From Pseudomonas argentinensis (GTDB lineage Bacteria > Pseudomonadota > Gammaproteobacteria > Pseudomonadales > Pseudomonadaceae), in assembly GCF_001839655.2 (NCBI RefSeq), contig NZ_CP056087.1, forward strand, positions 806,001 to 870,000: a stretch of DNA of 64,000 nucleotides. Direction: 5' to 3'. The notes under the pieces are model-generated. The model was not told the origin of the DNA. It was given only the letters and a program-made list of their open reading frames with translations, and did no database searches. Positions 1-64,000 of this stretch are shown piece by piece; positions within the stretch are counted from its first letter, which is position 1; the number at the start of each line of letters is the position of its first letter. Position numbers and translations under genes: made by a program.

Positions 1-1076
1 AGCTCCAGAGCCGTGTTCCTCAGTCCATCGGCTTTCTCCTGCTGGACAACTTCACCCTGATTTCCCTGGCATCGGCCGTGGAGCCCCTGCGCATGGCCAA
101 CCAGCTCTCCGGCAAGGAACTGTATCGCTGGTACACCCTGACCCTCGACGGCCAGCCGGTTTGCGCCAGCGACGGTTTGAAGATCACCCCCGATGCCAGC
201 ACGGCCACTGCACCGGCACTGAGCGCAGTGATCGTCTGCGGCGGCGTGGATATTCAGCGCAGCGTCACCCGTGATCACGTGCATTGGCTGCAGGCCCAGG
301 CCCGTCAAGGCCGGCAACTGGGTGCGGTGTGCACCGGCAGCTGGGCGCTGGCCAAGGCCGGTCTGCTCGACGGCTACGATTGCAGCGTGCACTGGGAATT
401 CCTTGCCGCCATGCAGGAGGCGTTCCCCCGCGCCGCCATCACCACGCGGTTGTTCTCCATCGATCGCAACCGCAATACCTCGTCCGGCGGCACCGCGCCG
501 ATGGACATGATGCTGCACCTGATTGGCCGCGAGCATGGCCGCGAACTGGCGGCGGCGATCTCCGAAATGTTCATCTACGAGCGCATCCGCAACGAGCAGG
601 ATCACCAGCGCGTGCCGCTAAAGCACATGCTCGGCACCAACCAGCCGAAGCTGCAGGAAATCGTCGCGCTGATGGAGGCCAATCTGGAGGAGCCGATCGA
701 CCTCGACCAGCTGGCACTCTATGTGGACGTGTCGCGTCGTCAGCTGGAGCGGCTGTTCCAGAAATACCTGCACTGCTCGCCGTCGCGCTATTACCTGAAG
801 CTGCGCCTGATCCGCGCGCGCCAGTTGCTCAAGCAAACCTCGATGTCGATCATCGAGGTGGCGTCGGTCTGCGGCTTCGTGTCCACGCCGCACTTCTCCA
901 AGTGCTACCGCGAGTACTTCGGTATTCCACCGCGTGATGAGCGTGCTGGTAGCAGCGCCAACGTGGTGGCGCTGGTGCCTGTGCACGATGAGCTGCTGCA
1001 CGAGTCGTCCACGGCCATGGCAGCGCTGAGTCGTGCCCAGGGCGAGTCGACATTCGCCAGCGTGCGGGTGGTCTGA
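1..1076 (+). CDS. gbdR: GbdR, AraC-family glycine betaine/dimethylglycine-responsive activator (5' end cut off)
   Basis: The reading frame is open from base 3, so the gene enters from outside the window; about 357 residues are present and roughly ten N-terminal residues are missing compared with P. aeruginosa GbdR (about 367). The visible part begins PQSIGFLLLDNFTLISLASA, the usual start of the GATase1/DJ-1-like sensing domain of this family. The C-terminal third carries two AraC helix-turn-helix units (around IDLDQLALYVDVSRRQLERL and IIEVASVCGFVSTPHFSKCY). In P. aeruginosa GbdR senses glycine betaine and dimethylglycine and switches on gbcAB, dgcAB, sox and related genes, all of which are in this window, so its placement here fits. 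Confidence 0.93.
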   Translation, partial: LQSRVPQSIGFLLLDNFTLISLASAVEPLRMANQLSGKELYRWYTLTLDGQPVCASDGLKITPDASTATAPALSAVIVCGGVDIQRSVTRDHVHWLQAQARQGRQLGAVCTGSWALAKAGLLDGYDCSVHWEFLAAMQEAFPRAAITTRLFSIDRNRNTSSGGTAPMDMMLHLIGREHGRELAAAISEMFIYERIRNEQDHQRVPLKHMLGTNQPKLQEIVALMEANLEEPIDLDQLALYVDVSRRQLERLFQKYLHCSPSRYYLKLRLIRARQLLKQTSMSIIEVASVCGFVSTPHFSKCYREYFGIPPRDERAGSSANVVALVPVHDELLHESSTAMAALSRAQGESTFASVRVV

Positions 1077-1432
1077 TCACCGCTATTTTCCTGCATCGCG
1101 CAGAAAATGCTCAATCCCCGCAGACGTCCGAGAGCCGTGGCGTCTGCGCTGTCTTTCACAGATTATCCACAGTTATGCACAGAGTATTTGTTCGCAAAAT
1201 ATCGGTGAGCTGAATACCGCGGTGCTTGCCGGTCTGGCCTGCCTGAAGCCCCGTCAGGCCGGCCGTTTCGCCGAGTGCATCGAGACGTTGCTGGACGATA
1301 AACCGTCAGGTGGCCAGGCGGTCCACGTGTGTTGGCGTTGCGCGCTTATCCAACAGTTTATCCACAGGCCTGCGCACTGTATTTATGATCAAACGACGAC
1401 CCCCGTTTCAGCAGGCGTGCGGCGCTGGAGGG
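1077..1432. other. Gene-free gap with DnaA-box-like sites
   Basis: No credible gene is seen. The stretch holds a perfect TTATCCACA at 1163-1171, followed exactly 10 bases later by TTATGCACA at 1173-1181, and another TTATCCACA at 1358-1366. These fit the DnaA-box consensus TTWTNCACA. A weak hairpin (ATTTTC...GAAAAT, about 1085-1108) just after gbdR could end its transcript but lacks a clear T-run. Confidence 0.5.
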
Positions 1433-1681
1433 TCAGCTACGCGGCACCAACGCCGGCAGCAAGGTGCGGGAGATGGCTTCGCGTACGGTCGGCAGCACGG
1501 TCGCGCTGCCGGCCAGAATGTCTTCGACCATATGGCGCAGGGCGAGGGCCCGTTCCGGGCACAGGCCGGTCACCGCGTATTCGCAGGCCTGCTCGGCGGT
1601 GGCGCCGCTGGGAACGCTGAAACCCAGGGCAATCAGGCGTTCGCGCAGGTCTTCCTGGTCGATCAGTTCGGTATGCATCAT
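1433..1681 (-). CDS. Small conserved hypothetical protein (82 aa)
   Basis: An 82-residue acidic/leucine-rich protein with no signal peptide or membrane segment. A GAGGA sequence lies about 7 bases before the chosen ATG; a second ATG follows immediately, so the start could be one codon later. It is the last gene of the minus-strand dgcA-dgcB-etfA-etfB series and starts 39 bases after the etfB stop, so it is probably co-transcribed with it. I do not recognise the family or a function. Its retention next to etfB suggests a link to dimethylglycine catabolism, but that is inference only. Confidence 0.6.
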   Translation of the reverse strand: MMHTELIDQEDLRERLIALGFSVPSGATAEQACEYAVTGLCPERALALRHMVEDILAGSATVLPTVREAISRTLLPALVPRS

Positions 1682-1720
1682 CGTGGCTGTCCTCGTGGCA
1701 AGTTCGAATTCGGCGTGCCG

Positions 1721-2494
1721 TCAGCGCAGCACGCCCTCATCCAGCAGTAGCTTGAAGATAGCCTCCGCACCTTGCTGTGGCGAGACGCCGGTGATCACCT
1801 GACCACCACCGCCCGCCGCCTTCGCGGTCGCCGCCTTCATGCGCTCGGCGCCGGTCTTGGCCTTGATCACCTTCAGGCGCTTGGGGCGCGGTCGAGCTGG
1901 TTGCCATTGCGCATCGGCATACAGCGGATCATCGACCAGTTCCACCGCTTCGCGCTCCAGCGCACCGCGCCGGGCCGGGCCGAAGGCGCTCTGGCGCGCC
2001 GCCGGTGCGGCCGCATCGACGCTGGCGACGAAGGGCAGGCGTACCTTGAGGCGCCGCCGCTGCCCGCGGGGCAGGGCCTGCAGCACCTGGGCGCTGCCGC
2101 CCTCGATGTTTTCCACTTCCGCCAGGCCGACGATCAGTGGCCAGCCCAAGCGTTCGGCCAGCAGGTAAGGCAGCATGCCCGAGCCTTCGCCGGTTTCCGC
2201 CTGGCTGCCGGTCAGCACCAGTTGCGCCTTGGCCAGCTGCAGGTGCTCGGCCAGGGCGGGCAGGGCGTCGGCCTCGCGGCTCTGTTCGAGGACGGTCAAA
2301 CCGGGCAGGCCCATGCCCAGGTAGGCGCGCAGGGTCTCTTCTTGCGGGTCGCCGGCATGCACCACGTTGAGTTTCTCACCGGCCAGCTTGAGGCCCAGCT
2401 CCACGGCGCGGGCGTCCTGCTCGGCGCGCCGCGGCCGGCCCGAGGCAGGGTGGGTGCCGATGGACACCAGGGCGACGACGTTCAGATCAGCCAT
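1721..2494 (-). CDS. etfB: Electron transfer flavoprotein beta subunit (EtfB)
   Basis: A 257-residue protein beginning MADLNVVALVSIG, typical of the ETF beta family (about 250 aa). With EtfA it forms the FAD/AMP heterodimer that takes electrons from a dehydrogenase and hands them to ETF-quinone oxidoreductase. A Shine-Dalgarno AGGGGG precedes the ATG at 2494. The frame stays open far upstream, over etfA, but the family start and ribosome site fix the start here. It lies directly downstream of etfA and dgcBA; this dedicated ETF pair most likely serves the dimethylglycine demethylase, as in P. aeruginosa. The C-terminus is basic and has a glycine run (AAGGGGQVITG). Confidence 0.93.
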   Translation of the reverse strand: MADLNVVALVSIGTHPASGRPRRAEQDARAVELGLKLAGEKLNVVHAGDPQEETLRAYLGMGLPGLTVLEQSREADALPALAEHLQLAKAQLVLTGSQAETGEGSGMLPYLLAERLGWPLIVGLAEVENIEGGSAQVLQALPRGQRRRLKVRLPFVASVDAAAPAARQSAFGPARRGALEREAVELVDDPLYADAQWQPARPRPKRLKVIKAKTGAERMKAATAKAAGGGGQVITGVSPQQGAEAIFKLLLDEGVLR

Positions 2495-2514
2495 GCTGCG
2501 ACCCCCTGTATTGT

Positions 2515-2541
2515 TTTTCGCGGGCATGGCCCGCTCCCACG
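2515..2541. repeat. REP-like palindrome between etfB and etfA
   Basis: The sequence TCGCGGGCATGGCCCGCTCC is a compact palindrome of the Pseudomonas REP type. Near-identical copies occur at 7991-8010 and, more diverged, near 63435-63488 and 63565-63632. It fills most of the 50-base etfA-etfB spacer and could form an mRNA hairpin between the two cistrons. Confidence 0.7.
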
Positions 2542-2544
2542 TAT

Positions 2545-3774
2545 TCATGCGGCATCGCGCTTCATCCCGTTGCGGTGGGCTTCCACCCGCTCGATCAAGG
2601 CCTGGAGGATCGCGGCGGCGTCGCCGATTACCGCCAGGTCGGCGCGCTTGATCATGTCGCAGCCCGGATCCTGGTTGACCGCCACCACCTTGTCGCAGGC
2701 GCCGATGCCCTGCAGATGCTGGATGGCGCCGGAGATACCGACTGCCACGTAGACCCGGGCGGTGACCCAGGTGCCGGTGGCGCCGACCTGGCGGGCCCGG
2801 GGCATATGACCGTCGTCCACCGCCACCCGCGACGCGCCTTCGGTGGCGCCCAGGGCGACGGCGGCGCGGTGGAACAGCGCCCAGTCCTTCACGCCGTTGC
2901 CACCGGAAAGGATGAATTCGGATTCGGCCATGGGAATCTGCGCCGGGTCGACGGCGACCGAGCCCAGGTCTTCGATACGTGGCAGGTTGCGCGCCACCTG
3001 TGCCGACAGCTCGACCTGGCGTGCCTCGTGGCGGGTTTCGCTGACCGGCTCGGCGCACTCGGCGGCGGCCAGGATCAGCCGCGGCGCCACCTGCGCGATA
3101 TCTTCGCGGCCCGCACCGGCGCGGCCGGTGCTTTGCCCGTCCTTGACCTGCCAGACGCGGGTGGCCGGGCGCTCGCCCAGGCTGGAGGCCAGCCGGCGGC
3201 CCAGTTCGCCACCGCCGGTGCGGCTGTCCGGAAGCAGCCAATGGCGCGGGTTGAACTGGTTCTCGACGGCGCGCAGGGCCAGCACCCGCTGTTCGGGCGA
3301 GTAGCCGCTGTATTCGTCGCCTGCCAGCTGCAGCAGGCGGTCGACGCCGGCGCTGTCGAAGGCGGATTCCTTGTGCTCGCCGAATACCACGGCCAGCACG
3401 GCGCCGTGCTGGCCGGCCAGCTGATGGGCGAGGCCGAGCAGGTCCTTGTCGTGGCTGCTCAGGCGACCGCCCACCATGTCCGGAACCACGGCAATGACGA
3501 ACGCCGGCTGCTCGACCACATGCAGCGGCAGTTGCACGACCGCGCTGGTGCTCTGGCGCTTGGCGGCGCCGCCCTGCTGGGCACCGCTGCGGTCGATGCG
3601 CTTGATGCCGGCCGGGCCGATAAAACCGGCGGCGGCCGCATGGGGGTTCTTGCGGACGATGCCGTTCGGCCCCATCCACTGAATCTGCTGGGGCTGCAGG
3701 GCCGCGTGCAGCGGGTGCAGACGGTTGCGGGCGATGCGCTCGGCGCGCGGGTCACGGCGGATGATGTCAGTCAT
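2545..3774 (-). CDS. etfA: Electron transfer flavoprotein alpha subunit (EtfA)
   Basis: A 409-residue protein, longer than the usual 310-330 aa because of an N-terminal extension of about 80 residues (from MTDIIRRDPRAERIARNRLH), a feature of the alpha subunits encoded with dgcAB in pseudomonads. The C-terminal FAD-binding domain is intact: GATGTWVTARVYVAVGISGA and VAVNQDPGCDMIKRADL (about residues 320-385). It binds FAD and pairs with EtfB. Its ATG directly abuts the dgcB stop codon (TGA then ATG), which indicates translational coupling and co-transcription. Confidence 0.93.
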   Translation of the reverse strand: MTDIIRRDPRAERIARNRLHPLHAALQPQQIQWMGPNGIVRKNPHAAAAGFIGPAGIKRIDRSGAQQGGAAKRQSTSAVVQLPLHVVEQPAFVIAVVPDMVGGRLSSHDKDLLGLAHQLAGQHGAVLAVVFGEHKESAFDSAGVDRLLQLAGDEYSGYSPEQRVLALRAVENQFNPRHWLLPDSRTGGGELGRRLASSLGERPATRVWQVKDGQSTGRAGAGREDIAQVAPRLILAAAECAEPVSETRHEARQVELSAQVARNLPRIEDLGSVAVDPAQIPMAESEFILSGGNGVKDWALFHRAAVALGATEGASRVAVDDGHMPRARQVGATGTWVTARVYVAVGISGAIQHLQGIGACDKVVAVNQDPGCDMIKRADLAVIGDAAAILQALIERVEAHRNGMKRDAA

Positions 3775-5748
3775 TCAGGCCACCTCCACGGCAGTGGGTT
3801 GCGCGACGGGTTTATTCTGTGGCACTTCGCTTTCGATCAATACCTCGGCAACCAGCTCGGCGATGTCCTTGATCTGCGGGCGCGGTTCGACCACGCCTTC
3901 GAGCATCACGGTGCACTGCGGGCAGCCGACGGCGACCAGCTCGGCGCCGGTTTCCTTGATGTCTTCCATGCGCATGTCGGGAATCCGCTGCTTGCCGGGG
4001 ATGTCGGTGATCGGTGCGCCGCCACCACCGCCACAGCAGCGCGAGCGGAAGCCGGAGCGGGCCATTTCCCTGACCTCGATACCGATGGCCTTGAGCACTG
4101 CACGGGGCGCCTCGTACTCACCGTTGTAACGGCCCAGGTAGCAGGGGTCGTGATAAGTCACGGAGCCGCCACGCTGTGCAGAAAGAGGGTGCTGACCCAG
4201 GTTGAGGCCGCCGCGCTGCATCAGGGTGTCGATAAAGGTGCTGTGGTGCATGACCTGGTAGTGGCCGCCCAGGGCGCCGTACTCGTTCTTCAGCACGTGG
4301 AAGCTGTGCGGGTCGCAGGAGACGATGGTCTTGAAACGGTACTGGTTCAGGGTGGCGATATTGCGCTTGGCCAATTGCTGGAAGGTCGCTTCGTCACCCA
4401 GGCGGCGGGCGACGTCGCCGCTGTCGCGTTCCTCCAGGCCGAGCACGGCGAAGTCCACGCCGGAGGCCTTGAGGATCTTCACGAAGGCACGCAGGGTGCG
4501 CTGATTGCGCATGTCGAAGGCGCCATCACCGACCCAGAACAGCACCTCGGCGCTGCCCTTGTCGGCCATCAGCGGCAGGTTCAGGTCCGCCGCCCAGTTC
4601 AGCCGGCCGCCGGGTGCGAAGCCCCCCGGGTTGTCGGTGGCAATGAGGTTTTCCAGCACTTCGGCGCCCTTGTTCGGCGTCGAGCCTTTTTCCAGGGTCA
4701 GATGGCGGCGCATGTCGACGATGGCATCGACGTGCTCGATCATCATCGGGCATTCCTCCACACAGGCGCGACAGGTGGTGCACGACCATAGTGTGTCGGC
4801 GTCGACCAGCGCCTTGCCCTGCAGCGAAACGATCGGCTGGTGCGGGCCGCCGCCATGTTCGCCCAGGGGTTTGCCCGGATAAGGCGAGCCGGCGAAGTTG
4901 GCGTCGTTGCCGCCGGCCAGGCCGATGACCATGTCCTGGATCAGCTTCTTGGGGTTCAGCGGCTGGCCGGCGGCGAAGGCCGGGCACATGGCTTCGCACT
5001 TGCCGCACTGCACGCAGGCGTCGAAGCCGAGCAGCTGGTTCCAGGTGAAGTCGGTGGGCTTTTCGACACCCAGCGGCGCTTTCGGATCGGTGAGGTCGAG
5101 GGCCTTCAGGCCGGTGGAGCTACCGCCAGCAAAGCGCTCGCTACGGCGGTGCCAGGCCAGGTGCAGGGCACCGGCGAAGGCGTGCTTCATCGGCCCGCCC
5201 CAGGTCATGCCGAAGAACAGTTCCGACACGCCCCAGGCCACGCCCACGGCGAGGATGGCGGCGAGCACCCAGCCACCGAAGCCGGCGGGCAGAACCCCGG
5301 CCACCGGCAGGGTGGCGATAAAGAAGCTGGCGGCGAACATCAGCAGGCTTTTCGGCAGGCGCATCCACGGGCCTTTGGACAGCCGCGCCGGCGGATTCAG
5401 GCGGCGCCTGGCGACGAACAGGGCGCCGGTGAACATCAGCACCGTGGCGGCCAGCAGGGCGAAGCCGAGGATGCGGTTGTGCAGTCCGAAACCATGCACC
5501 GCGACGGCCAGCACCGCTGCCAGCACGAAGCCGCCGGCGGTGGCCACGTGGGTCCTGGACATGTACTTGTCGCGCTCGACCACGTGGTGCAGGTCCACCA
5601 GGTAGCGGCGCGGCATCTGCAGCAGGCCTTTGACCCAGTCGACCTGGGCCGGCCGACCGCGGCGCCACATGAAAAAGCGCTTGGCCGCGCCAATGACCGC
5701 AAGGGCCAGGGCGGCGAACAGCAGGATTGGCAGAATGGTGTTTAGCAT
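3775..5748 (-). CDS. dgcB: DgcB, membrane-bound iron-sulfur subunit for dimethylglycine catabolism
   Basis: 657 residues. The N-terminal part has several hydrophobic segments (first MLNTILPILLFAALALAVIG). Two ferredoxin-type 4Fe-4S motifs follow (CVQCGKCEAMCP and CTTCRACVEECP), then two CCG-type cysteine modules (SRCCGGGGG and GCPQC). This is the layout of HdrD/GlpC-like membrane electron-transfer subunits. In P. aeruginosa dgcA and dgcB are both needed to use dimethylglycine. The start at 5748 is chosen because the protein then begins with a membrane segment; an upstream ATG would add 13 residues encoded by repeat DNA. It probably transfers electrons between DgcA, EtfAB and the quinone pool. 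Confidence 0.92.
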   Translation of the reverse strand: MLNTILPILLFAALALAVIGAAKRFFMWRRGRPAQVDWVKGLLQMPRRYLVDLHHVVERDKYMSRTHVATAGGFVLAAVLAVAVHGFGLHNRILGFALLAATVLMFTGALFVARRRLNPPARLSKGPWMRLPKSLLMFAASFFIATLPVAGVLPAGFGGWVLAAILAVGVAWGVSELFFGMTWGGPMKHAFAGALHLAWHRRSERFAGGSSTGLKALDLTDPKAPLGVEKPTDFTWNQLLGFDACVQCGKCEAMCPAFAAGQPLNPKKLIQDMVIGLAGGNDANFAGSPYPGKPLGEHGGGPHQPIVSLQGKALVDADTLWSCTTCRACVEECPMMIEHVDAIVDMRRHLTLEKGSTPNKGAEVLENLIATDNPGGFAPGGRLNWAADLNLPLMADKGSAEVLFWVGDGAFDMRNQRTLRAFVKILKASGVDFAVLGLEERDSGDVARRLGDEATFQQLAKRNIATLNQYRFKTIVSCDPHSFHVLKNEYGALGGHYQVMHHSTFIDTLMQRGGLNLGQHPLSAQRGGSVTYHDPCYLGRYNGEYEAPRAVLKAIGIEVREMARSGFRSRCCGGGGGAPITDIPGKQRIPDMRMEDIKETGAELVAVGCPQCTVMLEGVVEPRPQIKDIAELVAEVLIESEVPQNKPVAQPTAVEVA

Positions 5749-5766
5749 GAGAGCCCCCGAGGGGCA

Positions 5767-5849
5767 GCTACAAGCTTCAAGCTGCAAGCCTCAAGCTGAA
5801 AGCGACGGGCGCCTTTGCTTGCAGCTTGCAGCTTGCGGCTTGCGGCTGC
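5767..5849. repeat. Inverted arrays of 7-bp repeats between dgcA and dgcB
   Basis: The spacer is made of heptamers in one direction (CAAGCTT, CAAGCTG, CAAGCCT, CAAGCTG) facing heptamers in the other (GCTTGCA, GCTTGCA, GCTTGCG, GCTTGCG). It folds into a long hairpin between the two cistrons. Related arrays occur at about 40560-40665 and 57541-57572. Confidence 0.8.
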
Positions 5850-7910
5850 TTAAAAGTCTTTGCACAGGCGCAGGGCGTCGTAGATCGCCGCGTGCACGTT
5901 GCGCTGGGCCACGCAGTCGCCGATACGGAACAGCAGGTAGCCGTCGCCCGCCTCGGAGAGGCACGGCTGCGGCTTGATCGCGAACAGTGCCTCGACATCG
6001 ATCTGGCCCTTGTTGCGCGAGCCGTCCTTGAGCCCGTAGTACAGGCCCTCGTCCGGGCGCACGCCGTTCTCGATGACGATCTGGTCGACCACCCGCTCTT
6101 CCCGCGCGCCGGTGTATTCGTTCTCCAGCACCGCGACCTTCTTGTCGCCCTCGGCGTAGACCTTCTCCAGCATCATGTCGCCGGTCATCACCACTTCCTT
6201 GGGGTACATGCTGCGGTAGTAGGTCGGGAAGGTGGTGCCGCCCATGGCCACGCCGGGCTTGATGTCGTCGGTGACGATCTCCACCTGGCTGCCCTTGTCG
6301 GCCAGGTAGTCGGCCGCCGACATACCGGTGAATTCGCAGATGGTGTCGTACACCAGCACGCTCTTGCCGGGCTCCACCTTGCCGCTGAGGATGTCCCAGG
6401 CGCTGACCACCAGGCCTTCGGCCGCGCCCCAATGCTCGTTCTGCTCGAGGAAGGCGTGGCCACCGTTGGCCAGCACCACGATGTCCGGGCGCAGGTCGAG
6501 GATGGTCGCCTCGTCGGCGGCGGTACCCAGGCGCAGGTCGATCCCCAGGCGGGCGATTTCCAGCTGATACCAGCGGGTGATGCCAGCGATCTGGTCGCGC
6601 TGTGGCGCCCGGGCGGCGATGCTGATCTGCCCGCCGAGGCTCTCCTGTTTCTCGAACAGGGTTACGTCATGACCACGCTCGGCGGCCACGCGGGCTGCCT
6701 CCATCCCGGCGGGGCCGCCGCCGACGATCACCACCTTGCGCTTGGCGCCGGTGGTTTTCTCGATGATGTGCGGCACGCCCATGTATTCGCGGCTGGTGGC
6801 GGCGTTCTGAATGCACAGCACGTCCAGGCCCTGGTACTGGCGGTCGATGCAGTAGTTGGCGCCGACGCACTGCTTGATCTGGTCGATCTGGCCCATCTTG
6901 ATCTTGGCGATCAGGTGCGGGTCGGCCATGTGCGCGCGGGTCATGCCGACCATGTCCACATAGCCGCCTTCGAGAATGCGCGTGGCCTGGTTCGGATCCT
7001 TGATGTTCTGCGCGTGCAGCACCGGCACCTTGACCACTTCCTTGATGCCGGCCGCCAGGTGCAGGAAGGGCTCCGGCGGGAAGCTCATGTTGGGGATGAC
7101 GTTGGCCAGGGTGTTGTGGGTGTCGCAGCCCGAGCCCACCACGCCGATGAAGTCGAGCATGCCGGTGGCGTCGTAGTAGGCGGCGATCTGCTTCATGTCC
7201 TCATGGGACAGGCCGTCGGGGTGGAACTCGTCGCCGGTGATACGCATGCCCACGCAGAAATCGTCGCCGACCTCGGCGCGCACCGCCTTGAGCACTTCCA
7301 TGCCGAACTTCATGCGGCCTTCGAAGCTGCCGCCCCATTCGTCGGTACGCTTGTTCACCCGTGGCGACCAGAACTGGTCGATCAGGTGCTGGTGCACGGC
7401 GGACAGCTCGACGCCGTCCAGGCCTCCTTCCTTGGCGCGGCGCGCCGCCTGGGCGTAGTTGCCGATGATGCGCCAGATCTCCTCGACCTCGATGGTCTTG
7501 CAGGTGGCGCGGTGCACCGGTTCACGGATCCCGGAGGGCGACATCAGGGTCGGCCAGTGGTAACCGTCCCAGCGCGAGCGGCGGCCCATGTGGGTAATCT
7601 GGATCATGATCTTGGCGCCGTGCTTGTGCATGGCGTCCGCGAGATTCTGGAAGTGCGGGATGATGCGGTCGGTGGACAGGTTCACCGAGCTCCACCATTG
7701 CTGCGGGCTGTCGATGGCCACCACCGAGGAGCCGCCGCAGATCGCCAGGCCGATGCCGCCCTTGGCCTTCTCTTCGTAGTATTTGACGTAACGCTCGGTG
7801 GTCATGCCGCCGTCGGTGGCGTAGACCTCGGCGTGCGCGGTGGAGAGCACGCGGTTGCGGATGGTCAGTTTGCCGATCTGGATCGGCTGGAACATTGCTT
7901 CGAAGGCCAT
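5850..7910 (-). CDS. dgcA: DgcA, FMN/FAD-dependent dimethylglycine demethylase (TMADH-like)
   Basis: 686 residues, the size of trimethylamine dehydrogenase/2,4-dienoyl-CoA reductase family enzymes. An N-terminal old-yellow-enzyme TIM barrel binds FMN (starts MAFEAMFQPIQIGKLTIRNR). It is followed by an iron-sulfur region and a C-terminal dinucleotide-binding domain (VVIVGGGPAGMEAARVAAER, about residues 393-412). The iron-sulfur motif reads C348-VGA-NY-C354...C366: the second cysteine of the usual CxxCxxxC motif is alanine 351. It converts dimethylglycine to sarcosine, releasing formaldehyde. The gene is separated from dgcB by a hairpin-forming repeat but probably shares its transcript. Confidence 0.93.
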   Translation of the reverse strand: MAFEAMFQPIQIGKLTIRNRVLSTAHAEVYATDGGMTTERYVKYYEEKAKGGIGLAICGGSSVVAIDSPQQWWSSVNLSTDRIIPHFQNLADAMHKHGAKIMIQITHMGRRSRWDGYHWPTLMSPSGIREPVHRATCKTIEVEEIWRIIGNYAQAARRAKEGGLDGVELSAVHQHLIDQFWSPRVNKRTDEWGGSFEGRMKFGMEVLKAVRAEVGDDFCVGMRITGDEFHPDGLSHEDMKQIAAYYDATGMLDFIGVVGSGCDTHNTLANVIPNMSFPPEPFLHLAAGIKEVVKVPVLHAQNIKDPNQATRILEGGYVDMVGMTRAHMADPHLIAKIKMGQIDQIKQCVGANYCIDRQYQGLDVLCIQNAATSREYMGVPHIIEKTTGAKRKVVIVGGGPAGMEAARVAAERGHDVTLFEKQESLGGQISIAARAPQRDQIAGITRWYQLEIARLGIDLRLGTAADEATILDLRPDIVVLANGGHAFLEQNEHWGAAEGLVVSAWDILSGKVEPGKSVLVYDTICEFTGMSAADYLADKGSQVEIVTDDIKPGVAMGGTTFPTYYRSMYPKEVVMTGDMMLEKVYAEGDKKVAVLENEYTGAREERVVDQIVIENGVRPDEGLYYGLKDGSRNKGQIDVEALFAIKPQPCLSEAGDGYLLFRIGDCVAQRNVHAAIYDALRLCKDF

Positions 7911-7956
7911 GACCTTCTCCTCGATTCGGCGGCTAAGCGTTCACGGTTCTGTTTTT

Positions 7957-8013
7957 ATGGGCGGGAGCGAGGCGTGTTCGCGAACCTTCGCGGGCATGGC
8001 CCGCTCCCACCGG
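7957..8013. repeat. REP-type inverted repeat upstream of dgcA
   Basis: The arms GGGCGGGAGCGAG and CGGGCATGGCCCGCTCCCAC face each other across a TTCGCGAACCTTCG centre. The right arm matches the palindrome at 2518-2540 almost exactly. It lies between the DUF5943-type gene and dgcA, so the two genes may be separated by an mRNA hairpin. Confidence 0.7.
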
Positions 8014-8021
8014 GTAAACCG

Positions 8022-8552
8022 CTACAGGGGACGGGTAACGAACAGGCCATCGTCGTGGCCTTCTTCGGAGCCGCCATATTCCTGCACGGTGACGGTGCGC
8101 AGGCTGCTGCCCTTGGCGGACAGGATCTGATCGATGGCGCCGGAGAACCAGCCGGTGAACATGTAGTCCACCTTGCGGCCGACCTTGCCGTACACGTACA
8201 CGAAGGCCGAGTGCTTGAGTTTCACTTCCGCGTAGCCGGCGTCGATGTCCAGCTTCTCGATCTCGAACAGCCCCCAGCCGCGTTGCGACAGGCGCTTCAT
8301 GTAGTGCTCGAATACCGCGGCGCCTTCCAGGCCGTGGCATTCGGCTTCCTTCTCACACCAGTGCCAGGCGGATTTGTAGCCGGCCTTGTAGAGAATCTCG
8401 GCGTACTTGTCGGCACCGAGCACTTCCTCGATGCCGCGGTGGTTATTGACGAAGAAGTGCCGCGGCACGTACAGCATCGGCAGGGCGTCGGTGGTCCATA
8501 CGCCGGTTTCGTCGTCGACCTGGATGGGCATTTCGGGGGCGTGGGTGGCCAT
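8022..8552 (-). CDS. DUF5943-type conserved protein linked to dimethylglycine catabolism
   Basis: A 176-residue soluble protein beginning MATHAPEMPIQVDDETGVWT. It has no signal peptide. It has one C-x6-C pair (CEKEAECH, about residues 66-73) and an aromatic-rich centre. An orthologue sits directly upstream of dgcA in P. aeruginosa, which is why I link it to the pathway. The predicted fold is unknown to me; a V4R-like small-molecule-binding domain is possible but not shown. Start at 8552 is the first good methionine of the family. Confidence 0.75.
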   Translation of the reverse strand: MATHAPEMPIQVDDETGVWTTDALPMLYVPRHFFVNNHRGIEEVLGADKYAEILYKAGYKSAWHWCEKEAECHGLEGAAVFEHYMKRLSQRGWGLFEIEKLDIDAGYAEVKLKHSAFVYVYGKVGRKVDYMFTGWFSGAIDQILSAKGSSLRTVTVQEYGGSEEGHDDGLFVTRPL

Positions 8553-8653
8553 GTGTTGTTAACTCCAGAATTCGTTGTCGTGCATGTTTGAACGGTGCGG
8601 ATGAATGCCTGTGGAGCCGTAGCGAGCACGCCGAGAGCAAGGAGATCCGCAGT

Positions 8654-8691
8654 GACAAGCGAGAGCAGTACGACTGTACGGCGAGCTTGTC
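8654..8691. repeat. Imperfect 38-bp palindrome
   Basis: GACAAGC at 8654-8660 pairs with GCTTGTC at 8685-8691, and an inner GTAC/GTAC pair lies nearby. It sits in the 190-base gap between the peptidase-like gene and the DUF5943-type gene, where no other gene is seen. It may be a transcript-stability hairpin or a degenerate REP. Confidence 0.45.
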
Positions 8692-8743
8692 GCGAGGACG
8701 CGACGCCGCTATCGGTGAGCGCAGTAGGCTGTGCAGGTATTCG

Positions 8744-9721
8744 TCATTCGCCCCAGACGTCGGCCAGTACCCGTACCCAGTTCTCGCCCATGATCTTGCG
8801 CACCACGCGCTCGGAATGGCCGCGTTTGAGCAGGGTCTCGGTGAGGTTGGGGAACTCGCCGACGGTACGGATACCCAGCGGGTTGATGATCTTGCCGAAG
8901 CTGGTCAGGCGGCGGGCGTAGCCCTTGTCGTGGGTCAGGTACTCGAAGAAGTCCTGGCCGTGACCCTGGGTGAAGTCGGTGCCGATGCCGATGGCGTCCT
9001 CGCCGACGATGTTCATCACGTACTCGATGGCTTCGGCGTAGTCGTCGATGGTCGAGTCGATACCCTTGGCCAGGAAGGGCGCGAACATGGTCACGCCAAC
9101 GAAACCGCCATGGTCGGCGATGAACTTCAGCTCCGCGTCGGACTTGTTGCGCGGGTGCTCTTTCAGGCCCGAAGGCAGGCAGTGGGAGTAGGTCACCGGC
9201 TTTTTCGACTCGAGGATGACTTCCTCGCTGGTCTTGCTGCCCACGTGGGACAGGTCGCACATGATGCCCACGCGGTTCATCTCGGCGACGATCTCGCGAC
9301 CGAAGCCGGACAGGCCACCGTCACGCTCGTAGCAGCCGGTGCCAATCAGGTTCTGGGTGTTGTAGCACATCTGCACGATGCCCACGCCGAGCTGCTTGAA
9401 CACCTCGACGTAGCCGAGCTGGTCCTCGAACGCATGGGCATTCTGGAAACCATAGATGATCCCGGTCTTGCCCAGCTCCTTGGCCTTGCGGATGTCGGCG
9501 GTGCTGCGCACCGGCATCACCAGGTCGCTGTTCTCGCGGATCAGCTTGCTGCTGGCGGCGATGCTGTTGACGGTGGCCTGAAAACCCTCCCAGACCGACA
9601 CCGTGCAGTTGGCCGCGGTGAGGCCGCCTTTGCGCATGTCCTCGAAGAGTTCACGGTTCCACTTGGCGATGATCAGACCGTCGATGACGATGCTGTCGGC
9701 GTGCAATTCGGCTGGGCTCAT
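8744..9721 (-). CDS. M19 (renal dipeptidase) family protein with altered metal site
   Basis: A 325-residue protein starting MSPAELHADSIVIDGLIIAK at 9721, with GGGGAG about 7 bases before the ATG. M19-family landmarks are seen: DLSHVG, TYSHCLPSG and GIGTDFTQG. However the first motif, normally HxD with a second histidine, reads IDGLIIAKW, and the usual glutamate region reads GFQNAHAFED. Several dinuclear zinc ligands therefore appear to be missing. It is the first gene of the minus-strand cluster with the DUF5943-type gene and dgcA. An orthologue has the same position in P. aeruginosa, so a role in betaine catabolism is likely, but true peptidase activity is doubtful. Confidence 0.8.
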   Translation of the reverse strand: MSPAELHADSIVIDGLIIAKWNRELFEDMRKGGLTAANCTVSVWEGFQATVNSIAASSKLIRENSDLVMPVRSTADIRKAKELGKTGIIYGFQNAHAFEDQLGYVEVFKQLGVGIVQMCYNTQNLIGTGCYERDGGLSGFGREIVAEMNRVGIMCDLSHVGSKTSEEVILESKKPVTYSHCLPSGLKEHPRNKSDAELKFIADHGGFVGVTMFAPFLAKGIDSTIDDYAEAIEYVMNIVGEDAIGIGTDFTQGHGQDFFEYLTHDKGYARRLTSFGKIINPLGIRTVGEFPNLTETLLKRGHSERVVRKIMGENWVRVLADVWGE

Positions 9722-10146
9722 CAGGCGGCTCCCCTTGAATGGATGCACCAGATTCGCTGCTGGCGCTTTGTGGGCAGCATATGCCTCGCCGCCCTGGCGA
9801 CCCGATGCAAAAACGACGGGGGGATTGCCGAAAGCGTCAAGCCGAGGTCGTGACCGATAAGGCCATAGGTGTCGCGTGCGGCCCAGGCCCAGGCCATTGG
9901 CGGTTGCAGCCTGGCGCAATGGCCTGCCAGGTGCCTCAGGGGGGCTGGGCGGCGGCCGGCGAGTCGGCAAGGTCGTTAACCGACCCTCAACAAGCTTTAA
10001 CAACCTTTAACAACATGGCCTGGCAATGGCTCTCTAGTCTTCGAGTCGTTGCAGGAAAGCCCGCTCGACGAGGTGGCTTTCCTGAAACCGGTTATCACCG
10101 CTGGTGATGCCGCTCATTACCCCTTAGATATTTTCGGAGATATCCC
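9722..10146. promoter_or_regulatory. Divergent control region between the catabolic cluster and the T3SS operon
   Basis: This 425-base gap separates the minus-strand peptidase-like gene from the plus-strand T3SS. It holds three tandem 10-bp repeats at 9985-10014 (CCTCAACAAG, CTTTAACAAC, CTTTAACAAC), in helical phase and about 130-160 bases before the first T3SS gene. It also holds a TGTCGC element near 9879-9884 that recurs in other promoters of the betaine regulon. No gene is seen. The tandem repeat is the best candidate operator for the T3SS. Confidence 0.55.
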
Positions 10147-10308
10147 ATGGCTGAGACTCCTCCAGTAAGCAGCGGCGGCGCAGACGCTGCCATCGACAAG
10201 ATGTCCGCGGTGTTCGATATGGCGATCGAGAAATCCGCCAAGATCACCGAGATCACCACGGCCAAGAAAGCCGAGCTCGACGCGACCAAACAGCGTCCGC
10301 AGAACTGA
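10147..10308 (+). CDS. Small T3SS-associated protein (53 aa), needle/pilin candidate
   Basis: A 53-residue acidic helical protein beginning MAETPPVSSGGADAAIDKMS. It opens the sctD-sctV operon, the position held by the nopA/nopC genes in rhizobial T3SS loci. The ribosome site and start (GGAGATATCCCATGGC) are identical to those of the 66-aa gene at 17586, which points to matched strong translation. There is no signal peptide, as expected for an early T3SS substrate. It could be the needle subunit or another secreted structural part; size and position are the only evidence. Confidence 0.6.
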   Translation: MAETPPVSSGGADAAIDKMSAVFDMAIEKSAKITEITTAKKAELDATKQRPQN

Positions 10309-10316
10309 CCCGGGCT

Positions 10317-10341
10317 GCAGGCGGCGCTCGGCGTCGCCTGC
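10317..10341 (+). terminator. Stem-loop after the small first gene
   Basis: GCAGGCG and CGCCTGC form a 7-bp stem just downstream of the 53-aa gene. No T-run follows, so it more likely stabilises or attenuates the message than ends it. Confidence 0.35.
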
Positions 10342-10448
10342 AACCTGTGTCTGCGCCGTATCGGCACCTTTTCCATCGAGGGCGTGGCCCGGCCGTTCTG
10401 GCCGCATACGTCGCTCGATAGCGTGATTCCTAAGCCCCGGTGAGTCCT

Positions 10449-11402
10449 ATGACTGCGATAGCCTCGAGTTCCGCCTCGCTGAACAGCGGCGACCAGCCTC
10501 GGCTGGAGGTGACCGCTGGCATCCACCGCGGTGTATCGCTACCGCTGGATGAAGCGGTGTACTGCATTGGCAGTGGCGCGGCGGCCAACCTGATGCTGCG
10601 TGACGCCGGGGTGGCGGATCGTCACCTGACCCTGCGCTTGAGTGCCCGCCATGTTGGCGTCGAGGCCACCGGGGGCGACGTGCAGGTCATCCACAACGGG
10701 CGTGAGACCCCGGTCGCGCGCGGGCACGGTTACCGCGGCCGACTGCCTGTGGATATCCGTATCGGCACGGCGACCCTGCGCCTGGCCATGCCCCAGACCG
10801 GCGGCCCGGCGGCCAATCCGGTATGGTATGGCAAAGCGCAATGGGCGATTGCCGCGCTGTTCATGTTCATCTGCGCGGGCGCCCTGGCAGTGCTGCGCGA
10901 TGGGCCGATGCATAGCGCCGAGCCTGAGTCGCTACAGCGACTGACACTCGCCGAGGAGCGGCCGGCAGAGGTGCCCCGGGCGGCGTCGCTGCAGCTGGCC
11001 CGCGCCGACCTGGCCAGCCAGGCCAAGGCCGCCGGGCTGAACCATCTCAAGCTCGACACCAGTGCCGGCCAGCTGCGCGTCAGCGGTACCCTGGAACCTG
11101 GGCAGGAGCAGGACTGGCTTGCCCTGCAGCAGTATTTCGATGGCCGTTATGGGCGCCAGTACGTCTTGCGTGGCGATGTCAGCGTGCGCGAAAGCGCCGC
11201 CCGGCCTAGAGTCAACTTCCAGGCCGTATGGTTCGGTGACAATCCCTACGTGATCAATGCAGCGGGCGCCCGCCTGTATCCCGGGGCCCCCCTTGAAGGT
11301 GGCTGGAAGCTCGAGCGTATCGAGGACGGTCAGGTGGTGCTGGCACTGGGCGAGGAGCGCTTCGCACTCACATTAGGGCCCTCGCCAGTGCCTGAGGGTT
11401 AG
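10449..11402 (+). CDS. sctD: SctD-type inner-membrane ring protein (Y4yQ/YscD-like, FHA domain)
   Basis: About 317 residues. The N-terminal part (to about residue 100) resembles the FHA-like cytoplasmic domain of SctD. One membrane helix follows (WAIAALFMFICAGALAVL, about 127-144), then a periplasmic domain of about 170 residues. That is the one-pass layout of the outer ring of the inner-membrane base, slightly shorter than YscD. The ATG at 10449 is preferred over an in-frame GTG at 10440 because GGTGAG lies just before it. It is encoded upstream of sctV as y4yQ is in rhizobia. Assignment is by architecture and context. Confidence 0.75.
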   Translation: MTAIASSSASLNSGDQPRLEVTAGIHRGVSLPLDEAVYCIGSGAAANLMLRDAGVADRHLTLRLSARHVGVEATGGDVQVIHNGRETPVARGHGYRGRLPVDIRIGTATLRLAMPQTGGPAANPVWYGKAQWAIAALFMFICAGALAVLRDGPMHSAEPESLQRLTLAEERPAEVPRAASLQLARADLASQAKAAGLNHLKLDTSAGQLRVSGTLEPGQEQDWLALQQYFDGRYGRQYVLRGDVSVRESAARPRVNFQAVWFGDNPYVINAAGARLYPGAPLEGGWKLERIEDGQVVLALGEERFALTLGPSPVPEG

Positions 11403-11485
11403 GGTGTGCTCCTCGTCCAGCACCGCCGCGCCGGAGCCCGTTTTGACGCGAGGCAAGGCATGAGCCGCGAAGTTTGGTGGGCCAA

Positions 11486-11857
11486 ATGAAGATCGATTCA
11501 CGCGCCCCGCTGGCGCCGTCGGATGCGGCCTCCGACGTTCGCACTCGCCCGAGTGAGCTGCTTCCTGCTTCCCCCGCCGCGCCACCCGCCGTTCGCCCGC
11601 CCAGCCTGCCGCGCACGCCGCCGCTGCCGACGGTACAGGACGATCTGCACGCCCTGGAGCTGGCGGCGGGCGTCGAGCCCGGGTTGTTCGCCGGCTCGCG
11701 ACCGGCGCAAATTCTCGAAGACATCCTCGAACGCATCCTGCCGTCGCTGCCGCTCGACGGTGAAACCCGAGCCCTGGCCATGAGCCTGGTGCGCGAGGAG
11801 CTCGACACCCGCCAGGCCCTGGATCGCCAGCGCGTCGAAACCGAGGTGGAGCCATGA
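11486..11857 (+). CDS. Unidentified T3SS operon protein (123 aa)
   Basis: The first 50 residues are proline/alanine-rich and probably disordered (for example LLPASPAAPPAVRPPSLPRT). The rest is predicted helical with an LxxxLE-type pattern. It overlaps the TPR gene by ATGA. A nine-codon mini-frame (11460-11489, MSREVWWAK) with its own GAGGCAAGG site ends in an ATGA overlap with this start and could be a leader that couples translation. I do not recognise the protein; a SctP-like regulator or a chaperone partner of the TPR protein are possibilities without direct support. Confidence 0.6.
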   Translation: MKIDSRAPLAPSDAASDVRTRPSELLPASPAAPPAVRPPSLPRTPPLPTVQDDLHALELAAGVEPGLFAGSRPAQILEDILERILPSLPLDGETRALAMSLVREELDTRQALDRQRVETEVEP

Positions 11858-12195
11858 TGCTGCGCGACGAACACGATGCCGCCAAGCTGCTCCAGGGCCT
11901 GGGCGATCTTTACCTGCGGGTTGGTCAGGGGCCTCGCGCCCTGGTGCTGCTGCTGCTGGCCGTGCAGCTCAATGCCGATGATCCGTTGTTGCTGGCGCGC
12001 CTGGCGGCGGCCTTCACCGCCAATGGCGATGGGCAGCGGGCCTTGCACACCCTGGATCGTCTGCGCGGGCTGCAGGGGGAGTCGGCGGCCTGGCTGCTGC
12101 TGCGCAGCCGGGCGCTGTGGAGCGCCGGTCAGCACGGCGAAGCGCGCGCCTGCTTTGCCCGTTACCGCACTTTGCGCCAGGAACGTGAAGCATGA
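11854..12195 (+). CDS. TPR protein of the T3SS (Y4yS/SctG-like)
   Basis: A 113-residue helical protein with about two to three tetratricopeptide-like units (LLQGLGDLYLRVGQGPRALV; LLARLAAAFTANGDGQRALH; LLLRSRALWSAGQHGEARAC). Small TPR proteins at this place act as chaperones for needle subunits (SctG) or as assembly factors. It overlaps both neighbours by four bases (ATGA), so translation is coupled with the upstream gene and with sctV. Confidence 0.7.
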   Translation: MMLRDEHDAAKLLQGLGDLYLRVGQGPRALVLLLLAVQLNADDPLLLARLAAAFTANGDGQRALHTLDRLRGLQGESAAWLLLRSRALWSAGQHGEARACFARYRTLRQEREA

Positions 12196-14330
12196 TGGCG
12201 CGCCTGGGAGCCCTGGCGGGCATGGCGGCGCAACGCACCGAGGTGGTGGTGGTCGCCTTCATGATGATGGCCATCGTGATGATGATCATCCCGCTGCCGA
12301 CCTATCTGGTCGACACCCTGATCGGCATCAGCATCGCCCTGAGCATTCTGGTGCTGATCGTCGCTTTCTACATCCGCAAGCCCCTGGAACTGTCCGCGCT
12401 GCCGGCGCTGATTCTGCTCAGCACGCTGTTCCGCCTGGCCCTGTCGATCAGCACCACGCGGCTGATCCTGCTGCACGGCGACGCCGGGCATATCATCGAG
12501 GCCTTCGGCAAGTTCGTCATCGCCGGCGAGGTGGTGGTCGGTCTGGTGATCTTCTTGATCATCACCGTGGCGCAGTTCGTGGTCATCACCAAGGGCGCCG
12601 AGCGGGTGGCCGAGGTGGCGGCGCGTTTCAGCCTGGACGCCATGCCCGGCAAGCAGATGAGCATCGACAACGACCTGCGCAACGGCGACATCGACGCCAA
12701 CGAGGCGCGCCGCAGGCGGTCCGACCTGCAGCGTGAGAGTCAGCTGTTCGGGGCAATGGACGGCTCGATGAAGTTCGTCAAGGGCGATGCCATCGCCGGC
12801 CTGGTGATCCTCTTCGTCAACCTGATCGGCGGCCTGCTGATCGGCATGCTGTCGCGCGGCATGTCCTTCGCCGATGCCGGGCACACCTACTCGCTGCTCA
12901 CCGTGGGCGACGGGCTGATCGCGCAGATCCCGGCGCTGCTGATCGCCGTGGCCGCCGGCACCGTGGTGACCCGGGTCAACAACGAGGCCGAGCAGGCCGA
13001 CCTGGGCACCGAGATCATCCGCCAGATGGGCAACAGCCAGCGTGCCCTGACGCTGACCGCGCTGATTCTCGCCGCCGTGGCGTTCATCCCCGGTTTCCCC
13101 GCGCCGGTGTTTATCGGCCTGTCGGCCGTGCTGGGGTCGTGCGCCTGGATGCTGCGGCGCCGCCAGCAGCGCGAGGAGCAAGCCGAGGTCGTGGCTGCCG
13201 AGGTCGTCGAGGAGGCGGCTGCCGACCCCGAACCCGAGCAGCAGGCGGACGCCCCAGCCGCTACAGCGGACACCCGGGTGCTGCTGTCGATCGGCCCGGG
13301 TCTGGCCGAAGCGGTACCGCTGCAACCCTTCAAGCAACGCCTCGAGGTGCTGTGCCACGACCTGCACAACGAGCTGGGCATCGAGTTCCCGATGCCGTCG
13401 GTGGTCGTCGACATGGCCGGCTCGACCGGTAGTTACCGGGTCGAGCTGGAAGGCGTGCCGGTGGATCAGGGCGAGCTGAACCCGGCTCAGGTGCTGCTCA
13501 AGGATGACCCCGTGCATCTGCAGCTGCTCGATATCGCTGGCGAGGAGCGCGCATCACCCCTGGGCAGCCGCGCCGGCCTGTGGATCGCCAGCGAACACCA
13601 GGCCGAACTGAGCGACGCGGGGATCGTCTACCTGCGCCCCGATGAAATCCTGCGTGATGTGCTGGCGCGCGTGCTGCGGCGTTATGCCGGGGACTTTCTC
13701 GGTATCCAGGAAACCCGCCAGTTGCTGGCGCACCTGGAGGAAAGCCACGGCGAGCTGGTCAAGGAGGCGCTGCGGGCAGTGCCCCTGCAGCGCATCGCCG
13801 ACGCCCTGCGCCGCCTGGTGGCCGAAGGCGTATCGATCCGCAACCGGCGGGCGCTGCTCGAGGCGATGGTCGAGTGGGGCGGCCGCGAAGGCGATGTGGG
13901 GCGCTTCAGCGACCACCTGCGTACCGCCCTGGCGCGGCAGATCAGCCACCAGCATGCCGATGAGCAGCGGGTGATCGCGGCCTTCGTGCTGGGCTCGGCC
14001 CTGGAGGCGCAGCTGCTCGAGGCGGCGCGTCAGCAGGACACCGGACGCGGCGAGGTCCGTGCCCGGGAAGCCACCCGTGGCCTGCTCAAGGCGCTGCGCC
14101 AGGCGTGCGAGCAATTGCCCGAACGGGTCAAACCGACCCTGGTGGTGCACCCCGAGCTGCGCCGCCGCATCCTGCGCCTGTGCATTCGTGACGAACTGGA
14201 GATGGCCGTGCTGTCCTTTACCGAACTGGCCCCGGAATACAGCCTGCAGGCGATCAAGGTGATCGGCGCGCCGAGCACCGCGCGGGCGGAAAAGAGCCAA
14301 CCTGCACCCGCGCTGGCAGGTGCCACATGA
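12192..14330 (+). CDS. sctV: SctV, type III export gate protein (HrcV/RhcV/FlhA family)
   Basis: 712 residues, normal for the family. The N-terminal half has about eight membrane segments (first VVVVAFMMMAIVMMIIPLPT) and the family signature around LLSTLFRLALSISTTRLILL. A conserved cytoplasmic loop (TKGAERVAEVAARFSLDAMP) follows. The C-terminal half (from about residue 360) is the cytosolic nonamer-forming domain that binds chaperone-substrate complexes. A short charged linker (residues about 318-355, rich in E, A and P) joins the two halves. It overlaps the TPR gene before it and the secretin gene after it. It is the clearest marker that this is a T3SS. Confidence 0.95.
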   Translation: MMARLGALAGMAAQRTEVVVVAFMMMAIVMMIIPLPTYLVDTLIGISIALSILVLIVAFYIRKPLELSALPALILLSTLFRLALSISTTRLILLHGDAGHIIEAFGKFVIAGEVVVGLVIFLIITVAQFVVITKGAERVAEVAARFSLDAMPGKQMSIDNDLRNGDIDANEARRRRSDLQRESQLFGAMDGSMKFVKGDAIAGLVILFVNLIGGLLIGMLSRGMSFADAGHTYSLLTVGDGLIAQIPALLIAVAAGTVVTRVNNEAEQADLGTEIIRQMGNSQRALTLTALILAAVAFIPGFPAPVFIGLSAVLGSCAWMLRRRQQREEQAEVVAAEVVEEAAADPEPEQQADAPAATADTRVLLSIGPGLAEAVPLQPFKQRLEVLCHDLHNELGIEFPMPSVVVDMAGSTGSYRVELEGVPVDQGELNPAQVLLKDDPVHLQLLDIAGEERASPLGSRAGLWIASEHQAELSDAGIVYLRPDEILRDVLARVLRRYAGDFLGIQETRQLLAHLEESHGELVKEALRAVPLQRIADALRRLVAEGVSIRNRRALLEAMVEWGGREGDVGRFSDHLRTALARQISHQHADEQRVIAAFVLGSALEAQLLEAARQQDTGRGEVRAREATRGLLKALRQACEQLPERVKPTLVVHPELRRRILRLCIRDELEMAVLSFTELAPEYSLQAIKVIGAPSTARAEKSQPAPALAGAT

Positions 14331-15604
14331 TCCGCCTGCTGGTGTTGACGCTGTGCTGCCTGCCGCTGCTGGCCCTGGCCCAGTCGCCTCTGGGCGGCGA
14401 TATCGCCCTGGCCACCGGCGAGGGGCGGATCATGCGCTTCAGCGACCCGGTGGAGGCGGTGATGATCGCTGAGCCGGGCGTGGCCGACCTGCAGGTGATT
14501 TCGCCCGGGGTCATCTACCTGTTCGGCAAGCGCCCGGGTCATACCACCCTGGTGGCCCTGGGCAGTGACGAGCGGGAAGTCGCCTCGCTGCAGATCAGCG
14601 TCGGCGGCAACGGTCGGCCGATCACCAGTGCGCTGCGCAGCCGCTATCCGCAGAGCGGTGCCGAGGTGCAGGGCGTGGGCAACCGCCTGGCAGCCCGCGG
14701 CCAGGTCAGCAACGTGGCCGAGGCGCTGGACCTCAATGCCCTGCTCGACCCCACCGGGCAGGACTGGCAGGGGGCGGTAAACACCGCGACCTACGCGGGC
14801 TCTGCCCAGGTGAACATTCGCGTGCGCTTCGCCGAGGTGTCTCGCGAAGAGCTGCTGCGCTATGGCGTGAGCTGGAATGCGCTGTTCAACAACGGCACCT
14901 TCTCGTTCGGCCTGCTCACCGGCGGCAACCTGGCGGCGGAGGCCGCTGCCGGTGGTTCCAACCTGATCGGCGTGGGCCTGGACAGCGGCAATTTCAATAT
15001 CGACAGCGTGCTCGAGGCGCTGCAGAGCAATGGCGTACTGGAGATCCTCGCCGAGCCCAACATCACCGCCATGACCGGTGAGACGGCAAGCTTCCTGGCA
15101 GGCGGCGAGGTGCCGGTGCCGGTGCCGGTGAACAGCGACCTGGTGGGCGTCGAATACAAATCCTACGGGGTGTCGTTGTTGTTCAGCCCCACCGTGTTGC
15201 CGGGCGACCGCATCGGCCTGCAGGTGCGCCCGGAAGTCAGTAGCCTGATGGGCGGTAGTACCCTGGAAGTCTCCGGGTTCCGCGTGCCCTCGTTCCGTGT
15301 GCGCCGCGCCGACACCCGCGTCGAGGTCGGCAGCGGGCAGACCTTTGCCATTGCCGGCCTGTTCCAGCGGGAGAATTCACGGGATCTGGAAAAGGTGCCG
15401 TTGCTGGGCGACATGCCGGTGCTCGGCAACCTGTTTCGCTCCAAGCGCTTTCAGCAGAACGAGACCGAGCTGGTGATTCTCATCACCCCCTATCTGGTCG
15501 AGCCGGTGCAGACCCAGGCCATGCTCACGCCGCTCGACAAGAGCCTGGGCGCCCGTGCCGATGGCCCGGCGCGCAGCGGCTCCTTCGGGTTCCACCTGCA
15601 ATGA
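14327..15604 (+). CDS. rhcC2: Outer-membrane secretin of Tad/RcpA-CpaC type (RhcC2-like)
   Basis: 425 residues with a signal peptide (MIRLLVLTLCCLPLLALAQ). Next comes a pilus-type N-terminal domain (about 25-100; DPVEAVMIAEPGVADLQVIS), a BON-like stretch (about 110-150), and a C-terminal secretin domain (about 230-390) with VPVPVPVNSDLVGVEYKSYG and VPLLGDMPVLGNLFRSKRF. This is the order seen in CpaC/RcpA secretins of Tad pili rather than in YscC/HrcC. It lacks the N0/N1 domains, which are encoded separately at 16890. The split matches rhizobial rhcC1/rhcC2. It overlaps sctV by ATGA. Confidence 0.88.
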   Translation: MIRLLVLTLCCLPLLALAQSPLGGDIALATGEGRIMRFSDPVEAVMIAEPGVADLQVISPGVIYLFGKRPGHTTLVALGSDEREVASLQISVGGNGRPITSALRSRYPQSGAEVQGVGNRLAARGQVSNVAEALDLNALLDPTGQDWQGAVNTATYAGSAQVNIRVRFAEVSREELLRYGVSWNALFNNGTFSFGLLTGGNLAAEAAAGGSNLIGVGLDSGNFNIDSVLEALQSNGVLEILAEPNITAMTGETASFLAGGEVPVPVPVNSDLVGVEYKSYGVSLLFSPTVLPGDRIGLQVRPEVSSLMGGSTLEVSGFRVPSFRVRRADTRVEVGSGQTFAIAGLFQRENSRDLEKVPLLGDMPVLGNLFRSKRFQQNETELVILITPYLVEPVQTQAMLTPLDKSLGARADGPARSGSFGFHLQ

Positions 15605-15618
15605 ACGGGAGTGCCGTG

Positions 15619-16014
15619 ATGAGCCGTCTGGGCCTGTTGTCCACCTGCCTGCTGCTGGGCGCCTGCCAGACCGAGCTGCAGGCCCCGGACTACTCCCCCG
15701 GTTACCAGACCGTCGTCGACGCTAACGGCCAGGCCCTGCTGGTGCCGGATGCCTGCCGGCGCGTCAGCGACGAGGGCCAGCCAGTCGACGAACGCGAGCT
15801 GCTACCTCTGCCGCCTGGCTGCGCCAACAACGCCAATCTGCTGCAGATGGTCGAGCGCCGTGGTGACCTGCTGCGTGGCCGGCAGACCGGGCCGACCCTG
15901 GCCGCGCCGGTGGGCCGCGCGGCGCAGTCGTACCTGGAGGGTTTCGAGACCGATGAGAAGCGCCGCCGTCGTCAGGAGCAGGCAGCGCAGAGCGATACCG
16001 GGGGTGGGCAATGA
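15619..16014 (+). CDS. CpaD/RcpB-like lipoprotein of the T3SS
   Basis: About 131 residues with a lipobox (LLSTCLLLGAC). Its centre has the CpaD-like signature LPPGCANNANLLQMVERRGD followed by LLRGRQTG. CpaD proteins are lipoproteins of Tad pili that accompany the secretin. The start at 15619 has GGGAG seven bases upstream; an ATG at 15601 overlapping the secretin stop would add six residues. It sits directly behind the Tad-type secretin, so it is probably the secretin's partner or pilotin. The C-terminus is charged (EKRRRRQEQ). Confidence 0.75.
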   Translation: MSRLGLLSTCLLLGACQTELQAPDYSPGYQTVVDANGQALLVPDACRRVSDEGQPVDERELLPLPPGCANNANLLQMVERRGDLLRGRQTGPTLAAPVGRAAQSYLEGFETDEKRRRRQEQAAQSDTGGGQ

Positions 16015-16016
16015 GC

Positions 16017-16823
16017 TTAGCGCCCGGCGCTCATCCCAAGGGCTCTGGCGCGTTCGGCGGGGTCGCCGATGGCCGCGATACGCTGCGCCTCGGCGATCAG
16101 CGCCTGGCGCTGGGTGGCGCTGGTGTCGTCGAGCTGCACGCTGGCCGGTTTGCCCTGGGCGCCCGCCAGTACCTGAACCAGCAGCGCGTTGCGTTGATGG
16201 CGCAACTGCGCGGTGGGCGCACGGTCGATGCCGGTGATTTCGCGCAGGGCATTGCCGGTGTCGCCGTTGAGCGCATAGGCCAGGGCCAGGTTGCTGCGCG
16301 CATCGAGGTCGTTGGGGGCCAGCCGGCGTGCCGTGGCGAAGGCCTTCTGCATGGCCGTGACATTGCCCAGCTGCGCCTCGGCGGCGCCCAGGCGAGCAAA
16401 GGCCTGGGCATCGTTGGGCAATTGCCGGGCGGCACTTTCCAGCAGCGGCTGGGCGCGCTCCGGGTAGCCCAGGCGCAGCTGCGCGGTGCCCAGGCCGAGC
16501 AGGCCCAGCGGGTTGTCCGGCTCCAGCGCGACGGCTTTCTGGTAGGCCGCCTCGGCGCCCTGGATGTTGCCGCTCTCCAGTCGCGCATGGCCCAGCCGCT
16601 GCCAGGCGTCGAAGCCCGCCCCCGGTTGTTCCGCAGCCCTCTGGTAGAGCGTCGCGGCGGTGCCGCGGTCACCGCGCGATTCGACATCGCCGGCCAGTTT
16701 CATCAGGCGCTGGTAGGCCTCATCGCCGCCCGGCGCGGGCTCGTTATCGGGGGCGTGGTGACTACAGGCGCCGAGCAGGGCGAGGCTGGCAAGCAGGATG
16801 CAGCGGGTGGAAATCGACGGCAA
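16017..16823 (-). CDS. TadD-like TPR lipoprotein
   Basis: 268 residues starting from a TTG codon at 16821-16823, chosen because CAGGAG lies eight bases upstream and the product then begins with a clean lipoprotein signal (MPSISTRCILLASLALLGAC). An upstream ATG at 16862 has no ribosome site. About four to five TPR units follow (for example QRLGHARLESGNIQGAEAAY; GLGTAQLRLGYPERAQPLLE; ARLGAAEAQLGNVTAMQKAF). TadD-like TPR lipoproteins assist secretin assembly in Tad pili. The gene converges with the CpaD-like gene (two bases between stops) and diverges from rhcC1. Confidence 0.78.
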   Translation of the reverse strand: MPSISTRCILLASLALLGACSHHAPDNEPAPGGDEAYQRLMKLAGDVESRGDRGTAATLYQRAAEQPGAGFDAWQRLGHARLESGNIQGAEAAYQKAVALEPDNPLGLLGLGTAQLRLGYPERAQPLLESAARQLPNDAQAFARLGAAEAQLGNVTAMQKAFATARRLAPNDLDARSNLALAYALNGDTGNALREITGIDRAPTAQLRHQRNALLVQVLAGAQGKPASVQLDDTSATQRQALIAEAQRIAAIGDPAERARALGMSAGR

Positions 16824-16889
16824 GGGCGGTGCTCCTGGGTTGGTTCGGCACGTGCACGGCATTCTATAGAGCCAGCTTCGGAGGGTTCT

Positions 16890-17561
16890 GTGAAGGGGCT
16901 GCGAAATCTTGTGATTGTTGCCGGGCGGCGGTTGTTTCATCGACCTGCCTGCGCCGATAGTGGCTCCATCGGGCGTTGTCTGGCGCTGACCCTGCTGTTG
17001 CTGGCTGGCAGTGTGGGCACGGCCCGCGCCGACGTCACGCCACCCTGGTTCGATCAGCCCTACGACTATGTGGTGATCGACCAGGATCTGCGCAGCACCC
17101 TGGAAGCCTTCGGGCGCAACCTTGGCCTGCCGATGGCGATTTCCAGCCGGGTCAAGGGGCGCGCTCAGAGCAACCTGCGCGCGGCCAGTGCCGGCGAGTT
17201 TCTCGACGCCTTGTGCAGCAACGGCGGCCTGACCTGGTTTTTCGACGGCAACATGCTGCATGTGAACAGTGAGGAAGAAATCGAGATTCGCCAGTTCGAA
17301 CCCAGCGGCTTTCAGCTCGACGAGTTGCAGAGCGCATTGGACGAGCTGGGTGTAGCAGGCAAGCATCTGTCGCTGCGCAGCAGCTTTCACGGTGACGGCA
17401 TGCTGATTTCCGGGCCGCCCCCCTACATGGCGCTGGTCCAGCAACGTATCGATCAGCTGCAGAGCCCGGTGGTCGCCGAGCCCGAAGTGGTTCGCGAGCG
17501 AGGCGTGCGGGTGTTTCGCGGCAGTGCCGGCATCCAGGTGGTCAAGGGTGCGGACGAATAA
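16890..17561 (+). CDS. rhcC1: Detached N-terminal secretin subunit (RhcC1/NolW-like)
   Basis: 223 residues from a GTG preceded by GGAGGG. A long N-region and a signal peptide (LALTLLLLAGSVGTARA) lead into the N0/N1 domains of SctC secretins (PYDYVVIDQDLRSTLEAFGR and a later IRQFEPSGFQLDELQSAL ring-forming domain). No secretin barrel is present, so it needs the RhcC2-like protein as partner. In rhizobia the orthologue NolW/RhcC1 likewise opens the operon with nolB and rhcJ. It heads the second T3SS transcription unit here. Confidence 0.85.
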   Translation: MKGLRNLVIVAGRRLFHRPACADSGSIGRCLALTLLLLAGSVGTARADVTPPWFDQPYDYVVIDQDLRSTLEAFGRNLGLPMAISSRVKGRAQSNLRAASAGEFLDALCSNGGLTWFFDGNMLHVNSEEEIEIRQFEPSGFQLDELQSALDELGVAGKHLSLRSSFHGDGMLISGPPPYMALVQQRIDQLQSPVVAEPEVVRERGVRVFRGSAGIQVVKGADE

Positions 17562-17585
17562 ACCTCAGACGAAAGGAGATATCCC

Positions 17586-17786
17586 ATGGCAGTCACCCAG
17601 GTAGATGGCAACGCCAGCCCCCAGAACACCCCTGAAGCCGAATTCGACCAGGCGCTGGAAAACGCCCAGGGGGACGCGATGACGGAAGACATGATCACCC
17701 AGGCGATCATCCTCGGTGGCCAGTTCATCGTCATGCCGCGGGCCCAGGAGATTCTCAAGGAAGCCACCGCGGACGACGAAGAATAA
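17586..17786 (+). CDS. Small T3SS protein (66 aa), needle or secreted-component candidate
   Basis: 66 residues, strongly acidic at both ends, with a hydrophobic central helix (EDMITQAIILGGQFIVMP). It lies between rhcC1 and the nolB/sctI-like gene. The start region (AAAGGAGATATCCCATGGC) shares 16 identical bases with that of the 53-aa gene at 10147. Its size is typical of needle subunits, but the sequence is not diagnostic. It and the 53-aa protein are the two candidates for the needle. Confidence 0.6.
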   Translation: MAVTQVDGNASPQNTPEAEFDQALENAQGDAMTEDMITQAIILGGQFIVMPRAQEILKEATADDEE

Positions 17787-17801
17787 CCACGGGGATTGGC
17801 C

Positions 17802-18209
17802 ATGACAGTCAGTGCAGCAGTCGCCACGGCGACCCCTGCGGCCGCCGGGCAGGATGTCGCCCAGGTATCGCAGAACCTGTTCGAGCATATGGCCAGCCAG
17901 GCCAAGGGCATGCCCCAGGGCGCCAGCCCGAACCAGATCGGCGAAAACCTGATGGAGCGGCTCAACGGTTTCATCGACCGCTCCAAGGGTTTTTCCGATA
18001 GTGCCGCGGTGGAGCGCACGCCGTACATCAGCAGTGCGCCGGTGGATAAAGGCGCCGGGGTCGAGCCGGGCAAGGTCAACGAGCAGCAGATCGACCGCCT
18101 GGTTGGCTCGCTCAGCCGGGTCTTCGATTACTCCATCGAGACCCAGATGGTGGTGCGTGGCGCCACGCAGATTTCCGGCTCTGCCAATACCCTGCTAAGG
18201 GGCCAGTGA
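17802..18209 (+). CDS. sctI: NolB/SctI-like inner rod protein
   Basis: 135 residues. The last 40 residues (from about IDRLVGSLSRVFDYSIETQM, ending in a GSANTLLRGQ tail) match the helical C-terminal signature of inner-rod proteins, which end with a hydrophobic helix and a 'xxNTLLxxQ' type tail. The N-terminal part is Ala/Ser/Gly-rich. It is encoded immediately before sctJ, as nolB is in rhizobia. The ATG at 17802 is preferred to a TTG two codons earlier because GGGGAT sits at the right distance. Confidence 0.75.
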   Translation: MTVSAAVATATPAAAGQDVAQVSQNLFEHMASQAKGMPQGASPNQIGENLMERLNGFIDRSKGFSDSAAVERTPYISSAPVDKGAGVEPGKVNEQQIDRLVGSLSRVFDYSIETQMVVRGATQISGSANTLLRGQ

Positions 18210-18211
18210 CC

Positions 18212-18991
18212 ATGGGTGGGCATCCTTTGCGGTTGTTCGCGCTTTTGCTGCTGACGCTGTTGCTGCAGGCCTGCGATGGCATGGTGCTTTACAGCAACCT
18301 GGGCGAGCGTGAAGCCAACAGCATGGTCGCCGCCTTGCTGCGCGAGGGCATCGCCGCCCAGCGCCAGGTCCAGGAGGATGGCCGGATCACCGTCAGCGTG
18401 CCCCAGGAGCGATTGTCCGAGGCTGTCGCCCTGCTCGACGAAGCTGGCCTGCCCCAACAGCAGTTTTCCAACATGGGCGAGGTGTTCAAAAACAACGGTC
18501 TGGTGTCCTCGCCGGTGCAGGAGCGCGCGCAGATGGTCTACGCGCTCAGCGAAGAGCTGTCGCACACCGTGTCGCAGATCGATGGCGTGCTGTCGGCACG
18601 GGTCCACGTGGTGCTGCCCGACAACGACCTGCTCAAGCGGGTGATCTCGCCATCGTCGGCGTCGGTGCTGATCCGTTACGAAGCCGATACCGACATCGAC
18701 CAGCTGATTCCGCAGATCAAGACCCTGGTTGCCAACAGTATTTCCGGGCTCAACTACGACGGCGTGTCGGTCACCGCGATCAAGGCGGCGGTGCGCAGCC
18801 TGCGTGACGATGCGCGGCCGCCGCTGAGCTCCTTTCTCGGTGTGTGGATGCTCGACGAAAGCGTGACGCGGGCACGTACCCTGTTTTTCGGCGCCCTGTT
18901 GCTGCTGCTCGGCATGGCCGGGGCAGTGGGCTGGCTGCTGTGGCGCGAGCGCCAGGGGCAGGGCACCTACGTGCTGAGGCAAAGCGAGTGA
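18212..18991 (+). CDS. sctJ: SctJ, inner-membrane ring lipoprotein (HrcJ/RhcJ/NolT)
   Basis: About 259 residues: lipobox LLLTLLLQAC, a YscJ/FliF periplasmic domain (LYSNLGEREANSMVAALLRE; SARVHVVLPDNDLL; ASVLIRYEADTDIDQLIPQI), and a C-terminal membrane helix (LFFGALLLLLGMAGAVGWLL). It forms the inner-membrane ring with SctD. The ATG at 18212 is eight bases after AAGGGG; a GTG at 18206 overlapping the previous stop is possible but too close to the ribosome site. Confidence 0.92.
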   Translation: MGGHPLRLFALLLLTLLLQACDGMVLYSNLGEREANSMVAALLREGIAAQRQVQEDGRITVSVPQERLSEAVALLDEAGLPQQQFSNMGEVFKNNGLVSSPVQERAQMVYALSEELSHTVSQIDGVLSARVHVVLPDNDLLKRVISPSSASVLIRYEADTDIDQLIPQIKTLVANSISGLNYDGVSVTAIKAAVRSLRDDARPPLSSFLGVWMLDESVTRARTLFFGALLLLLGMAGAVGWLLWRERQGQGTYVLRQSE

Positions 18992-19614
18992 GCCAGGTGT
19001 CGCGCCAGGCCTGGCGCATGTTGCTGGCCCGGCCGATCACATTCGTCGCCGGGGACTGCCTGGAGGCCGCGCTGCTCGGCGCGGTGCCCCGTGAGCGGGT
19101 GCTCGAGCTGATCGAGCAGCGGCGCTTCGAAGCCCGTCTTGGCGAGTTGCTCCTTTCCTACTACGGATTGCAGCCGTTGAGCGGCGTCGGTGAGGTGGCC
19201 GATGACGACCTGCCGGTGCTGCTCCTGCCGCCGTCGACCTTTACCAGGTTTGCCACGACTTGCGGTGCCTGCCGGCATGCCGTTGCCCTGGCCCGGGAAA
19301 TTCGCGGCCCGCTGGTGCAGCAACTGCGCGAGCGCTTGGGTGATGCCACCTACGACCTGGCCATTGGCTGGCGCGAAGCAGCGGCCGACGCACCCATGAT
19401 GAGGACCGGCGATGCCTTGCTGGCCGCCATCGAGGAAGATGGCCAGCGCTGCGTGGCGGCCTGGCTGGCGGCCCAGCCGCCAGCCCTGCAAGCCTGGCTG
19501 CGCCTGCGCTTCGGTTTGGCTGCGCCCCTGTCGAGCGGCAGTGCCGAAGACATCCAGCTGGTGCGTCAGGTCGCCCTCGCCATCAATGACCCTGCCGAGC
19601 GAGGCGCTGCATGA
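18988..19614 (+). CDS. sctK: SctK-like sorting platform protein (NolU/HrpD type)
   Basis: 208 residues from a GTG that overlaps the sctJ stop (GTGA). SctK proteins diverge strongly, so I assign it mainly by position between sctJ and sctL, where nolU lies in rhizobia, and by its length. It has two cysteines in TTCGACR near residue 90 and no membrane segment. It would link the SctQ-SctL pods to the inner-membrane ring. Confidence 0.7.
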   Translation: MSQVSRQAWRMLLARPITFVAGDCLEAALLGAVPRERVLELIEQRRFEARLGELLLSYYGLQPLSGVGEVADDDLPVLLLPPSTFTRFATTCGACRHAVALAREIRGPLVQQLRERLGDATYDLAIGWREAAADAPMMRTGDALLAAIEEDGQRCVAAWLAAQPPALQAWLRLRFGLAAPLSSGSAEDIQLVRQVALAINDPAERGAA

Positions 19615-20210
19615 GCGCGCTGCCAGACAAGCCGGGCCAGCGCATCCTGCGTGCCGAGGAGGCAGCGCAGTGGCTCGACGGCTACGCCTTCATGCAGGCG
19701 GCCCGCGAGGAGGCCGAGCGAACCCAGGCAGCCTTGCAGCAACTGCGTGACCAGGCGCGAGACGAGGGCCTGGCGGCCGGCCTCGCCGAGGGGCAGCGCG
19801 AAGCGGCGCAGTTGCTGGCGCGCACGGCGCAGCAGGTCGATGACTACCTGGCCGGCCTCGAAGCGCAGATGGCCGACCTGGCGCTGGGCATCGCCCGGCA
19901 GGTGATCGGTGAGCTGGATGACGCCAAGCGCCTGGCCCAGTGCACGCGCCAGGCACTCGGTGCCTTTCGCCACGCCCAGCGGCTGCGCCTGCAGGTGCGG
20001 CCGGATCAGCTCGACGCCGTGGGTGAGCAACTGCGCGACCTCGGCGAGCGCCTCGACGTGGAGGCCGATGACACCCTCGCTGCCGGTCATGGGCGGTTGA
20101 GCAGCCCCCAGGCCAGCGTCGAGCTGGATCTGCATACCCAGCTTCAAGGGCTGCGCCAGGCACTGCTGCCCGGCAGTCTGGAGGGTGGCGATGAACGCGC
20201 CTCTGCATGA
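19611..20210 (+). CDS. sctL: SctL, stator of the T3SS ATPase (NolV/HrpE/YscL)
   Basis: 199 residues with a long helical N-terminal half containing GxxxG-like repeats (GLAAGLAEGQREAAQLLART) and a globular C-terminal half (MADLALGIARQVIGELDDAK; LRLQVRPDQLDAVGEQLRDL), as in the FliH/YscL family. It binds and regulates SctN. It overlaps sctK by ATGA and runs 20 bases into sctN. Confidence 0.85.
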   Translation: MSALPDKPGQRILRAEEAAQWLDGYAFMQAAREEAERTQAALQQLRDQARDEGLAAGLAEGQREAAQLLARTAQQVDDYLAGLEAQMADLALGIARQVIGELDDAKRLAQCTRQALGAFRHAQRLRLQVRPDQLDAVGEQLRDLGERLDVEADDTLAAGHGRLSSPQASVELDLHTQLQGLRQALLPGSLEGGDERASA

Positions 20211-21513
20211 CCTGCTGCCGACCCTGAGCGCGCGCCTGGCCGATGCCCAGCCGCGGCCGTTACGCGGGCGTATTCGCAGTATTCGCGGCACATTGATCCA
20301 GGCCAGTGTGCCGAACGTGGGCATTGGCGAGCTGTGCCGGCTCAGCGACCCGGCCAGCGGGCGGGTGCTCACCGCCGAAGTGGTGGGGTTCGATGGCGAC
20401 GAGGCGATTCTCTCGCCCGTCGGTTCCCTGGAGGGGCTGTCGACTCGGACCGAAATCGTCGCCACCGGCGAAAGCCAGAGCGTACTGGTGGGCGATGCCT
20501 TGCTGGGGCGGGTGATCGGTCCCCTGGGCGACGTGCTCGATGGCGGTGCGCCGGTCAGTGGGTTGCACCGTTATCCCCTGCAGGCCGAGCCGCCTGCACC
20601 CTTTTCCCGGCAGATCGTCGCCCAGCCGATGCCACTGGGCATCCGCGCCATCGATGGTCTGCTCACCGTGGCGCGTGGGCAACGCATGGGCATCTTCGGC
20701 GAGCCCGGCGTGGGCAAGTCGTCGCTGCTGGCCAGCATCGTGCGGCGCAGCGAAGCCCAGGTGATCGTCATCGGCCTGATCGGCGAGCGCGGGCGTGAGG
20801 TGCGCGAGCTGCTCGATGTCCACCTGGGGGCAGAAGCGCGGGCGCGTACCGTCGCCGTGGTCGCCACCTCCGATCGCCCGGCCACCGAACGGGTCAAGGC
20901 GGCGCTGGTGGCCACCGCCCATGCCGAATACCACCGCGACCAGGGCCGCCATGTGCTCTTGCTGCTCGACAGCCTGACCCGTTTCGCCCGTGCCCAGCGC
21001 GAGATCGGCCTGGCCATCGGCGAGCCGCCGACCCGCCGCGGTTATCCGCCTTCGCTGTTCTCGGCCTTGCCGCGCCTGCTGGAACGCTCGGGGCCGGCGG
21101 CCAACGGCAGCATCACGGCGCTGTACACGGTGCTTACCGAAGGCGATGCGGCCCTCGACCCGGTGGCCGAGGAGGTGCGCTCGATCCTCGACGGGCACCT
21201 GGTGCTCAGCGCCGAGCTGGCCCAGCGCAACCACTTCCCGGCCATCGACGTGCTGCAGAGTCGCAGCCGTCTGATGGATCGCGTGGTCGAGCCGGAGCAG
21301 CGGCAGCTGGCCGGCCACCTGCGTGCCCTGATGGCCCGGCACGCTGACATCGAGCTGCTGCTGCGCACCGGTGACTACGTGGCCGGCAGCGATCCACTGG
21401 CTGACGAGGCGATCGCCCGCCAGGCCGCCATCGAACAGTTTCTGCGTCAGGATGCCGCCGAGCCCAGCGGCTTCGACGACACCCTGCGCGCGCTGCGCAA
21501 GGTGCTCGGATGA
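20191..21513 (+). CDS. sctN: SctN, T3SS ATPase (HrcN/RhcN/YscN)
   Basis: 440 residues, the usual size. Walker A is GEPGVGKS (residues 170-177) and Walker B is VLLLLD (255-260); the family signature around SLTRFARAQREIGLAIGEPP is present. The ATG at 20191 sits six bases after GGAGG; a GTG at 20185 is inside the ribosome-site spacing and less likely. It unfolds substrates and strips chaperones at the export gate, anchored through SctL and SctO. Confidence 0.96.
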   Translation: MNAPLHDLLPTLSARLADAQPRPLRGRIRSIRGTLIQASVPNVGIGELCRLSDPASGRVLTAEVVGFDGDEAILSPVGSLEGLSTRTEIVATGESQSVLVGDALLGRVIGPLGDVLDGGAPVSGLHRYPLQAEPPAPFSRQIVAQPMPLGIRAIDGLLTVARGQRMGIFGEPGVGKSSLLASIVRRSEAQVIVIGLIGERGREVRELLDVHLGAEARARTVAVVATSDRPATERVKAALVATAHAEYHRDQGRHVLLLLDSLTRFARAQREIGLAIGEPPTRRGYPPSLFSALPRLLERSGPAANGSITALYTVLTEGDAALDPVAEEVRSILDGHLVLSAELAQRNHFPAIDVLQSRSRLMDRVVEPEQRQLAGHLRALMARHADIELLLRTGDYVAGSDPLADEAIARQAAIEQFLRQDAAEPSGFDDTLRALRKVLG

Positions 21514-21980
21514 GCGCCGTTCAGCAGCTGGACGATCTGCGTCGCCTGCGCGTGCGCCGCGCCGAAGCGCAACTGGCCAATTGGCAGGCGCGCTGCCAGC
21601 AGGCTGCCGCCGAACTGCAGTGCGCCCAGGCGCGGGTCAGCGAGGCACTGGCGCTGCTCGACGACGAGGCCGGGCAACTGCAGGCCCTACTCACCGCAGG
21701 GGCGCTGCCGGTGGGGCAGTACCGCAGCGCGCTGGAGCTGCTCGACGCGCTCGAGGCACAACGGGGCCACCTGGCGCAGCAGGCCGACGAAGCCTCCCGT
21801 CAGCTGGCCGAGGTGCAGGCCGGCCGTGACCAGGCCCAACAGCTCTGGCTGCGTCGGCAATTGCAGTGCGAGGCGCTCGAACCCTTGCTGCAGCACCATG
21901 CTCGGCGCCAGCAGCGCGCCGCCGAGGCCCGTGAGGAAAGCCTGGCCGAAGACCGTCCCCATGGAGCCATGCATCGATGA
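21510..21980 (+). CDS. sctO: SctO, central stalk protein (Y4yJ/HrpO/YscO-like)
   Basis: 156 residues, nearly all predicted coiled coil, rich in A, Q, L, E and R, with two long helices (RVRRAEAQLANWQARCQQAA and ALEAQRGHLAQQADEASRQL). This is the FliJ/YscO layout. It overlaps sctN and sctQ by ATGA. Family assignment rests on fold and position because these sequences are poorly conserved. Confidence 0.8.
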   Translation: MSAVQQLDDLRRLRVRRAEAQLANWQARCQQAAAELQCAQARVSEALALLDDEAGQLQALLTAGALPVGQYRSALELLDALEAQRGHLAQQADEASRQLAEVQAGRDQAQQLWLRRQLQCEALEPLLQHHARRQQRAAEAREESLAEDRPHGAMHR

Positions 21981-22990
21981 ACTGCCGCCAATCGCTGCCC
22001 GTGCCGGTGTTGCCCCTGCTGCCGAAACTCGATGTCGCCAGGCAGGCGCTGCTCAATCGGCTGCTGCGCCGGCAGCTGCCCTGGCAGGGCCTGATCGCGG
22101 GTGTGCGCCTCGAAGTCGCGGTAGGCGGCCCGCCCTTGCAGGACGCCGCCTGTGTCGTGCCGGGGCGGTTGGGCACGGCCGCCCTGCACTTGCATCTGGA
22201 TGCCGCCCTGCTCGAAGGGTTGCTGGCATCGCTGGCGCTGCAGCGCGACTTCGGGGGCCTGCCGGCGGCGCTGCAGAGCGTGCTGCTGGAAAAGGCGCTG
22301 CTGCCCTGGATCGAGCCGCTCGAAGCCGCCTTGGGCCAACCCGTAAGCCTGGACGCCGACTCGCAACCCGATGACCTGATGCTCACTGTGCAACTGAGTG
22401 CAGACGGTGCGCCGCTGGGCACGCTCACCCTGCAGTTGAGCCATGCCGCTGCGCAAGGCGTCGCCGATCTGCTGGAGCGCTACCTGCCGGTGGCGCGCCA
22501 TCCGCTGCCGACCTTGCAGCTGGGCCTGGCCCTGCAGCGTGGCTGGCAGACCCTGAGCCTGGGCGAGCTGCGCAGCCTGCAGCCGGGCGACGTACTGATG
22601 CTCGACTGCCCAGTGGATGCCGACGGCCTGCTGGTGCTCGCCGGTGGCCATCGGCAGGCCCGTTGCAAACGCCAGCAATCCGGCTTGCAGCTGCTCGAAG
22701 CCTGGCAACCAATCAACCCGACGATGGAGAACGCCATGGGGCAAGACGCCGACGATGCGCAACTGGACGATGTGCCGCTGACCGTGGTCTGCCAGATCGG
22801 CAGCCTGGAGATGCCCCTGGGGCAACTGCGCGAGCTGGGCGAGGGCAGCGTGCTGGCATTGCCCGACGCCGATGTTCAGCGGGTCGAGCTGCTGGTCAAT
22901 GGCCGCTGCGTGGGGCGTGGTGAGCTGGTCGCCATCGGCGATGGGCTCGGGGTGCGCCTGACCCGGTTCGCCAGCCCATCAGGCTGCTGA
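21977..22990 (+). CDS. sctQ: SctQ, C-ring/sorting platform protein (HrcQ/RhcQ)
   Basis: 337 residues. The N-terminal part is variable. Two SpoA (surface presentation of antigens) modules follow: one near 185-235 (LGELRSLQPGDVLMLDCPV) and one near the end (LTVVCQIGSLEMPLGQLREL; RVELLVNGRCVGRGELVAIG). The last codons (SGC and stop) lie inside the left end of a palindromic element at 22981, so the native C-terminus was probably changed slightly by its insertion. It forms the cytosolic pods with SctK and SctL. Confidence 0.88.
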   Translation: MNCRQSLPVPVLPLLPKLDVARQALLNRLLRRQLPWQGLIAGVRLEVAVGGPPLQDAACVVPGRLGTAALHLHLDAALLEGLLASLALQRDFGGLPAALQSVLLEKALLPWIEPLEAALGQPVSLDADSQPDDLMLTVQLSADGAPLGTLTLQLSHAAAQGVADLLERYLPVARHPLPTLQLGLALQRGWQTLSLGELRSLQPGDVLMLDCPVDADGLLVLAGGHRQARCKRQQSGLQLLEAWQPINPTMENAMGQDADDAQLDDVPLTVVCQIGSLEMPLGQLRELGEGSVLALPDADVQRVELLVNGRCVGRGELVAIGDGLGVRLTRFASPSGC

Positions 22991-23149
22991 AAAAAACTAC
23001 CTGCGTTGCCATCGCGGCGTTAAAAAGAGGCTCGAAATGCTCATTTACACCAGTAAAGTCGCCCGCGACTCCGACCGCTTCCTCACCTCCTTTTGCGGGG
23101 CCGCCTCCGGTGTTGCGCTGACTGCCTCGGTAACGTTTTTCAGCGGCCT
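22981..23149. mobile_element. MITE-like palindromic element between sctQ and sctR
   Basis: Terminal inverted repeats AGGCTGCTGAAAAA (22981) and TTTTTCAGCGGCCT (ending 23149) bound about 169 bases with no coding capacity. The sctQ stop codon lies in the left terminal repeat. Elsewhere in the operon genes overlap or nearly touch, so this gap is clearly extra. No obvious target duplication is seen. Confidence 0.7.
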
Positions 23150-23152
23150 GCT

Positions 23153-23812
23153 ATGACGGATTACCAACCGAACCTGCTGGAAATCATCCTGGTCGTCACC
23201 ACGATCGGCTTGATTCCCCTGGCGGTAGTGACCCTGACCGGCTTTCTGAAAATCTCCGTGGTGCTGTTCCTGATTCGCAACGCCCTGGGCGTGCAGCAGA
23301 CGCCCCCGAACCTGGTGCTCTACGGCATCGCCCTGATCCTCGCGGTATACGTCACCACGCCGCTGATCGGCGAGATGTACCGCGAGGTGGAGGGGCGCTC
23401 GATCAGTTTGCAGAACGCCGAGGAGTTGCGCGAGCTGGGCGACGCCCTGCATGCGCCCTTGCAGACCCACCTGTCACGTTTCGCCAACCCGTCCGAGCGC
23501 GCCTTCTTCGTGCAGGCCACCGAAACCGTATGGTCCGAGGAAGCCCGCGCTGACCTGCGCGACGATGACCTGGTGGTGCTGATTCCGGCGTTCGTCAGCT
23601 CCGAGCTGACCCGCGCCTTCGAGATCGGCTTTCTGCTCTACATCCCCTTTCTGGTGATCGACCTGCTGGTGGCCAACGTGCTGATGGCCATGGGCATGAT
23701 GATGGTGTCGCCGACGCTGATCTCGATTCCCCTGAAGATATTTCTGTTCGTCGCCGTCAGCGGCTGGTCACGGCTGATGCACGGCCTGATCCTCAGCTAC
23801 GGGGGAGGGTAA
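23153..23812 (+). CDS. sctR: SctR, export apparatus membrane protein (HrcR/RhcR/FliP)
   Basis: 219 residues with four hydrophobic segments. Family signatures are clear: LTGFLKISVVLFLIRNALGV near residues 29-48 and IPFLVIDLLVANVLMAMGMM plus ISIPLKIFLFVAVSGWSRL in the C-terminal third. The ATG at 23153 lies three bases past a palindromic element and has no strong ribosome site, so the element may affect its translation. Confidence 0.95.
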   Translation: MTDYQPNLLEIILVVTTIGLIPLAVVTLTGFLKISVVLFLIRNALGVQQTPPNLVLYGIALILAVYVTTPLIGEMYREVEGRSISLQNAEELRELGDALHAPLQTHLSRFANPSERAFFVQATETVWSEEARADLRDDDLVVLIPAFVSSELTRAFEIGFLLYIPFLVIDLLVANVLMAMGMMMVSPTLISIPLKIFLFVAVSGWSRLMHGLILSYGGG

Positions 23813-23815
23813 CGC

Positions 23816-24085
23816 GTGGGCCAGGACGTATTTCTGTCGTTGATGAAACAGGCGCTGATGACCGTGCTGCTGCTCAGCGCCCCGGCGCTGGGCGTGGCCA
23901 TTCTCATCGGCCTGGGGGTCGGCCTGCTGCAGGCGCTGACCCAGATCCAGGACCAGACCCTGCCGCAAGCGGTCAAGCTGGTGGCGGTGCTGCTGGTGCT
24001 GGTGCTGATCGGCCCGCTGTTGGCCACCCAGGTAGCGGCGCTGGCCAGCCACGTGCTGGACAATTTCCCTGCCTGGACGCGCTAG
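23816..24085 (+). CDS. sctS: SctS, export apparatus membrane protein (HrcS/FliQ)
   Basis: 89 residues with two membrane helices (MTVLLLSAPALGVAILIGLG and VKLVAVLLVLVLIGPLLATQ) and the FliQ motif LQALTQIQDQTLP between them. The start is GTG, well placed after GGGGGAGGG, which itself lies within the end of sctR. Confidence 0.95.
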   Translation: MGQDVFLSLMKQALMTVLLLSAPALGVAILIGLGVGLLQALTQIQDQTLPQAVKLVAVLLVLVLIGPLLATQVAALASHVLDNFPAWTR

Positions 24086-24088
24086 GGC

Positions 24089-24907
24089 ATGGATGCCGAT
24101 ATCGGTCTGGGCATCGCCGAGATCGCTTATCCGGTGATTTCGGCGGCGGCCCTGGCGGTCTGTCGGGCGCTCGGCCTGGTGTTCATCACCCCGGCCTTCA
24201 ATCGCCTGGGGCTGACCGGGATGATCCGCAGCTGCGTGGCCGTGGCGATTTCCGCGCCGATGTTTCTGCCGGCGTTCTCGGCGCTGACCGCCCTGGAGGA
24301 CTACGGCAGCTTTTTTCTCGCCGGCCTGATGGTCAAGGAATTCCTCATCGGGGTGACCGTGGGCCTGCTATTCGGCATTCCGTTCTGGGCTGCCGAAGTG
24401 GCCGGTGAGCTGGTCGACCTGCAGCGTGGCTCGACCATGGCACAACTGGTCGACCCCTCCGGTGCGGGGGAGTCCGGGGTCACCGCGACCCTGCTCAGCG
24501 TCACCCTGATCACCCTGTTCTTCATGTCCGGCGGCTTTATCCTGATGGTCGACGGCTTCTACCACAGCTACCAGCTATGGCCGGTCACCGCGTTCACCCC
24601 GGTGATCGCCAGCGCGGCGCTGGAGGCGGTGCTGGCGATTCTCGACCAGGTGATGCGCATCGGCGTGCTGATGGTGGCACCGCTGATCATCGCCCTGCTG
24701 GTGGCGGACATGATGCTCGCCTACCTGTCGCGCATGGCGCCGCAGATGAATATCTTCGACCTCTCGCTATCGATAAAGAACCTGATCTTCACCTTTTTGA
24801 TGGTGCTCTACTGCGGCTTCCTGATCCCGCTGATGCTCGAGCAACTGGCGGAATTTCGTGGCACCGTCGAGGTGCTCAAGACGCTGTCCGGCGCGGGTGA
24901 GCCCTGA
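24089..24907 (+). CDS. sctT: SctT, export apparatus membrane protein (HrcT/FliR)
   Basis: 272 residues, mostly hydrophobic with about six to seven membrane segments. FliR/SctT signatures are visible (LVFITPAFNRLGLTGMIRSC; GELVDLQRGSTMAQLVDPSG; LAYLSRMAPQMNIFDLSLSI). It begins three bases after sctS and its stop shares a base with the sctU start. Confidence 0.94.
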   Translation: MDADIGLGIAEIAYPVISAAALAVCRALGLVFITPAFNRLGLTGMIRSCVAVAISAPMFLPAFSALTALEDYGSFFLAGLMVKEFLIGVTVGLLFGIPFWAAEVAGELVDLQRGSTMAQLVDPSGAGESGVTATLLSVTLITLFFMSGGFILMVDGFYHSYQLWPVTAFTPVIASAALEAVLAILDQVMRIGVLMVAPLIIALLVADMMLAYLSRMAPQMNIFDLSLSIKNLIFTFLMVLYCGFLIPLMLEQLAEFRGTVEVLKTLSGAGEP

Positions 24908-25962
24908 TGGCCGGCAACAGCGGCAGCGAGGAGAAATCCCAGCCGGCCTCCGACAAGAAGCTGCGCGAGGCACGGCAGAAAGGCCAGGTCTCGAAAAGCC
25001 AGGATATGGTCTCGGCGGTGGTGCTGCTCGGCTGCTCGGTGTGCATCGCCTTTCTCGCCAGCGTCGCCGAATCACGGGTGCGCGGTCTGCTCGACCTGGC
25101 GGCGACCATCTACGTGGAACCCTTCGCCACGGTCTGGCCACGCCTGCTGGAAAGCGCCCAGCAAGTGCTGCTGCGCACCGCCCTGCCGATCCTCGGGGTG
25201 ACGGTGGTCTGCGTGATCCTCACCAATATCGTGACCATGCGCGGCGTGCTGTTTTCCGGCGAACCGATCAAGCCGGAAATCTCGCGCATCAACCCGGTCG
25301 AAGGCGCCAAGCGCATCTTTTCCATGCGCAACTTCATCGAGTTCCTCAAGAGCCTGGTCAAGGTGGTGGTGCTCTCGGTGGCCTTCTATGTGGTGGGGCG
25401 CATTGCCTTGCAGGCGCTGATGGAGTCGTCGCGTTGCGGGGCCGGCTGTATCGAGTCGGTGTTCTTCGTGCTGCTCAAACCGCTGCTCGCCACGGTGCTG
25501 CTCACCTATCTGCTCATCGGCGGCGTCGACGTGCTGCTGCAGCGCTGGCTGTTCCAGCGCGAGATGCGCATGACCCGCAGCGAACAGAAGCGCGAGCGCA
25601 AGGACATGGACGGCGATCCGCTGATCAAGCGCGAACGCCAGCGCCAACGCCGCGAGATGCAGGCCCTGAGCAGCCGCAAGGTCGGCATCGCCCATGCCAC
25701 CCTGATGATCGGCAGCGAAGACGGCTGGCTGGTCGGCGTGCGCTACGTCCGTGGCGAAACCCCGGTGCCGGTGCTGGTGTGCATTGCCATGGGCGAGGAC
25801 GCCAAAGCCCTGCTGGCGCAGTCGGTGAGCCTGGGGGTACCCCGTAGCCCGGACGCCAGGCTGGCGGCCGAGATCGCCAAGCGTGCGGTGAAGGGCGAGC
25901 CGATTCCGGCCAATACCTTCCAGCCGGTGGCCGATGCGCTGGTTGCGGCGAGGCTGATCTGA
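24907..25962 (+). CDS. sctU: SctU, export switch protein (HrcU/RhcU/FlhB) with NPTH replaced by GSED
   Basis: 351 residues. Four membrane segments are followed by a cytosolic domain. The normal linker EQKRERKDMDGDPLIKRERQ is intact (residues about 226-245). The autocleavage motif NPTH, expected 34 residues after the start of DGDP, is replaced by GSED (269-272) and followed by a recognisable remainder (VGVRYVRGETPVPVLV). The reading frame is undisturbed and nothing points to a sequencing shift. Family members cleave themselves at N-P to switch substrate class; this one is predicted not to. It is the last gene of the export operon. Confidence 0.95.
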   Translation: MAGNSGSEEKSQPASDKKLREARQKGQVSKSQDMVSAVVLLGCSVCIAFLASVAESRVRGLLDLAATIYVEPFATVWPRLLESAQQVLLRTALPILGVTVVCVILTNIVTMRGVLFSGEPIKPEISRINPVEGAKRIFSMRNFIEFLKSLVKVVVLSVAFYVVGRIALQALMESSRCGAGCIESVFFVLLKPLLATVLLTYLLIGGVDVLLQRWLFQREMRMTRSEQKRERKDMDGDPLIKRERQRQRREMQALSSRKVGIAHATLMIGSEDGWLVGVRYVRGETPVPVLVCIAMGEDAKALLAQSVSLGVPRSPDARLAAEIAKRAVKGEPIPANTFQPVADALVAARLI

Positions 25963-26059
25963 ACCAGAATCCAGGGTGAGCCCGCTATCGGCGGGGGCGG
26001 CGCTCAACCTGTGCAGATGGCCACGCCCGTAACCGGCGCATGACCATCGACTGGCGCCT

Positions 26060-29000
26060 CTAGTTGGTCTCCCAGGTCGTGGTGGTGGCCTTGGGTAGGT
26101 CCGGCGAGGACTCATCCTTTGGCGTGAACGAGCCATAGCCACTGATGTAGATGTGCTCGTTGCCCTCGTCGTCGACGAAGGTGTATTCGTGGCCGGAGGC
26201 CCAGGAGTAGCCGCCGGTCAGCTCGTTGGCGCCGTCACCCAGGTAGTCGCGGTGGGTCTTGTCCTCGCCCTGCCACTCGGCCTGGCGGAAATCGAAGACG
26301 CTGCGATTATCCGGGGTGTCGCGCTGGCGGTAGTTGGACAGGTAGGTCTGCAGCCAGACGTAGTTGCTCGCGCCCTGTTCCTGCAGCAATCCGTCCTTCT
26401 CGAACTGCTTGATCTGCTCCCATTTCTCCAGGGATACCTTGTGCAGCTTGTGGGACTTGATAGTGCCCAGGATCGCGCCGATGAAGCCCAGGCCGGCGGA
26501 AATCAGGAAGCCCACCGGCCCGGCGGCGGCAATGATGCGCCCTGCCGAGCCGCCGATGATGCCCCAGGCGCCGTTGACGCTGGCCACGCCGGCCGCCACA
26601 CCACTCAAACCGCCGAATACCCCGAGAAAGCCCGAGGCCGTCTGCAGCGAGTCGCCGTTCTTGAGCCCGTCGCGAATGCCGAAGGCGCCCAGCACGATGC
26701 CGGTCACCGCGCCAGCCAGGTCGGCGGAGGAGCCAATGAACCGCGATACCGAGCCGGCGATACGGTGCCCCGTGCTGGCATCGGCGATGCGGTACTTGGT
26801 GTTGCCGGCACCGTCCAGGTAACCGCGTTTGAAGGCCTCGGCATCGAAGTTGGCGTAGTGGTCGCGGTTGGCGACGTTGGGAACCTTGTTCGGGTTGTCC
26901 GTCCCATAGTCGGGGCCGGCAATCACCTGGGTGACGCCGCCCCTCTCGTCATGAACGTAGACGGACGGTAGGTCGCTGATAAAACCCTGGCCAGCCAGGT
27001 GCTTGGCCAGGTTGGCATCCACATTGACACCGGGTGGCGCCACAGGCGGCAGCTTGCCCCACATTTCCGGGATGCTTTTGCTGAGCCCCAGATGCTCGTA
27101 CACCCTGGTGTTGAGGATGGTGTCGTAGGTCTTCGAGCCCAGGGTGAGGAAGCTGTTGGAGAAGCTGGCGAAGGTGATGAAGTCAGCGGCGATGGCCAGC
27201 CGTCCTTCCGGGGTGCTGGCCAGGTCACCCGGGTTACCGTGCAGCTGATAAATCCCCCGGGCCAGGCCGAAGATGCCGGATACCGAGCCGAGGGTGCCGG
27301 TGTCCTTCATGGTGGTGAACATCTTGGTCAGGTTGTCCCGCTCGGTCGAAGACAGTGAGCGGAAGGCATTGTTCTCGGCGTTGAATGCGCGCTGGATGTC
27401 GGTATCGGTCACCACGCCGTTACGCATGTAGGTATCGCCCAGTTCTGCGTAGATCTTGCTGAACGCCGCCGCATCGTTCTTGTTCAACGCGAACTTCTGG
27501 ATGGTCGTTTCCCAGCTGCTGATCAGGTGCGAGGGAATATCGGGGATGGCCCGGGCCGCCCGCAGCCAGTAGTTGGTGGTGTCGATCGCCGCCAGTGAGC
27601 TGTTGTCCTCGCTGATCTGGCTGGGGTCGGCCATTAGCGCATCCAGGTCCATGATCATGGTGTCGCGGCTCAGGTCACCGAGAAACTGCTCGGCCGCCTG
27701 TGGGTCGATCTGCGCCAGGTTGAGGTAGGTCTGCTGGATCTCCAGCTGTGCCAATTCGCTCTTGCCATCGGCTTCCAGCGCCTTGATGTAGGTACGGAAC
27801 GCCTCGGAGTTGGCGCTGCTTTTGAGCTTTTCCTCGACTTCGGCGATCTTCTCCGGCCCGCCAACCACCTTGTCCCGGGCTTCCTTGTCGAAGCGCGCGA
27901 GGTCGGCCGCGACGGTCTCGTTGCTGGTCAGTTCGGCCAGGGTTTCGTCGATGGCCTGGACATCGAATATCTCTTCGCGCACATCCCGGCTGGTGACGTC
28001 GATGGGGTCGCTGGCATCGGCCTTGTAGCCGCGACCGTGCTCGGGAATGATCGACATGCCGTTCTCGGCCATGCTCTTGGCTTCCAGGGCGCGCAGGAAG
28101 CGGGCACGCGGGTCATCGGCCGCGATGCTGCCGTCTTTGACGCCCTCGCGATAGGCCTCGATCATGCGTTGCAGGGCCAGTTCCTGCACGCTCAGGGTTT
28201 GCCCGTCCTCATTGGTTTCGCTGGTAGGCAGCTCGTTGATGCTGACCTCCTCGAGGGGTGGCAGGCCGTGTTCCCTGCGCAGCGCGTCGAGGTCATTGAT
28301 CTGCAGGGTGACCTCGTCACGATGCCCCGACACCTGGGCGAACAACTCCGGGTTGATCGCTTCGCTGACGATCAGCTTTTCTTCCTCGCCGCCTGGTTTG
28401 CGATAGGTGAAGGCAATCAGGCCGGGGCCGTACTCGCCAACGCCACCCATGCTGGCGATGTCTTCCGTGGCCGGCAGGTAGTGGTCAGCACCGGCCAGGC
28501 GGTAACCATCCCCTTCGGCCCGGGCGATGCCGGCGAGAACCTCGGCCGACTGGGCATAGGCCTTGAACGCGTTCGGCGCCATGGCTTCGATGGCGACCAC
28601 CTTCCTGCCGTCCTTGAGGGTAATGACCTGCACGCCGCCCTCACTGAAGGCATGCACGCTGTCGATCTCGGTCAGCGCAACGGGCTTGTTGGCGTCGTTG
28701 GCCAGGATGTCACCGTTCTTGATGGCATTGACCAGTGCGTCATGGGCGACGGTGCCTTCGGTCTGTTTCAATGCCGTGAGCAGATCGTAGAGTCGCGAGC
28801 CGCGCAGCTCCAGGCTCGGTGACCGGTCGTTGGCGCCGGCCAGCCCGATACGCAGCCCCTCGGGCAGCTGCATTTCGGCCTCGCTGGCGTCGCCGGGCGC
28901 CAGCATGTAGGCACGCCCGTCGTAGCGGAAATGGATAAGCCCGGTTTGCTTGTCGATGCGCTCGACCTGCAGCTTGTCGATGTCATAGTCGGCTGGCAGC

Positions 29001-29734
29001 GATTCCACGACCTGGTAGCCCTTCTGCCCGCCAGCGTCGATCTGGCCGCGCACCTCGCTCAGGTACTGCAGTTGCTGGTGGGCCTGGGGATTCAACTGTG
29101 CAGAGATGATGTAGCGCTGACCGTCGCTGGTTTCGACGCGTGTCAGGCCGTCACCCAGGGTTTCGATGGTCCGGTAGGCCGTGCTGCTCATGGGCAGTGG
29201 CTGCTGGGCGCCGAGTAGGGCGTAACCGTCGTTCTTGTAGGCAAGCACCTGTTCCATGTGCAGCAGGCGTTTAAAGGTGTCGGGGGTATGGCTCTGGGTG
29301 ATGACCCACTGGTTGGCGCCGAACTGGTAGGTGATGACGCCGCTCTCGGCGTTGCGGGTGTCGATACTGGTGATGTGTTCGTAATAGGAAAGGGTATCGT
29401 TGTTGTCGACCGCCAGGGTATAGCCATCGGCCCGGGCGGCGAGGGTGTAGTGATCCTCTACCACGCGCTGGTAGAGCGCCGGTGTGCTGGAGCGATAAAC
29501 GATGACCTGCTCGCCGTCGCGGGTGACATAGCGCACGGTATCGGCCGCCACCTGCCCGGGCGCCTCGATGCGCTGGTACTCCTCGAGGCGCGGCGGCGCC
29601 TGTTCCGGCTTGGCCTGGCGGTAGGCATCGGCCGGTTTGCTGGACAATAGACGGGAGTGCTTCAGAACCTGGTCGAAAGAGGCGCCGCTACCCGGCTGCG
29701 TAGCGAGCCGGTCGCCTTGGTGAATGGTGGTCAT
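26060..29734 (-). CDS. Giant HrpF/NolX-like candidate translocator, paralog A (1224 aa)
   Basis: A 1224-residue acidic protein with no signal peptide. The N-terminal 450 residues hold four to five diverged units of about 100 residues around a pattern such as YVTRDGEQVIVYRSSTPALY and LKDGRKVVAIEAMAPNAFKA, each followed by a DGY element. A central helical region (LRALEAKSMAENG) is shared with the other two giants. The conserved segment LAIAADFITF...LGLSKSIPEMWGK follows, then Gly/Ala-rich hydrophobic stretches (about 980-1095). HrpF/NolX translocators also have N-terminal repeats and hydrophobic C-terminal segments. This paralog lacks the EF-hand-like tail of the others. It lies convergent with the end of the T3SS export operon. 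Confidence 0.72.
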   Translation of the reverse strand: MTTIHQGDRLATQPGSGASFDQVLKHSRLLSSKPADAYRQAKPEQAPPRLEEYQRIEAPGQVAADTVRYVTRDGEQVIVYRSSTPALYQRVVEDHYTLAARADGYTLAVDNNDTLSYYEHITSIDTRNAESGVITYQFGANQWVITQSHTPDTFKRLLHMEQVLAYKNDGYALLGAQQPLPMSSTAYRTIETLGDGLTRVETSDGQRYIISAQLNPQAHQQLQYLSEVRGQIDAGGQKGYQVVESLPADYDIDKLQVERIDKQTGLIHFRYDGRAYMLAPGDASEAEMQLPEGLRIGLAGANDRSPSLELRGSRLYDLLTALKQTEGTVAHDALVNAIKNGDILANDANKPVALTEIDSVHAFSEGGVQVITLKDGRKVVAIEAMAPNAFKAYAQSAEVLAGIARAEGDGYRLAGADHYLPATEDIASMGGVGEYGPGLIAFTYRKPGGEEEKLIVSEAINPELFAQVSGHRDEVTLQINDLDALRREHGLPPLEEVSINELPTSETNEDGQTLSVQELALQRMIEAYREGVKDGSIAADDPRARFLRALEAKSMAENGMSIIPEHGRGYKADASDPIDVTSRDVREEIFDVQAIDETLAELTSNETVAADLARFDKEARDKVVGGPEKIAEVEEKLKSSANSEAFRTYIKALEADGKSELAQLEIQQTYLNLAQIDPQAAEQFLGDLSRDTMIMDLDALMADPSQISEDNSSLAAIDTTNYWLRAARAIPDIPSHLISSWETTIQKFALNKNDAAAFSKIYAELGDTYMRNGVVTDTDIQRAFNAENNAFRSLSSTERDNLTKMFTTMKDTGTLGSVSGIFGLARGIYQLHGNPGDLASTPEGRLAIAADFITFASFSNSFLTLGSKTYDTILNTRVYEHLGLSKSIPEMWGKLPPVAPPGVNVDANLAKHLAGQGFISDLPSVYVHDERGGVTQVIAGPDYGTDNPNKVPNVANRDHYANFDAEAFKRGYLDGAGNTKYRIADASTGHRIAGSVSRFIGSSADLAGAVTGIVLGAFGIRDGLKNGDSLQTASGFLGVFGGLSGVAAGVASVNGAWGIIGGSAGRIIAAAGPVGFLISAGLGFIGAILGTIKSHKLHKVSLEKWEQIKQFEKDGLLQEQGASNYVWLQTYLSNYRQRDTPDNRSVFDFRQAEWQGEDKTHRDYLGDGANELTGGYSWASGHEYTFVDDEGNEHIYISGYGSFTPKDESSPDLPKATTTTWETN

Positions 29735-29836
29735 CGTTTACTCCGCTTGCCGATCGCGTCATGCAAAACGCACAGAAGGGTGGGTTTGGCAGAGGTTATG
29801 ACAAACGATGCAGTGCACCGCTCAAGCACTACGGAT

Positions 29837-29855
29837 TTTCACCACAATTCGCGCC
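29837..29855 (+). promoter_or_regulatory. Shared 19-bp motif upstream of giant paralog A
   Basis: TTTCACCACAATTCGCGCC lies about 103 bases upstream of the start codon. It matches motifs before the two other giant genes (15 of 19 bases with the one at 44857-44875). The two halves are related 10-bp steps (TTTCAC, ATTCGC), as for many winged-helix regulators that bind direct repeats. Confidence 0.5.
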
Positions 29856-29874
29856 TGCAAGGCGCTGAGTCAGT

Positions 29875-29901
29875 GACCCGCCCGTGCATTACTGGCGGGT
29901 C
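29875..29901. terminator. Hairpin between giant paralog A promoter and the regulator
   Basis: GACCCGCC (29875-29882) pairs with GGCGGGTC (29894-29901). A second stem, TCGTGG with CCACGA, is at 29928-29953. Both lie downstream of the regulator's stop on the minus strand. Neither is followed by a T-run, so termination strength is uncertain. Confidence 0.4.
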
Positions 29902-29971
29902 GTCAGGCTAATGGCTGTCAGGGTCTGTCGTGGCGGCCGCCGTCCGGCCACGATGCCCTGATCTCCTGTGC

Positions 29972-31705
29972 TCAACGAACCTGGTAGCGCAACGGCTCCT
30001 GGGCTGCCGACTGTTCCACCCGGGGGCGCGATGAGCGATCACGGTAGGGGCCGAGGCCGAGTGCTGCCAACGTCAGCTCCAGGCCCAGGGACTGGTTGCC
30101 CTCGGTGGAGCAGGCCCAGGTGAGCGCCGAGCGAATGGTATCGCTCTCCGCGCCATAGAGGTTCTTCCAGGCTTCCGGCACCACGGCGTCGAGCTGGCTG
30201 GCCGCCTTCTTCACCACCCCCAGGGCGTAGGCCGCATGGCGGGCCACGAGGCGCTGGGTACTGCCGGTCTGGTCGAGTTTTTCCAGGGCGTAGAGGCGCT
30301 CGCTCTTGGGCATCTGGTAGTACTTGAGGGTGTCATCGCGGTGGGCGATCAGCAGGGACTTGTCCACCAGGCTTTCGATCAGCGGCAGTGGATCGCCCGA
30401 CAGTACCGCGTCGCCTTCGACCAGTGCGCGCACGGCGTTCAGGGTGAAGGTGCCGTTGAAGATCGCCACCAGGCGTAGCATTGCCTGCTCGGCCGGTGCC
30501 AGGGTCTGGTAGGACCAGTCCAGGGTTGCGCGCAGCGAGCGGTGGCGAGGCGGCGCGGTACGGCGGCCCTCCATTTGCAGGCGGAACTCGCCATCGAGCA
30601 GTTCGGCCAGTGGGCCCAGCCCAAAGGCGCTGACCCGGGTCGCGGCGATTTCGATATCCAGGGGAATGCCGTCGAGCTTGCGGCAGATGTTGATCACGTC
30701 GGCCACGTTGCCGTCGTTGAGGGTAAAGGCCGTGTCGCTGGCCTGCACCCGCTCCACGAACAGTTCGATGGCCGGATACCCCAGCGCCTGCTCGGCATTG
30801 GGGTGCTCGCAGGCGGCGGGCAACTGCAGGGGCAGCAGGCGCTCGATCTGCTCGCCCGCGGTGCGCAGCGGCTCGCGGCTGGTGGTCAGGATGGCGCAAT
30901 CGGGGGTCCACTTGAGCAGGGTTTCCACCACCAGCGCCGTGCCGTCCAGCGCCTGCTCGCAGTTATCCAGGATCAGCAATTGGCGCCGTTGCTGCAGGTG
31001 CTGCACCACCTCACGCAGAGGATCGCTGCTGGCCTGCAGACCCAGGGCTTCGGCCAGAGCGTGAGGGATGCGGCCGTCGTCGTCGATTTCGCTGAGGTCG
31101 ACGAAGCAGGTGCCATGGGGCCTGTCGCCGGCGAGCTGGTTGCCGAGCGCCAGCGCGACGGTGCTCTTGCCGATGCCGCCCGGGCCCACCAGGGATACCA
31201 GGCGCGTGTGTTGCAGCTGCTCGGCCAGGCGCTGCAGCACGGTATCACGGCCCAGTGGCCGGGTGATCAGGCTGGGCAGCGACTGCAGGCGCTCTGCCGC
31301 GGCGGGCTCGCTGCCGGCCACGTAGGGCTCTATATGCGCCACGAAGCGATAACCCCGGCCCGGCACGGTCACGATGTATTCGAAGCCGGTTTCGTCCTCG
31401 CTGAGCACCCGGCGCAGGGCGACGATCTGTGCGCGCAGGTTGCACTCTTCGACGATGACCTTCGGCCAGGCGCAGGCGATCAGCTCGGATTTTTCCAGCA
31501 GCTCTCCCGGCCGCGCTGCCATGGCGATGAGCAGGTCCAGTGCACGGCTGCCCAGGCTGACCGGCTCACCATGCTTGAGCAGCAGGTGCTGGCGCGGGTA
31601 GAGAATGAAGGCGCCGAACCGCACGGCGCCTTCGCTGCTGAATGGCGCATGGTCGTAAGGCGTCTCGGTCGGCGTGGTGGTGGTGCCGAGAGTGGTCGAA
31701 TACAT
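29972..31705 (-). CDS. Winged-helix DNA-binding / STAND ATPase transcriptional regulator
   Basis: 577 residues from the ATG at 31705 (GAGGGAC upstream). Residues about 28-125 form an OmpR/CadC-type winged helix (FGAFILYPRQHLLLKHGEPV ... VTVPGRGYRFVAHIE). A P-loop ATPase of the STAND/AAA type follows: Walker A GPGGIGKS at 174-181, a Walker B-like LLILDNCEQAL, and a sensor-like TTSREPLR. The final 250 residues are helical. There is no membrane segment and no receiver domain. It lies between two giant translocator-like genes and beside the T3SS, and is the only regulator in that island, so it is the best candidate for controlling it. It is not HrpL, HrpG or TtsI. Confidence 0.8.
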   Translation of the reverse strand: MYSTTLGTTTTPTETPYDHAPFSSEGAVRFGAFILYPRQHLLLKHGEPVSLGSRALDLLIAMAARPGELLEKSELIACAWPKVIVEECNLRAQIVALRRVLSEDETGFEYIVTVPGRGYRFVAHIEPYVAGSEPAAAERLQSLPSLITRPLGRDTVLQRLAEQLQHTRLVSLVGPGGIGKSTVALALGNQLAGDRPHGTCFVDLSEIDDDGRIPHALAEALGLQASSDPLREVVQHLQQRRQLLILDNCEQALDGTALVVETLLKWTPDCAILTTSREPLRTAGEQIERLLPLQLPAACEHPNAEQALGYPAIELFVERVQASDTAFTLNDGNVADVINICRKLDGIPLDIEIAATRVSAFGLGPLAELLDGEFRLQMEGRRTAPPRHRSLRATLDWSYQTLAPAEQAMLRLVAIFNGTFTLNAVRALVEGDAVLSGDPLPLIESLVDKSLLIAHRDDTLKYYQMPKSERLYALEKLDQTGSTQRLVARHAAYALGVVKKAASQLDAVVPEAWKNLYGAESDTIRSALTWACSTEGNQSLGLELTLAALGLGPYRDRSSRPRVEQSAAQEPLRYQVR

Positions 31706-32403
31706 GCCTATAGTCCCTCGAGGATTATGGTTGTTGTACGCACTGGTGACGGTTGCGCACAGGCGCACCAGGTCATGCTCGGGTTCGGTTCGCATGGAGG
31801 CCCGATGCGGCGGTCGCTGGCGGAAGGTGCCGGTGCGGCAGTTTGAATAGGCAAGAAGATCCCTCCAGAACGTACTTGTTTTTGTATATCACCGCAGTAC
31901 TGCAAAGCGGTGTCGATCAGAGGCGGGGAGTACTTCGCAATTAACGTGCCGCGCCGGGATCTGCCTCGGCGATTGCTAACTGATTGATTGTCAATGACCA
32001 CGGCAGCCTGGTTGACCGAGCCCGTTCGGAACTTCGGATAGCGCTGCAAAAGCTGTTCGGGAATCCGACCCGGGCCGGGTGCGTCGAGGGTGGTCTGGTT
32101 GCATGTCGCGTTGCTCCTGACAGTCTGTTCAGCGCCGCCCTCGCGTCCTGTTAAGGGCCATGTGTCGCCGTGAAAAGCTGCGAAATCCGTCGCGATCAGG
32201 TTGTTACATCAATGTGACGATTGCTTGAATGAAAGGGCAGCAGACCGCGCTTTTTGCGTGCACCGTTCCCGTTTCCGTCAACCAGCGGGGCGTCACGCAT
32301 TGGCCTGCGCCGTTCAACAAGTGCCATAGCCACCTTCTTTCGCACAAGGAGCGCAGCGCCATTTTGCGACCTTGTCCACTTATCGAGCCGGAGCGCAGAG
32401 CCG
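31706..32403. promoter_or_regulatory. Divergent control region between the regulator and giant paralog B
   Basis: About 700 bases with no convincing gene and lower GC than its surroundings. It contains the shared motif in reverse (GCCGTGAAAAGCTGCGAAA, 32167-32185), about 220 bases before the paralog B start; its complement matches the motif of paralog C at 16 of 19 bases. A GGTTGTTACATCAATGTGACG stretch follows at about 32199. No sigma-54 site or HrpL-type box was recognised here. Confidence 0.5.
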
Positions 32404-35400
32404 ATGAGCACAATCGATACAACAAGACCAGAACGCGTGACCGGACAAACCGGCGATACCGATTTCGACGACAAGCTGCGCGAAGCGCAGAGCAAGGGCG
32501 GGCAGCTCGACAAGGAAGGCATCGAGGCCTACAAGGAGTACCGCGGCCCCTACCTGGACGGCAAGCCGCCGCAGGCCGAGAGCAATCACCAGTGGAATGA
32601 AGAGGACATCGCCAACGTCGAGACCGAATGGCTGTCTTCCAGCGGCCACCGTCTCATGCTCTGGGACGATCTGTTGCTGGTGACCATGAAAAATGGCGAT
32701 CAGGTGCTGGTGCACGCTGGCGTGAACCCACGGCTGCACCAGGTGGCCAAGGAAAAACTGGATGCCGGTGATGTAGCCGGGCCACCGGCCTGGACCGAGA
32801 AGGAGCTGTCCGAGGAGCATGAAAACTGGCTTGGCCAGCGCGAGGCCGGCGGTTTCGAGGTGGTCACCTCGGCCGAACAGATTCCGGAGCTGGGCGATCT
32901 GCGCTTTATCGAAGACGGCTACCTGGACATGAGCGCGGCGGTGTATCACCCCGGCAACGGCTTCCAGCTGACCGTCGACGATAGCGGCGCCTATGGCGCC
33001 AACGACACGGCACTCTTCACCACGGCCGATGGCAGCAAGTACGCGGTCTCCAAGGAGGTTTCGCCGGAAGCCTACAAGAAGGTCAAGGAGCTGGCCGAGA
33101 CCCGCGACAAGATCGAGAACAAGGTCGATGAGGACGGCTACAAGGTGATGAGCGCCCGGGATGACATCCCGGTGGTCACCGGTGACACCAAGGTGGAGAC
33201 CCTGGCACCTGGCGTGCTCGCTGTGGAAACGCCGCGGCGCGGCAAGTTCATCGTCATCGAGAGCGTCACGCCCGAGCATTTCGCCAGCCTCAACGGGGTG
33301 CAGACCGAGAAGCAGCAAGGCGCCGTCGACAAGGCGTTCGAGGACCGCGACCTGCCGCCTGCCAAGGAAACCGACCTGATGCTCGCCGAAACCAGCGAGA
33401 AGAAGGATGGCAAGGCCAAGACCGTTGGCGAGCTGTACTACGACAATCTCAAGGAGGCCTACAAGGACAAGCCCGCCGACTCCAAGGAAGCCAAGTACCT
33501 GCGCCTGCTCGAGGCCCGGGCGATGCTCAACGGCGGCTTCCAGTACCTGCCCTACTCCACCACCAATGGCGCTTTCAACAGCACCACCACCAGCTATGGC
33601 AAGGACCCAAAGGAGATGAACCCGGCCGAAATGCGCGGGCTGGTGGACGAGGGCAAGCTCGGTGAAGAGCTGCTGGCATTGATGACCGATGAGGACATCG
33701 CCGCCGACAACGACCGTTTCCTCAAGGAGGCGATCGACAAGATCGAGGACAAGGACGGCTTCAAGGACAAGCTGGCCGAGACCCTGCGCGACCCCGAGTA
33801 CAAAGAGGCCCTCGAGGCGCTGGAGAAGGACAACCCCGAAGGCGCTGCGGCGCGCTATGCCGCCGACATGCAGTCGCTCAGCCTGCTCGATTCGGAACTG
33901 GCGGCGCAGATCGACACCGAATTCAAGTTCGGTATTCCCATCGACCAGCTCAACGAGCTGTACAAGGATGGCATCGAAGGTGTCGGCGAGGAAAACGTCG
34001 ACAAGGCCACCACCGACATGGTCTCCACGCTGCTGACCACCATGATGACCTCGGTGCTGGGTACCAAACGCGGCACCGATATCTACAACTATTTCTTTGG
34101 CGGCGGCAAGGAAAAGGGCCAGGCCAAGCCCGAGCTGAATGCCGAGGAGCAGAAGCTGGTCACCGCGGCGGAAAACTCCCGGGAGCCGTTGACCCAGCTG
34201 CTCAGGGACAGCGCCACCGAGAGCATCAAGGATCCCTCGGGGAAAGGCGGCGCCATCACCGCCGAGAATATCGAAAAGGCGGTGGCGAAAGTCCCTCTGG
34301 CCGAGCGCGACGGTGTCGCCGGGGTACTGGGCAAGCTTGGCAAGACCGGGGTACTGAGTTCCAGTGCCGGGTTGATCTCGATGGTCGCCGGGATCTACAA
34401 GCTCTCCGATGGCGGGCTGAACTTTGGTGAAACCGCGCCCGAGCGCATCGAGGCGGCGAAGAACTTCGTGACCACCATCAGCATGATCTCGCCGATGGCC
34501 ACCATGGTCACCGGGGCCTACGAGGAGTTGTTCCGCAAGCCGGGCGCCGCCGACTCCCTGGGCCTTGGCACCAGCCTCAAGGAAACCGTCTGGGACAAAC
34601 ACTTCAAACCCAAGGACGTGTCGGAAACCGATGCCATCGAACTCAAGGAACGGCAGCAGAAGCTCGATAACCTCAAGGAGCTGCCCCAACTCGACATGGG
34701 CAAGGAGTTCACTGCCGACAATTTCTGGAAGGAGTTCGATGACACCACCCGCAAATCACGGCCGGCTGTCGAGGACCTGATCGAGCAGCTGCCGCCGGAG
34801 CAGCGTGACGCCGCACGCAGCAGCTTCCTCAGCATCACCGACAAGAACCCGGATTTGAGCAAGGTGCCCGAGGCCGATCGGCTGCGCTGGGTGGGTGGCG
34901 CGCTGTCGACCATCGGCGGCGCCGCCGACGTGGTGGGCGGAGTGCTCGACCTGGTGCTTGGCGGCATGGGTATCGACAAGCTGCGCAAGGAAGGCGGCAC
35001 GCCCGAACAGTTCGCCGCCAAGAGCCTGCAACTGGTGGGCGGCACCGCGGGGCTGGTGATGGGCGGGGCCGGCCTGGCCGCGGCCCTCGGCGTGGGCTCG
35101 GCGGCAGTCGCCGGGGTGGTGGCCGCCGCCGCCGGCGGGGTGGGTGCGGTACTGGGTTTCATCGGCGCCATCATCGGAGGTGTAGTCGCCCTGAAGAAGA
35201 GCGAGGAGACGGTCGAGAAGGTACGCGACTACTTCCGCGAACTGGACAAGGATGGGGTGCTGGAAAAAGAGTGGGGCGACAAGCTCAACTACCTGGTGCA
35301 CATGGGCTACGAGTACAACTACTACGAAGGCAAGTACGAGGATCGCTTTGACGCCTGGTACCCCGAGGACATTCCCGTTTGGGAAGCGCAGCCCGAGCAT

Positions 35401-35790
35401 TACAAGGAGTTTACCGAGAAGGTGGAAAAGGATGGGCGCATCGATGACGACTGGTTTACCGACAACATGCAGGATCTGGTCACCCACAACGACAAGTTCG
35501 ATGCCGCGTTCTACCGCGACAACAAGGACAAGATCGACCGCATCGTCGACAACTGGGAGCAGTGGCAGGGCAGCGACGACATCATCAGCGACAAGGATTT
35601 CAACAAGCTGCTCAAGGGCGATGATCGCTTCGACAACTCCAAGGAAGACATCGACGCGGTGCGCTTCCTGATGGAGAACAAGGAATTCTTCGAGTTCCTC
35701 GATACCATTCGCTTTCACCCCAACAACACCAAGGCCGACGGCAAGATCAGCCGCAAGGACGTCGACAAGTGGCTGGAACAGGTGAGCTGA
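32404..35790 (+). CDS. Giant HrpF/NolX-like candidate translocator, paralog B (1128 aa)
   Basis: 1128 residues starting MSTIDTTRPERVTGQTGDTD. The ATG at 32404 is chosen because GGAG lies about ten bases upstream; earlier in-frame codons lack one. N-terminal diverged repeats (MKNGDQVLVHAGVNPRLHQV; TADGSKYAVSKEVSPEAYKK) lead to a helical middle (AKYLRLLEARAMLNGG) and a conserved segment (ERIEAAKNFVTT...). Gly/Ala-rich hydrophobic stretches span about 830-932. The C-terminal tail has EF-hand-like elements (SDDIISDKDFNKLL; KADGKISRKDVDKWL). It is very rich in D, E and K. There is no signal peptide, as for T3SS substrates. It resembles HrpF/NolX/HrpK proteins but is much longer. Confidence 0.72.
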   Translation: MSTIDTTRPERVTGQTGDTDFDDKLREAQSKGGQLDKEGIEAYKEYRGPYLDGKPPQAESNHQWNEEDIANVETEWLSSSGHRLMLWDDLLLVTMKNGDQVLVHAGVNPRLHQVAKEKLDAGDVAGPPAWTEKELSEEHENWLGQREAGGFEVVTSAEQIPELGDLRFIEDGYLDMSAAVYHPGNGFQLTVDDSGAYGANDTALFTTADGSKYAVSKEVSPEAYKKVKELAETRDKIENKVDEDGYKVMSARDDIPVVTGDTKVETLAPGVLAVETPRRGKFIVIESVTPEHFASLNGVQTEKQQGAVDKAFEDRDLPPAKETDLMLAETSEKKDGKAKTVGELYYDNLKEAYKDKPADSKEAKYLRLLEARAMLNGGFQYLPYSTTNGAFNSTTTSYGKDPKEMNPAEMRGLVDEGKLGEELLALMTDEDIAADNDRFLKEAIDKIEDKDGFKDKLAETLRDPEYKEALEALEKDNPEGAAARYAADMQSLSLLDSELAAQIDTEFKFGIPIDQLNELYKDGIEGVGEENVDKATTDMVSTLLTTMMTSVLGTKRGTDIYNYFFGGGKEKGQAKPELNAEEQKLVTAAENSREPLTQLLRDSATESIKDPSGKGGAITAENIEKAVAKVPLAERDGVAGVLGKLGKTGVLSSSAGLISMVAGIYKLSDGGLNFGETAPERIEAAKNFVTTISMISPMATMVTGAYEELFRKPGAADSLGLGTSLKETVWDKHFKPKDVSETDAIELKERQQKLDNLKELPQLDMGKEFTADNFWKEFDDTTRKSRPAVEDLIEQLPPEQRDAARSSFLSITDKNPDLSKVPEADRLRWVGGALSTIGGAADVVGGVLDLVLGGMGIDKLRKEGGTPEQFAAKSLQLVGGTAGLVMGGAGLAAALGVGSAAVAGVVAAAAGGVGAVLGFIGAIIGGVVALKKSEETVEKVRDYFRELDKDGVLEKEWGDKLNYLVHMGYEYNYYEGKYEDRFDAWYPEDIPVWEAQPEHYKEFTEKVEKDGRIDDDWFTDNMQDLVTHNDKFDAAFYRDNKDKIDRIVDNWEQWQGSDDIISDKDFNKLLKGDDRFDNSKEDIDAVRFLMENKEFFEFLDTIRFHPNNTKADGKISRKDVDKWLEQVS

Positions 35791-35802
35791 TCGCTCGCGC
35801 CA

Positions 35803-36020
35803 CTAGGGTCAGTTGCCGTTTCAACGCGAGCCGCGTTGCGGTGAGAAATCTCGCCAGGTCGGGCGGCGATCCGCTAGGCGGAGGACGAAGGGAAGACTAG
35901 CCGTCCGCGTTTTCCCTTGCCAAGTCCTCCAACGACGCATGGCGAGATTTCCCGCGCAACCTGGGCGGCCCCACCCGAAGGGCCCCGGCGCGGCCGTGGG
36001 TGAAACAGCACAGACCCTAG
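35803..36020. mobile_element. MITE-like palindromic element between paralog B and cdhR
   Basis: About 218 bases bounded by CTAGGGTCAGTTGCCGTTTCA and its approximate inverse TGAAACAGCACAGACCCTAG. Inner arms also pair (GAGAAATCTCGCCAGG with ATGGCGAGATTTCCC). It has no coding capacity. The right end includes the TAG stop codon of cdhR. CTAG at both ends could be a 4-bp target duplication or part of the ends. Confidence 0.65.
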
Positions 36021-36958
36021 GCCTCGTGGCGATCCTCGCGAGGGCTGACAGCGAAGCGGGCGCGGTAGCGGCGGGCGAAGTAGGAAGCCGAGTCGAAGCC
36101 GCAGGCCAGGGCCACCTCCAGCACGCTGAGGTCGCTCTGGCGCAGCAGCTGGCGGCCCTTGTCCAGGCGCAGGGCGAGGTAGAAGGTGAGCGGCGTGGTG
36201 CCCAGGTGCTGGCGGAACAGCCGCTCCAGCTGGCGGGTGCTGATGCCCACCGTTTCGGCCAGTTGCCCCGGCGTGCGCGGTTGCTCGGTGCAGCGCTCCA
36301 TTTCGCCGATCACCAGGGCCAGCTTCTTGTCGTGGATGCCGTAGCGGCTACTGATCTGCATGCGCTGGTGATCCAGCCGGGTGCGGATGCGACCCAGCAC
36401 GAACTGCTCGGACACCTGAATCGACAGCGCCTCGCCATGGTCGCGGCCGATCAGCCCGAGCATCAGGTCGAGGCTGCTGGTACCGCCGGCACTGGTGATG
36501 CGCCGGCCGTCGATTTCGAACAGCTCCTGGGTCGGTTGCAGTTGTGGATAACGTTCCCGAAAGGCGTCCAGCGCCTCCCAGTGCAGGGTGAAGCGCTGCC
36601 TGGCTTCCATCAGCCCGGCCTCGGCCAGCACGAAACTGCCGGTGTCGATGCCGCCGACCACCGGGCACTCGCGCTCGGCTCGCCGCAGGCGGCCTGCCAG
36701 CTGTGGGCTGAAACCGGCCAGCGGCTCGAAGCCGGCGACCACGAACAGGCTGCAGCCTGCCAGTTCACCATCCAGGGTGCCGTCGACATTCAGAGACATG
36801 CCGTTGCTGGCCGGCACCGCCTGGCCGTCTTCGCTGAGCAGACGCCAGTGGTAATGGGGCGCGTGAAAGCGATTGGCGACTCGCAGCGGCTCGATGGCCG
36901 ACATCAGGCCCATCATCGAGAAGCCGGGCAGCAGCAGAAAGCAGAAGTGGTGCGACAT
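36017..36958 (-). CDS. cdhR: CdhR, AraC-family carnitine-responsive regulator
   Basis: 313 residues. The DJ-1/GATase1-like sensing domain (MSHHFCFLLLPGFSMMGLMS) fills the N-terminal two thirds and two AraC HTH motifs (GQLAETVGISTRQLERLFRQ; VLEVALACGFDSASYFARRY) the rest. The ATG at 36958 starts the conserved MSHHFCFLLLP block; an upstream ATG would add ten residues. It is divergent from caiX-cdhCAB, the carnitine genes that CdhR activates in P. aeruginosa. Its stop codon is supplied by a palindromic element. Confidence 0.92.
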   Translation of the reverse strand: MSHHFCFLLLPGFSMMGLMSAIEPLRVANRFHAPHYHWRLLSEDGQAVPASNGMSLNVDGTLDGELAGCSLFVVAGFEPLAGFSPQLAGRLRRAERECPVVGGIDTGSFVLAEAGLMEARQRFTLHWEALDAFRERYPQLQPTQELFEIDGRRITSAGGTSSLDLMLGLIGRDHGEALSIQVSEQFVLGRIRTRLDHQRMQISSRYGIHDKKLALVIGEMERCTEQPRTPGQLAETVGISTRQLERLFRQHLGTTPLTFYLALRLDKGRQLLRQSDLSVLEVALACGFDSASYFARRYRARFAVSPREDRHEA

Positions 36959-37150
36959 GGCGCGATTCCCGCGTGTGGAATCTCCCATCTAACGGCAGGC
37001 GCGCCGGACAATCAAGTCGTTATGTTCTGGTTTTATGTCGGTATGGTGCGAATTAGCGTATCGGCAACAGCGTAGCTTGGCCCTATCGGAATACCGCTGT
37101 TCCGGTCACACGGTACTAAGAACCAGACTAAACCGTTGAGGAGCCTCATC

Positions 37151-38086
37151 ATGAACACGCTCACCGGGTTCGCAGCCTGCTGCGCCGTCACCCTGTTCAG
37201 TACGTCCCTGCTGGCCGCCGAAGACGCCAGTTGCAAGACCGTACGCCTCGGCGCCGTCGGCTGGACCGACGTGGTCGCCACCACCGCCGTGGCCAACCAG
37301 TTGCTGCAGGGCCTGGGCTATGAAACCAAGCAGACCCAGGCTTCGCAGCAGATCATCTTCGCCGGCATCCAGAAGGGCCAGGTCGACGCGTTTCTCGGCT
37401 ACTGGAAGCCGATCATGGACGACAACATCAAGCCCTTTCTCGAGGCCGGCGCGGTGAAGGTGGCCGAGCGGCCGTCCCTGGACGACGCCGTGGCGGCACT
37501 TGCGGTGCCGTCCTACGCCGCTGAGCAGGGCATCAGGACCCTGGCCGATATCGCCCGCTTCAAGGACCAGCTCGATGGCAAGATCTACGGTATCGAGGCC
37601 GGTTCGGGCGCCAACACGGCGATCCAGAAGATGATCGACGGCAACCAGTTCGGCCTCGGCGAGTTCAAGCTGGTCGAGTCCAGCGAGGCCGGCATGCTCG
37701 CCGCCGTCGGTCGTGCGGTGCGCAACGACAAGCCGGTGGTGTTCTTCGGCTGGAAGCCGCACCCGATGAATCTGCAGATGCCGATCACCTACCTGACCGG
37801 CACCGAAGACGTGTTCGGCCCCAATGACGGCGCCGCCACGGTGTCCACCGTGACCTCGCCGGATTACGCCAAACGCTGTCCGAATGCCAATCGCCTGCTC
37901 ACCAGCCTGCGTTTCACCAGTGAGCAGGAGGCCGAGCTGATGCAGCCGATCATGGATCGCCAGGCGCCGGACAAGGTGGCGCGCGAGTGGATCGCCGCCA
38001 ATCCCCAGGTCGTCAGCGGCTGGCTCGAAGGCGTTACCACACGCGATGGCAAACCCGCTGCCCAGGCCCTGAAACTCACTCAGTAA
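37151..38086 (+). CDS. caiX: CaiX, carnitine-binding periplasmic protein
   Basis: 311 residues with a signal peptide ([20 protein letters not shown]) and an OpuAC/ProX-type quaternary-amine binding fold ([40 protein letters not shown]). In P. aeruginosa CaiX works with the shared CbcWV membrane and ATPase parts, which are not in this window. The ATG at 37151 is preferred to a GTG-type codon five residues earlier. It is the first gene of the carnitine operon. Confidence 0.93.
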
Positions 38087-38156
38087 TCACACCGCCCTTT
38101 CAGCACCGTGCCACGTGCGGGGGCGGCGTTCGCCCCGAATAATGAGGAGATCGACC

Positions 38157-39041
38157 GTGAATCATGACGTCATCATCACCTGCGCGGTCACCGGCGCTGG
38201 CGACACCGTTGGCCGCCATCCGGCCATTCCCGTCACGCCGAAGCAGATCGCCGAGGCCGCCATCGAGGCTGCTAAAGCCGGCGCCACCGTAGCCCACTGC
38301 CATGTGCGCGATCCGCAGACCGGCAAGCCAAGCCGCGACGTGGCGCTGTACCGCGAGCTGGTCGAGCGCATTCGCGAAAGCGACACCGACGTGATCATCA
38401 ATCTCACCGCCGGCATGGGCGGCGATCTGGAGATCGGCAAGGGCGAGCAGCCCATGGAATTCGGCGTCGGCACCGACCTGGTCGGCCCGTTGACGCGCCT
38501 GGCCCATATCGAAGAGCTGCGGCCGGAAATCTGCACCCTGGACTGCGGCACCCTGAATTTCGGCGATGGCGATTTCATCTACGTGTCCACCCCGGCGCAG
38601 CTGCGTGCTGGCGCCAAGCGCATCACCGAACTGGGCGTGAAGGCCGAGCTGGAGATCTTCGACACCGGCCACCTGTGGTTCGCCAAGCAGATGATCAAGG
38701 AAGGCCTGCTCGACGACCCGCTGATCCAGCTGTGCCTGGGCATCCCCTGGGGCGCGCCGGCCGATACAGCGACCATGAAGGCGATGGTCGACAACCTGCC
38801 GCCGGGCCTGACCTGGGCCGGCTTTGGCATCGGCCGCATGCAGATGCCCATGCTCGCCCAGGCCATGCTCTTGGGCGGCCACGTGCGCGTCGGCCTGGAG
38901 GACAACATCTGGCTGGACAAGGGGGTACCGGCCAGTAACGGCTCGCTGGTCGAGCGGGCGGTGGAGATCATCGAGCGCCTTGGCGGCCGTGTGCTCAGCC
39001 CGGCCGAGGGCCGGGCAACGATGAACCTGAAAAAACGCTGA
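38157..39041 (+). CDS. cdhC: CdhC, 3-dehydrocarnitine cleavage enzyme (BKACE family)
   Basis: 294 residues from a GTG preceded by GAGGAG. It is a typical BKACE/DUF849 TIM-barrel protein with metal-binding histidines in [20 protein letters not shown] and the motif [20 protein letters not shown]. The family condenses a beta-keto acid with acetyl-CoA; this member converts 3-dehydrocarnitine and acetyl-CoA to betainyl-CoA and acetoacetate. Position between caiX and cdhA supports this. Confidence 0.93.
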
Positions 39042-39061
39042 GCCTTCGCCTGGAGCCTGCC

Positions 39062-40027
39062 ATGTCTTACGTTACCGATATCAAGATTTTCGCCGCCCTG
39101 GGTACCGGCGTGATCGGCGCCGGCTGGGTCGCCCGCGCCCTGGCCCAGGGGCTGGACGTGCATGCCTGGGACCCGGCGCCCGGCGCCGAAGCGGCGCTGC
39201 GCACGCGCATCGCCAACGCCTGGCCGGCGCTGGAAAAGCAGGGGCTGGTGCCGGGTGCATCGATGGACCGCCTGCGCTTTTTCGCTGACCTCGACGCCTG
39301 CGTGGGCGATGCCGACTTTATCCAGGAGAGTGCGCCCGAGCGGCTCGACCTCAAGCTCGATCTGCACGGGCGGATCAGCGCGGCAGCGCGCCCCGAGGTG
39401 ATCATCGGCTCCAGCACCTCGGGCCTGCTGCCCAGCGAGTTCTACGCCAACGCGCAGCACCCGCAGCGCTGCGTGGTGGGCCACCCGTTCAACCCGGTGT
39501 ACCTGCTGCCGCTGGTCGAGGTAGTCGGCGGCGAACGCACGGCGCCCGAGGCGGTGCAGGCGGCCATAAGCATCTACAGCGCACTGGGCATGCGCCCGCT
39601 GCACGTGCGCAAGGAAGTGCCGGGCTTTATCGCCGATCGCCTGCTCGAAGCGCTGTGGCGCGAGGCGCTGCATCTGGTCAACGACGGCGTGGCCACCACC
39701 GGTGAGATCGACGACGCGATCCGCTTTGGTGCCGGGCTGCGCTGGTCGTTCATGGGCACCTTCATGACCTACACCCTGGCCGGTGGCGACGCCGGCATGC
39801 GCCACTTCATGGCCCAGTTCGGCCCGGCCTTGAAGCTGCCCTGGACCTACCTGCAGGCCCCCGAGCTGACCGAGCAACTGATCGACGATGTGGTTGCCGG
39901 TACGTCGGTGCAGCAAGGCACGCGTAGCCTCGCCGAACTGGAGCGCTACCGTGACGACTGCCTGCTGGCGGTACTTGGCGCCATCCGTGAAACCAAGGCC
40001 CGCCACGGCTTCACCTTCGAGGAATGA
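39062..40027 (+). CDS. cdhA: CdhA, L-carnitine dehydrogenase
   Basis: 321 residues of the 3-hydroxyacyl-CoA dehydrogenase fold. The NAD-binding loop is [18 protein letters not shown] (about 14-31) and the catalytic region is [20 protein letters not shown] with His in GHPFNP. It oxidises L-carnitine to 3-dehydrocarnitine. It overlaps cdhB by ATGA, so the two are translationally coupled. Confidence 0.94.
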
Positions 40028-40500
40028 GCATGCTGCCCGTCACCTACCAGACCGCGGTGCAGGCCGACTGGGTCGACTACAACGGCCACCTTCGCGATGC
40101 CTATTACCTGCTGATCTGCAGCTTCGCCACCGACGGGCTGATGGACCGCATCGGCCTCGACGAGGCGGGCAGGGCACGCAGCGGGCACACGCTCTACACC
40201 CTGGAGTGCCACCTGAATTTCCTCGCCGAGGTGAAGCTCGGCGTCGAGGTTAAGGTGCGCACTCAACTGCTTGGCCATGATCGCAAGCGTCTGCATATCC
40301 AGCACCTGATCGAGCGCGATGACGATGGACAGATCGTGGCCGAAAGCGAGCAGATGCTGATGAATATCGACACGGCCAGCGGCCGCTCGGCACCGTTCGA
40401 TGAGCAGGTCGCGCAGCAGGTGCAGCTACTGGCTGTGGCGCAGTTGCACGTACCGCGATCCGTCAATGTCGGGCGCGTCATCGGTTTGCCGGCGATCTAA
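40024..40500 (+). CDS. cdhB: CdhB, betainyl-CoA thioesterase (hotdog fold)
   Basis: 158 residues of the 4HBT thioesterase type, with the motif [20 protein letters not shown] carrying the active-site aspartate/histidine region. It releases glycine betaine and CoA from betainyl-CoA, closing the carnitine-to-betaine route. Its TAA stop directly abuts the left end of a palindromic element. Confidence 0.9.
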
Positions 40501-40720
40501 GAGCCTGTTCACGATCTATCGGCCCCACGTCAGCGTTTTGACTGCAATGTGGCGGAAGCGGCCGCAAGCTGCAAGCCCCAAGCTACAAGCTACAAGTTAG
40601 AAGCAGTCCGCAGTGCTTTAGCTTCTTCTTGCAGCTTGAGGCTTGCGGCTTGAAGCTCAATGTCCGCTTCTGTCTTTTTGCAGTCTCTTTAATGTCGCCT
40701 AAAAAACTGTGAACAGGTTC
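40501..40720. mobile_element. MITE-like element containing 7-bp repeat arrays, after cdhB
   Basis: Terminal inverted repeats GAGCCTGTTCAC (40501-40512) and GTGAACAGGTTC (40709-40720) match at 11 of 12 bases and are flanked by TAA on both sides, a likely 3-bp target duplication. The interior holds the heptamer arrays (GCAAGCT/CAAGCTA and inverse, about 40560-40665) also seen at 5767 and 57541. It has no gene. Confidence 0.7.
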
Positions 40721-40759
40721 TAAGGCGGGCACCTACAGGGGAAGGTGCCCGCTGGTGGT

Positions 40760-43700
40760 TCAAAAGCGCATCTGGCGCCAGGCCGGCGTATCGTCGTTGG
40801 GGTTGTAGGTCAGCTCGCTCTTGTCGGTCTTCTCCAGGCCGATGGCCTTGAGCCAGGTGTCGAGATCGGCGGTGCTGATCTTGCCGTCGCGGCGGTCGTT
40901 CTTGCCCAGGTTGTCGAGCTGGTCGAAGAAGCCCGGGTTGTCGAGCAGGAAGCGCGCGGCCTCCTTCTCGGCATCGCTGCCGTCGCCCTTGGAAATTTTA
41001 TCCAGATCGTCCCTGCTGACGATGGCGTCCTTGCCGTTCCAGGCGTCCCAGCGCTCGCGAATGGTCTCGATGATGCCCTTGTGTTCATCGTAATAGGCGC
41101 GCCCGTAATCCTCCTGGTGAGCGCCGACCATCTTCAGCCAGGTGTTGAGATCGTTGGTACTGACCTTGCCATCCTGGCCACCTTTGCCCCATTGGGTATC
41201 GAGTTGCTCCCAGAATTCGCTGTTGTTGAGCAGGAACTTCGCGGCTGCTTTCTCCTCTTCGCTGCCGTCGCCCTTGGAAATTTTATCCAGATCGTCCCTG
41301 CTGACGATGGCGTCCTTGCCGTTCCAGGCGTCCCAGCGCTCGCGAATGGTGTGGATGACCTCGCGGTTCTCTTCGTAGAACGCCTTGTCGTACTTGGCCA
41401 TGTGCTTGTCGTCGTCCAGGCGGTTGATGGACGAGCCGCCTTCCTGGGGCGTTTCCTTGAAATGCTCCCATTCGTCTTTCTGGTAGTCGTAGATGCTCTG
41501 GCCGGCCGGGGCATCGCGGCCGTCGTATTCGTAGAAGCTGTAGCGGGCATACTCGAGCTTGTCGCCCCAGTCTTCCTGGGTCAGGCCGAGTTCGGCCAGA
41601 TCCTTGAACCACTGGCCTTCCTTGTCGGTGGCTTTCTGCTTTTTCTCATGGTCGACGAAGATGCCGATAATGCCGCCGATCAGCCCGAGCCCCGCGGTGA
41701 TCAGGAACAACGGGCCGGTGGCACCGGCCAGGGCACCGATACTGGCGAACAGCCCGGCGGTGCCGATGACGCCGGCGGTGGTGCCCGCCACGCCGCTGAT
41801 GATCTGCAGGGCACCAGCCGCCTTGCCCAGGTCGCTGTTGTTGGCGATGGCATCCTTGATGGTGAAGCCGCCCATGACGATATCGGCGACGCTGAGGATG
41901 TCCGGCGCCACGCCCAATACCTTGGTCAGGGTGCCGCCGATCTTCGCCGCCAGGCCAGGCTTTATCGACGGCGTATCGGCTCCACCCAGGGCGTTGTTGA
42001 TGGTCTCGGCGTCGACGATGCTCGGCGCCGAGCTGTTGCGCACCGTGTCGTTGAGACGGTCGACGGCATCGTCGATCACCTCGGCGGCCGGCGGCGTGCG
42101 GTTGTCGTGCTCGAACATCTGGTTGATCGAGTCGCCATCCAGGCGCAGATCGCCGTCGAACGGATCGTTGGCCCCTGGCACGCTGCGGCCCGACTCTTCG
42201 ATACGCTCATTGACCACACGCTCGACGGATTCGCGACTGGGCGGTGTGATGTTGCGCTCTTCGAAGTACTCCACCGCATCTTCATAGATGGTCGACACCG
42301 CATCGGTGTAGGTGGAGTAGCCCGAGGAAGTTATGGAGGGCGGCAGCGGGCGGTTGGCCGCGTCTTCGAGAAAGTCGGCGAATTCGCGCACCGAGGCATC
42401 GTCGGGTACCTGCCCCAGCCCGGCCCCGGCCTGGCGTTCGGCGATGCTCTGGTTGATGGTGTCCTCGGTGATGACCAGGTTCTGCTCGTCGGCGAGCTGA
42501 TTGAGGCTGTTGTAGCGCGAATAATCGTCGGGTGGATTGCCGCCGGCCCGTTGCACGATGTCATCGAGCAGGGCGCGAGTCGCGGCGTCATCGAGGGGGC
42601 CGATACCAGCGGCCTCGGCGGAAAGCCGCACCTGATCGAGTACGCTGCCCCCGCCGCCGCCATTCAGCGAGCCCAGCTCGATCATGCTGTTGGCGCGGCT
42701 CTGCGCCGCTTCGGGAATGCCGGAGATGCCCCTGTCGCGCAGGAAGCCTTCGATCTTCTTGCCAAGGGTACCGTTTTCCTTGCCCCAGATTTCCGGCAGG
42801 GTCTTGCTCAGGCCCAGCAGTTCGGCGGTGTTGGTCTTGGTGAAGAGATCGAAGATGCCGGTTTTCTCGAATTGCGCGCCGCCACTCAGGAAGGTGATGA
42901 AATCCTTGGCGATGGCCAGGCGCTCCAGGGGCTCGTCGGACAGCTGGCCGTTCTTGGCCGAGAGCATGTAGATCGCCCCGCCCAGGGAGCCGAATGCGGA
43001 AATGGTGCCGAGCACGCCGTACTGGTTCAGCGTGCCGATGGCCCGGGTGAAGTCGTCCTTGCTGACTTCTGCCGGGATATATTTGGTTTCCAACTCCTTA
43101 TTGAAGTCGGCCTGGGTGATGGTGCCGTTGTTGAGCTGCTCGGAGAGCTTGGCGAAGTCGGCCATCTTGGTCTTGTCATTGAGCAGCTCGTTGTAGAACT
43201 TCTCGATGCTGTCCTGCACCCGGCGCGGAATGTCGGCGGACTTGAGCACGGTCTTGATCAGCGCGCCCATGTCCTTGTAGGCGAGTTCCTTGTACTCGTC
43301 GGGAATCGCACCGGGGTCGCCCACCAGGGTATCGATCTCCACCAGGATGCCGTTCTGCTTGAGCGCCGACTCGGCCTGCCGGGCGCGTTCGGGGTCGAGC
43401 AACTCCAGGCTCGAGGCCAGCCGGGCGACCTCCGCCTGGCCTTCGCTGGCCAGGCCCTGCGCCTTCATGTCCGCCAGGTACCTGACGAAATCCAGGCTGG
43501 TCAGGGTGTTGTAGAGTTGGTCCGCGAGCTTGGTCTTGTCCTCGCCGCTGATCTTTTCGATGGCGCTGTCCAGTTCGGCCTGGTATTCCTTGCCGATCTT
43601 GTCCTTCTCGCCGTTGCCGTTGGTGAACATCTCGCTGAGCAGCTCATCCACCGAGTTGCCGTTGAGGATGTCCTGCATGTCTTCGGTGCTGAGGGTTTCG

Positions 43701-44758
43701 CCATCGCTGTCGAACTGGCGCCAGGTGGTGTTGCCGCCGCGCGGATCCTCGATGTAAGGGGTGATGCGGTGGCCGCTCTCCATCGACGCCTTGGCCTCGA
43801 TGGCCTTGACCAGCTTGTAGATGTCACTGTCCTTGCCGACCTTGCCGTCGTCGATGAGCTTCTTGTACTTGTCGAGCAGGTTCTTGGTGGCCAGCTCGAC
43901 CACCGTCATCTCTTCCTTGTCGTCCTTGTTGGCCTTCTCGCCGCTGCTCTGGCCGAGCAGGTCCAGTTTATCGAGGTCGGGCAGGTCGTATTTTTCACGC
44001 AGTTTCTGGATCGAGTCGCCGCCCTTGACGTGATCGCTCCACATCCCCGCCACACGGTCATACATCGCCTTGTTTTCGTGCTGGGACACGACGTACTTCT
44101 TGCCGTCCTTGGTTTCGAACTGGATGACGCCATTGCCGAATTCCTCCGGGCCACCCCAGACGGCAATATCATGTTCGGCCACATAGGTATCGGCGCCGGC
44201 GACCTCGCGCCCGTCGGCGACGCGCTGTTCGAGGGTGTAGCGCGACAGGCCGATCTGCTGCACCTCCAGGAACAGCTCCGGGGTGAGGGCCTTGGACACG
44301 GTGACCGTCTCACCGTCCGCGGTGACATAGGTGATCACCTCGGCATCTTCCAGGTTGCCCTGCCATTTGAACTGGGTGTAGTCGCCCCAGTCCTGCACCT
44401 CGGTATTGCGGTCGGCGATGACGTGCTCGTCGCCCATCGCCGCGACTACCTGGGCCTTCTGCTCGGGAGCCTGGTTGAGGGCGTGCAGGTTGACCAGGAA
44501 CTTGTACAGTTCCGGATTCACCGAGCGCTCGACCACCACGCCCTGGCCATCGAGCTCGTAACGGATCTTGCCATCCCTGGGCGCATCGACCCGGGTCTTG
44601 TCCACCGGCGGCCACTGTTCGTTATCGGTGGCGGTGCGATCCTGCTTGGGCTTGGTATTGCTCTTGGCCTTCAGGCTAAGGCGCATGATGTTGTCGAAAC
44701 GCAGACTGTCGGCGCCGCTCTGTTCGTCGGGGCCTTTGCTCAGGGGTTTCACGCTCAC
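40760..44758 (-). CDS. Giant HrpF/NolX-like candidate translocator, paralog C (1332 aa)
   Basis: 1332 residues from a GTG start (VSVKPLSKGPDEQSGADSLR). It has the same plan as the other giants: N-terminal repeats (LDGQGVVVERSVNPELYKFL; TADGETVTVSKALTPELFLE; TKDGKKYVVSQHENKAMYDR), helical middle (LVKAIEAKASMESGHR), LAIAKDFITF...LGLSKTLPEIWGK, then hydrophobic Gly/Ala stretches (about 940-1035). The tail carries two tandem 95-residue EF-hand-like modules (RERWDAWNGKDAIVSRDDLD), whose DNA is identical over 92 bases (40974-41065 and 41259-41350). It stands alone between the carnitine operon and gbcA. Confidence 0.72.
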   Translation of the reverse strand: MSVKPLSKGPDEQSGADSLRFDNIMRLSLKAKSNTKPKQDRTATDNEQWPPVDKTRVDAPRDGKIRYELDGQGVVVERSVNPELYKFLVNLHALNQAPEQKAQVVAAMGDEHVIADRNTEVQDWGDYTQFKWQGNLEDAEVITYVTADGETVTVSKALTPELFLEVQQIGLSRYTLEQRVADGREVAGADTYVAEHDIAVWGGPEEFGNGVIQFETKDGKKYVVSQHENKAMYDRVAGMWSDHVKGGDSIQKLREKYDLPDLDKLDLLGQSSGEKANKDDKEEMTVVELATKNLLDKYKKLIDDGKVGKDSDIYKLVKAIEAKASMESGHRITPYIEDPRGGNTTWRQFDSDGETLSTEDMQDILNGNSVDELLSEMFTNGNGEKDKIGKEYQAELDSAIEKISGEDKTKLADQLYNTLTSLDFVRYLADMKAQGLASEGQAEVARLASSLELLDPERARQAESALKQNGILVEIDTLVGDPGAIPDEYKELAYKDMGALIKTVLKSADIPRRVQDSIEKFYNELLNDKTKMADFAKLSEQLNNGTITQADFNKELETKYIPAEVSKDDFTRAIGTLNQYGVLGTISAFGSLGGAIYMLSAKNGQLSDEPLERLAIAKDFITFLSGGAQFEKTGIFDLFTKTNTAELLGLSKTLPEIWGKENGTLGKKIEGFLRDRGISGIPEAAQSRANSMIELGSLNGGGGGSVLDQVRLSAEAAGIGPLDDAATRALLDDIVQRAGGNPPDDYSRYNSLNQLADEQNLVITEDTINQSIAERQAGAGLGQVPDDASVREFADFLEDAANRPLPPSITSSGYSTYTDAVSTIYEDAVEYFEERNITPPSRESVERVVNERIEESGRSVPGANDPFDGDLRLDGDSINQMFEHDNRTPPAAEVIDDAVDRLNDTVRNSSAPSIVDAETINNALGGADTPSIKPGLAAKIGGTLTKVLGVAPDILSVADIVMGGFTIKDAIANNSDLGKAAGALQIISGVAGTTAGVIGTAGLFASIGALAGATGPLFLITAGLGLIGGIIGIFVDHEKKQKATDKEGQWFKDLAELGLTQEDWGDKLEYARYSFYEYDGRDAPAGQSIYDYQKDEWEHFKETPQEGGSSINRLDDDKHMAKYDKAFYEENREVIHTIRERWDAWNGKDAIVSRDDLDKISKGDGSEEEKAAAKFLLNNSEFWEQLDTQWGKGGQDGKVSTNDLNTWLKMVGAHQEDYGRAYYDEHKGIIETIRERWDAWNGKDAIVSRDDLDKISKGDGSDAEKEAARFLLDNPGFFDQLDNLGKNDRRDGKISTADLDTWLKAIGLEKTDKSELTYNPNDDTPAWRQMRF
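40974..41350 (-). repeat. 285-bp tandem duplication inside paralog C
   Basis: The 92 bases at 40974-41065 and 41259-41350 are identical, 285 bases (95 codons) apart. The in-frame duplication doubles the EF-hand-like module. The flanking parts of each unit are diverged, so the identical core suggests gene conversion or strong constraint. Confidence 0.9.
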
Positions 44759-44820
44759 GGTAGATTCCTCGCCAAGGGAACGGGTGGCCTACTCGCGTCG
44801 CTGGCAATACCGCGTGTGCG

Positions 44821-44849
44821 TCTGTGGGCCGGGGCGATTCGATTGTTCC
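44821..44849 (-). promoter_or_regulatory. HrpL-box-like sequence upstream of paralog C
   Basis: On the minus strand GGAACA and CCACAGA are separated by 16 bases, close to the hrp-box consensus GGAACC-N15/16-CCACNNA. It sits 63-91 bases before the start codon. No hrpL gene is in the window and the other two giant genes lack such a box, so this may be chance. Confidence 0.25.
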
Positions 44850-44856
44850 GCTTAGT

Positions 44857-44875
44857 GGCGTGAAATGCTGTGAAA
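44857..44875 (-). promoter_or_regulatory. Shared 19-bp motif upstream of giant paralog C
   Basis: On the minus strand TTTCACAGCATTTCACGCC is formed by two 10-bp-spaced TTTCAC units, about 100-118 bases before the start. It matches the element before paralog B at 16 of 19 bases and that before paralog A at 15 of 19. Confidence 0.5.
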
Positions 44876-44906
44876 CATCCCCTCTACATGGCGAACGGCC
44901 AAGAAA

Positions 44907-44936
44907 AAGCCCCGCAGGCCAGGGCCAGCGGGGCTT
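44907..44936 (-). terminator. Rho-independent terminator of gbcA
   Basis: On the minus strand a 9-bp perfect stem AAGCCCCGC/GCGGGGCTT with a 12-base loop is followed by TTTTTCTT. It lies about 50 bases beyond the gbcA stop and insulates gbcA from paralog C. Confidence 0.9.
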
Positions 44937-44986
44937 AGGGTGTCGGGCGTTCGGCGGCGAATGCTAGCCGTGCCGCCACATGCCAC

Positions 44987-46279
44987 TCACTGGGTCTTCA
45001 CGTCGCGCAGATAGGGCGCCGGGGCGGCGCCCAGGTTGCTGAGCATGCGCTCGCTGTACCAGTCGATGAAGTTGACCACGCCGAACTCGTAGGTTTTCGA
45101 GTAGGGGCCGGGCTGGTAGGCGGTGGAGTTGATGCCACGCTGGTTTTCCTCGGCCAGGCGACGATCCTGGTCGTTGGTGGCGTCCCAGACTTCGCGCAGG
45201 CGGGGGACGTCGTAATCCTCGCCTTCCACAGCGTCCTTGCGCACCAGCCACTTGGTGGTGACCATGGTCTCCTGGGCGCTGATCGGCCACACGGTGAACA
45301 CGATCAGGTGGTCGCCCATGCAGTGGTTCCAGGAGTGGGGCAGGTGCAGGATGCGCATCGAGCCCAGGTCCGGATTCTGGATGCGGCCCATCAGCTTCTT
45401 GCAGCCCTGCTTGCCGTCCATGGTCATGGACACGGTGCCCTTGAGCAGCGGCATGCGCACGATACGGTTGCGCAGGCCGAAGCCGGCGTGCAGGTAGGGG
45501 ATTTTCTCGGCTTCCCACTTGGCGGCGGATTCGGCCACGTGGTCCTTGAACGACTGGGTCGCGCGGGGATCGTTGGTGTCGTCCCACTCCAGCAGGGTGT
45601 TGAGCAGTTCCGGGTGCGAACCGTTGCAGTGGTAGCACTCGCGGTTGTTCTCCAGCACCAGCTTCCAGTTGGCCTTTTCCATCAGGGTGGTCTGCACCGC
45701 CACCTTGGCGTTCTCCATGTCGTAGGGTTCCATGTAGTGCGCCAGGGTGGCGAGGAACTCGTCGATGGCCGGTGGGTTCTCGGCCAGGGAGATGAAGATG
45801 TAGCCGCCGGCGGTCTTGCAGTTCACCGGCTTGAGATTGTAGTCGGCCAGGTTGAAGTCGCTGCCCATCTCGGTGCCGGCGAACAGCAGGCGGCCATCCA
45901 CTTCGTAGGTCCACTGATGGTAGGGGCAGACCAGCTTGGCGACCTTGCCCTTTTCGCTGGTGCACAGGCGCGAGCCGCGGTGGCGACAGACGTTGTGGAA
46001 GGCGTGTACGACGCCCTCGGCGCCGCGGATGACGATGATCGGGTTGTTGCCGATCTGCAGGGTCAGGTAGTTGCCCTTGGCGGGAATCTCGCAGGTCATG
46101 CCGGCGATCAGCCACTCCTTGTGGAAGATCTCCTGCATGTCGAGCTGGAACACCCGTTCGTCGTTGTAGAACGGCTGCGGCAGGGAAAAGGTGCGCTCGC
46201 GGTTCTGCAGCATCTCGGCGGCGGCGGCGCGGGCCGGTTCCAGCGGGTCGCCAAGGCTCAGCGTAGAGGTGACGGTCAT
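44987..46279 (-). CDS. gbcA: GbcA, Rieske oxygenase of glycine betaine demethylation
   Basis: 430 residues from the ATG at 46279 (GAGGAG upstream). The Rieske 2Fe-2S ligands are C98-x-H100 and C118-xx-H121 (VCRHRG and CPYHQW). Mononuclear iron ligands are in ENNRECYHCNGSH (H217, H222). It removes one methyl of glycine betaine as formaldehyde, giving dimethylglycine, with electrons from GbcB. It is transcribed away from gbcB over a shared 354-base promoter region. Confidence 0.96.
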   Translation of the reverse strand: MTVTSTLSLGDPLEPARAAAAEMLQNRERTFSLPQPFYNDERVFQLDMQEIFHKEWLIAGMTCEIPAKGNYLTLQIGNNPIIVIRGAEGVVHAFHNVCRHRGSRLCTSEKGKVAKLVCPYHQWTYEVDGRLLFAGTEMGSDFNLADYNLKPVNCKTAGGYIFISLAENPPAIDEFLATLAHYMEPYDMENAKVAVQTTLMEKANWKLVLENNRECYHCNGSHPELLNTLLEWDDTNDPRATQSFKDHVAESAAKWEAEKIPYLHAGFGLRNRIVRMPLLKGTVSMTMDGKQGCKKLMGRIQNPDLGSMRILHLPHSWNHCMGDHLIVFTVWPISAQETMVTTKWLVRKDAVEGEDYDVPRLREVWDATNDQDRRLAEENQRGINSTAYQPGPYSKTYEFGVVNFIDWYSERMLSNLGAAPAPYLRDVKTQ

Positions 46280-46633
46280 CGGGAAACTCCTCGTGGCGGG
46301 CGCGGTGCGGCCGCTATGAATTAGGCTGGTGCGGTTGACGCAAGGTGGCGTCGCCTGGCCCGGATCGCCTGCCGAGTGGCGCATTGCTCAGGGGCTGCGG
46401 CGGACGCTCTTATCCTGTTCGGCTTGGGGGCGAGTGTGGAGCCCGGCGCGGGGCGAACCTTATCCATGGGCGACATGGCCGAATCATTTCCCGACTGGGT
46501 ACGCCAGTGTCTACGGGGCAGGTCGCGGTGAGCATGCCGATGTCGCTGGCAGGTAAATGAGCGCCACAGGCGTTGCGCACAATCGCGGCAAAGAATGGGC
46601 CGGTGAGCGGCCTGCGTGCGCGAGAGAACCGAC
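46280..46633. promoter_or_regulatory. gbcA-gbcB divergent promoter region
   Basis: No gene is seen. TGTCGC elements occur on the plus strand near 46550 and, inverted as GCGACA, near 46470, similar to ones upstream of glyA (near 51359) and in the 9722-10146 region. GbdR activates both genes in P. aeruginosa, so these are candidate GbdR contact sites, by inference only. Confidence 0.4.
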
Positions 46634-47734
46634 ATGTCGAACGACTTCCTCTATCCCGTCACCACCCAGACCTGGAGCAACGGCCGCCATGTGGTGCGCT
46701 GCGTCAAGGTCATCCAGGAAACATGGGACGTCCGCACCTTCTGCTTCATGGCCGACCAGCCGGTGCTGTTCTTCTTCAAGCCGGGGCAGTTCGTTACTCT
46801 GGAGCTGGAGATCGATGGCCTTCCGGTGATGCGCTCCTACACCATCTCCAGTTCGCCGTCGGTGCCCTACAGCTTTTCCATCACCATCAAGCGGGTGCCG
46901 GGGGGCAAGGTCTCCAACTGGCTGCACGACAACCTGAGCGAAGGCCAGGAGCTGGCGGTGCATGGCCCGGTGGGGCTGTTCAACGCCATCGATTTCCCGG
47001 CCGACAAGGTGCTGTTTCTCAGCGGCGGTGTGGGCATCACCCCGGTGATGTCGATGGCGCGCTGGTTCTACGACACCAACGCCAACGTCGACATGGTGTT
47101 CGTGCACAGCGCCCGTTCGCCAAAGGACATCATCTACCAGCGCGAGCTGGAGCACATGGCCGCGCGAATCAACAACTTCAATCTGCATGTGATCTGCGAG
47201 AAGCACGGCCTGGGCGAGTCCTGGTCGGGCTACCGCGGCTACCTCAACCAGCCGATGCTGGAGCTGATGGCGCCGGACTACCTGGAGCGGGAAATCTTCT
47301 GCTGCGGACCCACGCCGTACATGAGCGCGGTCAAGCGCCTGCTCGAAGCCAAGGGCTTCGACATGAGCCGTTACCACGAGGAGGCCTTCGGCCCGGTGCC
47401 GGCCGACGTGCGCGAGGATGTCAAGGAACTCGCCGAGCTGGCCGCCGACGCCCCCGAGGTACCGGCGGCCGAGCGCAACCAGGTGGTCTTCACCAGCACC
47501 GGCAAGAGCATCCAGGTCGGCCCGGGCGAAACCGTGCATGCCGCCGCGGCCAAGCTTGGCCTGCATATCCCCAAGGCGTGCGGCATGGGCATCTGCGGTA
47601 CCTGCAAGGTGCTCAAGACCGCAGGCGACGTGGATATGGAGCACAACGGCGGGATCACCGACGAAGACGTGGCCGAAGGCTACATTCTGTCCTGCTGCAG
47701 CGTGCCGCGTAATGACGTGAGCATCGACTACTGA
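46634..47734 (+). CDS. gbcB: GbcB, ferredoxin reductase of the betaine oxygenase
   Basis: 366 residues. A ferredoxin-reductase FAD domain (MRSYTISSSPS) and NAD domain (LFLSGGVGITPVMSMARWFY; FCCGPTPYM) precede a C-terminal plant-type 2Fe-2S ferredoxin (CGMGICGTCKVL ... ILSCCSVP). It feeds electrons from NADH to GbcA. The ATG at 46634 begins the conserved MSNDFLYPVTTQTW block; the GTG six codons earlier is less likely. Ribosome site is weak (GAGAG). Confidence 0.95.
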   Translation: MSNDFLYPVTTQTWSNGRHVVRCVKVIQETWDVRTFCFMADQPVLFFFKPGQFVTLELEIDGLPVMRSYTISSSPSVPYSFSITIKRVPGGKVSNWLHDNLSEGQELAVHGPVGLFNAIDFPADKVLFLSGGVGITPVMSMARWFYDTNANVDMVFVHSARSPKDIIYQRELEHMAARINNFNLHVICEKHGLGESWSGYRGYLNQPMLELMAPDYLEREIFCCGPTPYMSAVKRLLEAKGFDMSRYHEEAFGPVPADVREDVKELAELAADAPEVPAAERNQVVFTSTGKSIQVGPGETVHAAAAKLGLHIPKACGMGICGTCKVLKTAGDVDMEHNGGITDEDVAEGYILSCCSVPRNDVSIDY

Positions 47735-47768
47735 CGTCTGCAGGCGCTGATCGAAATTCGATCAGTTC

Positions 47769-47799
47769 GCCACGGCGCCCGCCCTTCGGGCGCTGTGGC
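47769..47799 (+). terminator. Strong hairpin after gbcB
   Basis: GCCACGGCGCCCG pairs with CGGGCGCTGTGGC around a five-base loop, 35 bases past the gbcB stop. A perfect small palindrome CTGATCGAAATTCGATCAG precedes it at 47749-47767. No T-run follows, so it may protect the mRNA end rather than terminate by itself. Confidence 0.55.
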
Positions 47800-48940
47800 A
47801 GATGCCCAACAGTTTATCCACAACTAAACGCACGATAAGTGTGGGCAACGCCAGCGTCTGCATGTCGATGCCGATCTCTCTGCCGCCCCGGTGCTACGGG
47901 ATCGAGCAGCCTGCCGCTGGTAGCAGGGTTCGCAGCCGATTCAGGCAGAGTTATACAAGCTATCCACAGTTCTATGCACAGGCGGGTGTGCATTTTTGAC
48001 GCGGTGATGGCGCCTGGCTTCTACAAACGGCTGTACGATTTATGATCGATGGGCTGAAGGCTGCGAATTTACTGGGTTTCAGCGTTATGGCGACAGCTTT
48101 TGCACAGCTTGATCCACGGCGTCTGGGGGAAAGTCCGCGCAGGGTTGTTCAATAGCGCCTTCGAGCACTTATCGATTCATGCTCCAGGCCCAGCCCTATT
48201 GGGCCATGATCAATAATTGACCATTACCGTGCGGGGCTCATGAATGCTGGCCTGCAGCGGTGGCTGAACATGTTATGCACAGTTAAGTGCACAGCTTCTG
48301 TGTGTAGATACTCGCTAACCGATCGATATCGATCATTTTTTCAGCGCTACGCCATAACCCCCGTACGGCAAGGCCTGCAGCGATATACCTACACCTTATC
48401 CACGTCACCATCCCCGCCTTGTGGGGATGGATTTCCACAGGCCTCTTATCGCCGTTTGGGATTGCTGTGGATGGGGCAGCCCTTTATGCGCTGATCACAA
48501 AATGATCGCTACGCTGAAGCCCATTGCCTGTAAGGCTTGTAGCGACATATGCACAGCTTGTGAGCACTCCGCTGCACAGCAGTTGTGCGTAAGCCGGCAG
48601 CAACCTATTGAAATAGAGCGTTTTTTGTACGAATCCCTAGGGCCTTTGCAGGCTCTGGGCTGCAGCCATATGCCGACAGCTTGTACACAAGCTCGTCCAC
48701 GTCATCTGGGGATTGGTCCGCTGTTTATCCAAAGTTGGGCCATCGGCTGTCTGTGAATACCCGCAGCAGGGGAAGCTGAAAGGAGGGTGAAATGCTTCTA
48801 ACGACCGACTTGCAGAGCCAGGCGTCGAGTTATCCACAGGTTGGCGAGCAGGGCAGGGGAGAGGGGCGAGTCGCGGGCGAGGAGTGGATCAGATCGAGAC
48901 CTGATCCACCGTCGCTCGGTATCTGCCGTACAGGTTGCCG
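47800..48940. other. 1.1-kb gene-free region rich in DnaA-box-like sites and degenerate repeats
   Basis: No convincing gene is found in any frame. TTWTNCACA matches occur at 47814 (TTATCCACA), 48098 (TTTTGCACA), 48273 (TTATGCACA) and 48830 (TTATCCACA). Many more with one mismatch lie near 47960, 48396, 48545, 48670 and 48724. Two blocks of about 45 bases are clearly related: one near 48085 (GCGACAGCTTTTGCACAGCT) and one near 48671 (CCGACAGCTTGTACACAAGC), both continuing to a TCCACG-containing stretch and CTGGGG. Several GATCGAT palindromes are also present. It looks like a decayed or specialised protein-binding region. Confidence 0.6.
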
Positions 48941-49978
48941 TCAGGACATCACCTGGCGAATATCCGCAGCCAGCTGACGCACCCGGGCTTCGTCGGTGTC
49001 CCACGAGCACATGAAGCGTGCGCCGCCGGCACCGATAAAGGTATAGAAGCGCCAGCCGCGGGCGGTGAGGGCGGCGATGGCCGGTTCGGACATCTGCAGG
49101 AACACGCCGTTGGCCTCCACCGGGAACATCAGGCTCACGCCCGGTACGTCTTCCACCAGCCTGGCGAGCAGTTGGGCGCAGGCGTTGGCGTGGTTGGCGT
49201 AGCGCAGCCAGGCATCGTCCTGCAGGATGCCCACCCAGGGCGCCGACAGGTAACGCATCTTCGAGGCCAGTTGGCCGGCCTGCTTGCAGCGGTAGTCGAA
49301 GTCTTCGGCCAGGTCGCGGTTGAAGAACAGGATCGCCTCGCCGACGGCCATGCCGTTCTTGGTGCCGCCAAAGCACAGCACGTCGACGCCGGCCTTCCAG
49401 GTCAGCTCGGCCGGGCTGCAGCCGAGAAAGGCGCAGGCGTTGGAGAAGCGCGCGCCGTCCATGTGCAGGTTGAGGCCCAGTTCGTCACAGGTCCGGCTGA
49501 TCGCCTGGATTTCCTCGGGGCGGTAGACGGTGCCGACTTCGGTGGCCTGGGTCAGGGTGACCACCCGCGGCTTGGGGAAGTGGATGTCCTTGCGCTTGAG
49601 GGCGATCTCGCGGATCGAGGCGGGCGTCAGCTTGCCCTGCTCGGTGCGTGCGGTCAGCAACTTGGAGCCGTTGGAGAAGAACTCCGGCGCGCCGCATTCG
49701 TCGGTCTCGACGTGGGCGGTCTCCGAGCAGATCACGCTGTGGTAGCTCTGGCACAACGAAGCCAGGGCCAGGGAGTTGGCGGCGGTACCGTTGAAGGCGA
49801 AGAACACGTCGCAGTCGGTCTCGAACAGGCTGCGGAAATGGTCGGCGGCGCGGGCCGTCCATTCGTCATCGCCGTAGGCACGCTGGTGGCCCTGGTTGGC
49901 CTCGGCCATGGCTTGCCAGGCTTCGGGGCAGATGCCCGAGTAGTTGTCGCTGGCGAATTGCTGGGCGTTGTCGGGCAT
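48941..49978 (-). CDS. ltaA: LtaA, low-specificity L-threonine aldolase
   Basis: 345 residues, PLP fold type I. The Schiff-base lysine is K207 in CFGGTKNGMAVGEA, and the conserved LHMDGARFSNA block lies before it. It interconverts threonine or allo-threonine with glycine and acetaldehyde. The ATG at 49978 (AAGGA upstream) starts at the conserved MPDNAQQFASDNYSG; an upstream ATG would add 37 unlikely residues. It is near glyA and sox as in P. aeruginosa, providing a link to glycine metabolism. Confidence 0.93.
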   Translation of the reverse strand: MPDNAQQFASDNYSGICPEAWQAMAEANQGHQRAYGDDEWTARAADHFRSLFETDCDVFFAFNGTAANSLALASLCQSYHSVICSETAHVETDECGAPEFFSNGSKLLTARTEQGKLTPASIREIALKRKDIHFPKPRVVTLTQATEVGTVYRPEEIQAISRTCDELGLNLHMDGARFSNACAFLGCSPAELTWKAGVDVLCFGGTKNGMAVGEAILFFNRDLAEDFDYRCKQAGQLASKMRYLSAPWVGILQDDAWLRYANHANACAQLLARLVEDVPGVSLMFPVEANGVFLQMSEPAIAALTARGWRFYTFIGAGGARFMCSWDTDEARVRQLAADIRQVMS

Positions 49979-50191
49979 CGAAAAGTCCTTGTCTGCGTCG
50001 CCCTGGTACGGGCGTATGCCGATACTGTATCCCGCCGCACCGGTGCATAGAACTCGCCGGGGCGACATATTGTTCTGTCGACCTGCCACCCTGGCGGCGC
50101 CCCATTAATTCTGAACTCGCGGGCGCCGATGGGCTCACAAAACAGAGAGTTCACTCAAGGACTCGCCGATCCCCAGCTACAGGAGCCCACC

Positions 50192-50491
50192 ATGAGCTAC
50201 CGTCATCTGATCGCACTGTTCGCACCGCTTGCCTTCGCCCTGCCAGCCGTGGCCGCCGAGCAATGGTCGCCGGAAGCCAAGTCGACCTTCGTTCAGGAGT
50301 GCGTGAAGGGCGCTCAGTCCGGCCATTCGCAGGAAAAGCTGACCGCCTTCTGTGATTGCGCAGCGACCAAGGTCAGCCAGGAGTTCAGCGAGGCGGAAAT
50401 GGCCGAGATGAGCAAGCAGGTTCCGCCGGATGCCGCCCTGCAGAAGCGTCTGGTCACGGCCTCGAGCAGCTGCAACGCGAAGCTGCAATAA
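50192..50491 (+). CDS. Small exported protein of unknown function (99 aa)
   Basis: A signal peptide (MSYRHLIALFAPLAFALPAVAA) is followed by a 77-residue mature domain with four cysteines: C, CxC and a final C (VQECVKG, FCDCAAT, SSSCNAKLQ). Probably a disulfide-stabilised periplasmic helical protein. AGGAG precedes the ATG. It has its own strong terminator. Function not recognised. Confidence 0.75.
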   Translation: MSYRHLIALFAPLAFALPAVAAEQWSPEAKSTFVQECVKGAQSGHSQEKLTAFCDCAATKVSQEFSEAEMAEMSKQVPPDAALQKRLVTASSSCNAKLQ

Positions 50492-50499
50492 GTGCCTAA

Positions 50500-50532
50500 G
50501 GGCGGCGCAGTTTCTGCGCCGCCCTCTTTATT
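50500..50532 (+). terminator. Rho-independent terminator
   Basis: GGGCGGCGCAG (50500-50510) pairs perfectly with CTGCGCCGCCC (50514-50524) around a three-base loop, followed by TCTTTATTT. Confidence 0.92.
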
Positions 50533-50592
50533 TGCGCTGAGTCATTGGCAGTCTCTACCGTGAAACTCAATTTCTCAGCGTGATGCGTGCGC

Positions 50593-51321
50593 ATGCCCCC
50601 ATTCTCACCTCCACGACTCGGCCGTGATGCCGCCCTCGACCTGATCAAATGGCTGGCGCTGCTGACCATGCTGATCGATCACCTGCGCCATGCCTGGCCG
50701 TCGCTGTACTTTCTTTATGTGCCTGGGCGCCTGGCCTTCCCCTTGTTCTGCCTGGCCATCGCCGCCAATGTTGCGCGGCCAAGGGTGGGGGACGTTAGCG
50801 GCCTGTCGGTGCGCTATCTGGGCTGGCTGCTGCTGTTCGCGCTGATCTCCGAATGGCCGTACCGGCTGCTTGTGCCGACCGCCGAATCGCTCAACGTGAT
50901 GCCGACCCTGGTGCTCGGGCTGCTGATCGCCAACGCGCTACAACGCCCCGCCATCCAGGCCCGCTGGCTGGGCGCCGGGGCATTGGCGACTGCAGTGCTA
51001 GCCCATGAGTGGCTGATGTTCGGTGTGTTCGGTGCACTGTTGCCGGCAGCCTTCCTGCTGGCCCTGCGGGGGCCCCGTAGCCTGTGGCTGCTGCCGATGG
51101 TCTGCTGCCTGGCGGCCAACTACTGGGCGCCGTTCTATGTCGATGCCGCCCGTGGCGATCCCTTCGCCTGGAGCGTGCTCGGCATCTGTCTGTTCGCGCC
51201 CCTGGCGGGCCTGCTGCTGGTGCGCCGGCAGCCGCCCTTCGCGGTGCCGCCGGTACGGCGCTGGGCCTACCTGTTCTACCCCGCGCACTTTCTCGTGCTG
51301 GTGGCGCTGCGCAGCCTCTGA
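50593..51321 (+). CDS. TraX-family integral membrane protein
   Basis: About 242 residues with seven to eight membrane segments, starting ALDLIKWLALLTMLIDHLRH, which is the TraX/heparan-acetyltransferase-like signature. TraX acetylates pilin in F plasmids, but chromosomal relatives have unknown substrates. The first ATG in frame is at 50593; a GTG two codons earlier is also possible. It lies between a small exported protein gene and glyA, as a similar gene does in other pseudomonads. Confidence 0.8.
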   Translation: MPPFSPPRLGRDAALDLIKWLALLTMLIDHLRHAWPSLYFLYVPGRLAFPLFCLAIAANVARPRVGDVSGLSVRYLGWLLLFALISEWPYRLLVPTAESLNVMPTLVLGLLIANALQRPAIQARWLGAGALATAVLAHEWLMFGVFGALLPAAFLLALRGPRSLWLLPMVCCLAANYWAPFYVDAARGDPFAWSVLGICLFAPLAGLLLVRRQPPFAVPPVRRWAYLFYPAHFLVLVALRSL

Positions 51322-51494
51322 GCAGCCGCTCAGGCATGGGCAATTGCGACGCCCGGGCATGTCGCAAACGCAATCTCCCGTGGCGTACATAGGCATCTGG
51401 CTCGCCAGGGCCAGTCATACCATCGCTGCAACAAGACTCATATCGAGCAACCGAGCCAGATGCGGCGCTGCGAGGCGCCTCGGGGAGAAACGTG
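51322..51494. promoter_or_regulatory. glyA promoter region
   Basis: A 173-base spacer with a TGTCGC element near 51359 (CATGTCGCAAACGCAA), like those in the gbc promoter region. It has no recognisable glycine-riboswitch core. GGGGAG ends seven bases before the glyA ATG. Confidence 0.4.
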
Positions 51495-52748
51495 ATGTTC
51501 AGCAAGCAAGATCAGATTCAAGGCTACGATGACGCCCTGCTCAGTGCCATGCAGGCCGAGGAGCGTCGTCAGGAACATCACATCGAGCTGATTGCCTCGG
51601 AAAACTACACCAGCAAGCGGGTGATGGAAGCCCAGGGCAGCGGCCTGACCAACAAGTACGCCGAAGGCTACCCAGGCAAGCGCTACTACGGCGGTTGCGA
51701 GCATGTGGACAAGGTCGAGGCCCTGGCCATCGAGCGCGCCAAGCAGCTGTTCGGCGCCGACTACGCCAACGTGCAGCCGCACTCCGGCTCTTCCGCCAAC
51801 TCCGCTGTCTACCTGGCGCTGCTGCAGCCCGGCGACACCATCCTGGGCATGAGCCTGGCCCATGGCGGTCACCTGACCCACGGCGCCAAGGTGTCGTCCT
51901 CGGGCAAGCTCTACAACGCCGTGCAGTACGGCATCGACACCGATACCGGGCTGATCGACTACGACGAAGTCGAGCGCCTGGCCGCCCTGCACAAGCCGAA
52001 GATGATCGTCGCCGGCTTCTCGGCCTATTCCAAGACCCTGGATTTCCCACGCTTTCGCGCCATCGCCGACAAGGTCGGTGCCTTGCTCTTTGTTGATATG
52101 GCGCATGTCGCGGGTCTGGTCGCCGCTGGCCTGTACCCGAACCCGATCCCACTGGCCGACGTGGTCACCACCACCACCCACAAGACCCTGCGCGGGCCCC
52201 GTGGCGGGTTGATCCTCGCCAAGGCCAACGAAGAGATCGAGAAGAAGCTCAACGCTGCGGTGTTCCCGGGCGCCCAGGGCGGCCCGCTGATGCACGTGAT
52301 CGCCGCCAAGGCGGTGTGCTTCAAGGAAGCGCTGGAGCCCGGCTTCAAGGACTACCAGGCCCAGGTGATCAAGAACGCCCAGGCCATGGCCGCGGTGTTC
52401 ATCGAGCGCGGCTTCGACGTGGTGTCCGGCGGCACCGACAACCACCTGTTCCTGCTCTCGCTGATCAAGCAGGGCATCACCGGCAAGGATGCCGACGCCG
52501 CCCTCGGCCGCGCCGGCATCACCGTCAACAAGAACGCGGTGCCCAACGACCCGCAGTCGCCCTTCGTGACCTCCGGGCTGCGCATCGGCACGCCGGCGGT
52601 CACCACCCGCGGCTTCAAGGAAGCCCAGTGCCGTGAGCTGGCGGGCTGGATCGCCGACATCCTCGAGCACCTCGGCGACGCCGATGTCGAGGCCCAGGTG
52701 GCTGGCCTGGCGGCCGGTCTGTGCGCCGATTACCCGGTCTATCGCTAA
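51495..52748 (+). CDS. glyA: GlyA, serine hydroxymethyltransferase (betaine-locus copy)
   Basis: 417 residues. The PLP lysine is K230 in [14 protein letters not shown]; other SHMT landmarks ([32 protein letters not shown]) are intact. It converts glycine plus 5,10-methylene-THF to serine, using the methylene groups released from sarcosine. The GTG three bases upstream is less likely as start than the ATG at 51495. It leads the sox cluster. Confidence 0.96.
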
Positions 52749-52787
52749 CGCATCGTTGTCACGTCGGAGCTGCCGCTTTGCTGCCCT

Positions 52788-52830
52788 AGGACGCAGGAAC
52801 CCGTCGCCGATCGATGGGTTCCTGCGTCCT
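52788..52830. terminator. Perfect 15-bp hairpin between glyA and soxB
   Basis: AGGACGCAGGAACCC (52788-52802) pairs perfectly with GGGTTCCTGCGTCCT (52816-52830). No T-run follows. It may act as an attenuator or set glyA mRNA stability relative to soxBDAG. Confidence 0.65.
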
Positions 52831-52876
52831 GCGGTCTGGGTGCGCGCCTACGGCAAGCAGAATTCAGGAGTCCCTT

Positions 52877-54127
52877 ATGCAGCGCTATTCCGGCTTCGGC
52901 CTGTTCAAGCACTCGTTCAGCCACCATGAGAACTGGCAGCGCATGTGGCGCAACCCGACGCCCAAGCCGGTCTATGACGTGATCATCGTCGGCGGTGGCG
53001 GCCACGGCCTGGCCACCGCCTATTACCTGGCCAAGGAGTTTGGCGTGAAGAACGTCGCCGTGGTCGAGAAGGGCTGGCTGGGCGGTGGCAACACCGCACG
53101 CAATACCACCATCGTGCGTTCCAACTACCTGTGGGACGAGTCGGCGCACCTCTACGAGCACGCGATGAAGCTGTGGGAAGGCCTGTCCCAGGACCTCAAC
53201 TACAACGTCATGTTCTCCCAGCGCGGCGTGTTCAACCTCGGCCATACCCTGCAGGACATGCGCGACATCGAGCGCCGGGTCAGCGCCAATCGCCTCAACG
53301 GTATCGATGGCGAGGTGGTCGATGCCAGGCAGGTGGCGGAGATGATTCCCTACCTGGATTGCTCGAAGAACACCCGTTATCCGGTGCTCGGCGCCTCGCT
53401 GCAGCGCCGTGGCGGCGTGGCCCGTCACGATGCCGTGGCCTGGGGCTTCGCCCGCGCGGCCGACGCCCTGGGCGTCGACCTGATCCAGCAGACCGAAGTG
53501 ATCGGCTTTCGCAAGCAGGACGGCGTGGTGATCGGCGTCGAGACCAACAAGGGTTTCATCGGCGCCAAGCGCGTCGGCGTGGTCGCCGCCGGTAACTCCG
53601 GGCACCTGGCCAAGCTCGCCGGCTTCCGCCTGCCGCTGGAATCGCATCCGCTGCAGGCCCTGGTCTCCGAGCCGATCAAGCCGATCATCGACACCGTGAT
53701 CATGTCCAACGCCGTGCACGGCTACATCAGCCAGTCGGACAAGGGCGACCTGGTCATCGGCGCCGGCATCGACAGCTACAACGGCTACGGCCAGCGCGGT
53801 TCCTACCCGACCATCGAACACACCCTGCAGGCCATCGTCGAAATGTTCCCGGTGCTTTCCCGGGTGCGCATGAACCGCCAGTGGGGCGGCATCGTCGACA
53901 CCACGCCGGACGCCTGCCCGATCATCGCCAAGACGCCGGTCAAGAACCTCTACTTCAACTGCGGCTGGGGCACCGGTGGCTTCAAGGCCACCCCGGGCTC
54001 GGGCAACGTGTTCGCCGCCAGCCTGGCCAAGGGCGAGATGCATCCGCTGGCCAAGGCCTTCTCCATCGAGCGCTTCCACAATGGCGCGCTGATCGACGAA
54101 CACGGCGCAGCCGGCGTGGCCCACTGA
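52877..54127 (+). CDS. soxB: SoxB, sarcosine oxidase beta subunit
   Basis: 416 residues. The FAD-binding motif is [19 protein letters not shown] (about 38-56). The conserved [15 protein letters not shown] block carries H184, at the place of the covalent FMN histidine in the family. It catalyses oxidative demethylation of sarcosine to glycine within the heterotetramer. The start at 52877 has CAGGAG upstream and begins the family N-terminus [13 protein letters not shown]. Confidence 0.96.
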
Positions 54128-54181
54128 TTTTGGCGCCCTCTCCCGGCGAGAGGGGACGATGGTTTTCTGGAGGTACCGAGC

Positions 54182-54508
54182 ATGTTGCATATCTTCTGCC
54201 CTCACTGTGGCGAACTGCGTTCCGAAGAAGAATTCCACGCCGGCGGCCAGGCGCATATTCCCCGCCCGCTGGACCCCAACGCCTGCACCGATGCGCAGTG
54301 GGGCGAGTACCTGTTCTTCCGCGACAACCCGCGCGGCATCCACCACGAGCTGTGGATCCACGCGGCGGGCTGCCGTCAGTACTTCAACGTCACCCGTCAT
54401 ACGGTGAGCTACGAGATTCTCGAAACCTACAAGATCGGCGAGCGCCCCAGCGTCACTGCAGCTTCGCTCGCCGAGAAGAAGGCCGTCGACCAAGGAGTAA
54501 CGGCATGA
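54182..54508 (+). CDS. soxD: SoxD, sarcosine oxidase delta subunit
   Basis: 108 residues, typical size. The N-terminal CPHCG motif and later Cys/His (HAAGCRQYFNVTRH) form the zinc site. CTGGAGG precedes the ATG. It overlaps soxA by ATGA, indicating coupling. Confidence 0.95.
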   Translation: MLHIFCPHCGELRSEEEFHAGGQAHIPRPLDPNACTDAQWGEYLFFRDNPRGIHHELWIHAAGCRQYFNVTRHTVSYEILETYKIGERPSVTAASLAEKKAVDQGVTA

Positions 54509-57500
54509 GCCAGGTCAATCGTCTTTCCCAGGGTGGCCGCATCGACCGCAGCCAGCCGCTGACCTTCCATTTCAACGGCCAGACCTACCAGGGTTATGCC
54601 GGCGACACCCTGGCCGCCGCGCTGCTGGCCAACGGCGTCGACGTGATCGGCCGCAGCTTCAAGTACTCACGCCCGCGCGGCATCGTCGCCGCCGGTGCCG
54701 AAGAGCCCAATGCCGTGCTGCAGATCGGCTCCACCGAGGCGGCGCAGATTCCCAACGTGCGCGCCACCCAGCAGGCGCTGTACCAGAACCTGACCGCTAC
54801 CAGCACCAATGGCTGGCCGAGCGTCAACACCGACCTGATGGGCATTCTCGGCAAGGTCGGCGGCGGCATGATGCCGCCCGGTTTCTACTACAAGACCTTC
54901 ATGTACCCGCAGAACCTGTGGCTGACCTACGAGAAGTACATCCGCAAGGCCGCCGGTCTCGGTCGCTCGCCGAAGGAAAACGACCCGGACATCTACGATT
55001 ATCTGAACCAGCACTGCGACGTGCTGGTGGTCGGCTCCGGCCCTGCCGGCCTGGCCGCGGCCCTGGCTGCTGGCCGTAGCGGCGCCCGGGTGATCCTCGC
55101 CGACGAGCAGGAAGAGTTCGGTGGCAGCCTGCTCTCCACCCGCGAGATGCTCGACGACAAGCCGGCTGCCGAGTGGGCCGCCAAGGCCATCGCCGAACTC
55201 GATGCCATGCCGGAAGTGACCCTGCTGCCGCACGCCACGGTCAACGGTTACCACGACCACAACTTCCTCACCATCCACCAGCGCCTCACCGATCACCTCG
55301 GTGAAGTCGCGCCGCCCTTGGTTAACGGAGCGTGCCAGCCGCGCCAGCGCCTGCACCGCGTGCGGGCCGGTCGCGTGGTGCTGGCCACCGGTGCCCACGA
55401 GCGGCCGCTGGTGTACGCCAACAACGACGTGCCCGGCAACATGCTGGCCGATGCGGTGTCCACCTATGTGCGCCGTTATGGCGTGGCGCCCGGGCAGAAG
55501 CTGGTGCTGTCGACCAACAACGACTACGCCTACCGCGTGGTGCTCGACTGGCTCGACGCCGGTCGCCAGGTGGTGGCCGTGGCCGACGCCCGCAGCAACC
55601 CACGCGGCAGCTGGGTCGAGGAAGCGCGCCGGCGTGGTGTGCGTGTGCTCACCGGCAGCGCCGTAGTCGAGGCGCGCGGCAGCAAACGCGTCACCGGTGC
55701 GCGCATCTGCGCCATCGACGCCGCCAGGCACAAGGTCACCAGTCCGGGCGAGACCCTCGACTGCGACCTGATCGCCAGCTCCGGCGGCTACAGCCCGGTG
55801 GTGCACCTGGCGTCGCACCTCGGTGGTCGCCCGGTCTGGCGTGAAGACATCCTGGCCTTCGTGCCGGGTGAGGGCTTCCAGAAGCGTCATTGTGCCGGTG
55901 CCGTGAACGGCGTGTTCGGTATGGGCGACAGCCTCGCCGATGGCTTCGAAGCCGGTGCCAAGGCGGCCGCCGAAGTGGGCTTCCAGCCGGTGACCGGCAC
56001 CCTGCCAAAGGCCGAGAAGCGCATCGAGGAGGCCACCATCGCGCTGTTCCAGGTGCCCCACGACAAGAACACCGCCCGGGCGCCGAAGCAATTCGTCGAC
56101 CAACAGAACGATGTCACCGCCGCCGGCATCGAGCTGGCCACCCGCGAGGGCTTCGAGTCGGTCGAGCACGTCAAGCGTTACACCGCCCTGGGCTTCGGCA
56201 CCGATCAGGGCAAGCTGGGCAACATCAACGGCTTGGCCATCGCCGCCCGATCGCTGGGGATCAGCGTCAGTGAGATGGGCACCACCATGTTCCGCCCGAA
56301 CTACACGCCCGTTACGTTTGGCGCCATCGCCGGCCGCCACTGCGGCGAGCTGTTCGAGCCCAAGCGCTACACTGCCCTGCACAAATGGCACCTGCAGCAG
56401 GGCGCCGAGTTCGAGGACGTTGGCCAGTGGAAACGCCCCTGGTACTTCCCGAAGAACGGCGAAGACCTGCACGCCGCCGTGGCCCGCGAGTGTAAAGCCG
56501 TGCGCAACGCGGTGGGCATCCTCGATGCCTCGACCCTGGGCAAGATCGATATTCAGGGCCCGGATGCCCGTGAATTCCTCAACCGCGTCTACACCAACGC
56601 CTGGACCAAGCTGGATGTCGGCAAGGCCCGCTACGGCCTGATGTGCAAGGAAGACGGCATGGTCTTCGACGACGGTGTCACCGCCTGCTTGGCCGACAAC
56701 CATTTCGTCATGACCACCACCACCGGCGGTGCCGGGCGCGTGCTGGAGTGGCTGGAGATCTACCACCAGACCGAATGGCCGGAGCTGAAGGTGTACTTCA
56801 CCTCGGTCACCGACCACTGGGCGACCATGACCCTGTCCGGCCCCAACAGCCGCAAGCTGCTGGCCGAGGTTACCGATATCGACCTGGACAAGGACGCCTT
56901 CCCGTTCATGACCTGGAAGGAAGGCAAGGTCGGCGGCGTACCGGCCCGCGTGTTCCGCATCTCCTTTACCGGTGAGCTGAGCTACGAAGTCAACGTGCAG
57001 GCCGACTACGCCCTGGGCGTTCTCGAGCAGATCGCCGAGGCCGGCAAGAAACACGGCCTGACCCCTTACGGCACCGAGACCATGCACGTACTGCGTGCCG
57101 AGAAGGGCTTCATCATCGTCGGCCAGGACACCGACGGTTCGGTCACCCCGGACGACCTGGGCATGGGCTGGTGCGTGGGGCGTACCAAACCGTTCTCGTG
57201 GATCGGCTGGCGCGGCATGAACCGCGAGGACTGCCTGAAGGAAAACCGCAAGCAGCTGATCGGCCTCAAGCCGGTGGATCCGAACAAGGTGCTGCCCGAA
57301 GGTGCGCAACTGGTGTTCGATCCCAAGCAGCCGATTCCGATGACCATGGTCGGCCACGTCACCTCCAGCTACATGAGCGCCGCCATGGGCCATTCCTTCG
57401 CCATGGCCCTGGTGCGCGGCGGCCTCAAGCGCATTGGCGAGCGCGTGTTCGCGCCCCTGGTGGATGGCAGCGTGATCGAAGCCGAAATCGTCAGCCCCGT

Positions 57501-57537
57501 GTTCTATGACCCGAAAGGGGACCGCCAGAATGTCTGA
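54505..57537 (+). CDS. soxA: SoxA, sarcosine oxidase alpha subunit
   Basis: 1010 residues, full length. The N-terminal domain (to about 160) precedes the NAD-binding loop VVGSGPAGLAAALAAGRSGA (176-195) and a central FAD/NAD-type region. The C-terminal third is a glycine-cleavage T-like domain that binds THF (GILDASTLGKIDIQGPDARE; SGPNSRKLLAEVTDIDL). It hands the methyl carbon to THF as 5,10-methylene-THF. The start is set by the ATGA overlap with soxD, although the frame is open further upstream. Confidence 0.96.
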   Translation: MSQVNRLSQGGRIDRSQPLTFHFNGQTYQGYAGDTLAAALLANGVDVIGRSFKYSRPRGIVAAGAEEPNAVLQIGSTEAAQIPNVRATQQALYQNLTATSTNGWPSVNTDLMGILGKVGGGMMPPGFYYKTFMYPQNLWLTYEKYIRKAAGLGRSPKENDPDIYDYLNQHCDVLVVGSGPAGLAAALAAGRSGARVILADEQEEFGGSLLSTREMLDDKPAAEWAAKAIAELDAMPEVTLLPHATVNGYHDHNFLTIHQRLTDHLGEVAPPLVNGACQPRQRLHRVRAGRVVLATGAHERPLVYANNDVPGNMLADAVSTYVRRYGVAPGQKLVLSTNNDYAYRVVLDWLDAGRQVVAVADARSNPRGSWVEEARRRGVRVLTGSAVVEARGSKRVTGARICAIDAARHKVTSPGETLDCDLIASSGGYSPVVHLASHLGGRPVWREDILAFVPGEGFQKRHCAGAVNGVFGMGDSLADGFEAGAKAAAEVGFQPVTGTLPKAEKRIEEATIALFQVPHDKNTARAPKQFVDQQNDVTAAGIELATREGFESVEHVKRYTALGFGTDQGKLGNINGLAIAARSLGISVSEMGTTMFRPNYTPVTFGAIAGRHCGELFEPKRYTALHKWHLQQGAEFEDVGQWKRPWYFPKNGEDLHAAVARECKAVRNAVGILDASTLGKIDIQGPDAREFLNRVYTNAWTKLDVGKARYGLMCKEDGMVFDDGVTACLADNHFVMTTTTGGAGRVLEWLEIYHQTEWPELKVYFTSVTDHWATMTLSGPNSRKLLAEVTDIDLDKDAFPFMTWKEGKVGGVPARVFRISFTGELSYEVNVQADYALGVLEQIAEAGKKHGLTPYGTETMHVLRAEKGFIIVGQDTDGSVTPDDLGMGWCVGRTKPFSWIGWRGMNREDCLKENRKQLIGLKPVDPNKVLPEGAQLVFDPKQPIPMTMVGHVTSSYMSAAMGHSFAMALVRGGLKRIGERVFAPLVDGSVIEAEIVSPVFYDPKGDRQNV

Positions 57538-57613
57538 CGTCGAGCTGCAAGCCGCAAGCCTCAAGCCGCAAGAATCCGAGGGTGCCCAGGTGAACCAGGC
57601 AGGTGAGAAATGA
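57530..57613 (+). CDS. 27-codon frame made of repeat DNA between soxA and soxG (doubtful)
   Basis: An ATG overlapping the soxA end opens a 27-codon frame (MSDVELQAASLKPQESEGAQ...) that ends in an ATGA overlap with soxG. Its central bases are the 7-bp repeat type (GCAAGCCGCAAGCCTCAAGC) seen at 5767 and 40560. It may couple soxG translation to soxA rather than make a useful peptide. Confidence 0.3.
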   Translation: MSDVELQAASLKPQESEGAQVNQAGEK

Positions 57614-58239
57614 GCGCAGTGAACCTTTACCTACAACGCCCGACCGATATCGCCGGGCAATCGCCGCTGCACCACGCTGGCCTGCACGAGCTGGCCGGCA
57701 AGGGCCGCCAGGGCGCCGGGGTGACCCTGCGCGAGAAGAAGCTGCTGGGCCATCTGGTGCTGCGTGGCGATGCCGACGACGCCAACTTCGCCGGCGGCGT
57801 GCACAAGGCCCTGGGCCTGGAGCTGCCGGGCGCGCTGATGCTGGTGGCGAGCGGGGACACCTCGCTGCAGTGGCTGGGGCCGGATGAATGGCTGCTGATC
57901 GTGCCTGGCGGCAGCGAGTTCGAGGTCGAGGGCAAGCTGCGCGAAGCCCTGGACGGCCAGCATATTTCGGTGGTCAACGTCAGCGGCGGGCAGACCCTGC
58001 TGGAGCTCTCCGGGCCGAAGGTGCGCGAGTTGCTGATGAAGTCCAGCAGCTACGACGTGCACCCGAACAACTTCCCGGTTGGCAAGGCGGTGGGCACGGT
58101 GTTCGCTAAATCCCAGCTGGTGATTCGCCATACCGGCGAGGACACCTGGGAACTGCTGATCCGCCGCAGCTTCGCCGACTACTTCTGGCTGTGGCTGCAG
58201 GACGCCAGCGCCGAGTACGGGCTGGCCGTGGAGGCCTGA
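57610..58239 (+). CDS. soxG: SoxG, sarcosine oxidase gamma subunit
   Basis: 209 residues with the family pattern (SPLHHAGLHELAGKGRQGAG; VTLREKKLLGHLVLRGDADD; SLQWLGPDEWLLIVPGGSEF). It is the GcvT-like small subunit that completes the SoxBDAG heterotetramer. The ATG has AGGTGAG just upstream. Confidence 0.94.
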   Translation: MSAVNLYLQRPTDIAGQSPLHHAGLHELAGKGRQGAGVTLREKKLLGHLVLRGDADDANFAGGVHKALGLELPGALMLVASGDTSLQWLGPDEWLLIVPGGSEFEVEGKLREALDGQHISVVNVSGGQTLLELSGPKVRELLMKSSSYDVHPNNFPVGKAVGTVFAKSQLVIRHTGEDTWELLIRRSFADYFWLWLQDASAEYGLAVEA

Positions 58240-58251
58240 GGACATTGGAAC

Positions 58252-58326
58252 CGTAGGGTGGACGACGCTTTTTTCGTCCACCTTGGGATCGCAACGGTGG
58301 ATGGATGAAGCGTCATCCACCCTACG
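58252..58326. repeat. 75-bp palindromic intergenic repeat (CGTAGGGTGGA family)
   Basis: CGTAGGGTGGA at the left end pairs with TCCACCCTACG at the right, with an inner GTGGACGACG/CGTCCAC hairpin. A partial copy is at 63507-63558. Just after it, GACTAGGCGTCCCCGCCCG also recurs at 63604-63622. The soxG-purU gap is therefore mostly repeat DNA. Confidence 0.75.
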
Positions 58327-58476
58327 TGACTAGGCGTCCCCGCCCGTTCCCACAGACCGCCGCTCCTGCTTTAGCTTCAACACTCCCAAAGGCTGCGCAC
58401 AGGTGCAGCCAACGACGCTCCAGATCGTGCACTGCCGGCCGGCGCATGGGCGCGATCACCATAAGGAATCGCTTGC

Positions 58477-59334
58477 ATGAGCCGTACTCCCGATACCTGG
58501 ATTCTCACCGCCCACTGCCCGAGCCTGTTGGGCACCGTGGACGTGGTGACCCGCTACCTGTTCGAGCAGGGCTGCTACGTCACCGAGCACCACAGCTTCG
58601 ATGACCGCCTGGCCAGCCGCTTCTTCATTCGCGTGGAATTCCGCACCCAGGCCGATTTCGACGAGGCGACCTTTCTGGTCGGCCTCGCTGAGCGCACCGC
58701 GCCGTTCGACATGCGCACCGAGCTGACCCCGCCGGGCTACCGCGCCAAGGTGGTGATCATGGTGTCCAAGGCCGACCACTGCCTCAACGATCTGCTCTAC
58801 CGCCAGCGCACCGGCCAGTTGCCGATGGACATCACCGCCATCGTTTCCAACCATCCGGACCTCAAGCCGCTCGCTGACTGGCACGGCATTCCCTACCACC
58901 ATTTCCCCCTCGACCCCAACGACAAGCCCGCCCAGGAGCGCCGGGTGATGCAGGTGGTCGAGGACACCGGCGCCGAGCTGGTGGTGCTTGCCCGCTACAT
59001 GCAGGTGCTGTCCGCCGAGCTGTGTCGCAAGCTCGACGGCCGGGCGATCAACATCCACCACTCGCTGCTACCCGGTTTCAAGGGCGCCAAACCCTACCAC
59101 CAGGCGTACCAGAAGGGCGTCAAGCTGGTCGGCGCCACGGCGCACTTCATCAACAACGACCTGGACGAAGGCCCGATCATTACCCAGGGGGTAGAAAGCG
59201 TCGATCATGCGCACTACCCCGAGGATCTGGTAGCAAAAGGGCGCGATATCGAATGCCTGACCCTGGCCCGCGCAGTCGGCTACTTCCTTGAGCGGCGGGT
59301 ATTTCTCAATGCCAACCGAACCGTAGTCCTCTAA
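58477..59334 (+). CDS. purU: PurU, formyltetrahydrofolate deformylase
   Basis: 285 residues. An N-terminal ACT domain (about 5-85; ILTAHCPSLLGTVDVVTRYL) precedes a formyltransferase-type catalytic domain with INIHHSLLPGFKGAKPYHQA and ATAHFINNDLDEGPI, holding the N, H and D catalytic residues. It hydrolyses 10-formyl-THF to THF and formate, helping recycle folate when sarcosine is used. Placed between sox and fdhA as in P. aeruginosa. Confidence 0.95.
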   Translation: MSRTPDTWILTAHCPSLLGTVDVVTRYLFEQGCYVTEHHSFDDRLASRFFIRVEFRTQADFDEATFLVGLAERTAPFDMRTELTPPGYRAKVVIMVSKADHCLNDLLYRQRTGQLPMDITAIVSNHPDLKPLADWHGIPYHHFPLDPNDKPAQERRVMQVVEDTGAELVVLARYMQVLSAELCRKLDGRAINIHHSLLPGFKGAKPYHQAYQKGVKLVGATAHFINNDLDEGPIITQGVESVDHAHYPEDLVAKGRDIECLTLARAVGYFLERRVFLNANRTVVL

Positions 59335-59553
59335 CCGGAGACGGTGCCGCACAGAGAACGGCGGCTGTCGGTTTTGCATCCGCGGCCGGGCCATGCGCTA
59401 GCTAGTCTGGCTAGACCCAGTCGTGCTGCCGGTATCGTCAGCGCGAGCACTCGGTAGCCGTCCTGCCCTTACCGGCGGGTGCCGAGACAGGCGCTTCAAT
59501 ACTCCATTGCAAGACCTACGCGCCTTGCATCCACAAGAAGAAAGGAGATTCAT

Positions 59554-60753
59554 ATGTCTGGTAATCGCGGTGTCGTCTATCTCGGCACAGGCAAGGTCGA
59601 AGTCCAGAAGATCGACTATCCGAAGATGCAGGATCCGCGCGGTCGCAAGATCGAGCACGGGGTCATCCTCAAGGTCGTTTCCACCAATATCTGCGGCTCC
59701 GACCAGCATATGGTGCGCGGTCGTACCACCGCCCAGGTCGGCCTGGTGCTCGGCCACGAGATCACCGGCGAGGTGATCGAGAAGGGCAGCGATGTCGAGA
59801 ACCTGAAGATCGGTGATCTGGTGTCCGTACCCTTCAACGTCGCCTGCGGCCGCTGCCGCTCCTGCAAGGAGCAGCACACCGGCGTGTGCCTGACCGTCAA
59901 CCCGGCGCGTGCCGGCGGCGCCTACGGCTACGTCGACATGGGCGACTGGACCGGCGGCCAGGCCGAGTACGTGCTGGTGCCGTACGCCGACTTCAACCTG
60001 CTGAAGTTGCCGAACCGCGACAAGGCCATGGAAAAGATCCGTGACCTGACCTGCCTGTCCGACATCCTGCCGACCGGCTACCACGGCGCCGTCACCGCAG
60101 GCGTCGGCCCGGGCAGCACGGTGTATATCGCCGGTGCCGGCCCGGTCGGCCTGGCCGCCGCAGCCTCGGCGCGCCTGCTCGGCGCCGCGGTGGTGATCGT
60201 TGGCGACGTCAACCCGGTGCGCCTGGCCCACGCCAAGGCCCAGGGTTTCGAGATCGCCGACCTGTCCAAGGACACCCCGCTGCACGAACAGATCGCCGAC
60301 CTGCTCGGTGAGCCGGAAGTGGATTGCGCGGTCGATGCCGTAGGTTTCGAAGCCCGCGGCCACGGCCACTCCGGTGCCCAGCAGGAAGCGCCGGCCACGG
60401 TGCTCAACTCGCTGATGGGCGTGGTACGGGTCGCCGGCAAGATCGGCATTCCCGGCCTCTACGTCACCGAAGACCCGGGCGCTGTGGACGCGGCGGCGAA
60501 GATCGGCAGCCTGAGCATCCGCTTCGGCCTCGGCTGGGCCAAGTCGCACAGCTTCCACACCGGCCAGACCCCGGTAATGAAGTACAACCGCGCCCTGATG
60601 CAGGCCATCATGTGGGACCGCATCAACATCGCCGAAGTGGTCGGTGTGCAGGTCATCAGCCTGGACGACGCGCCGCGCGGCTATGGCGAGTTCGATGCCG
60701 GCGTGCCGAAGAAATTCGTCATCGACCCCCACAAGACCTTCAGCGCCGCCTGA
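59554..60753 (+). CDS. fdhA: FdhA, glutathione-independent formaldehyde dehydrogenase
   Basis: 399 residues of the zinc alcohol dehydrogenase superfamily. Catalytic zinc ligands lie in NICGSDQHMVRG and LGHEITGEV; structural zinc ligands in CGRCRSCKEQHTGVC; the NAD loop is IAGAGPVGLAAAASARLLGA. It oxidises formaldehyde from the demethylation steps to formate. AAAGGAG precedes the ATG. The 219-base gap before it holds no gene; a promoter is likely there. Confidence 0.95.
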   Translation: MSGNRGVVYLGTGKVEVQKIDYPKMQDPRGRKIEHGVILKVVSTNICGSDQHMVRGRTTAQVGLVLGHEITGEVIEKGSDVENLKIGDLVSVPFNVACGRCRSCKEQHTGVCLTVNPARAGGAYGYVDMGDWTGGQAEYVLVPYADFNLLKLPNRDKAMEKIRDLTCLSDILPTGYHGAVTAGVGPGSTVYIAGAGPVGLAAAASARLLGAAVVIVGDVNPVRLAHAKAQGFEIADLSKDTPLHEQIADLLGEPEVDCAVDAVGFEARGHGHSGAQQEAPATVLNSLMGVVRVAGKIGIPGLYVTEDPGAVDAAAKIGSLSIRFGLGWAKSHSFHTGQTPVMKYNRALMQAIMWDRINIAEVVGVQVISLDDAPRGYGEFDAGVPKKFVIDPHKTFSAA

Positions 60754-60885
60754 AGCCCCACCAGGCGGGGCCCTGCGCGGGCCTCGCCGTCTCCCTGACA
60801 CACTTTGACATGATCGACCACGGCGTTAGACTGGGTGCCCTTTTCCGAGGCGCATGCCGCGTCTCACTGCCTGCAAGGATCGTTC

Positions 60886-61290
60886 ATGGCCGCTCTGTCA
60901 CGTTTCCTCCTCGTTGCCCTCACCGCTGTACTGCTCGCCGCCTGTTCCTCGAATGACTCGCCCGAGGCAGTCGCGAAATCCTTTATCGAGGCGTCGTTTT
61001 CCAACGATGCGGATGGCATGTACAAGCTGATTGCCGTACCGGCCGACGCCGATGACGGTGCCGAGGAAATGGTTCGCGGCAAGTTGAAGATGGCCGTGGC
61101 CAAGCGCTCCGAGCAGGCGGCCAAGCTGGGCGGCGTCGATGAGGTCAAGGCTGGCGAAGCCATCTACAACGATGACAAGAGCCAGGCCACCAGCAAGGTC
61201 ACCATCACCTTCAAGAACGCCGATGTGCCGGCCCAGACCGAGTCGGTTCGCCTGACCAGGGTCGATGATCGGTGGAAGGTTCGCATCTGA
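60886..61290 (+). CDS. DUF4878-like lipoprotein
   Basis: 134 residues with a lipobox (LLVALTAVLLAACSSND). The rest is a small NTF2-like domain (SPEAVAKSFIEASFSNDADG ... VKVTITFKNADVP type pattern). AAGGAT lies ten bases before the ATG. It overlaps the next gene by 19 bases. Function unknown. Confidence 0.8.
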   Translation: MAALSRFLLVALTAVLLAACSSNDSPEAVAKSFIEASFSNDADGMYKLIAVPADADDGAEEMVRGKLKMAVAKRSEQAAKLGGVDEVKAGEAIYNDDKSQATSKVTITFKNADVPAQTESVRLTRVDDRWKVRI

Positions 61291-61901
61291 GGCGTCGCTC
61301 CCGGGTTCTGCTGGCGCTCACCTCCCTGCTGGCGGGGCTGGTTCTGTTCTGCTGGTTGTCCTTGCCCGAGCCCGTCATCACCGGGCCTGACCTGAGCCGG
61401 CTACCGGCACTGCAGACGGGGGACTGGCTGTTTCGTCTCGGCCATTCGGCCGACAGCCGTCTGGTGCAGCAGATGGGTGGCGGCGACTATTCGCATATCG
61501 GCATGGTGGTTGCCACCGAGCCGCGGGTGCTGGTGGTGCATGCCACCACCGATGATGACCCGCAGCGCCTGAACCAGGTGTTGGTCAGTACGCTTGAAGA
61601 CTTTCTGCAGCCCGTGCTGGCACGCCACTTCGCGGTCGCGCGGCCCGGGTTTCTGAACGCACGGCAGAAACAGGCGGCCGCCCAGATGCTGGTCGAGGCG
61701 ATCGGGGCGCCCTTCGTGTTGGAGGTACGTAGCGAGCCGCACCGCTACTGCACCACCCTGCTCGCCGATGCCATCAAGGCCCAGGATCCCGGCTTCGAGC
61801 CGGCCTGGACACGGCTCGACAACCCCCTATACCGCGGTGACGTGCTGTTCCCCAGTGCCTTCGCCGACTATCCGGGTGTCACCTGGCTCTACCGCTTCTG
61901 A
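61272..61901 (+). CDS. YiiX/YebB-like NlpC/P60-family hydrolase
   Basis: 209 residues from a GTG within the end of the preceding lipoprotein gene. One N-terminal membrane anchor (VLLALTSLLAGLVLFCWLSL) is followed by a permuted papain-like domain: GDYSHIGMVV supplies the histidine and HRYCTTLLADAI the cysteine. Proteins of this family are predicted amidases or lipid/peptidoglycan hydrolases in the envelope. Confidence 0.78.
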   Translation: MEGSHLRRRSRVLLALTSLLAGLVLFCWLSLPEPVITGPDLSRLPALQTGDWLFRLGHSADSRLVQQMGGGDYSHIGMVVATEPRVLVVHATTDDDPQRLNQVLVSTLEDFLQPVLARHFAVARPGFLNARQKQAAAQMLVEAIGAPFVLEVRSEPHRYCTTLLADAIKAQDPGFEPAWTRLDNPLYRGDVLFPSAFADYPGVTWLYRF

Positions 61902-61965
61902 TTGGATGGCGCATTATTGCTGGTGGGCCAGCGCAGCAGGCTCAACTCACTTGCAGGAGCAGCCC

Positions 61966-62400
61966 ATGAGTTTCGACCGACGGATTTCCCTGATCACCCT
62001 CGGCGTCGCCGATGTACAGGCCAGTGCCGCGTTCTACGAGCGCCTGGGCTGGACGCGCTCGTCCGCTTCCCAGGAGCAGATCGTCTTTATCAAACTCAAG
62101 GGCCTCGCCCTGGGGCTGTTCGCCCGTGATGAGCTGGCCAGGGACGCCAACCTGCCCGAAGCCGGGCCGGCAGGCTTTTCCGGCATCACCCTGGCGCACA
62201 ACCTGGACAGCCCGCAGGCCGTGGATGCCGCCATGGCCCTGGCGGTGGCCGCCGGCGGGCGGCAGGTCAAGGCGCCCGAGAAGGTGTTCTGGGGTGGTTA
62301 CTCGGGCTACTTCGCCGACCCCGATGGCCATCTCTGGGAGCTGGCGCACAATCCCTTTGCGCCGCTCGATGAGGCCGGCCATATGATCCTCCCGAACTGA
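61966..62400 (+). CDS. VOC (glyoxalase/bleomycin resistance) family protein
   Basis: 144 residues with the paired beta-alpha-beta VOC fold (ISLITLGVADVQASAAFYER; GYFADPDGHLWELAHNPFAP). CAGGAG precedes the ATG. The substrate is unknown; the metal ligand pattern is only partly the glyoxalase one. Confidence 0.85.
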   Translation: MSFDRRISLITLGVADVQASAAFYERLGWTRSSASQEQIVFIKLKGLALGLFARDELARDANLPEAGPAGFSGITLAHNLDSPQAVDAAMALAVAAGGRQVKAPEKVFWGGYSGYFADPDGHLWELAHNPFAPLDEAGHMILPN

Positions 62401-62425
62401 GGCGGCAAGCCGGGCTGCACAGGGC

Positions 62426-63319
62426 TCAGCGCCTGGCTTCCTGCTTCAGCCGGGCGATCAGCGCGTCCTTCTCTTCCCACAGGCCGCTGACCCAGTCCTG
62501 CACGTACAGGCGGAAGTCCGGGTCGTTCTGGTAGTCGCCCTGCCACAACGCAGGGGCCAGCGGCCGGGTGCGGATGTCCATGATGACCGCTGGTACCTGG
62601 CCGCTGATCAGCTTCCAGAACCCGGGCGGCCGGTCCTCGGCATAGACGATGGTGACGTCGAGAATCGCGTCCAGCTGCTCGCCCAGGGCGGCCAGCACGA
62701 AGGCCACGCCGCCCGCCTTGGGCTTGAGCAGGTACTGGTAGGGCGAGCCCTGCTGAGCCTGTTTGGCGGGAGTGAAGCGCGTGCCTTCCAGGTAGTTGAC
62801 CACGGTGACCGGCAGATCCCGGAATTTCTCGCAGGCGCGGCGGGTGATCTCCAGATCCTGGCCCTTGAGGTGCGGGTACTTTTCCAGCTTGGCCTTGCTG
62901 TAGCGCTTCATGAAGGGGTAATCCAGCGCCCAGAACGCCAGGCCGAGAAAGGGCACCCAGATCAGCTGCTGCTTGAGAAAGAACTTGAAGTAGGGCGTCT
63001 TGCGGTTGAAGGCCTGCACCAGGGCCGGAATGTCGACCCACGATTGGTGGTTGCTGATGATCAGGTAGGAGGTGTCCTGGCGCAGCTCGGCGTTGCCACG
63101 GATATCCCACTGGGTCGGCGTGAGCGCGGCGAAGATACGCTTGCAGTTCTCCGCCCAGGCCTCGGCGATATGCATCACCTGGCGCGAGCAAGCGGCCTTC
63201 AGCGCCTTGCCGGGCAGCACGAACTTGCCCAGGGCAATCAGCATCATTGGCCCGATCAGAGCCAGCGTGTTGAGCAGCAGCAGAAGAATGACGGTGATGC
63301 CGGTGAGCAGACGGCGCAT
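62426..63319 (-). CDS. 1-acyl-glycerol-3-phosphate acyltransferase-like protein (YihG/PlsC family)
   Basis: 297 residues. An N-terminal membrane segment (LLTGITVILLLLLNTLALIG) is followed by the acyltransferase motif NHQSWVD (NHx4D) and the glycerophosphate-binding motif EGTRF. AAGGAG sits before the ATG at 63319. It transfers acyl chains to lysophospholipids at the inner membrane. Confidence 0.9.
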   Translation of the reverse strand: MRRLLTGITVILLLLLNTLALIGPMMLIALGKFVLPGKALKAACSRQVMHIAEAWAENCKRIFAALTPTQWDIRGNAELRQDTSYLIISNHQSWVDIPALVQAFNRKTPYFKFFLKQQLIWVPFLGLAFWALDYPFMKRYSKAKLEKYPHLKGQDLEITRRACEKFRDLPVTVVNYLEGTRFTPAKQAQQGSPYQYLLKPKAGGVAFVLAALGEQLDAILDVTIVYAEDRPPGFWKLISGQVPAVIMDIRTRPLAPALWQGDYQNDPDFRLYVQDWVSGLWEEKDALIARLKQEARR

Positions 63320-63679
63320 GACAGCTCCTTGGGGACACGAGGTGTTCATCATAGGCAGACCGCAGGCTGGCGCCAAATCGGTGGGCTGGGCATGGCGTTA
63401 CCGGAGGCCGTTGAAGCGGACAGTGACCTTCTTATGTGGGAGCGGGCCATGGCCGCGATTTTTTCGCGCGCATGGCGCGCTCCCACAGGGACTGGTCTGT
63501 CGGTTACGTAGGGTGGACAACGCTCTTCTTGTCCACCATTGCGATCGTGGAGCGGTGGACGGTTTGTGGGAACAGGCCATGCCCGTGATCTTTCGCGGGC
63601 ATGGACTAGGCGTCCCCGCCCGCTCTCACAGGAAATGTGCAGTGGCTGCTCCCACAACACACCTGCCTAAACGTGTCGC
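63320..63679. repeat. Intergenic stretch filled with REP and CGTAGGGTGGA-type repeats
   Basis: REP-type inverted repeats lie at 63435-63488 (TGTGGGAGCGGGCCATGGCC facing CATGGCGCGCTCCCACA) and 63565-63632. A partial CGTAGGGTGGA element is at 63507-63558. No gene is seen. The repeats lie between two genes transcribed in the same direction, so they probably form mRNA hairpins downstream of rsmE. Confidence 0.75.
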
Positions 63680-64000
63680 TTAGAACAACCGGGCAAGCAG
63701 CGCCGTGACCGCCGTTTCCACCCGCAGAATCCGTTCGCCCAGCTGCACCGGCTGCAGGCCGGCTTCGGCCAGCTTGTCGACTTCGTAGGGAATCCAGCCG
63801 CCCTCCGGGCCGATGGCCAGGGTTACCGGCTGCTCTACGGCGCGCGGGCAGGCCGGGTAGTCGCCGGGGTGGCCGGTCAGGCCGAGGGTGCCGGCCGCCA
63901 ACTGCGGCAGGCGGTCCTCGACGAAGGGCTTGAAGCGCTTCTCGATGAGCACCTCGGGCAACACCGTATCGCGGGCCTGCTCCAGGCCGAGGATCAACTG
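63680..64000 (-). CDS. rsmE: RsmE, 16S rRNA (uracil-1498-N3)-methyltransferase (C-terminal part)
   Basis: The last 106 codons are present; the gene runs off the right edge of the window. The SPOUT-fold knot signatures are clear: TLAIGPEGGW and LGERILRVETAVTALLARLF at the end. It methylates U1498 of 16S rRNA. Confidence 0.9.
   Translation of the reverse strand, partial: QLILGLEQARDTVLPEVLIEKRFKPFVEDRLPQLAAGTLGLTGHPGDYPACPRAVEQPVTLAIGPEGGWIPYEVDKLAEAGLQPVQLGERILRVETAVTALLARLF

What the first reader, a model, noticed from the sequence alone, without database searches (positions are those of the whole stretch)
24907..25962. SctU without its NPTH autocleavage motif (GSED instead)
Seen: the linker with DGDPLIK and the downstream GETPVPVLV block are intact, and counting 34 residues from DGDP reaches the position of NPTH, which reads GSED (269-272), followed by GWLVGVRY. 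The frame is open and the rest of the gene normal. Known: FlhB/SctU proteins cleave between N and P, and this is needed for substrate switching in well-studied systems. Inference: this system exports without a cleavage-based switch, or has a one-class substrate programme. No obvious SctP ruler gene was found either.
Basis: partly seen in the sequence, partly recalled or inferred. Interest (0 to 1): 0.8.

Follow-up and report, generated by a model that had tools for sequence, protein, structure and literature searches.

The report
Secretion switch lacking its self-cleavage site
A bacterial protein-injection machine carries a switch protein without the self-cutting motif that papers call highly conserved, and so does every rhizobial-type relative read here, including machines reported to secrete proteins, so self-cutting seems not to be needed in this whole branch.

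Summary
In detail: SctU (24907-25962) has no N-P at the autocleavage turn. The alignment puts SEDG (270-273), not GSED (269-272), opposite NPTH. It is not a local oddity. The locus is a rhizobial-type (Rhc) type III secretion system in a Pseudomonas. All 34 non-redundant Rhc SctU read lack NPTH, among them RhcU of S. fredii NGR234, whose cultures accumulate pilus, translocon and effector proteins outside the cell. All 50 rows outside the NPTH-less clades keep N-P. A second T3SS clade, in Burkholderiaceae, has also lost it (8 of 8 rows), and a six-gene tree rejects one shared origin (p-AU 1e-5). Both losses go with absence of the ruler SctP: 0 of 34 NPTH-less loci have an SctP domain within 15 kb, against 9 of 15 NPTH loci. 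The C domain is otherwise intact and under purifying selection. Rhc SctU also lacks the Tyr (+54) whose Y-to-D change in Xanthomonas HrcU frees late secretion from cleavage and ruler. Best reading: an uncleaved, ruler-independent export gate. SctP absence in Rhc is published. I found no statement of the NPTH loss in the papers searched; one review table calls RhcU an autoprotease.

The parts
24907..25962 (+). sctU (rhcU type), 351 aa export gate protein without NPTH
25714..25725 (+). codons 270-273 (SEDG), the turn that holds NPTH in other SctU/FlhB
   Evidence: alignment; structure alignment; bases
25876..25878 (+). codon 324 (Ala) at the +54 position (EscU Y316 / YscU Y317 / HrcU Y318)
24089..24907 (+). 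sctT
   Evidence: Pfam
23816..24085 (+). sctS
   Evidence: conserved position and similarity to other loci
23093..23812 (+). sctR (true start probably inside)
   Evidence: Pfam FliP
21977..22990 (+). sctQ
   Evidence: NCBIfam TIGR02551 over cut-off
21510..21980 (+). sctO, overlapping sctQ by 4 bases: no room for sctP
   Evidence: position; FliJ/HrpB7 hits below cut-off; gap test
20185..21513 (+). sctN ATPase
19611..20210 (+). sctL
18988..19614 (+). sctK (nolU type; start uncertain)
   Evidence: similarity and position
18206..18991 (+). sctJ
   Evidence: NCBIfam over cut-off
17802..18209 (+). sctI / nolB-like inner rod candidate
   Evidence: similarity and position; no Pfam hit
16911..17561 (+). 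rhcC1-like: N-terminal ring domains of SctC (start uncertain)
   Evidence: TIGR02516 positions 2-136 in ORF 16011-17561, below cut-off
15601..16014 (+). lipoprotein candidate with weak CpaD similarity, next to the secretin
   Evidence: below cut-off in both libraries
14327..15604 (+). rhcC2-like secretin (pilus-type N domain + secretin domain)
12192..14330 (+). sctV
   Evidence: TIGR01399 over cut-off
11854..12195 (+). SctY-like TPR chaperone
   Evidence: NF052415 67.5 bits, cut-off 70
10440..11402 (+). sctD (YscD cytoplasmic and Y4YQ C-terminal domains)

Best explanation
The gene is a working SctU of a rhizobial-type (Rhc) T3SS. An ancestor of the Rhc family lost the N-P autocleavage site, and the ruler/switch protein SctP is missing too. 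The cytoplasmic domain kept its fold, the cleavage loop became an ordinary beta turn, and the protein stays in one piece. Export of pilus, translocon and effector proteins then needs neither cleavage nor a ruler; the uncleaved C domain most likely sits permanently in a late-permissive state, helped in Rhc by loss of the Tyr at +54. Shown by calls: motif absent in every Rhc row read, no SctP domain found, fold predicted intact, purifying selection, Tyr lost. Inferred: no cleavage in the cell, late-permissive state, no ordered switch, that the window system is active.
Against: No cleavage assay was available, so cleavage elsewhere or by a protease is not excluded; a 2022 review table lists RhcU as 'Autoprotease' (PMC9695568, passage; no data seen there). 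[quoted passage not shown] In Xanthomonas an uncleavable HrcU (N264A) loses translocon and effector secretion, so loss of cleavage alone would be harmful and compensation is assumed. The second NPTH-less clade keeps an aromatic or His at +54 (Y5, F2, H1 of 8), so the Tyr step cannot be general. The studied Tyr mutant is Y to D; Rhc mostly has A, I, G, L. SctP is poorly conserved: 6 of 15 NPTH loci also gave no SctP hit, although in the three looked at (L116, L120, L170) an ORF sits at the SctP place. Some NPTH-less loci lie near contig ends (G490 at 5.5 kb), which shortens the search there. The model is weaker outside the C domain (mean pLDDT 78, pTM 0.46).
Confidence: 0.68

Rival explanations
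1. The loop still self-cleaves by other chemistry (for example an N-to-O acyl shift at Gly-Ser, or slow Asp-Pro cleavage), or a protease cuts the linker, so a switch exists without NPTH.
For: The window reads G-S at the turn and one relative (L066) reads D-P. In the second clade a Ser is invariant at the Asn column (8 of 8). N-P dipeptides occur elsewhere in the last 130 residues in 9 of 34 Rhc and 2 of 8 second-clade rows. A review table calls RhcU an autoprotease.
Against: In Rhc the residue after Gly is S, G, V, T, I, Q, E or D, and the Rhc-I group lacks one residue there: no conserved nucleophile. The N-P dipeptides elsewhere lie in the linker or far down the domain, none is NPxH. N-to-D mutants of YscU and EscU are solved as single chains aligned across the site.
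Confidence: 0.1
2. The system is decaying or carries one local mutation, and the loss of NPTH marks a dead gene.
For: Only 5 of 36 same-genus genomes sampled (own included) carry this type, and activity of Rhc-II systems was unproven in 2014 (PMC3973906, passage).
Against: The core genes read are open and colinear; dN/dS is low; the change is shared by Pseudomonas, Stutzerimonas, rhizobia and Klebsiella, including strains reported to secrete.
Confidence: 0.04
3. A one-class programme: without cleavage only early substrates are exported, as in the uncleavable HrcU mutant of Xanthomonas.
For: HrcU N264A secretes HrpB2 but no translocon or effector proteins (PMC3040844, passages). NopA alone was still found outside an rhcN mutant (PMC6865838, passages).
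Against: NGR234 and S. fredii CCBAU strains with NPTH-less RhcU secrete pilus-related, translocon (NopX, not detected in CCBAU25509) and effector proteins. Window strain untested.
Confidence: 0.08
4. A cleaved-like C fragment is supplied in trans by a stand-alone FlhB-C paralog (own genome 3,548.9 kb).
For: The genome encodes a 113-aa protein that begins just after the place of the cleavage site.
Against: It sits directly behind a FliK-like gene, 2.7 Mb from the T3SS; it was not looked for across Rhc hosts.
Confidence: 0.03

Closest known systems
Rhc-family T3SS, subgroup II type (S. fredii NGR234 plasmid pNGR234b; Gazi 2012)
   Same: Gene order of the main block, split secretin RhcC1 + Tad-like RhcC2, no room for SctP, SctU without NPTH; sctU 47% identical
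   Different: In NGR234b sctU stands behind the secretin block instead of behind sctT; host is a Pseudomonas
Rhc subgroup I (NGR234 pNGR234a, Bradyrhizobium, Mesorhizobium), the subgroup shown to be functional (PMC3973906, passage)
   Same: No NPTH; sctN-sctO-sctQ spacing alike, no room for SctP
   Different: One residue shorter at the turn; in pNGR234a sctV lies in a separate block
Canonical SctU/FlhB (YscU, EscU, SpaS, HrcU, FlhB)
   Same: Family profile, TM part and C-domain fold
   Different: Canonical ones carry N-P and cleave; this one does not carry it
B. cenocepacia-type T3SS of Burkholderiaceae (probably the beta-Rhc group of Gazi 2012; name matched from the paper's wording, not by tree)
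   Same: SctU without NPTH (23 of 23 loci), no SctP domain nearby
   Different: RhcC1- and RhcC2-type hits lie side by side as in an unsplit SctC; keeps the +54 Tyr/Phe/His; branches with NPTH-bearing systems

Membership tests
Rhc-family T3SS | Split secretin: RhcC1 (N-domains) and separate pilus/Tad-like RhcC2 | tested here: met
   feature described in PMC3459982 and PMC3574062 (passages)
Rhc-family T3SS | Order I-J-K-L-N-O-Q-R-S-T-U | tested here: met
   same order in L034-L045 (sctO not matched by BLAST in L046-L048)
Rhc-family T3SS | No hrpP/yscP-like gene between sctO and sctQ | tested here: met
   feature stated in PMC3574062 section 20
Rhc-family T3SS | Core genes branch with NGR234 systems | tested here: met
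   support 100, 21 rows
Rhc subgroup II | hrpK-like gene in the cluster | tested here: inconclusive
   neighbouring 1224-aa ORF has no significant Pfam or NCBIfam hit
FlhB/SctU export gate family (Bac_export_2) | Profile match over curated cut-off and shared C-domain fold | tested here: met
FlhB/SctU export gate family (Bac_export_2) | NCBIfam TIGR01404 equivalog cut-off | tested here: not met
   267.7 bits against 358; best model all the same
Autocleaving SctU specificity switch | NPTH (N-P) at the cleavage turn | tested here: not met
Autocleaving SctU specificity switch | SctP/T3S4 partner encoded near the system | tested here: not met
Autocleaving SctU specificity switch | Cleaved C fragment in cells | not testable with these tools
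   needs immunoblot or mass spectrometry

The most novel reading that the evidence does not exclude
At least two T3SS lineages independently discarded the whole SctP-SctU substrate switch. In Rhc the SctU C domain became a natural counterpart of the laboratory bypass mutant HrcU Y318D (uncleaved, ruler-independent, late-permissive), so pilus and effectors are exported without a hierarchy, and the cleavage taken as general is only needed where a ruler must be obeyed.
Probability: 0.42. Interest if true: 0.78.

Novelty: new variant of a known kind. Interest (0 to 1): 0.62.

Why it matters
Papers call the NPTH motif of SctU/FlhB highly conserved and its autocleavage a proposed trigger of, or a requirement for, substrate switching (PMC10333785, PMC5158082, PMC7911332, passages), and a 2022 review table lists RhcU as an autoprotease (PMC9695568, passage). 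If a whole family with experimentally active members works without the site, autocleavage is not a general need of export. It becomes testable by comparison what cleavage is for: the two independent losses, both without a detectable SctP, suggest that it serves the ruler. Rhc systems of symbionts would be natural switchless T3SSs.

Tried and rejected
A single mutation or sequencing error was rejected. A single origin of all NPTH-less SctU: the SctU-only tree did not reject it (p-AU 0.116); the six-gene set did (p-AU 1.2e-5). Both trees are quick searches with SH-aLRT support only. The gatekeeper SctW (HrpJ family) as a discriminator was dropped: it lies near 0 of 18 Rhc, 0 of 16 second-clade and 8 of 15 NPTH loci, but 7 NPTH-bearing loci lack it too. 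Foldseek's best hits being uncleaved mutants was not taken as evidence for an uncleaved state, because cleaved structures are split into two chains. dN/dS of the 6-codon loop is too short to use. P. syringae T3SS-2 and R. etli CFN42 were not read by name.

Rows dropped: for the SctU tree, 92 of 159 rows were kept; the rest were 85% or more identical to a kept row, or under 300 aa (only L058, Halomonas, a piece, which also lacks NPTH). For spacing, loci without both sctN and sctQ hits gave no value (8 NPTH-less, 10 NPTH), and of 14 NPTH loci with values 5 with other gene orders or wide gaps were left out. No second-clade locus gave a spacing value. Some NPTH spacings are too large because the sctQ hit was partial (L115). 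Most of the 314 hit genomes were not read at the motif: the 50 NPTH rows are near hits of the two queries, not a random sample.

Full report
What was claimed and what is there. The frame 24907-25962 (+) encodes a 351-aa FlhB/SctU family protein (Pfam Bac_export_2 241.6 bits; best NCBIfam model SctU TIGR01404, 267.7 bits, below its cut-off of 358). The stretch that should hold NPTH reads MIGSEDGWLVGVRYVRGETPVPVLV. The genome's flagellar FlhB has NPTH.

What the locus is. The island at 10440-25962 has sctD, an SctY-like chaperone, sctV, a pilus-type secretin, a small lipoprotein candidate, an SctC N-domain gene, sctI, J, K, L, N, O, Q, R, S, T, U. A split secretin of Tad-like RhcC2 plus RhcC1, this gene order, and absence of an HrpP/YscP gene are the stated marks of the Rhc family (PMC3574062 passages and section 20; PMC3973906 passages and section 11; PMC3459982 passages). 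A six-gene tree puts the window with Stutzerimonas, P. extremorientalis, P. fluorescens, Klebsiella-plasmid and rhizobial systems (21 rows, support 100). The nearest named relatives are Pseudomonas sp. G34, P. punonensis, Pseudomonas sp. URMO17WK12:I2 and P. argentinensis (96-98% SctU identity).

The loss is family-wide as far as sampled. Every Rhc SctU read lacks NPTH: Pseudomonas and Stutzerimonas (L034-L048), Mesorhizobium (L049, L050, L059), NGR234 pNGR234a RhcU (L053) and pNGR234b (L054), R. etli Mim1 (L055), R. johnstonii (L056), Klebsiella aerogenes (L057), Halomonas (L058), Bradyrhizobium (L060, L061, L064), Bosea (L062), Sinorhizobium, Ensifer, Phyllobacterium (L063, L065-L068), and L070-L079 and L085 of the phylum sample. 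After removing rows 85% or more alike, 34 of 34 Rhc rows lack it and the 50 rows outside the two NPTH-less clades, flagellar and T3SS, keep N-P. Within Rhc the four columns are free to vary while G260, G277, R279, Y280 and P288 are 97-100% conserved: the cleavage site is lost, the domain around it is not. N-P dipeptides occur elsewhere in the last 130 residues in 9 of 34 Rhc rows, in the linker or far down the domain, never as NPxH.

A second loss. In Burkholderiaceae another T3SS clade reads, for example, YSTQY, YSPQH, FSARH, YSPRV or HSANA at the site (23 of 23 loci lack NPTH; B. cenocepacia and B. multivorans YSPRV). On SctU alone a common origin with Rhc is not rejected (p-AU 0.116). On six genes with the motif columns left out, the clade (6 rows, support 100) groups with five NPTH-bearing systems (98) and a common origin is rejected (p-AU 1.2e-5). 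The 42 NPTH-less rows need two changes on the SctU tree.

The partner is gone too. SctP-type domains (Flg_hook PF02120 or HpaP PF09483) were sought in 49 genomes. Within 15 kb of sctU: 0 of 18 Rhc loci, 0 of 16 of the second clade, 9 of 15 NPTH-bearing T3SS loci (Fisher p 2e-6, which ignores kinship: the independent events are two). Of the six NPTH loci without a hit, the three examined have an ORF at the SctP place (187, 247, 390 aa). Some loci lie near contig ends. The sctN-sctQ interval is 508-671 bases in 36 Rhc loci (near-copies included), room for SctO alone, against 1103-2111 in 9 NPTH loci. SctP absence in Rhc is published; the pairing with the NPTH loss is what I add.

How it may work. 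In Xanthomonas an uncleavable HrcU (N264A) stops translocon and effector secretion, but Y318D, which prevents efficient cleavage, activates late secretion without the ruler HpaC (PMC3040844, passages). The Tyr sits 54 residues after Asn. At that column 39 of 50 NPTH rows have Tyr; 0 of 34 Rhc rows do (A 11, I 8, G 4, L 3, F 3 and others; window Ala324). The second clade keeps Y5, F2, H1 of 8. So in Rhc uncleaved, ruler-less and Tyr-less come together, which suggests, but does not show, a permanently late-permissive gate; the second clade must do it otherwise.

Does it export? [quoted passage not shown] S. fredii CCBAU25509 and CCBAU45436 secrete seven Nops, all but NopA lost in an rhcN insertion mutant of CCBAU25509 (PMC6865838, passages), and both carry the same NPTH-less RhcU. 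A strict one-class programme is therefore unlikely for the family. No data on the window strain were seen, and in 2014 only Rhc-I clusters had been shown to be functional (PMC3973906, passage), while the window is nearer to Rhc-II.

Known or new. Searches for 'RhcU'+'NPTH' (0 papers), 'NPTH'+'rhizobi' (7), 'RhcU'+'switch' (20), 'SctU'+'NPTH'+'absent' (2), 'FlhB'+'NPTH'+'lacks' and others (7), 'RhcU'+'cleav'+'type III' (5) and 'substrate specificity switch'+'rhizobi'+'T3SS' (9) turned up no statement that Rhc SctU lacks the site. Of their hits I read passages in thirteen papers, the rest as listings. One of them, a 2022 review table, lists RhcU as 'Autoprotease' (PMC9695568), the opposite of what the sequences suggest. 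The library leaves out most subscription journals, so the loss may be in print elsewhere.

Noticed in passing
L133-L155, L163-L168, L175, L176: A second, independent NPTH-less SctU clade in Burkholderiaceae (B. cenocepacia type), also without an SctP domain nearby, yet keeping the +54 Tyr/Phe/His.
   Followed up: yes
own genome G000:C1 3548607-3549124 (locus L003): A stand-alone FlhB C-domain protein (113 aa) that begins just behind the cleavage position, directly downstream of a FliK-like gene.
   Followed up: partly
window 10147-10308 and 17586-17786: Two small conserved ORFs (53 and 66 aa), at 45-69% and 34-61% identity in several distant Rhc loci; the second has no Pfam or NCBIfam hit (NCBIfam; its Pfam scan). 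Candidates for a pilus/needle subunit.
   Followed up: no
window 26060-29734 (-): 1224-aa protein with no significant Pfam or NCBIfam match beside sctU; remote relatives lie near several other Rhc loci (L037, L044, L058, L104). Candidate secreted or translocon protein.
   Followed up: no
window 29972-31795 (-): 607-aa regulator candidate: OmpR-type DNA-binding domain plus STAND-like ATPase, with a match in 11 of the 15 loci L034-L048.
   Followed up: no
window 15601-16014: Small lipoprotein candidate with weak CpaD similarity between the two secretin genes: a possible pilotin kept from the Tad source of the secretin.
   Followed up: no
L057, L179 (H20, H21): An Rhc-type T3SS gene set on an IncF-type plasmid typed as conjugative in Klebsiella aerogenes; the same SctU protein accession is on a K. 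pneumoniae plasmid.
   Followed up: no
   Followed up: partly
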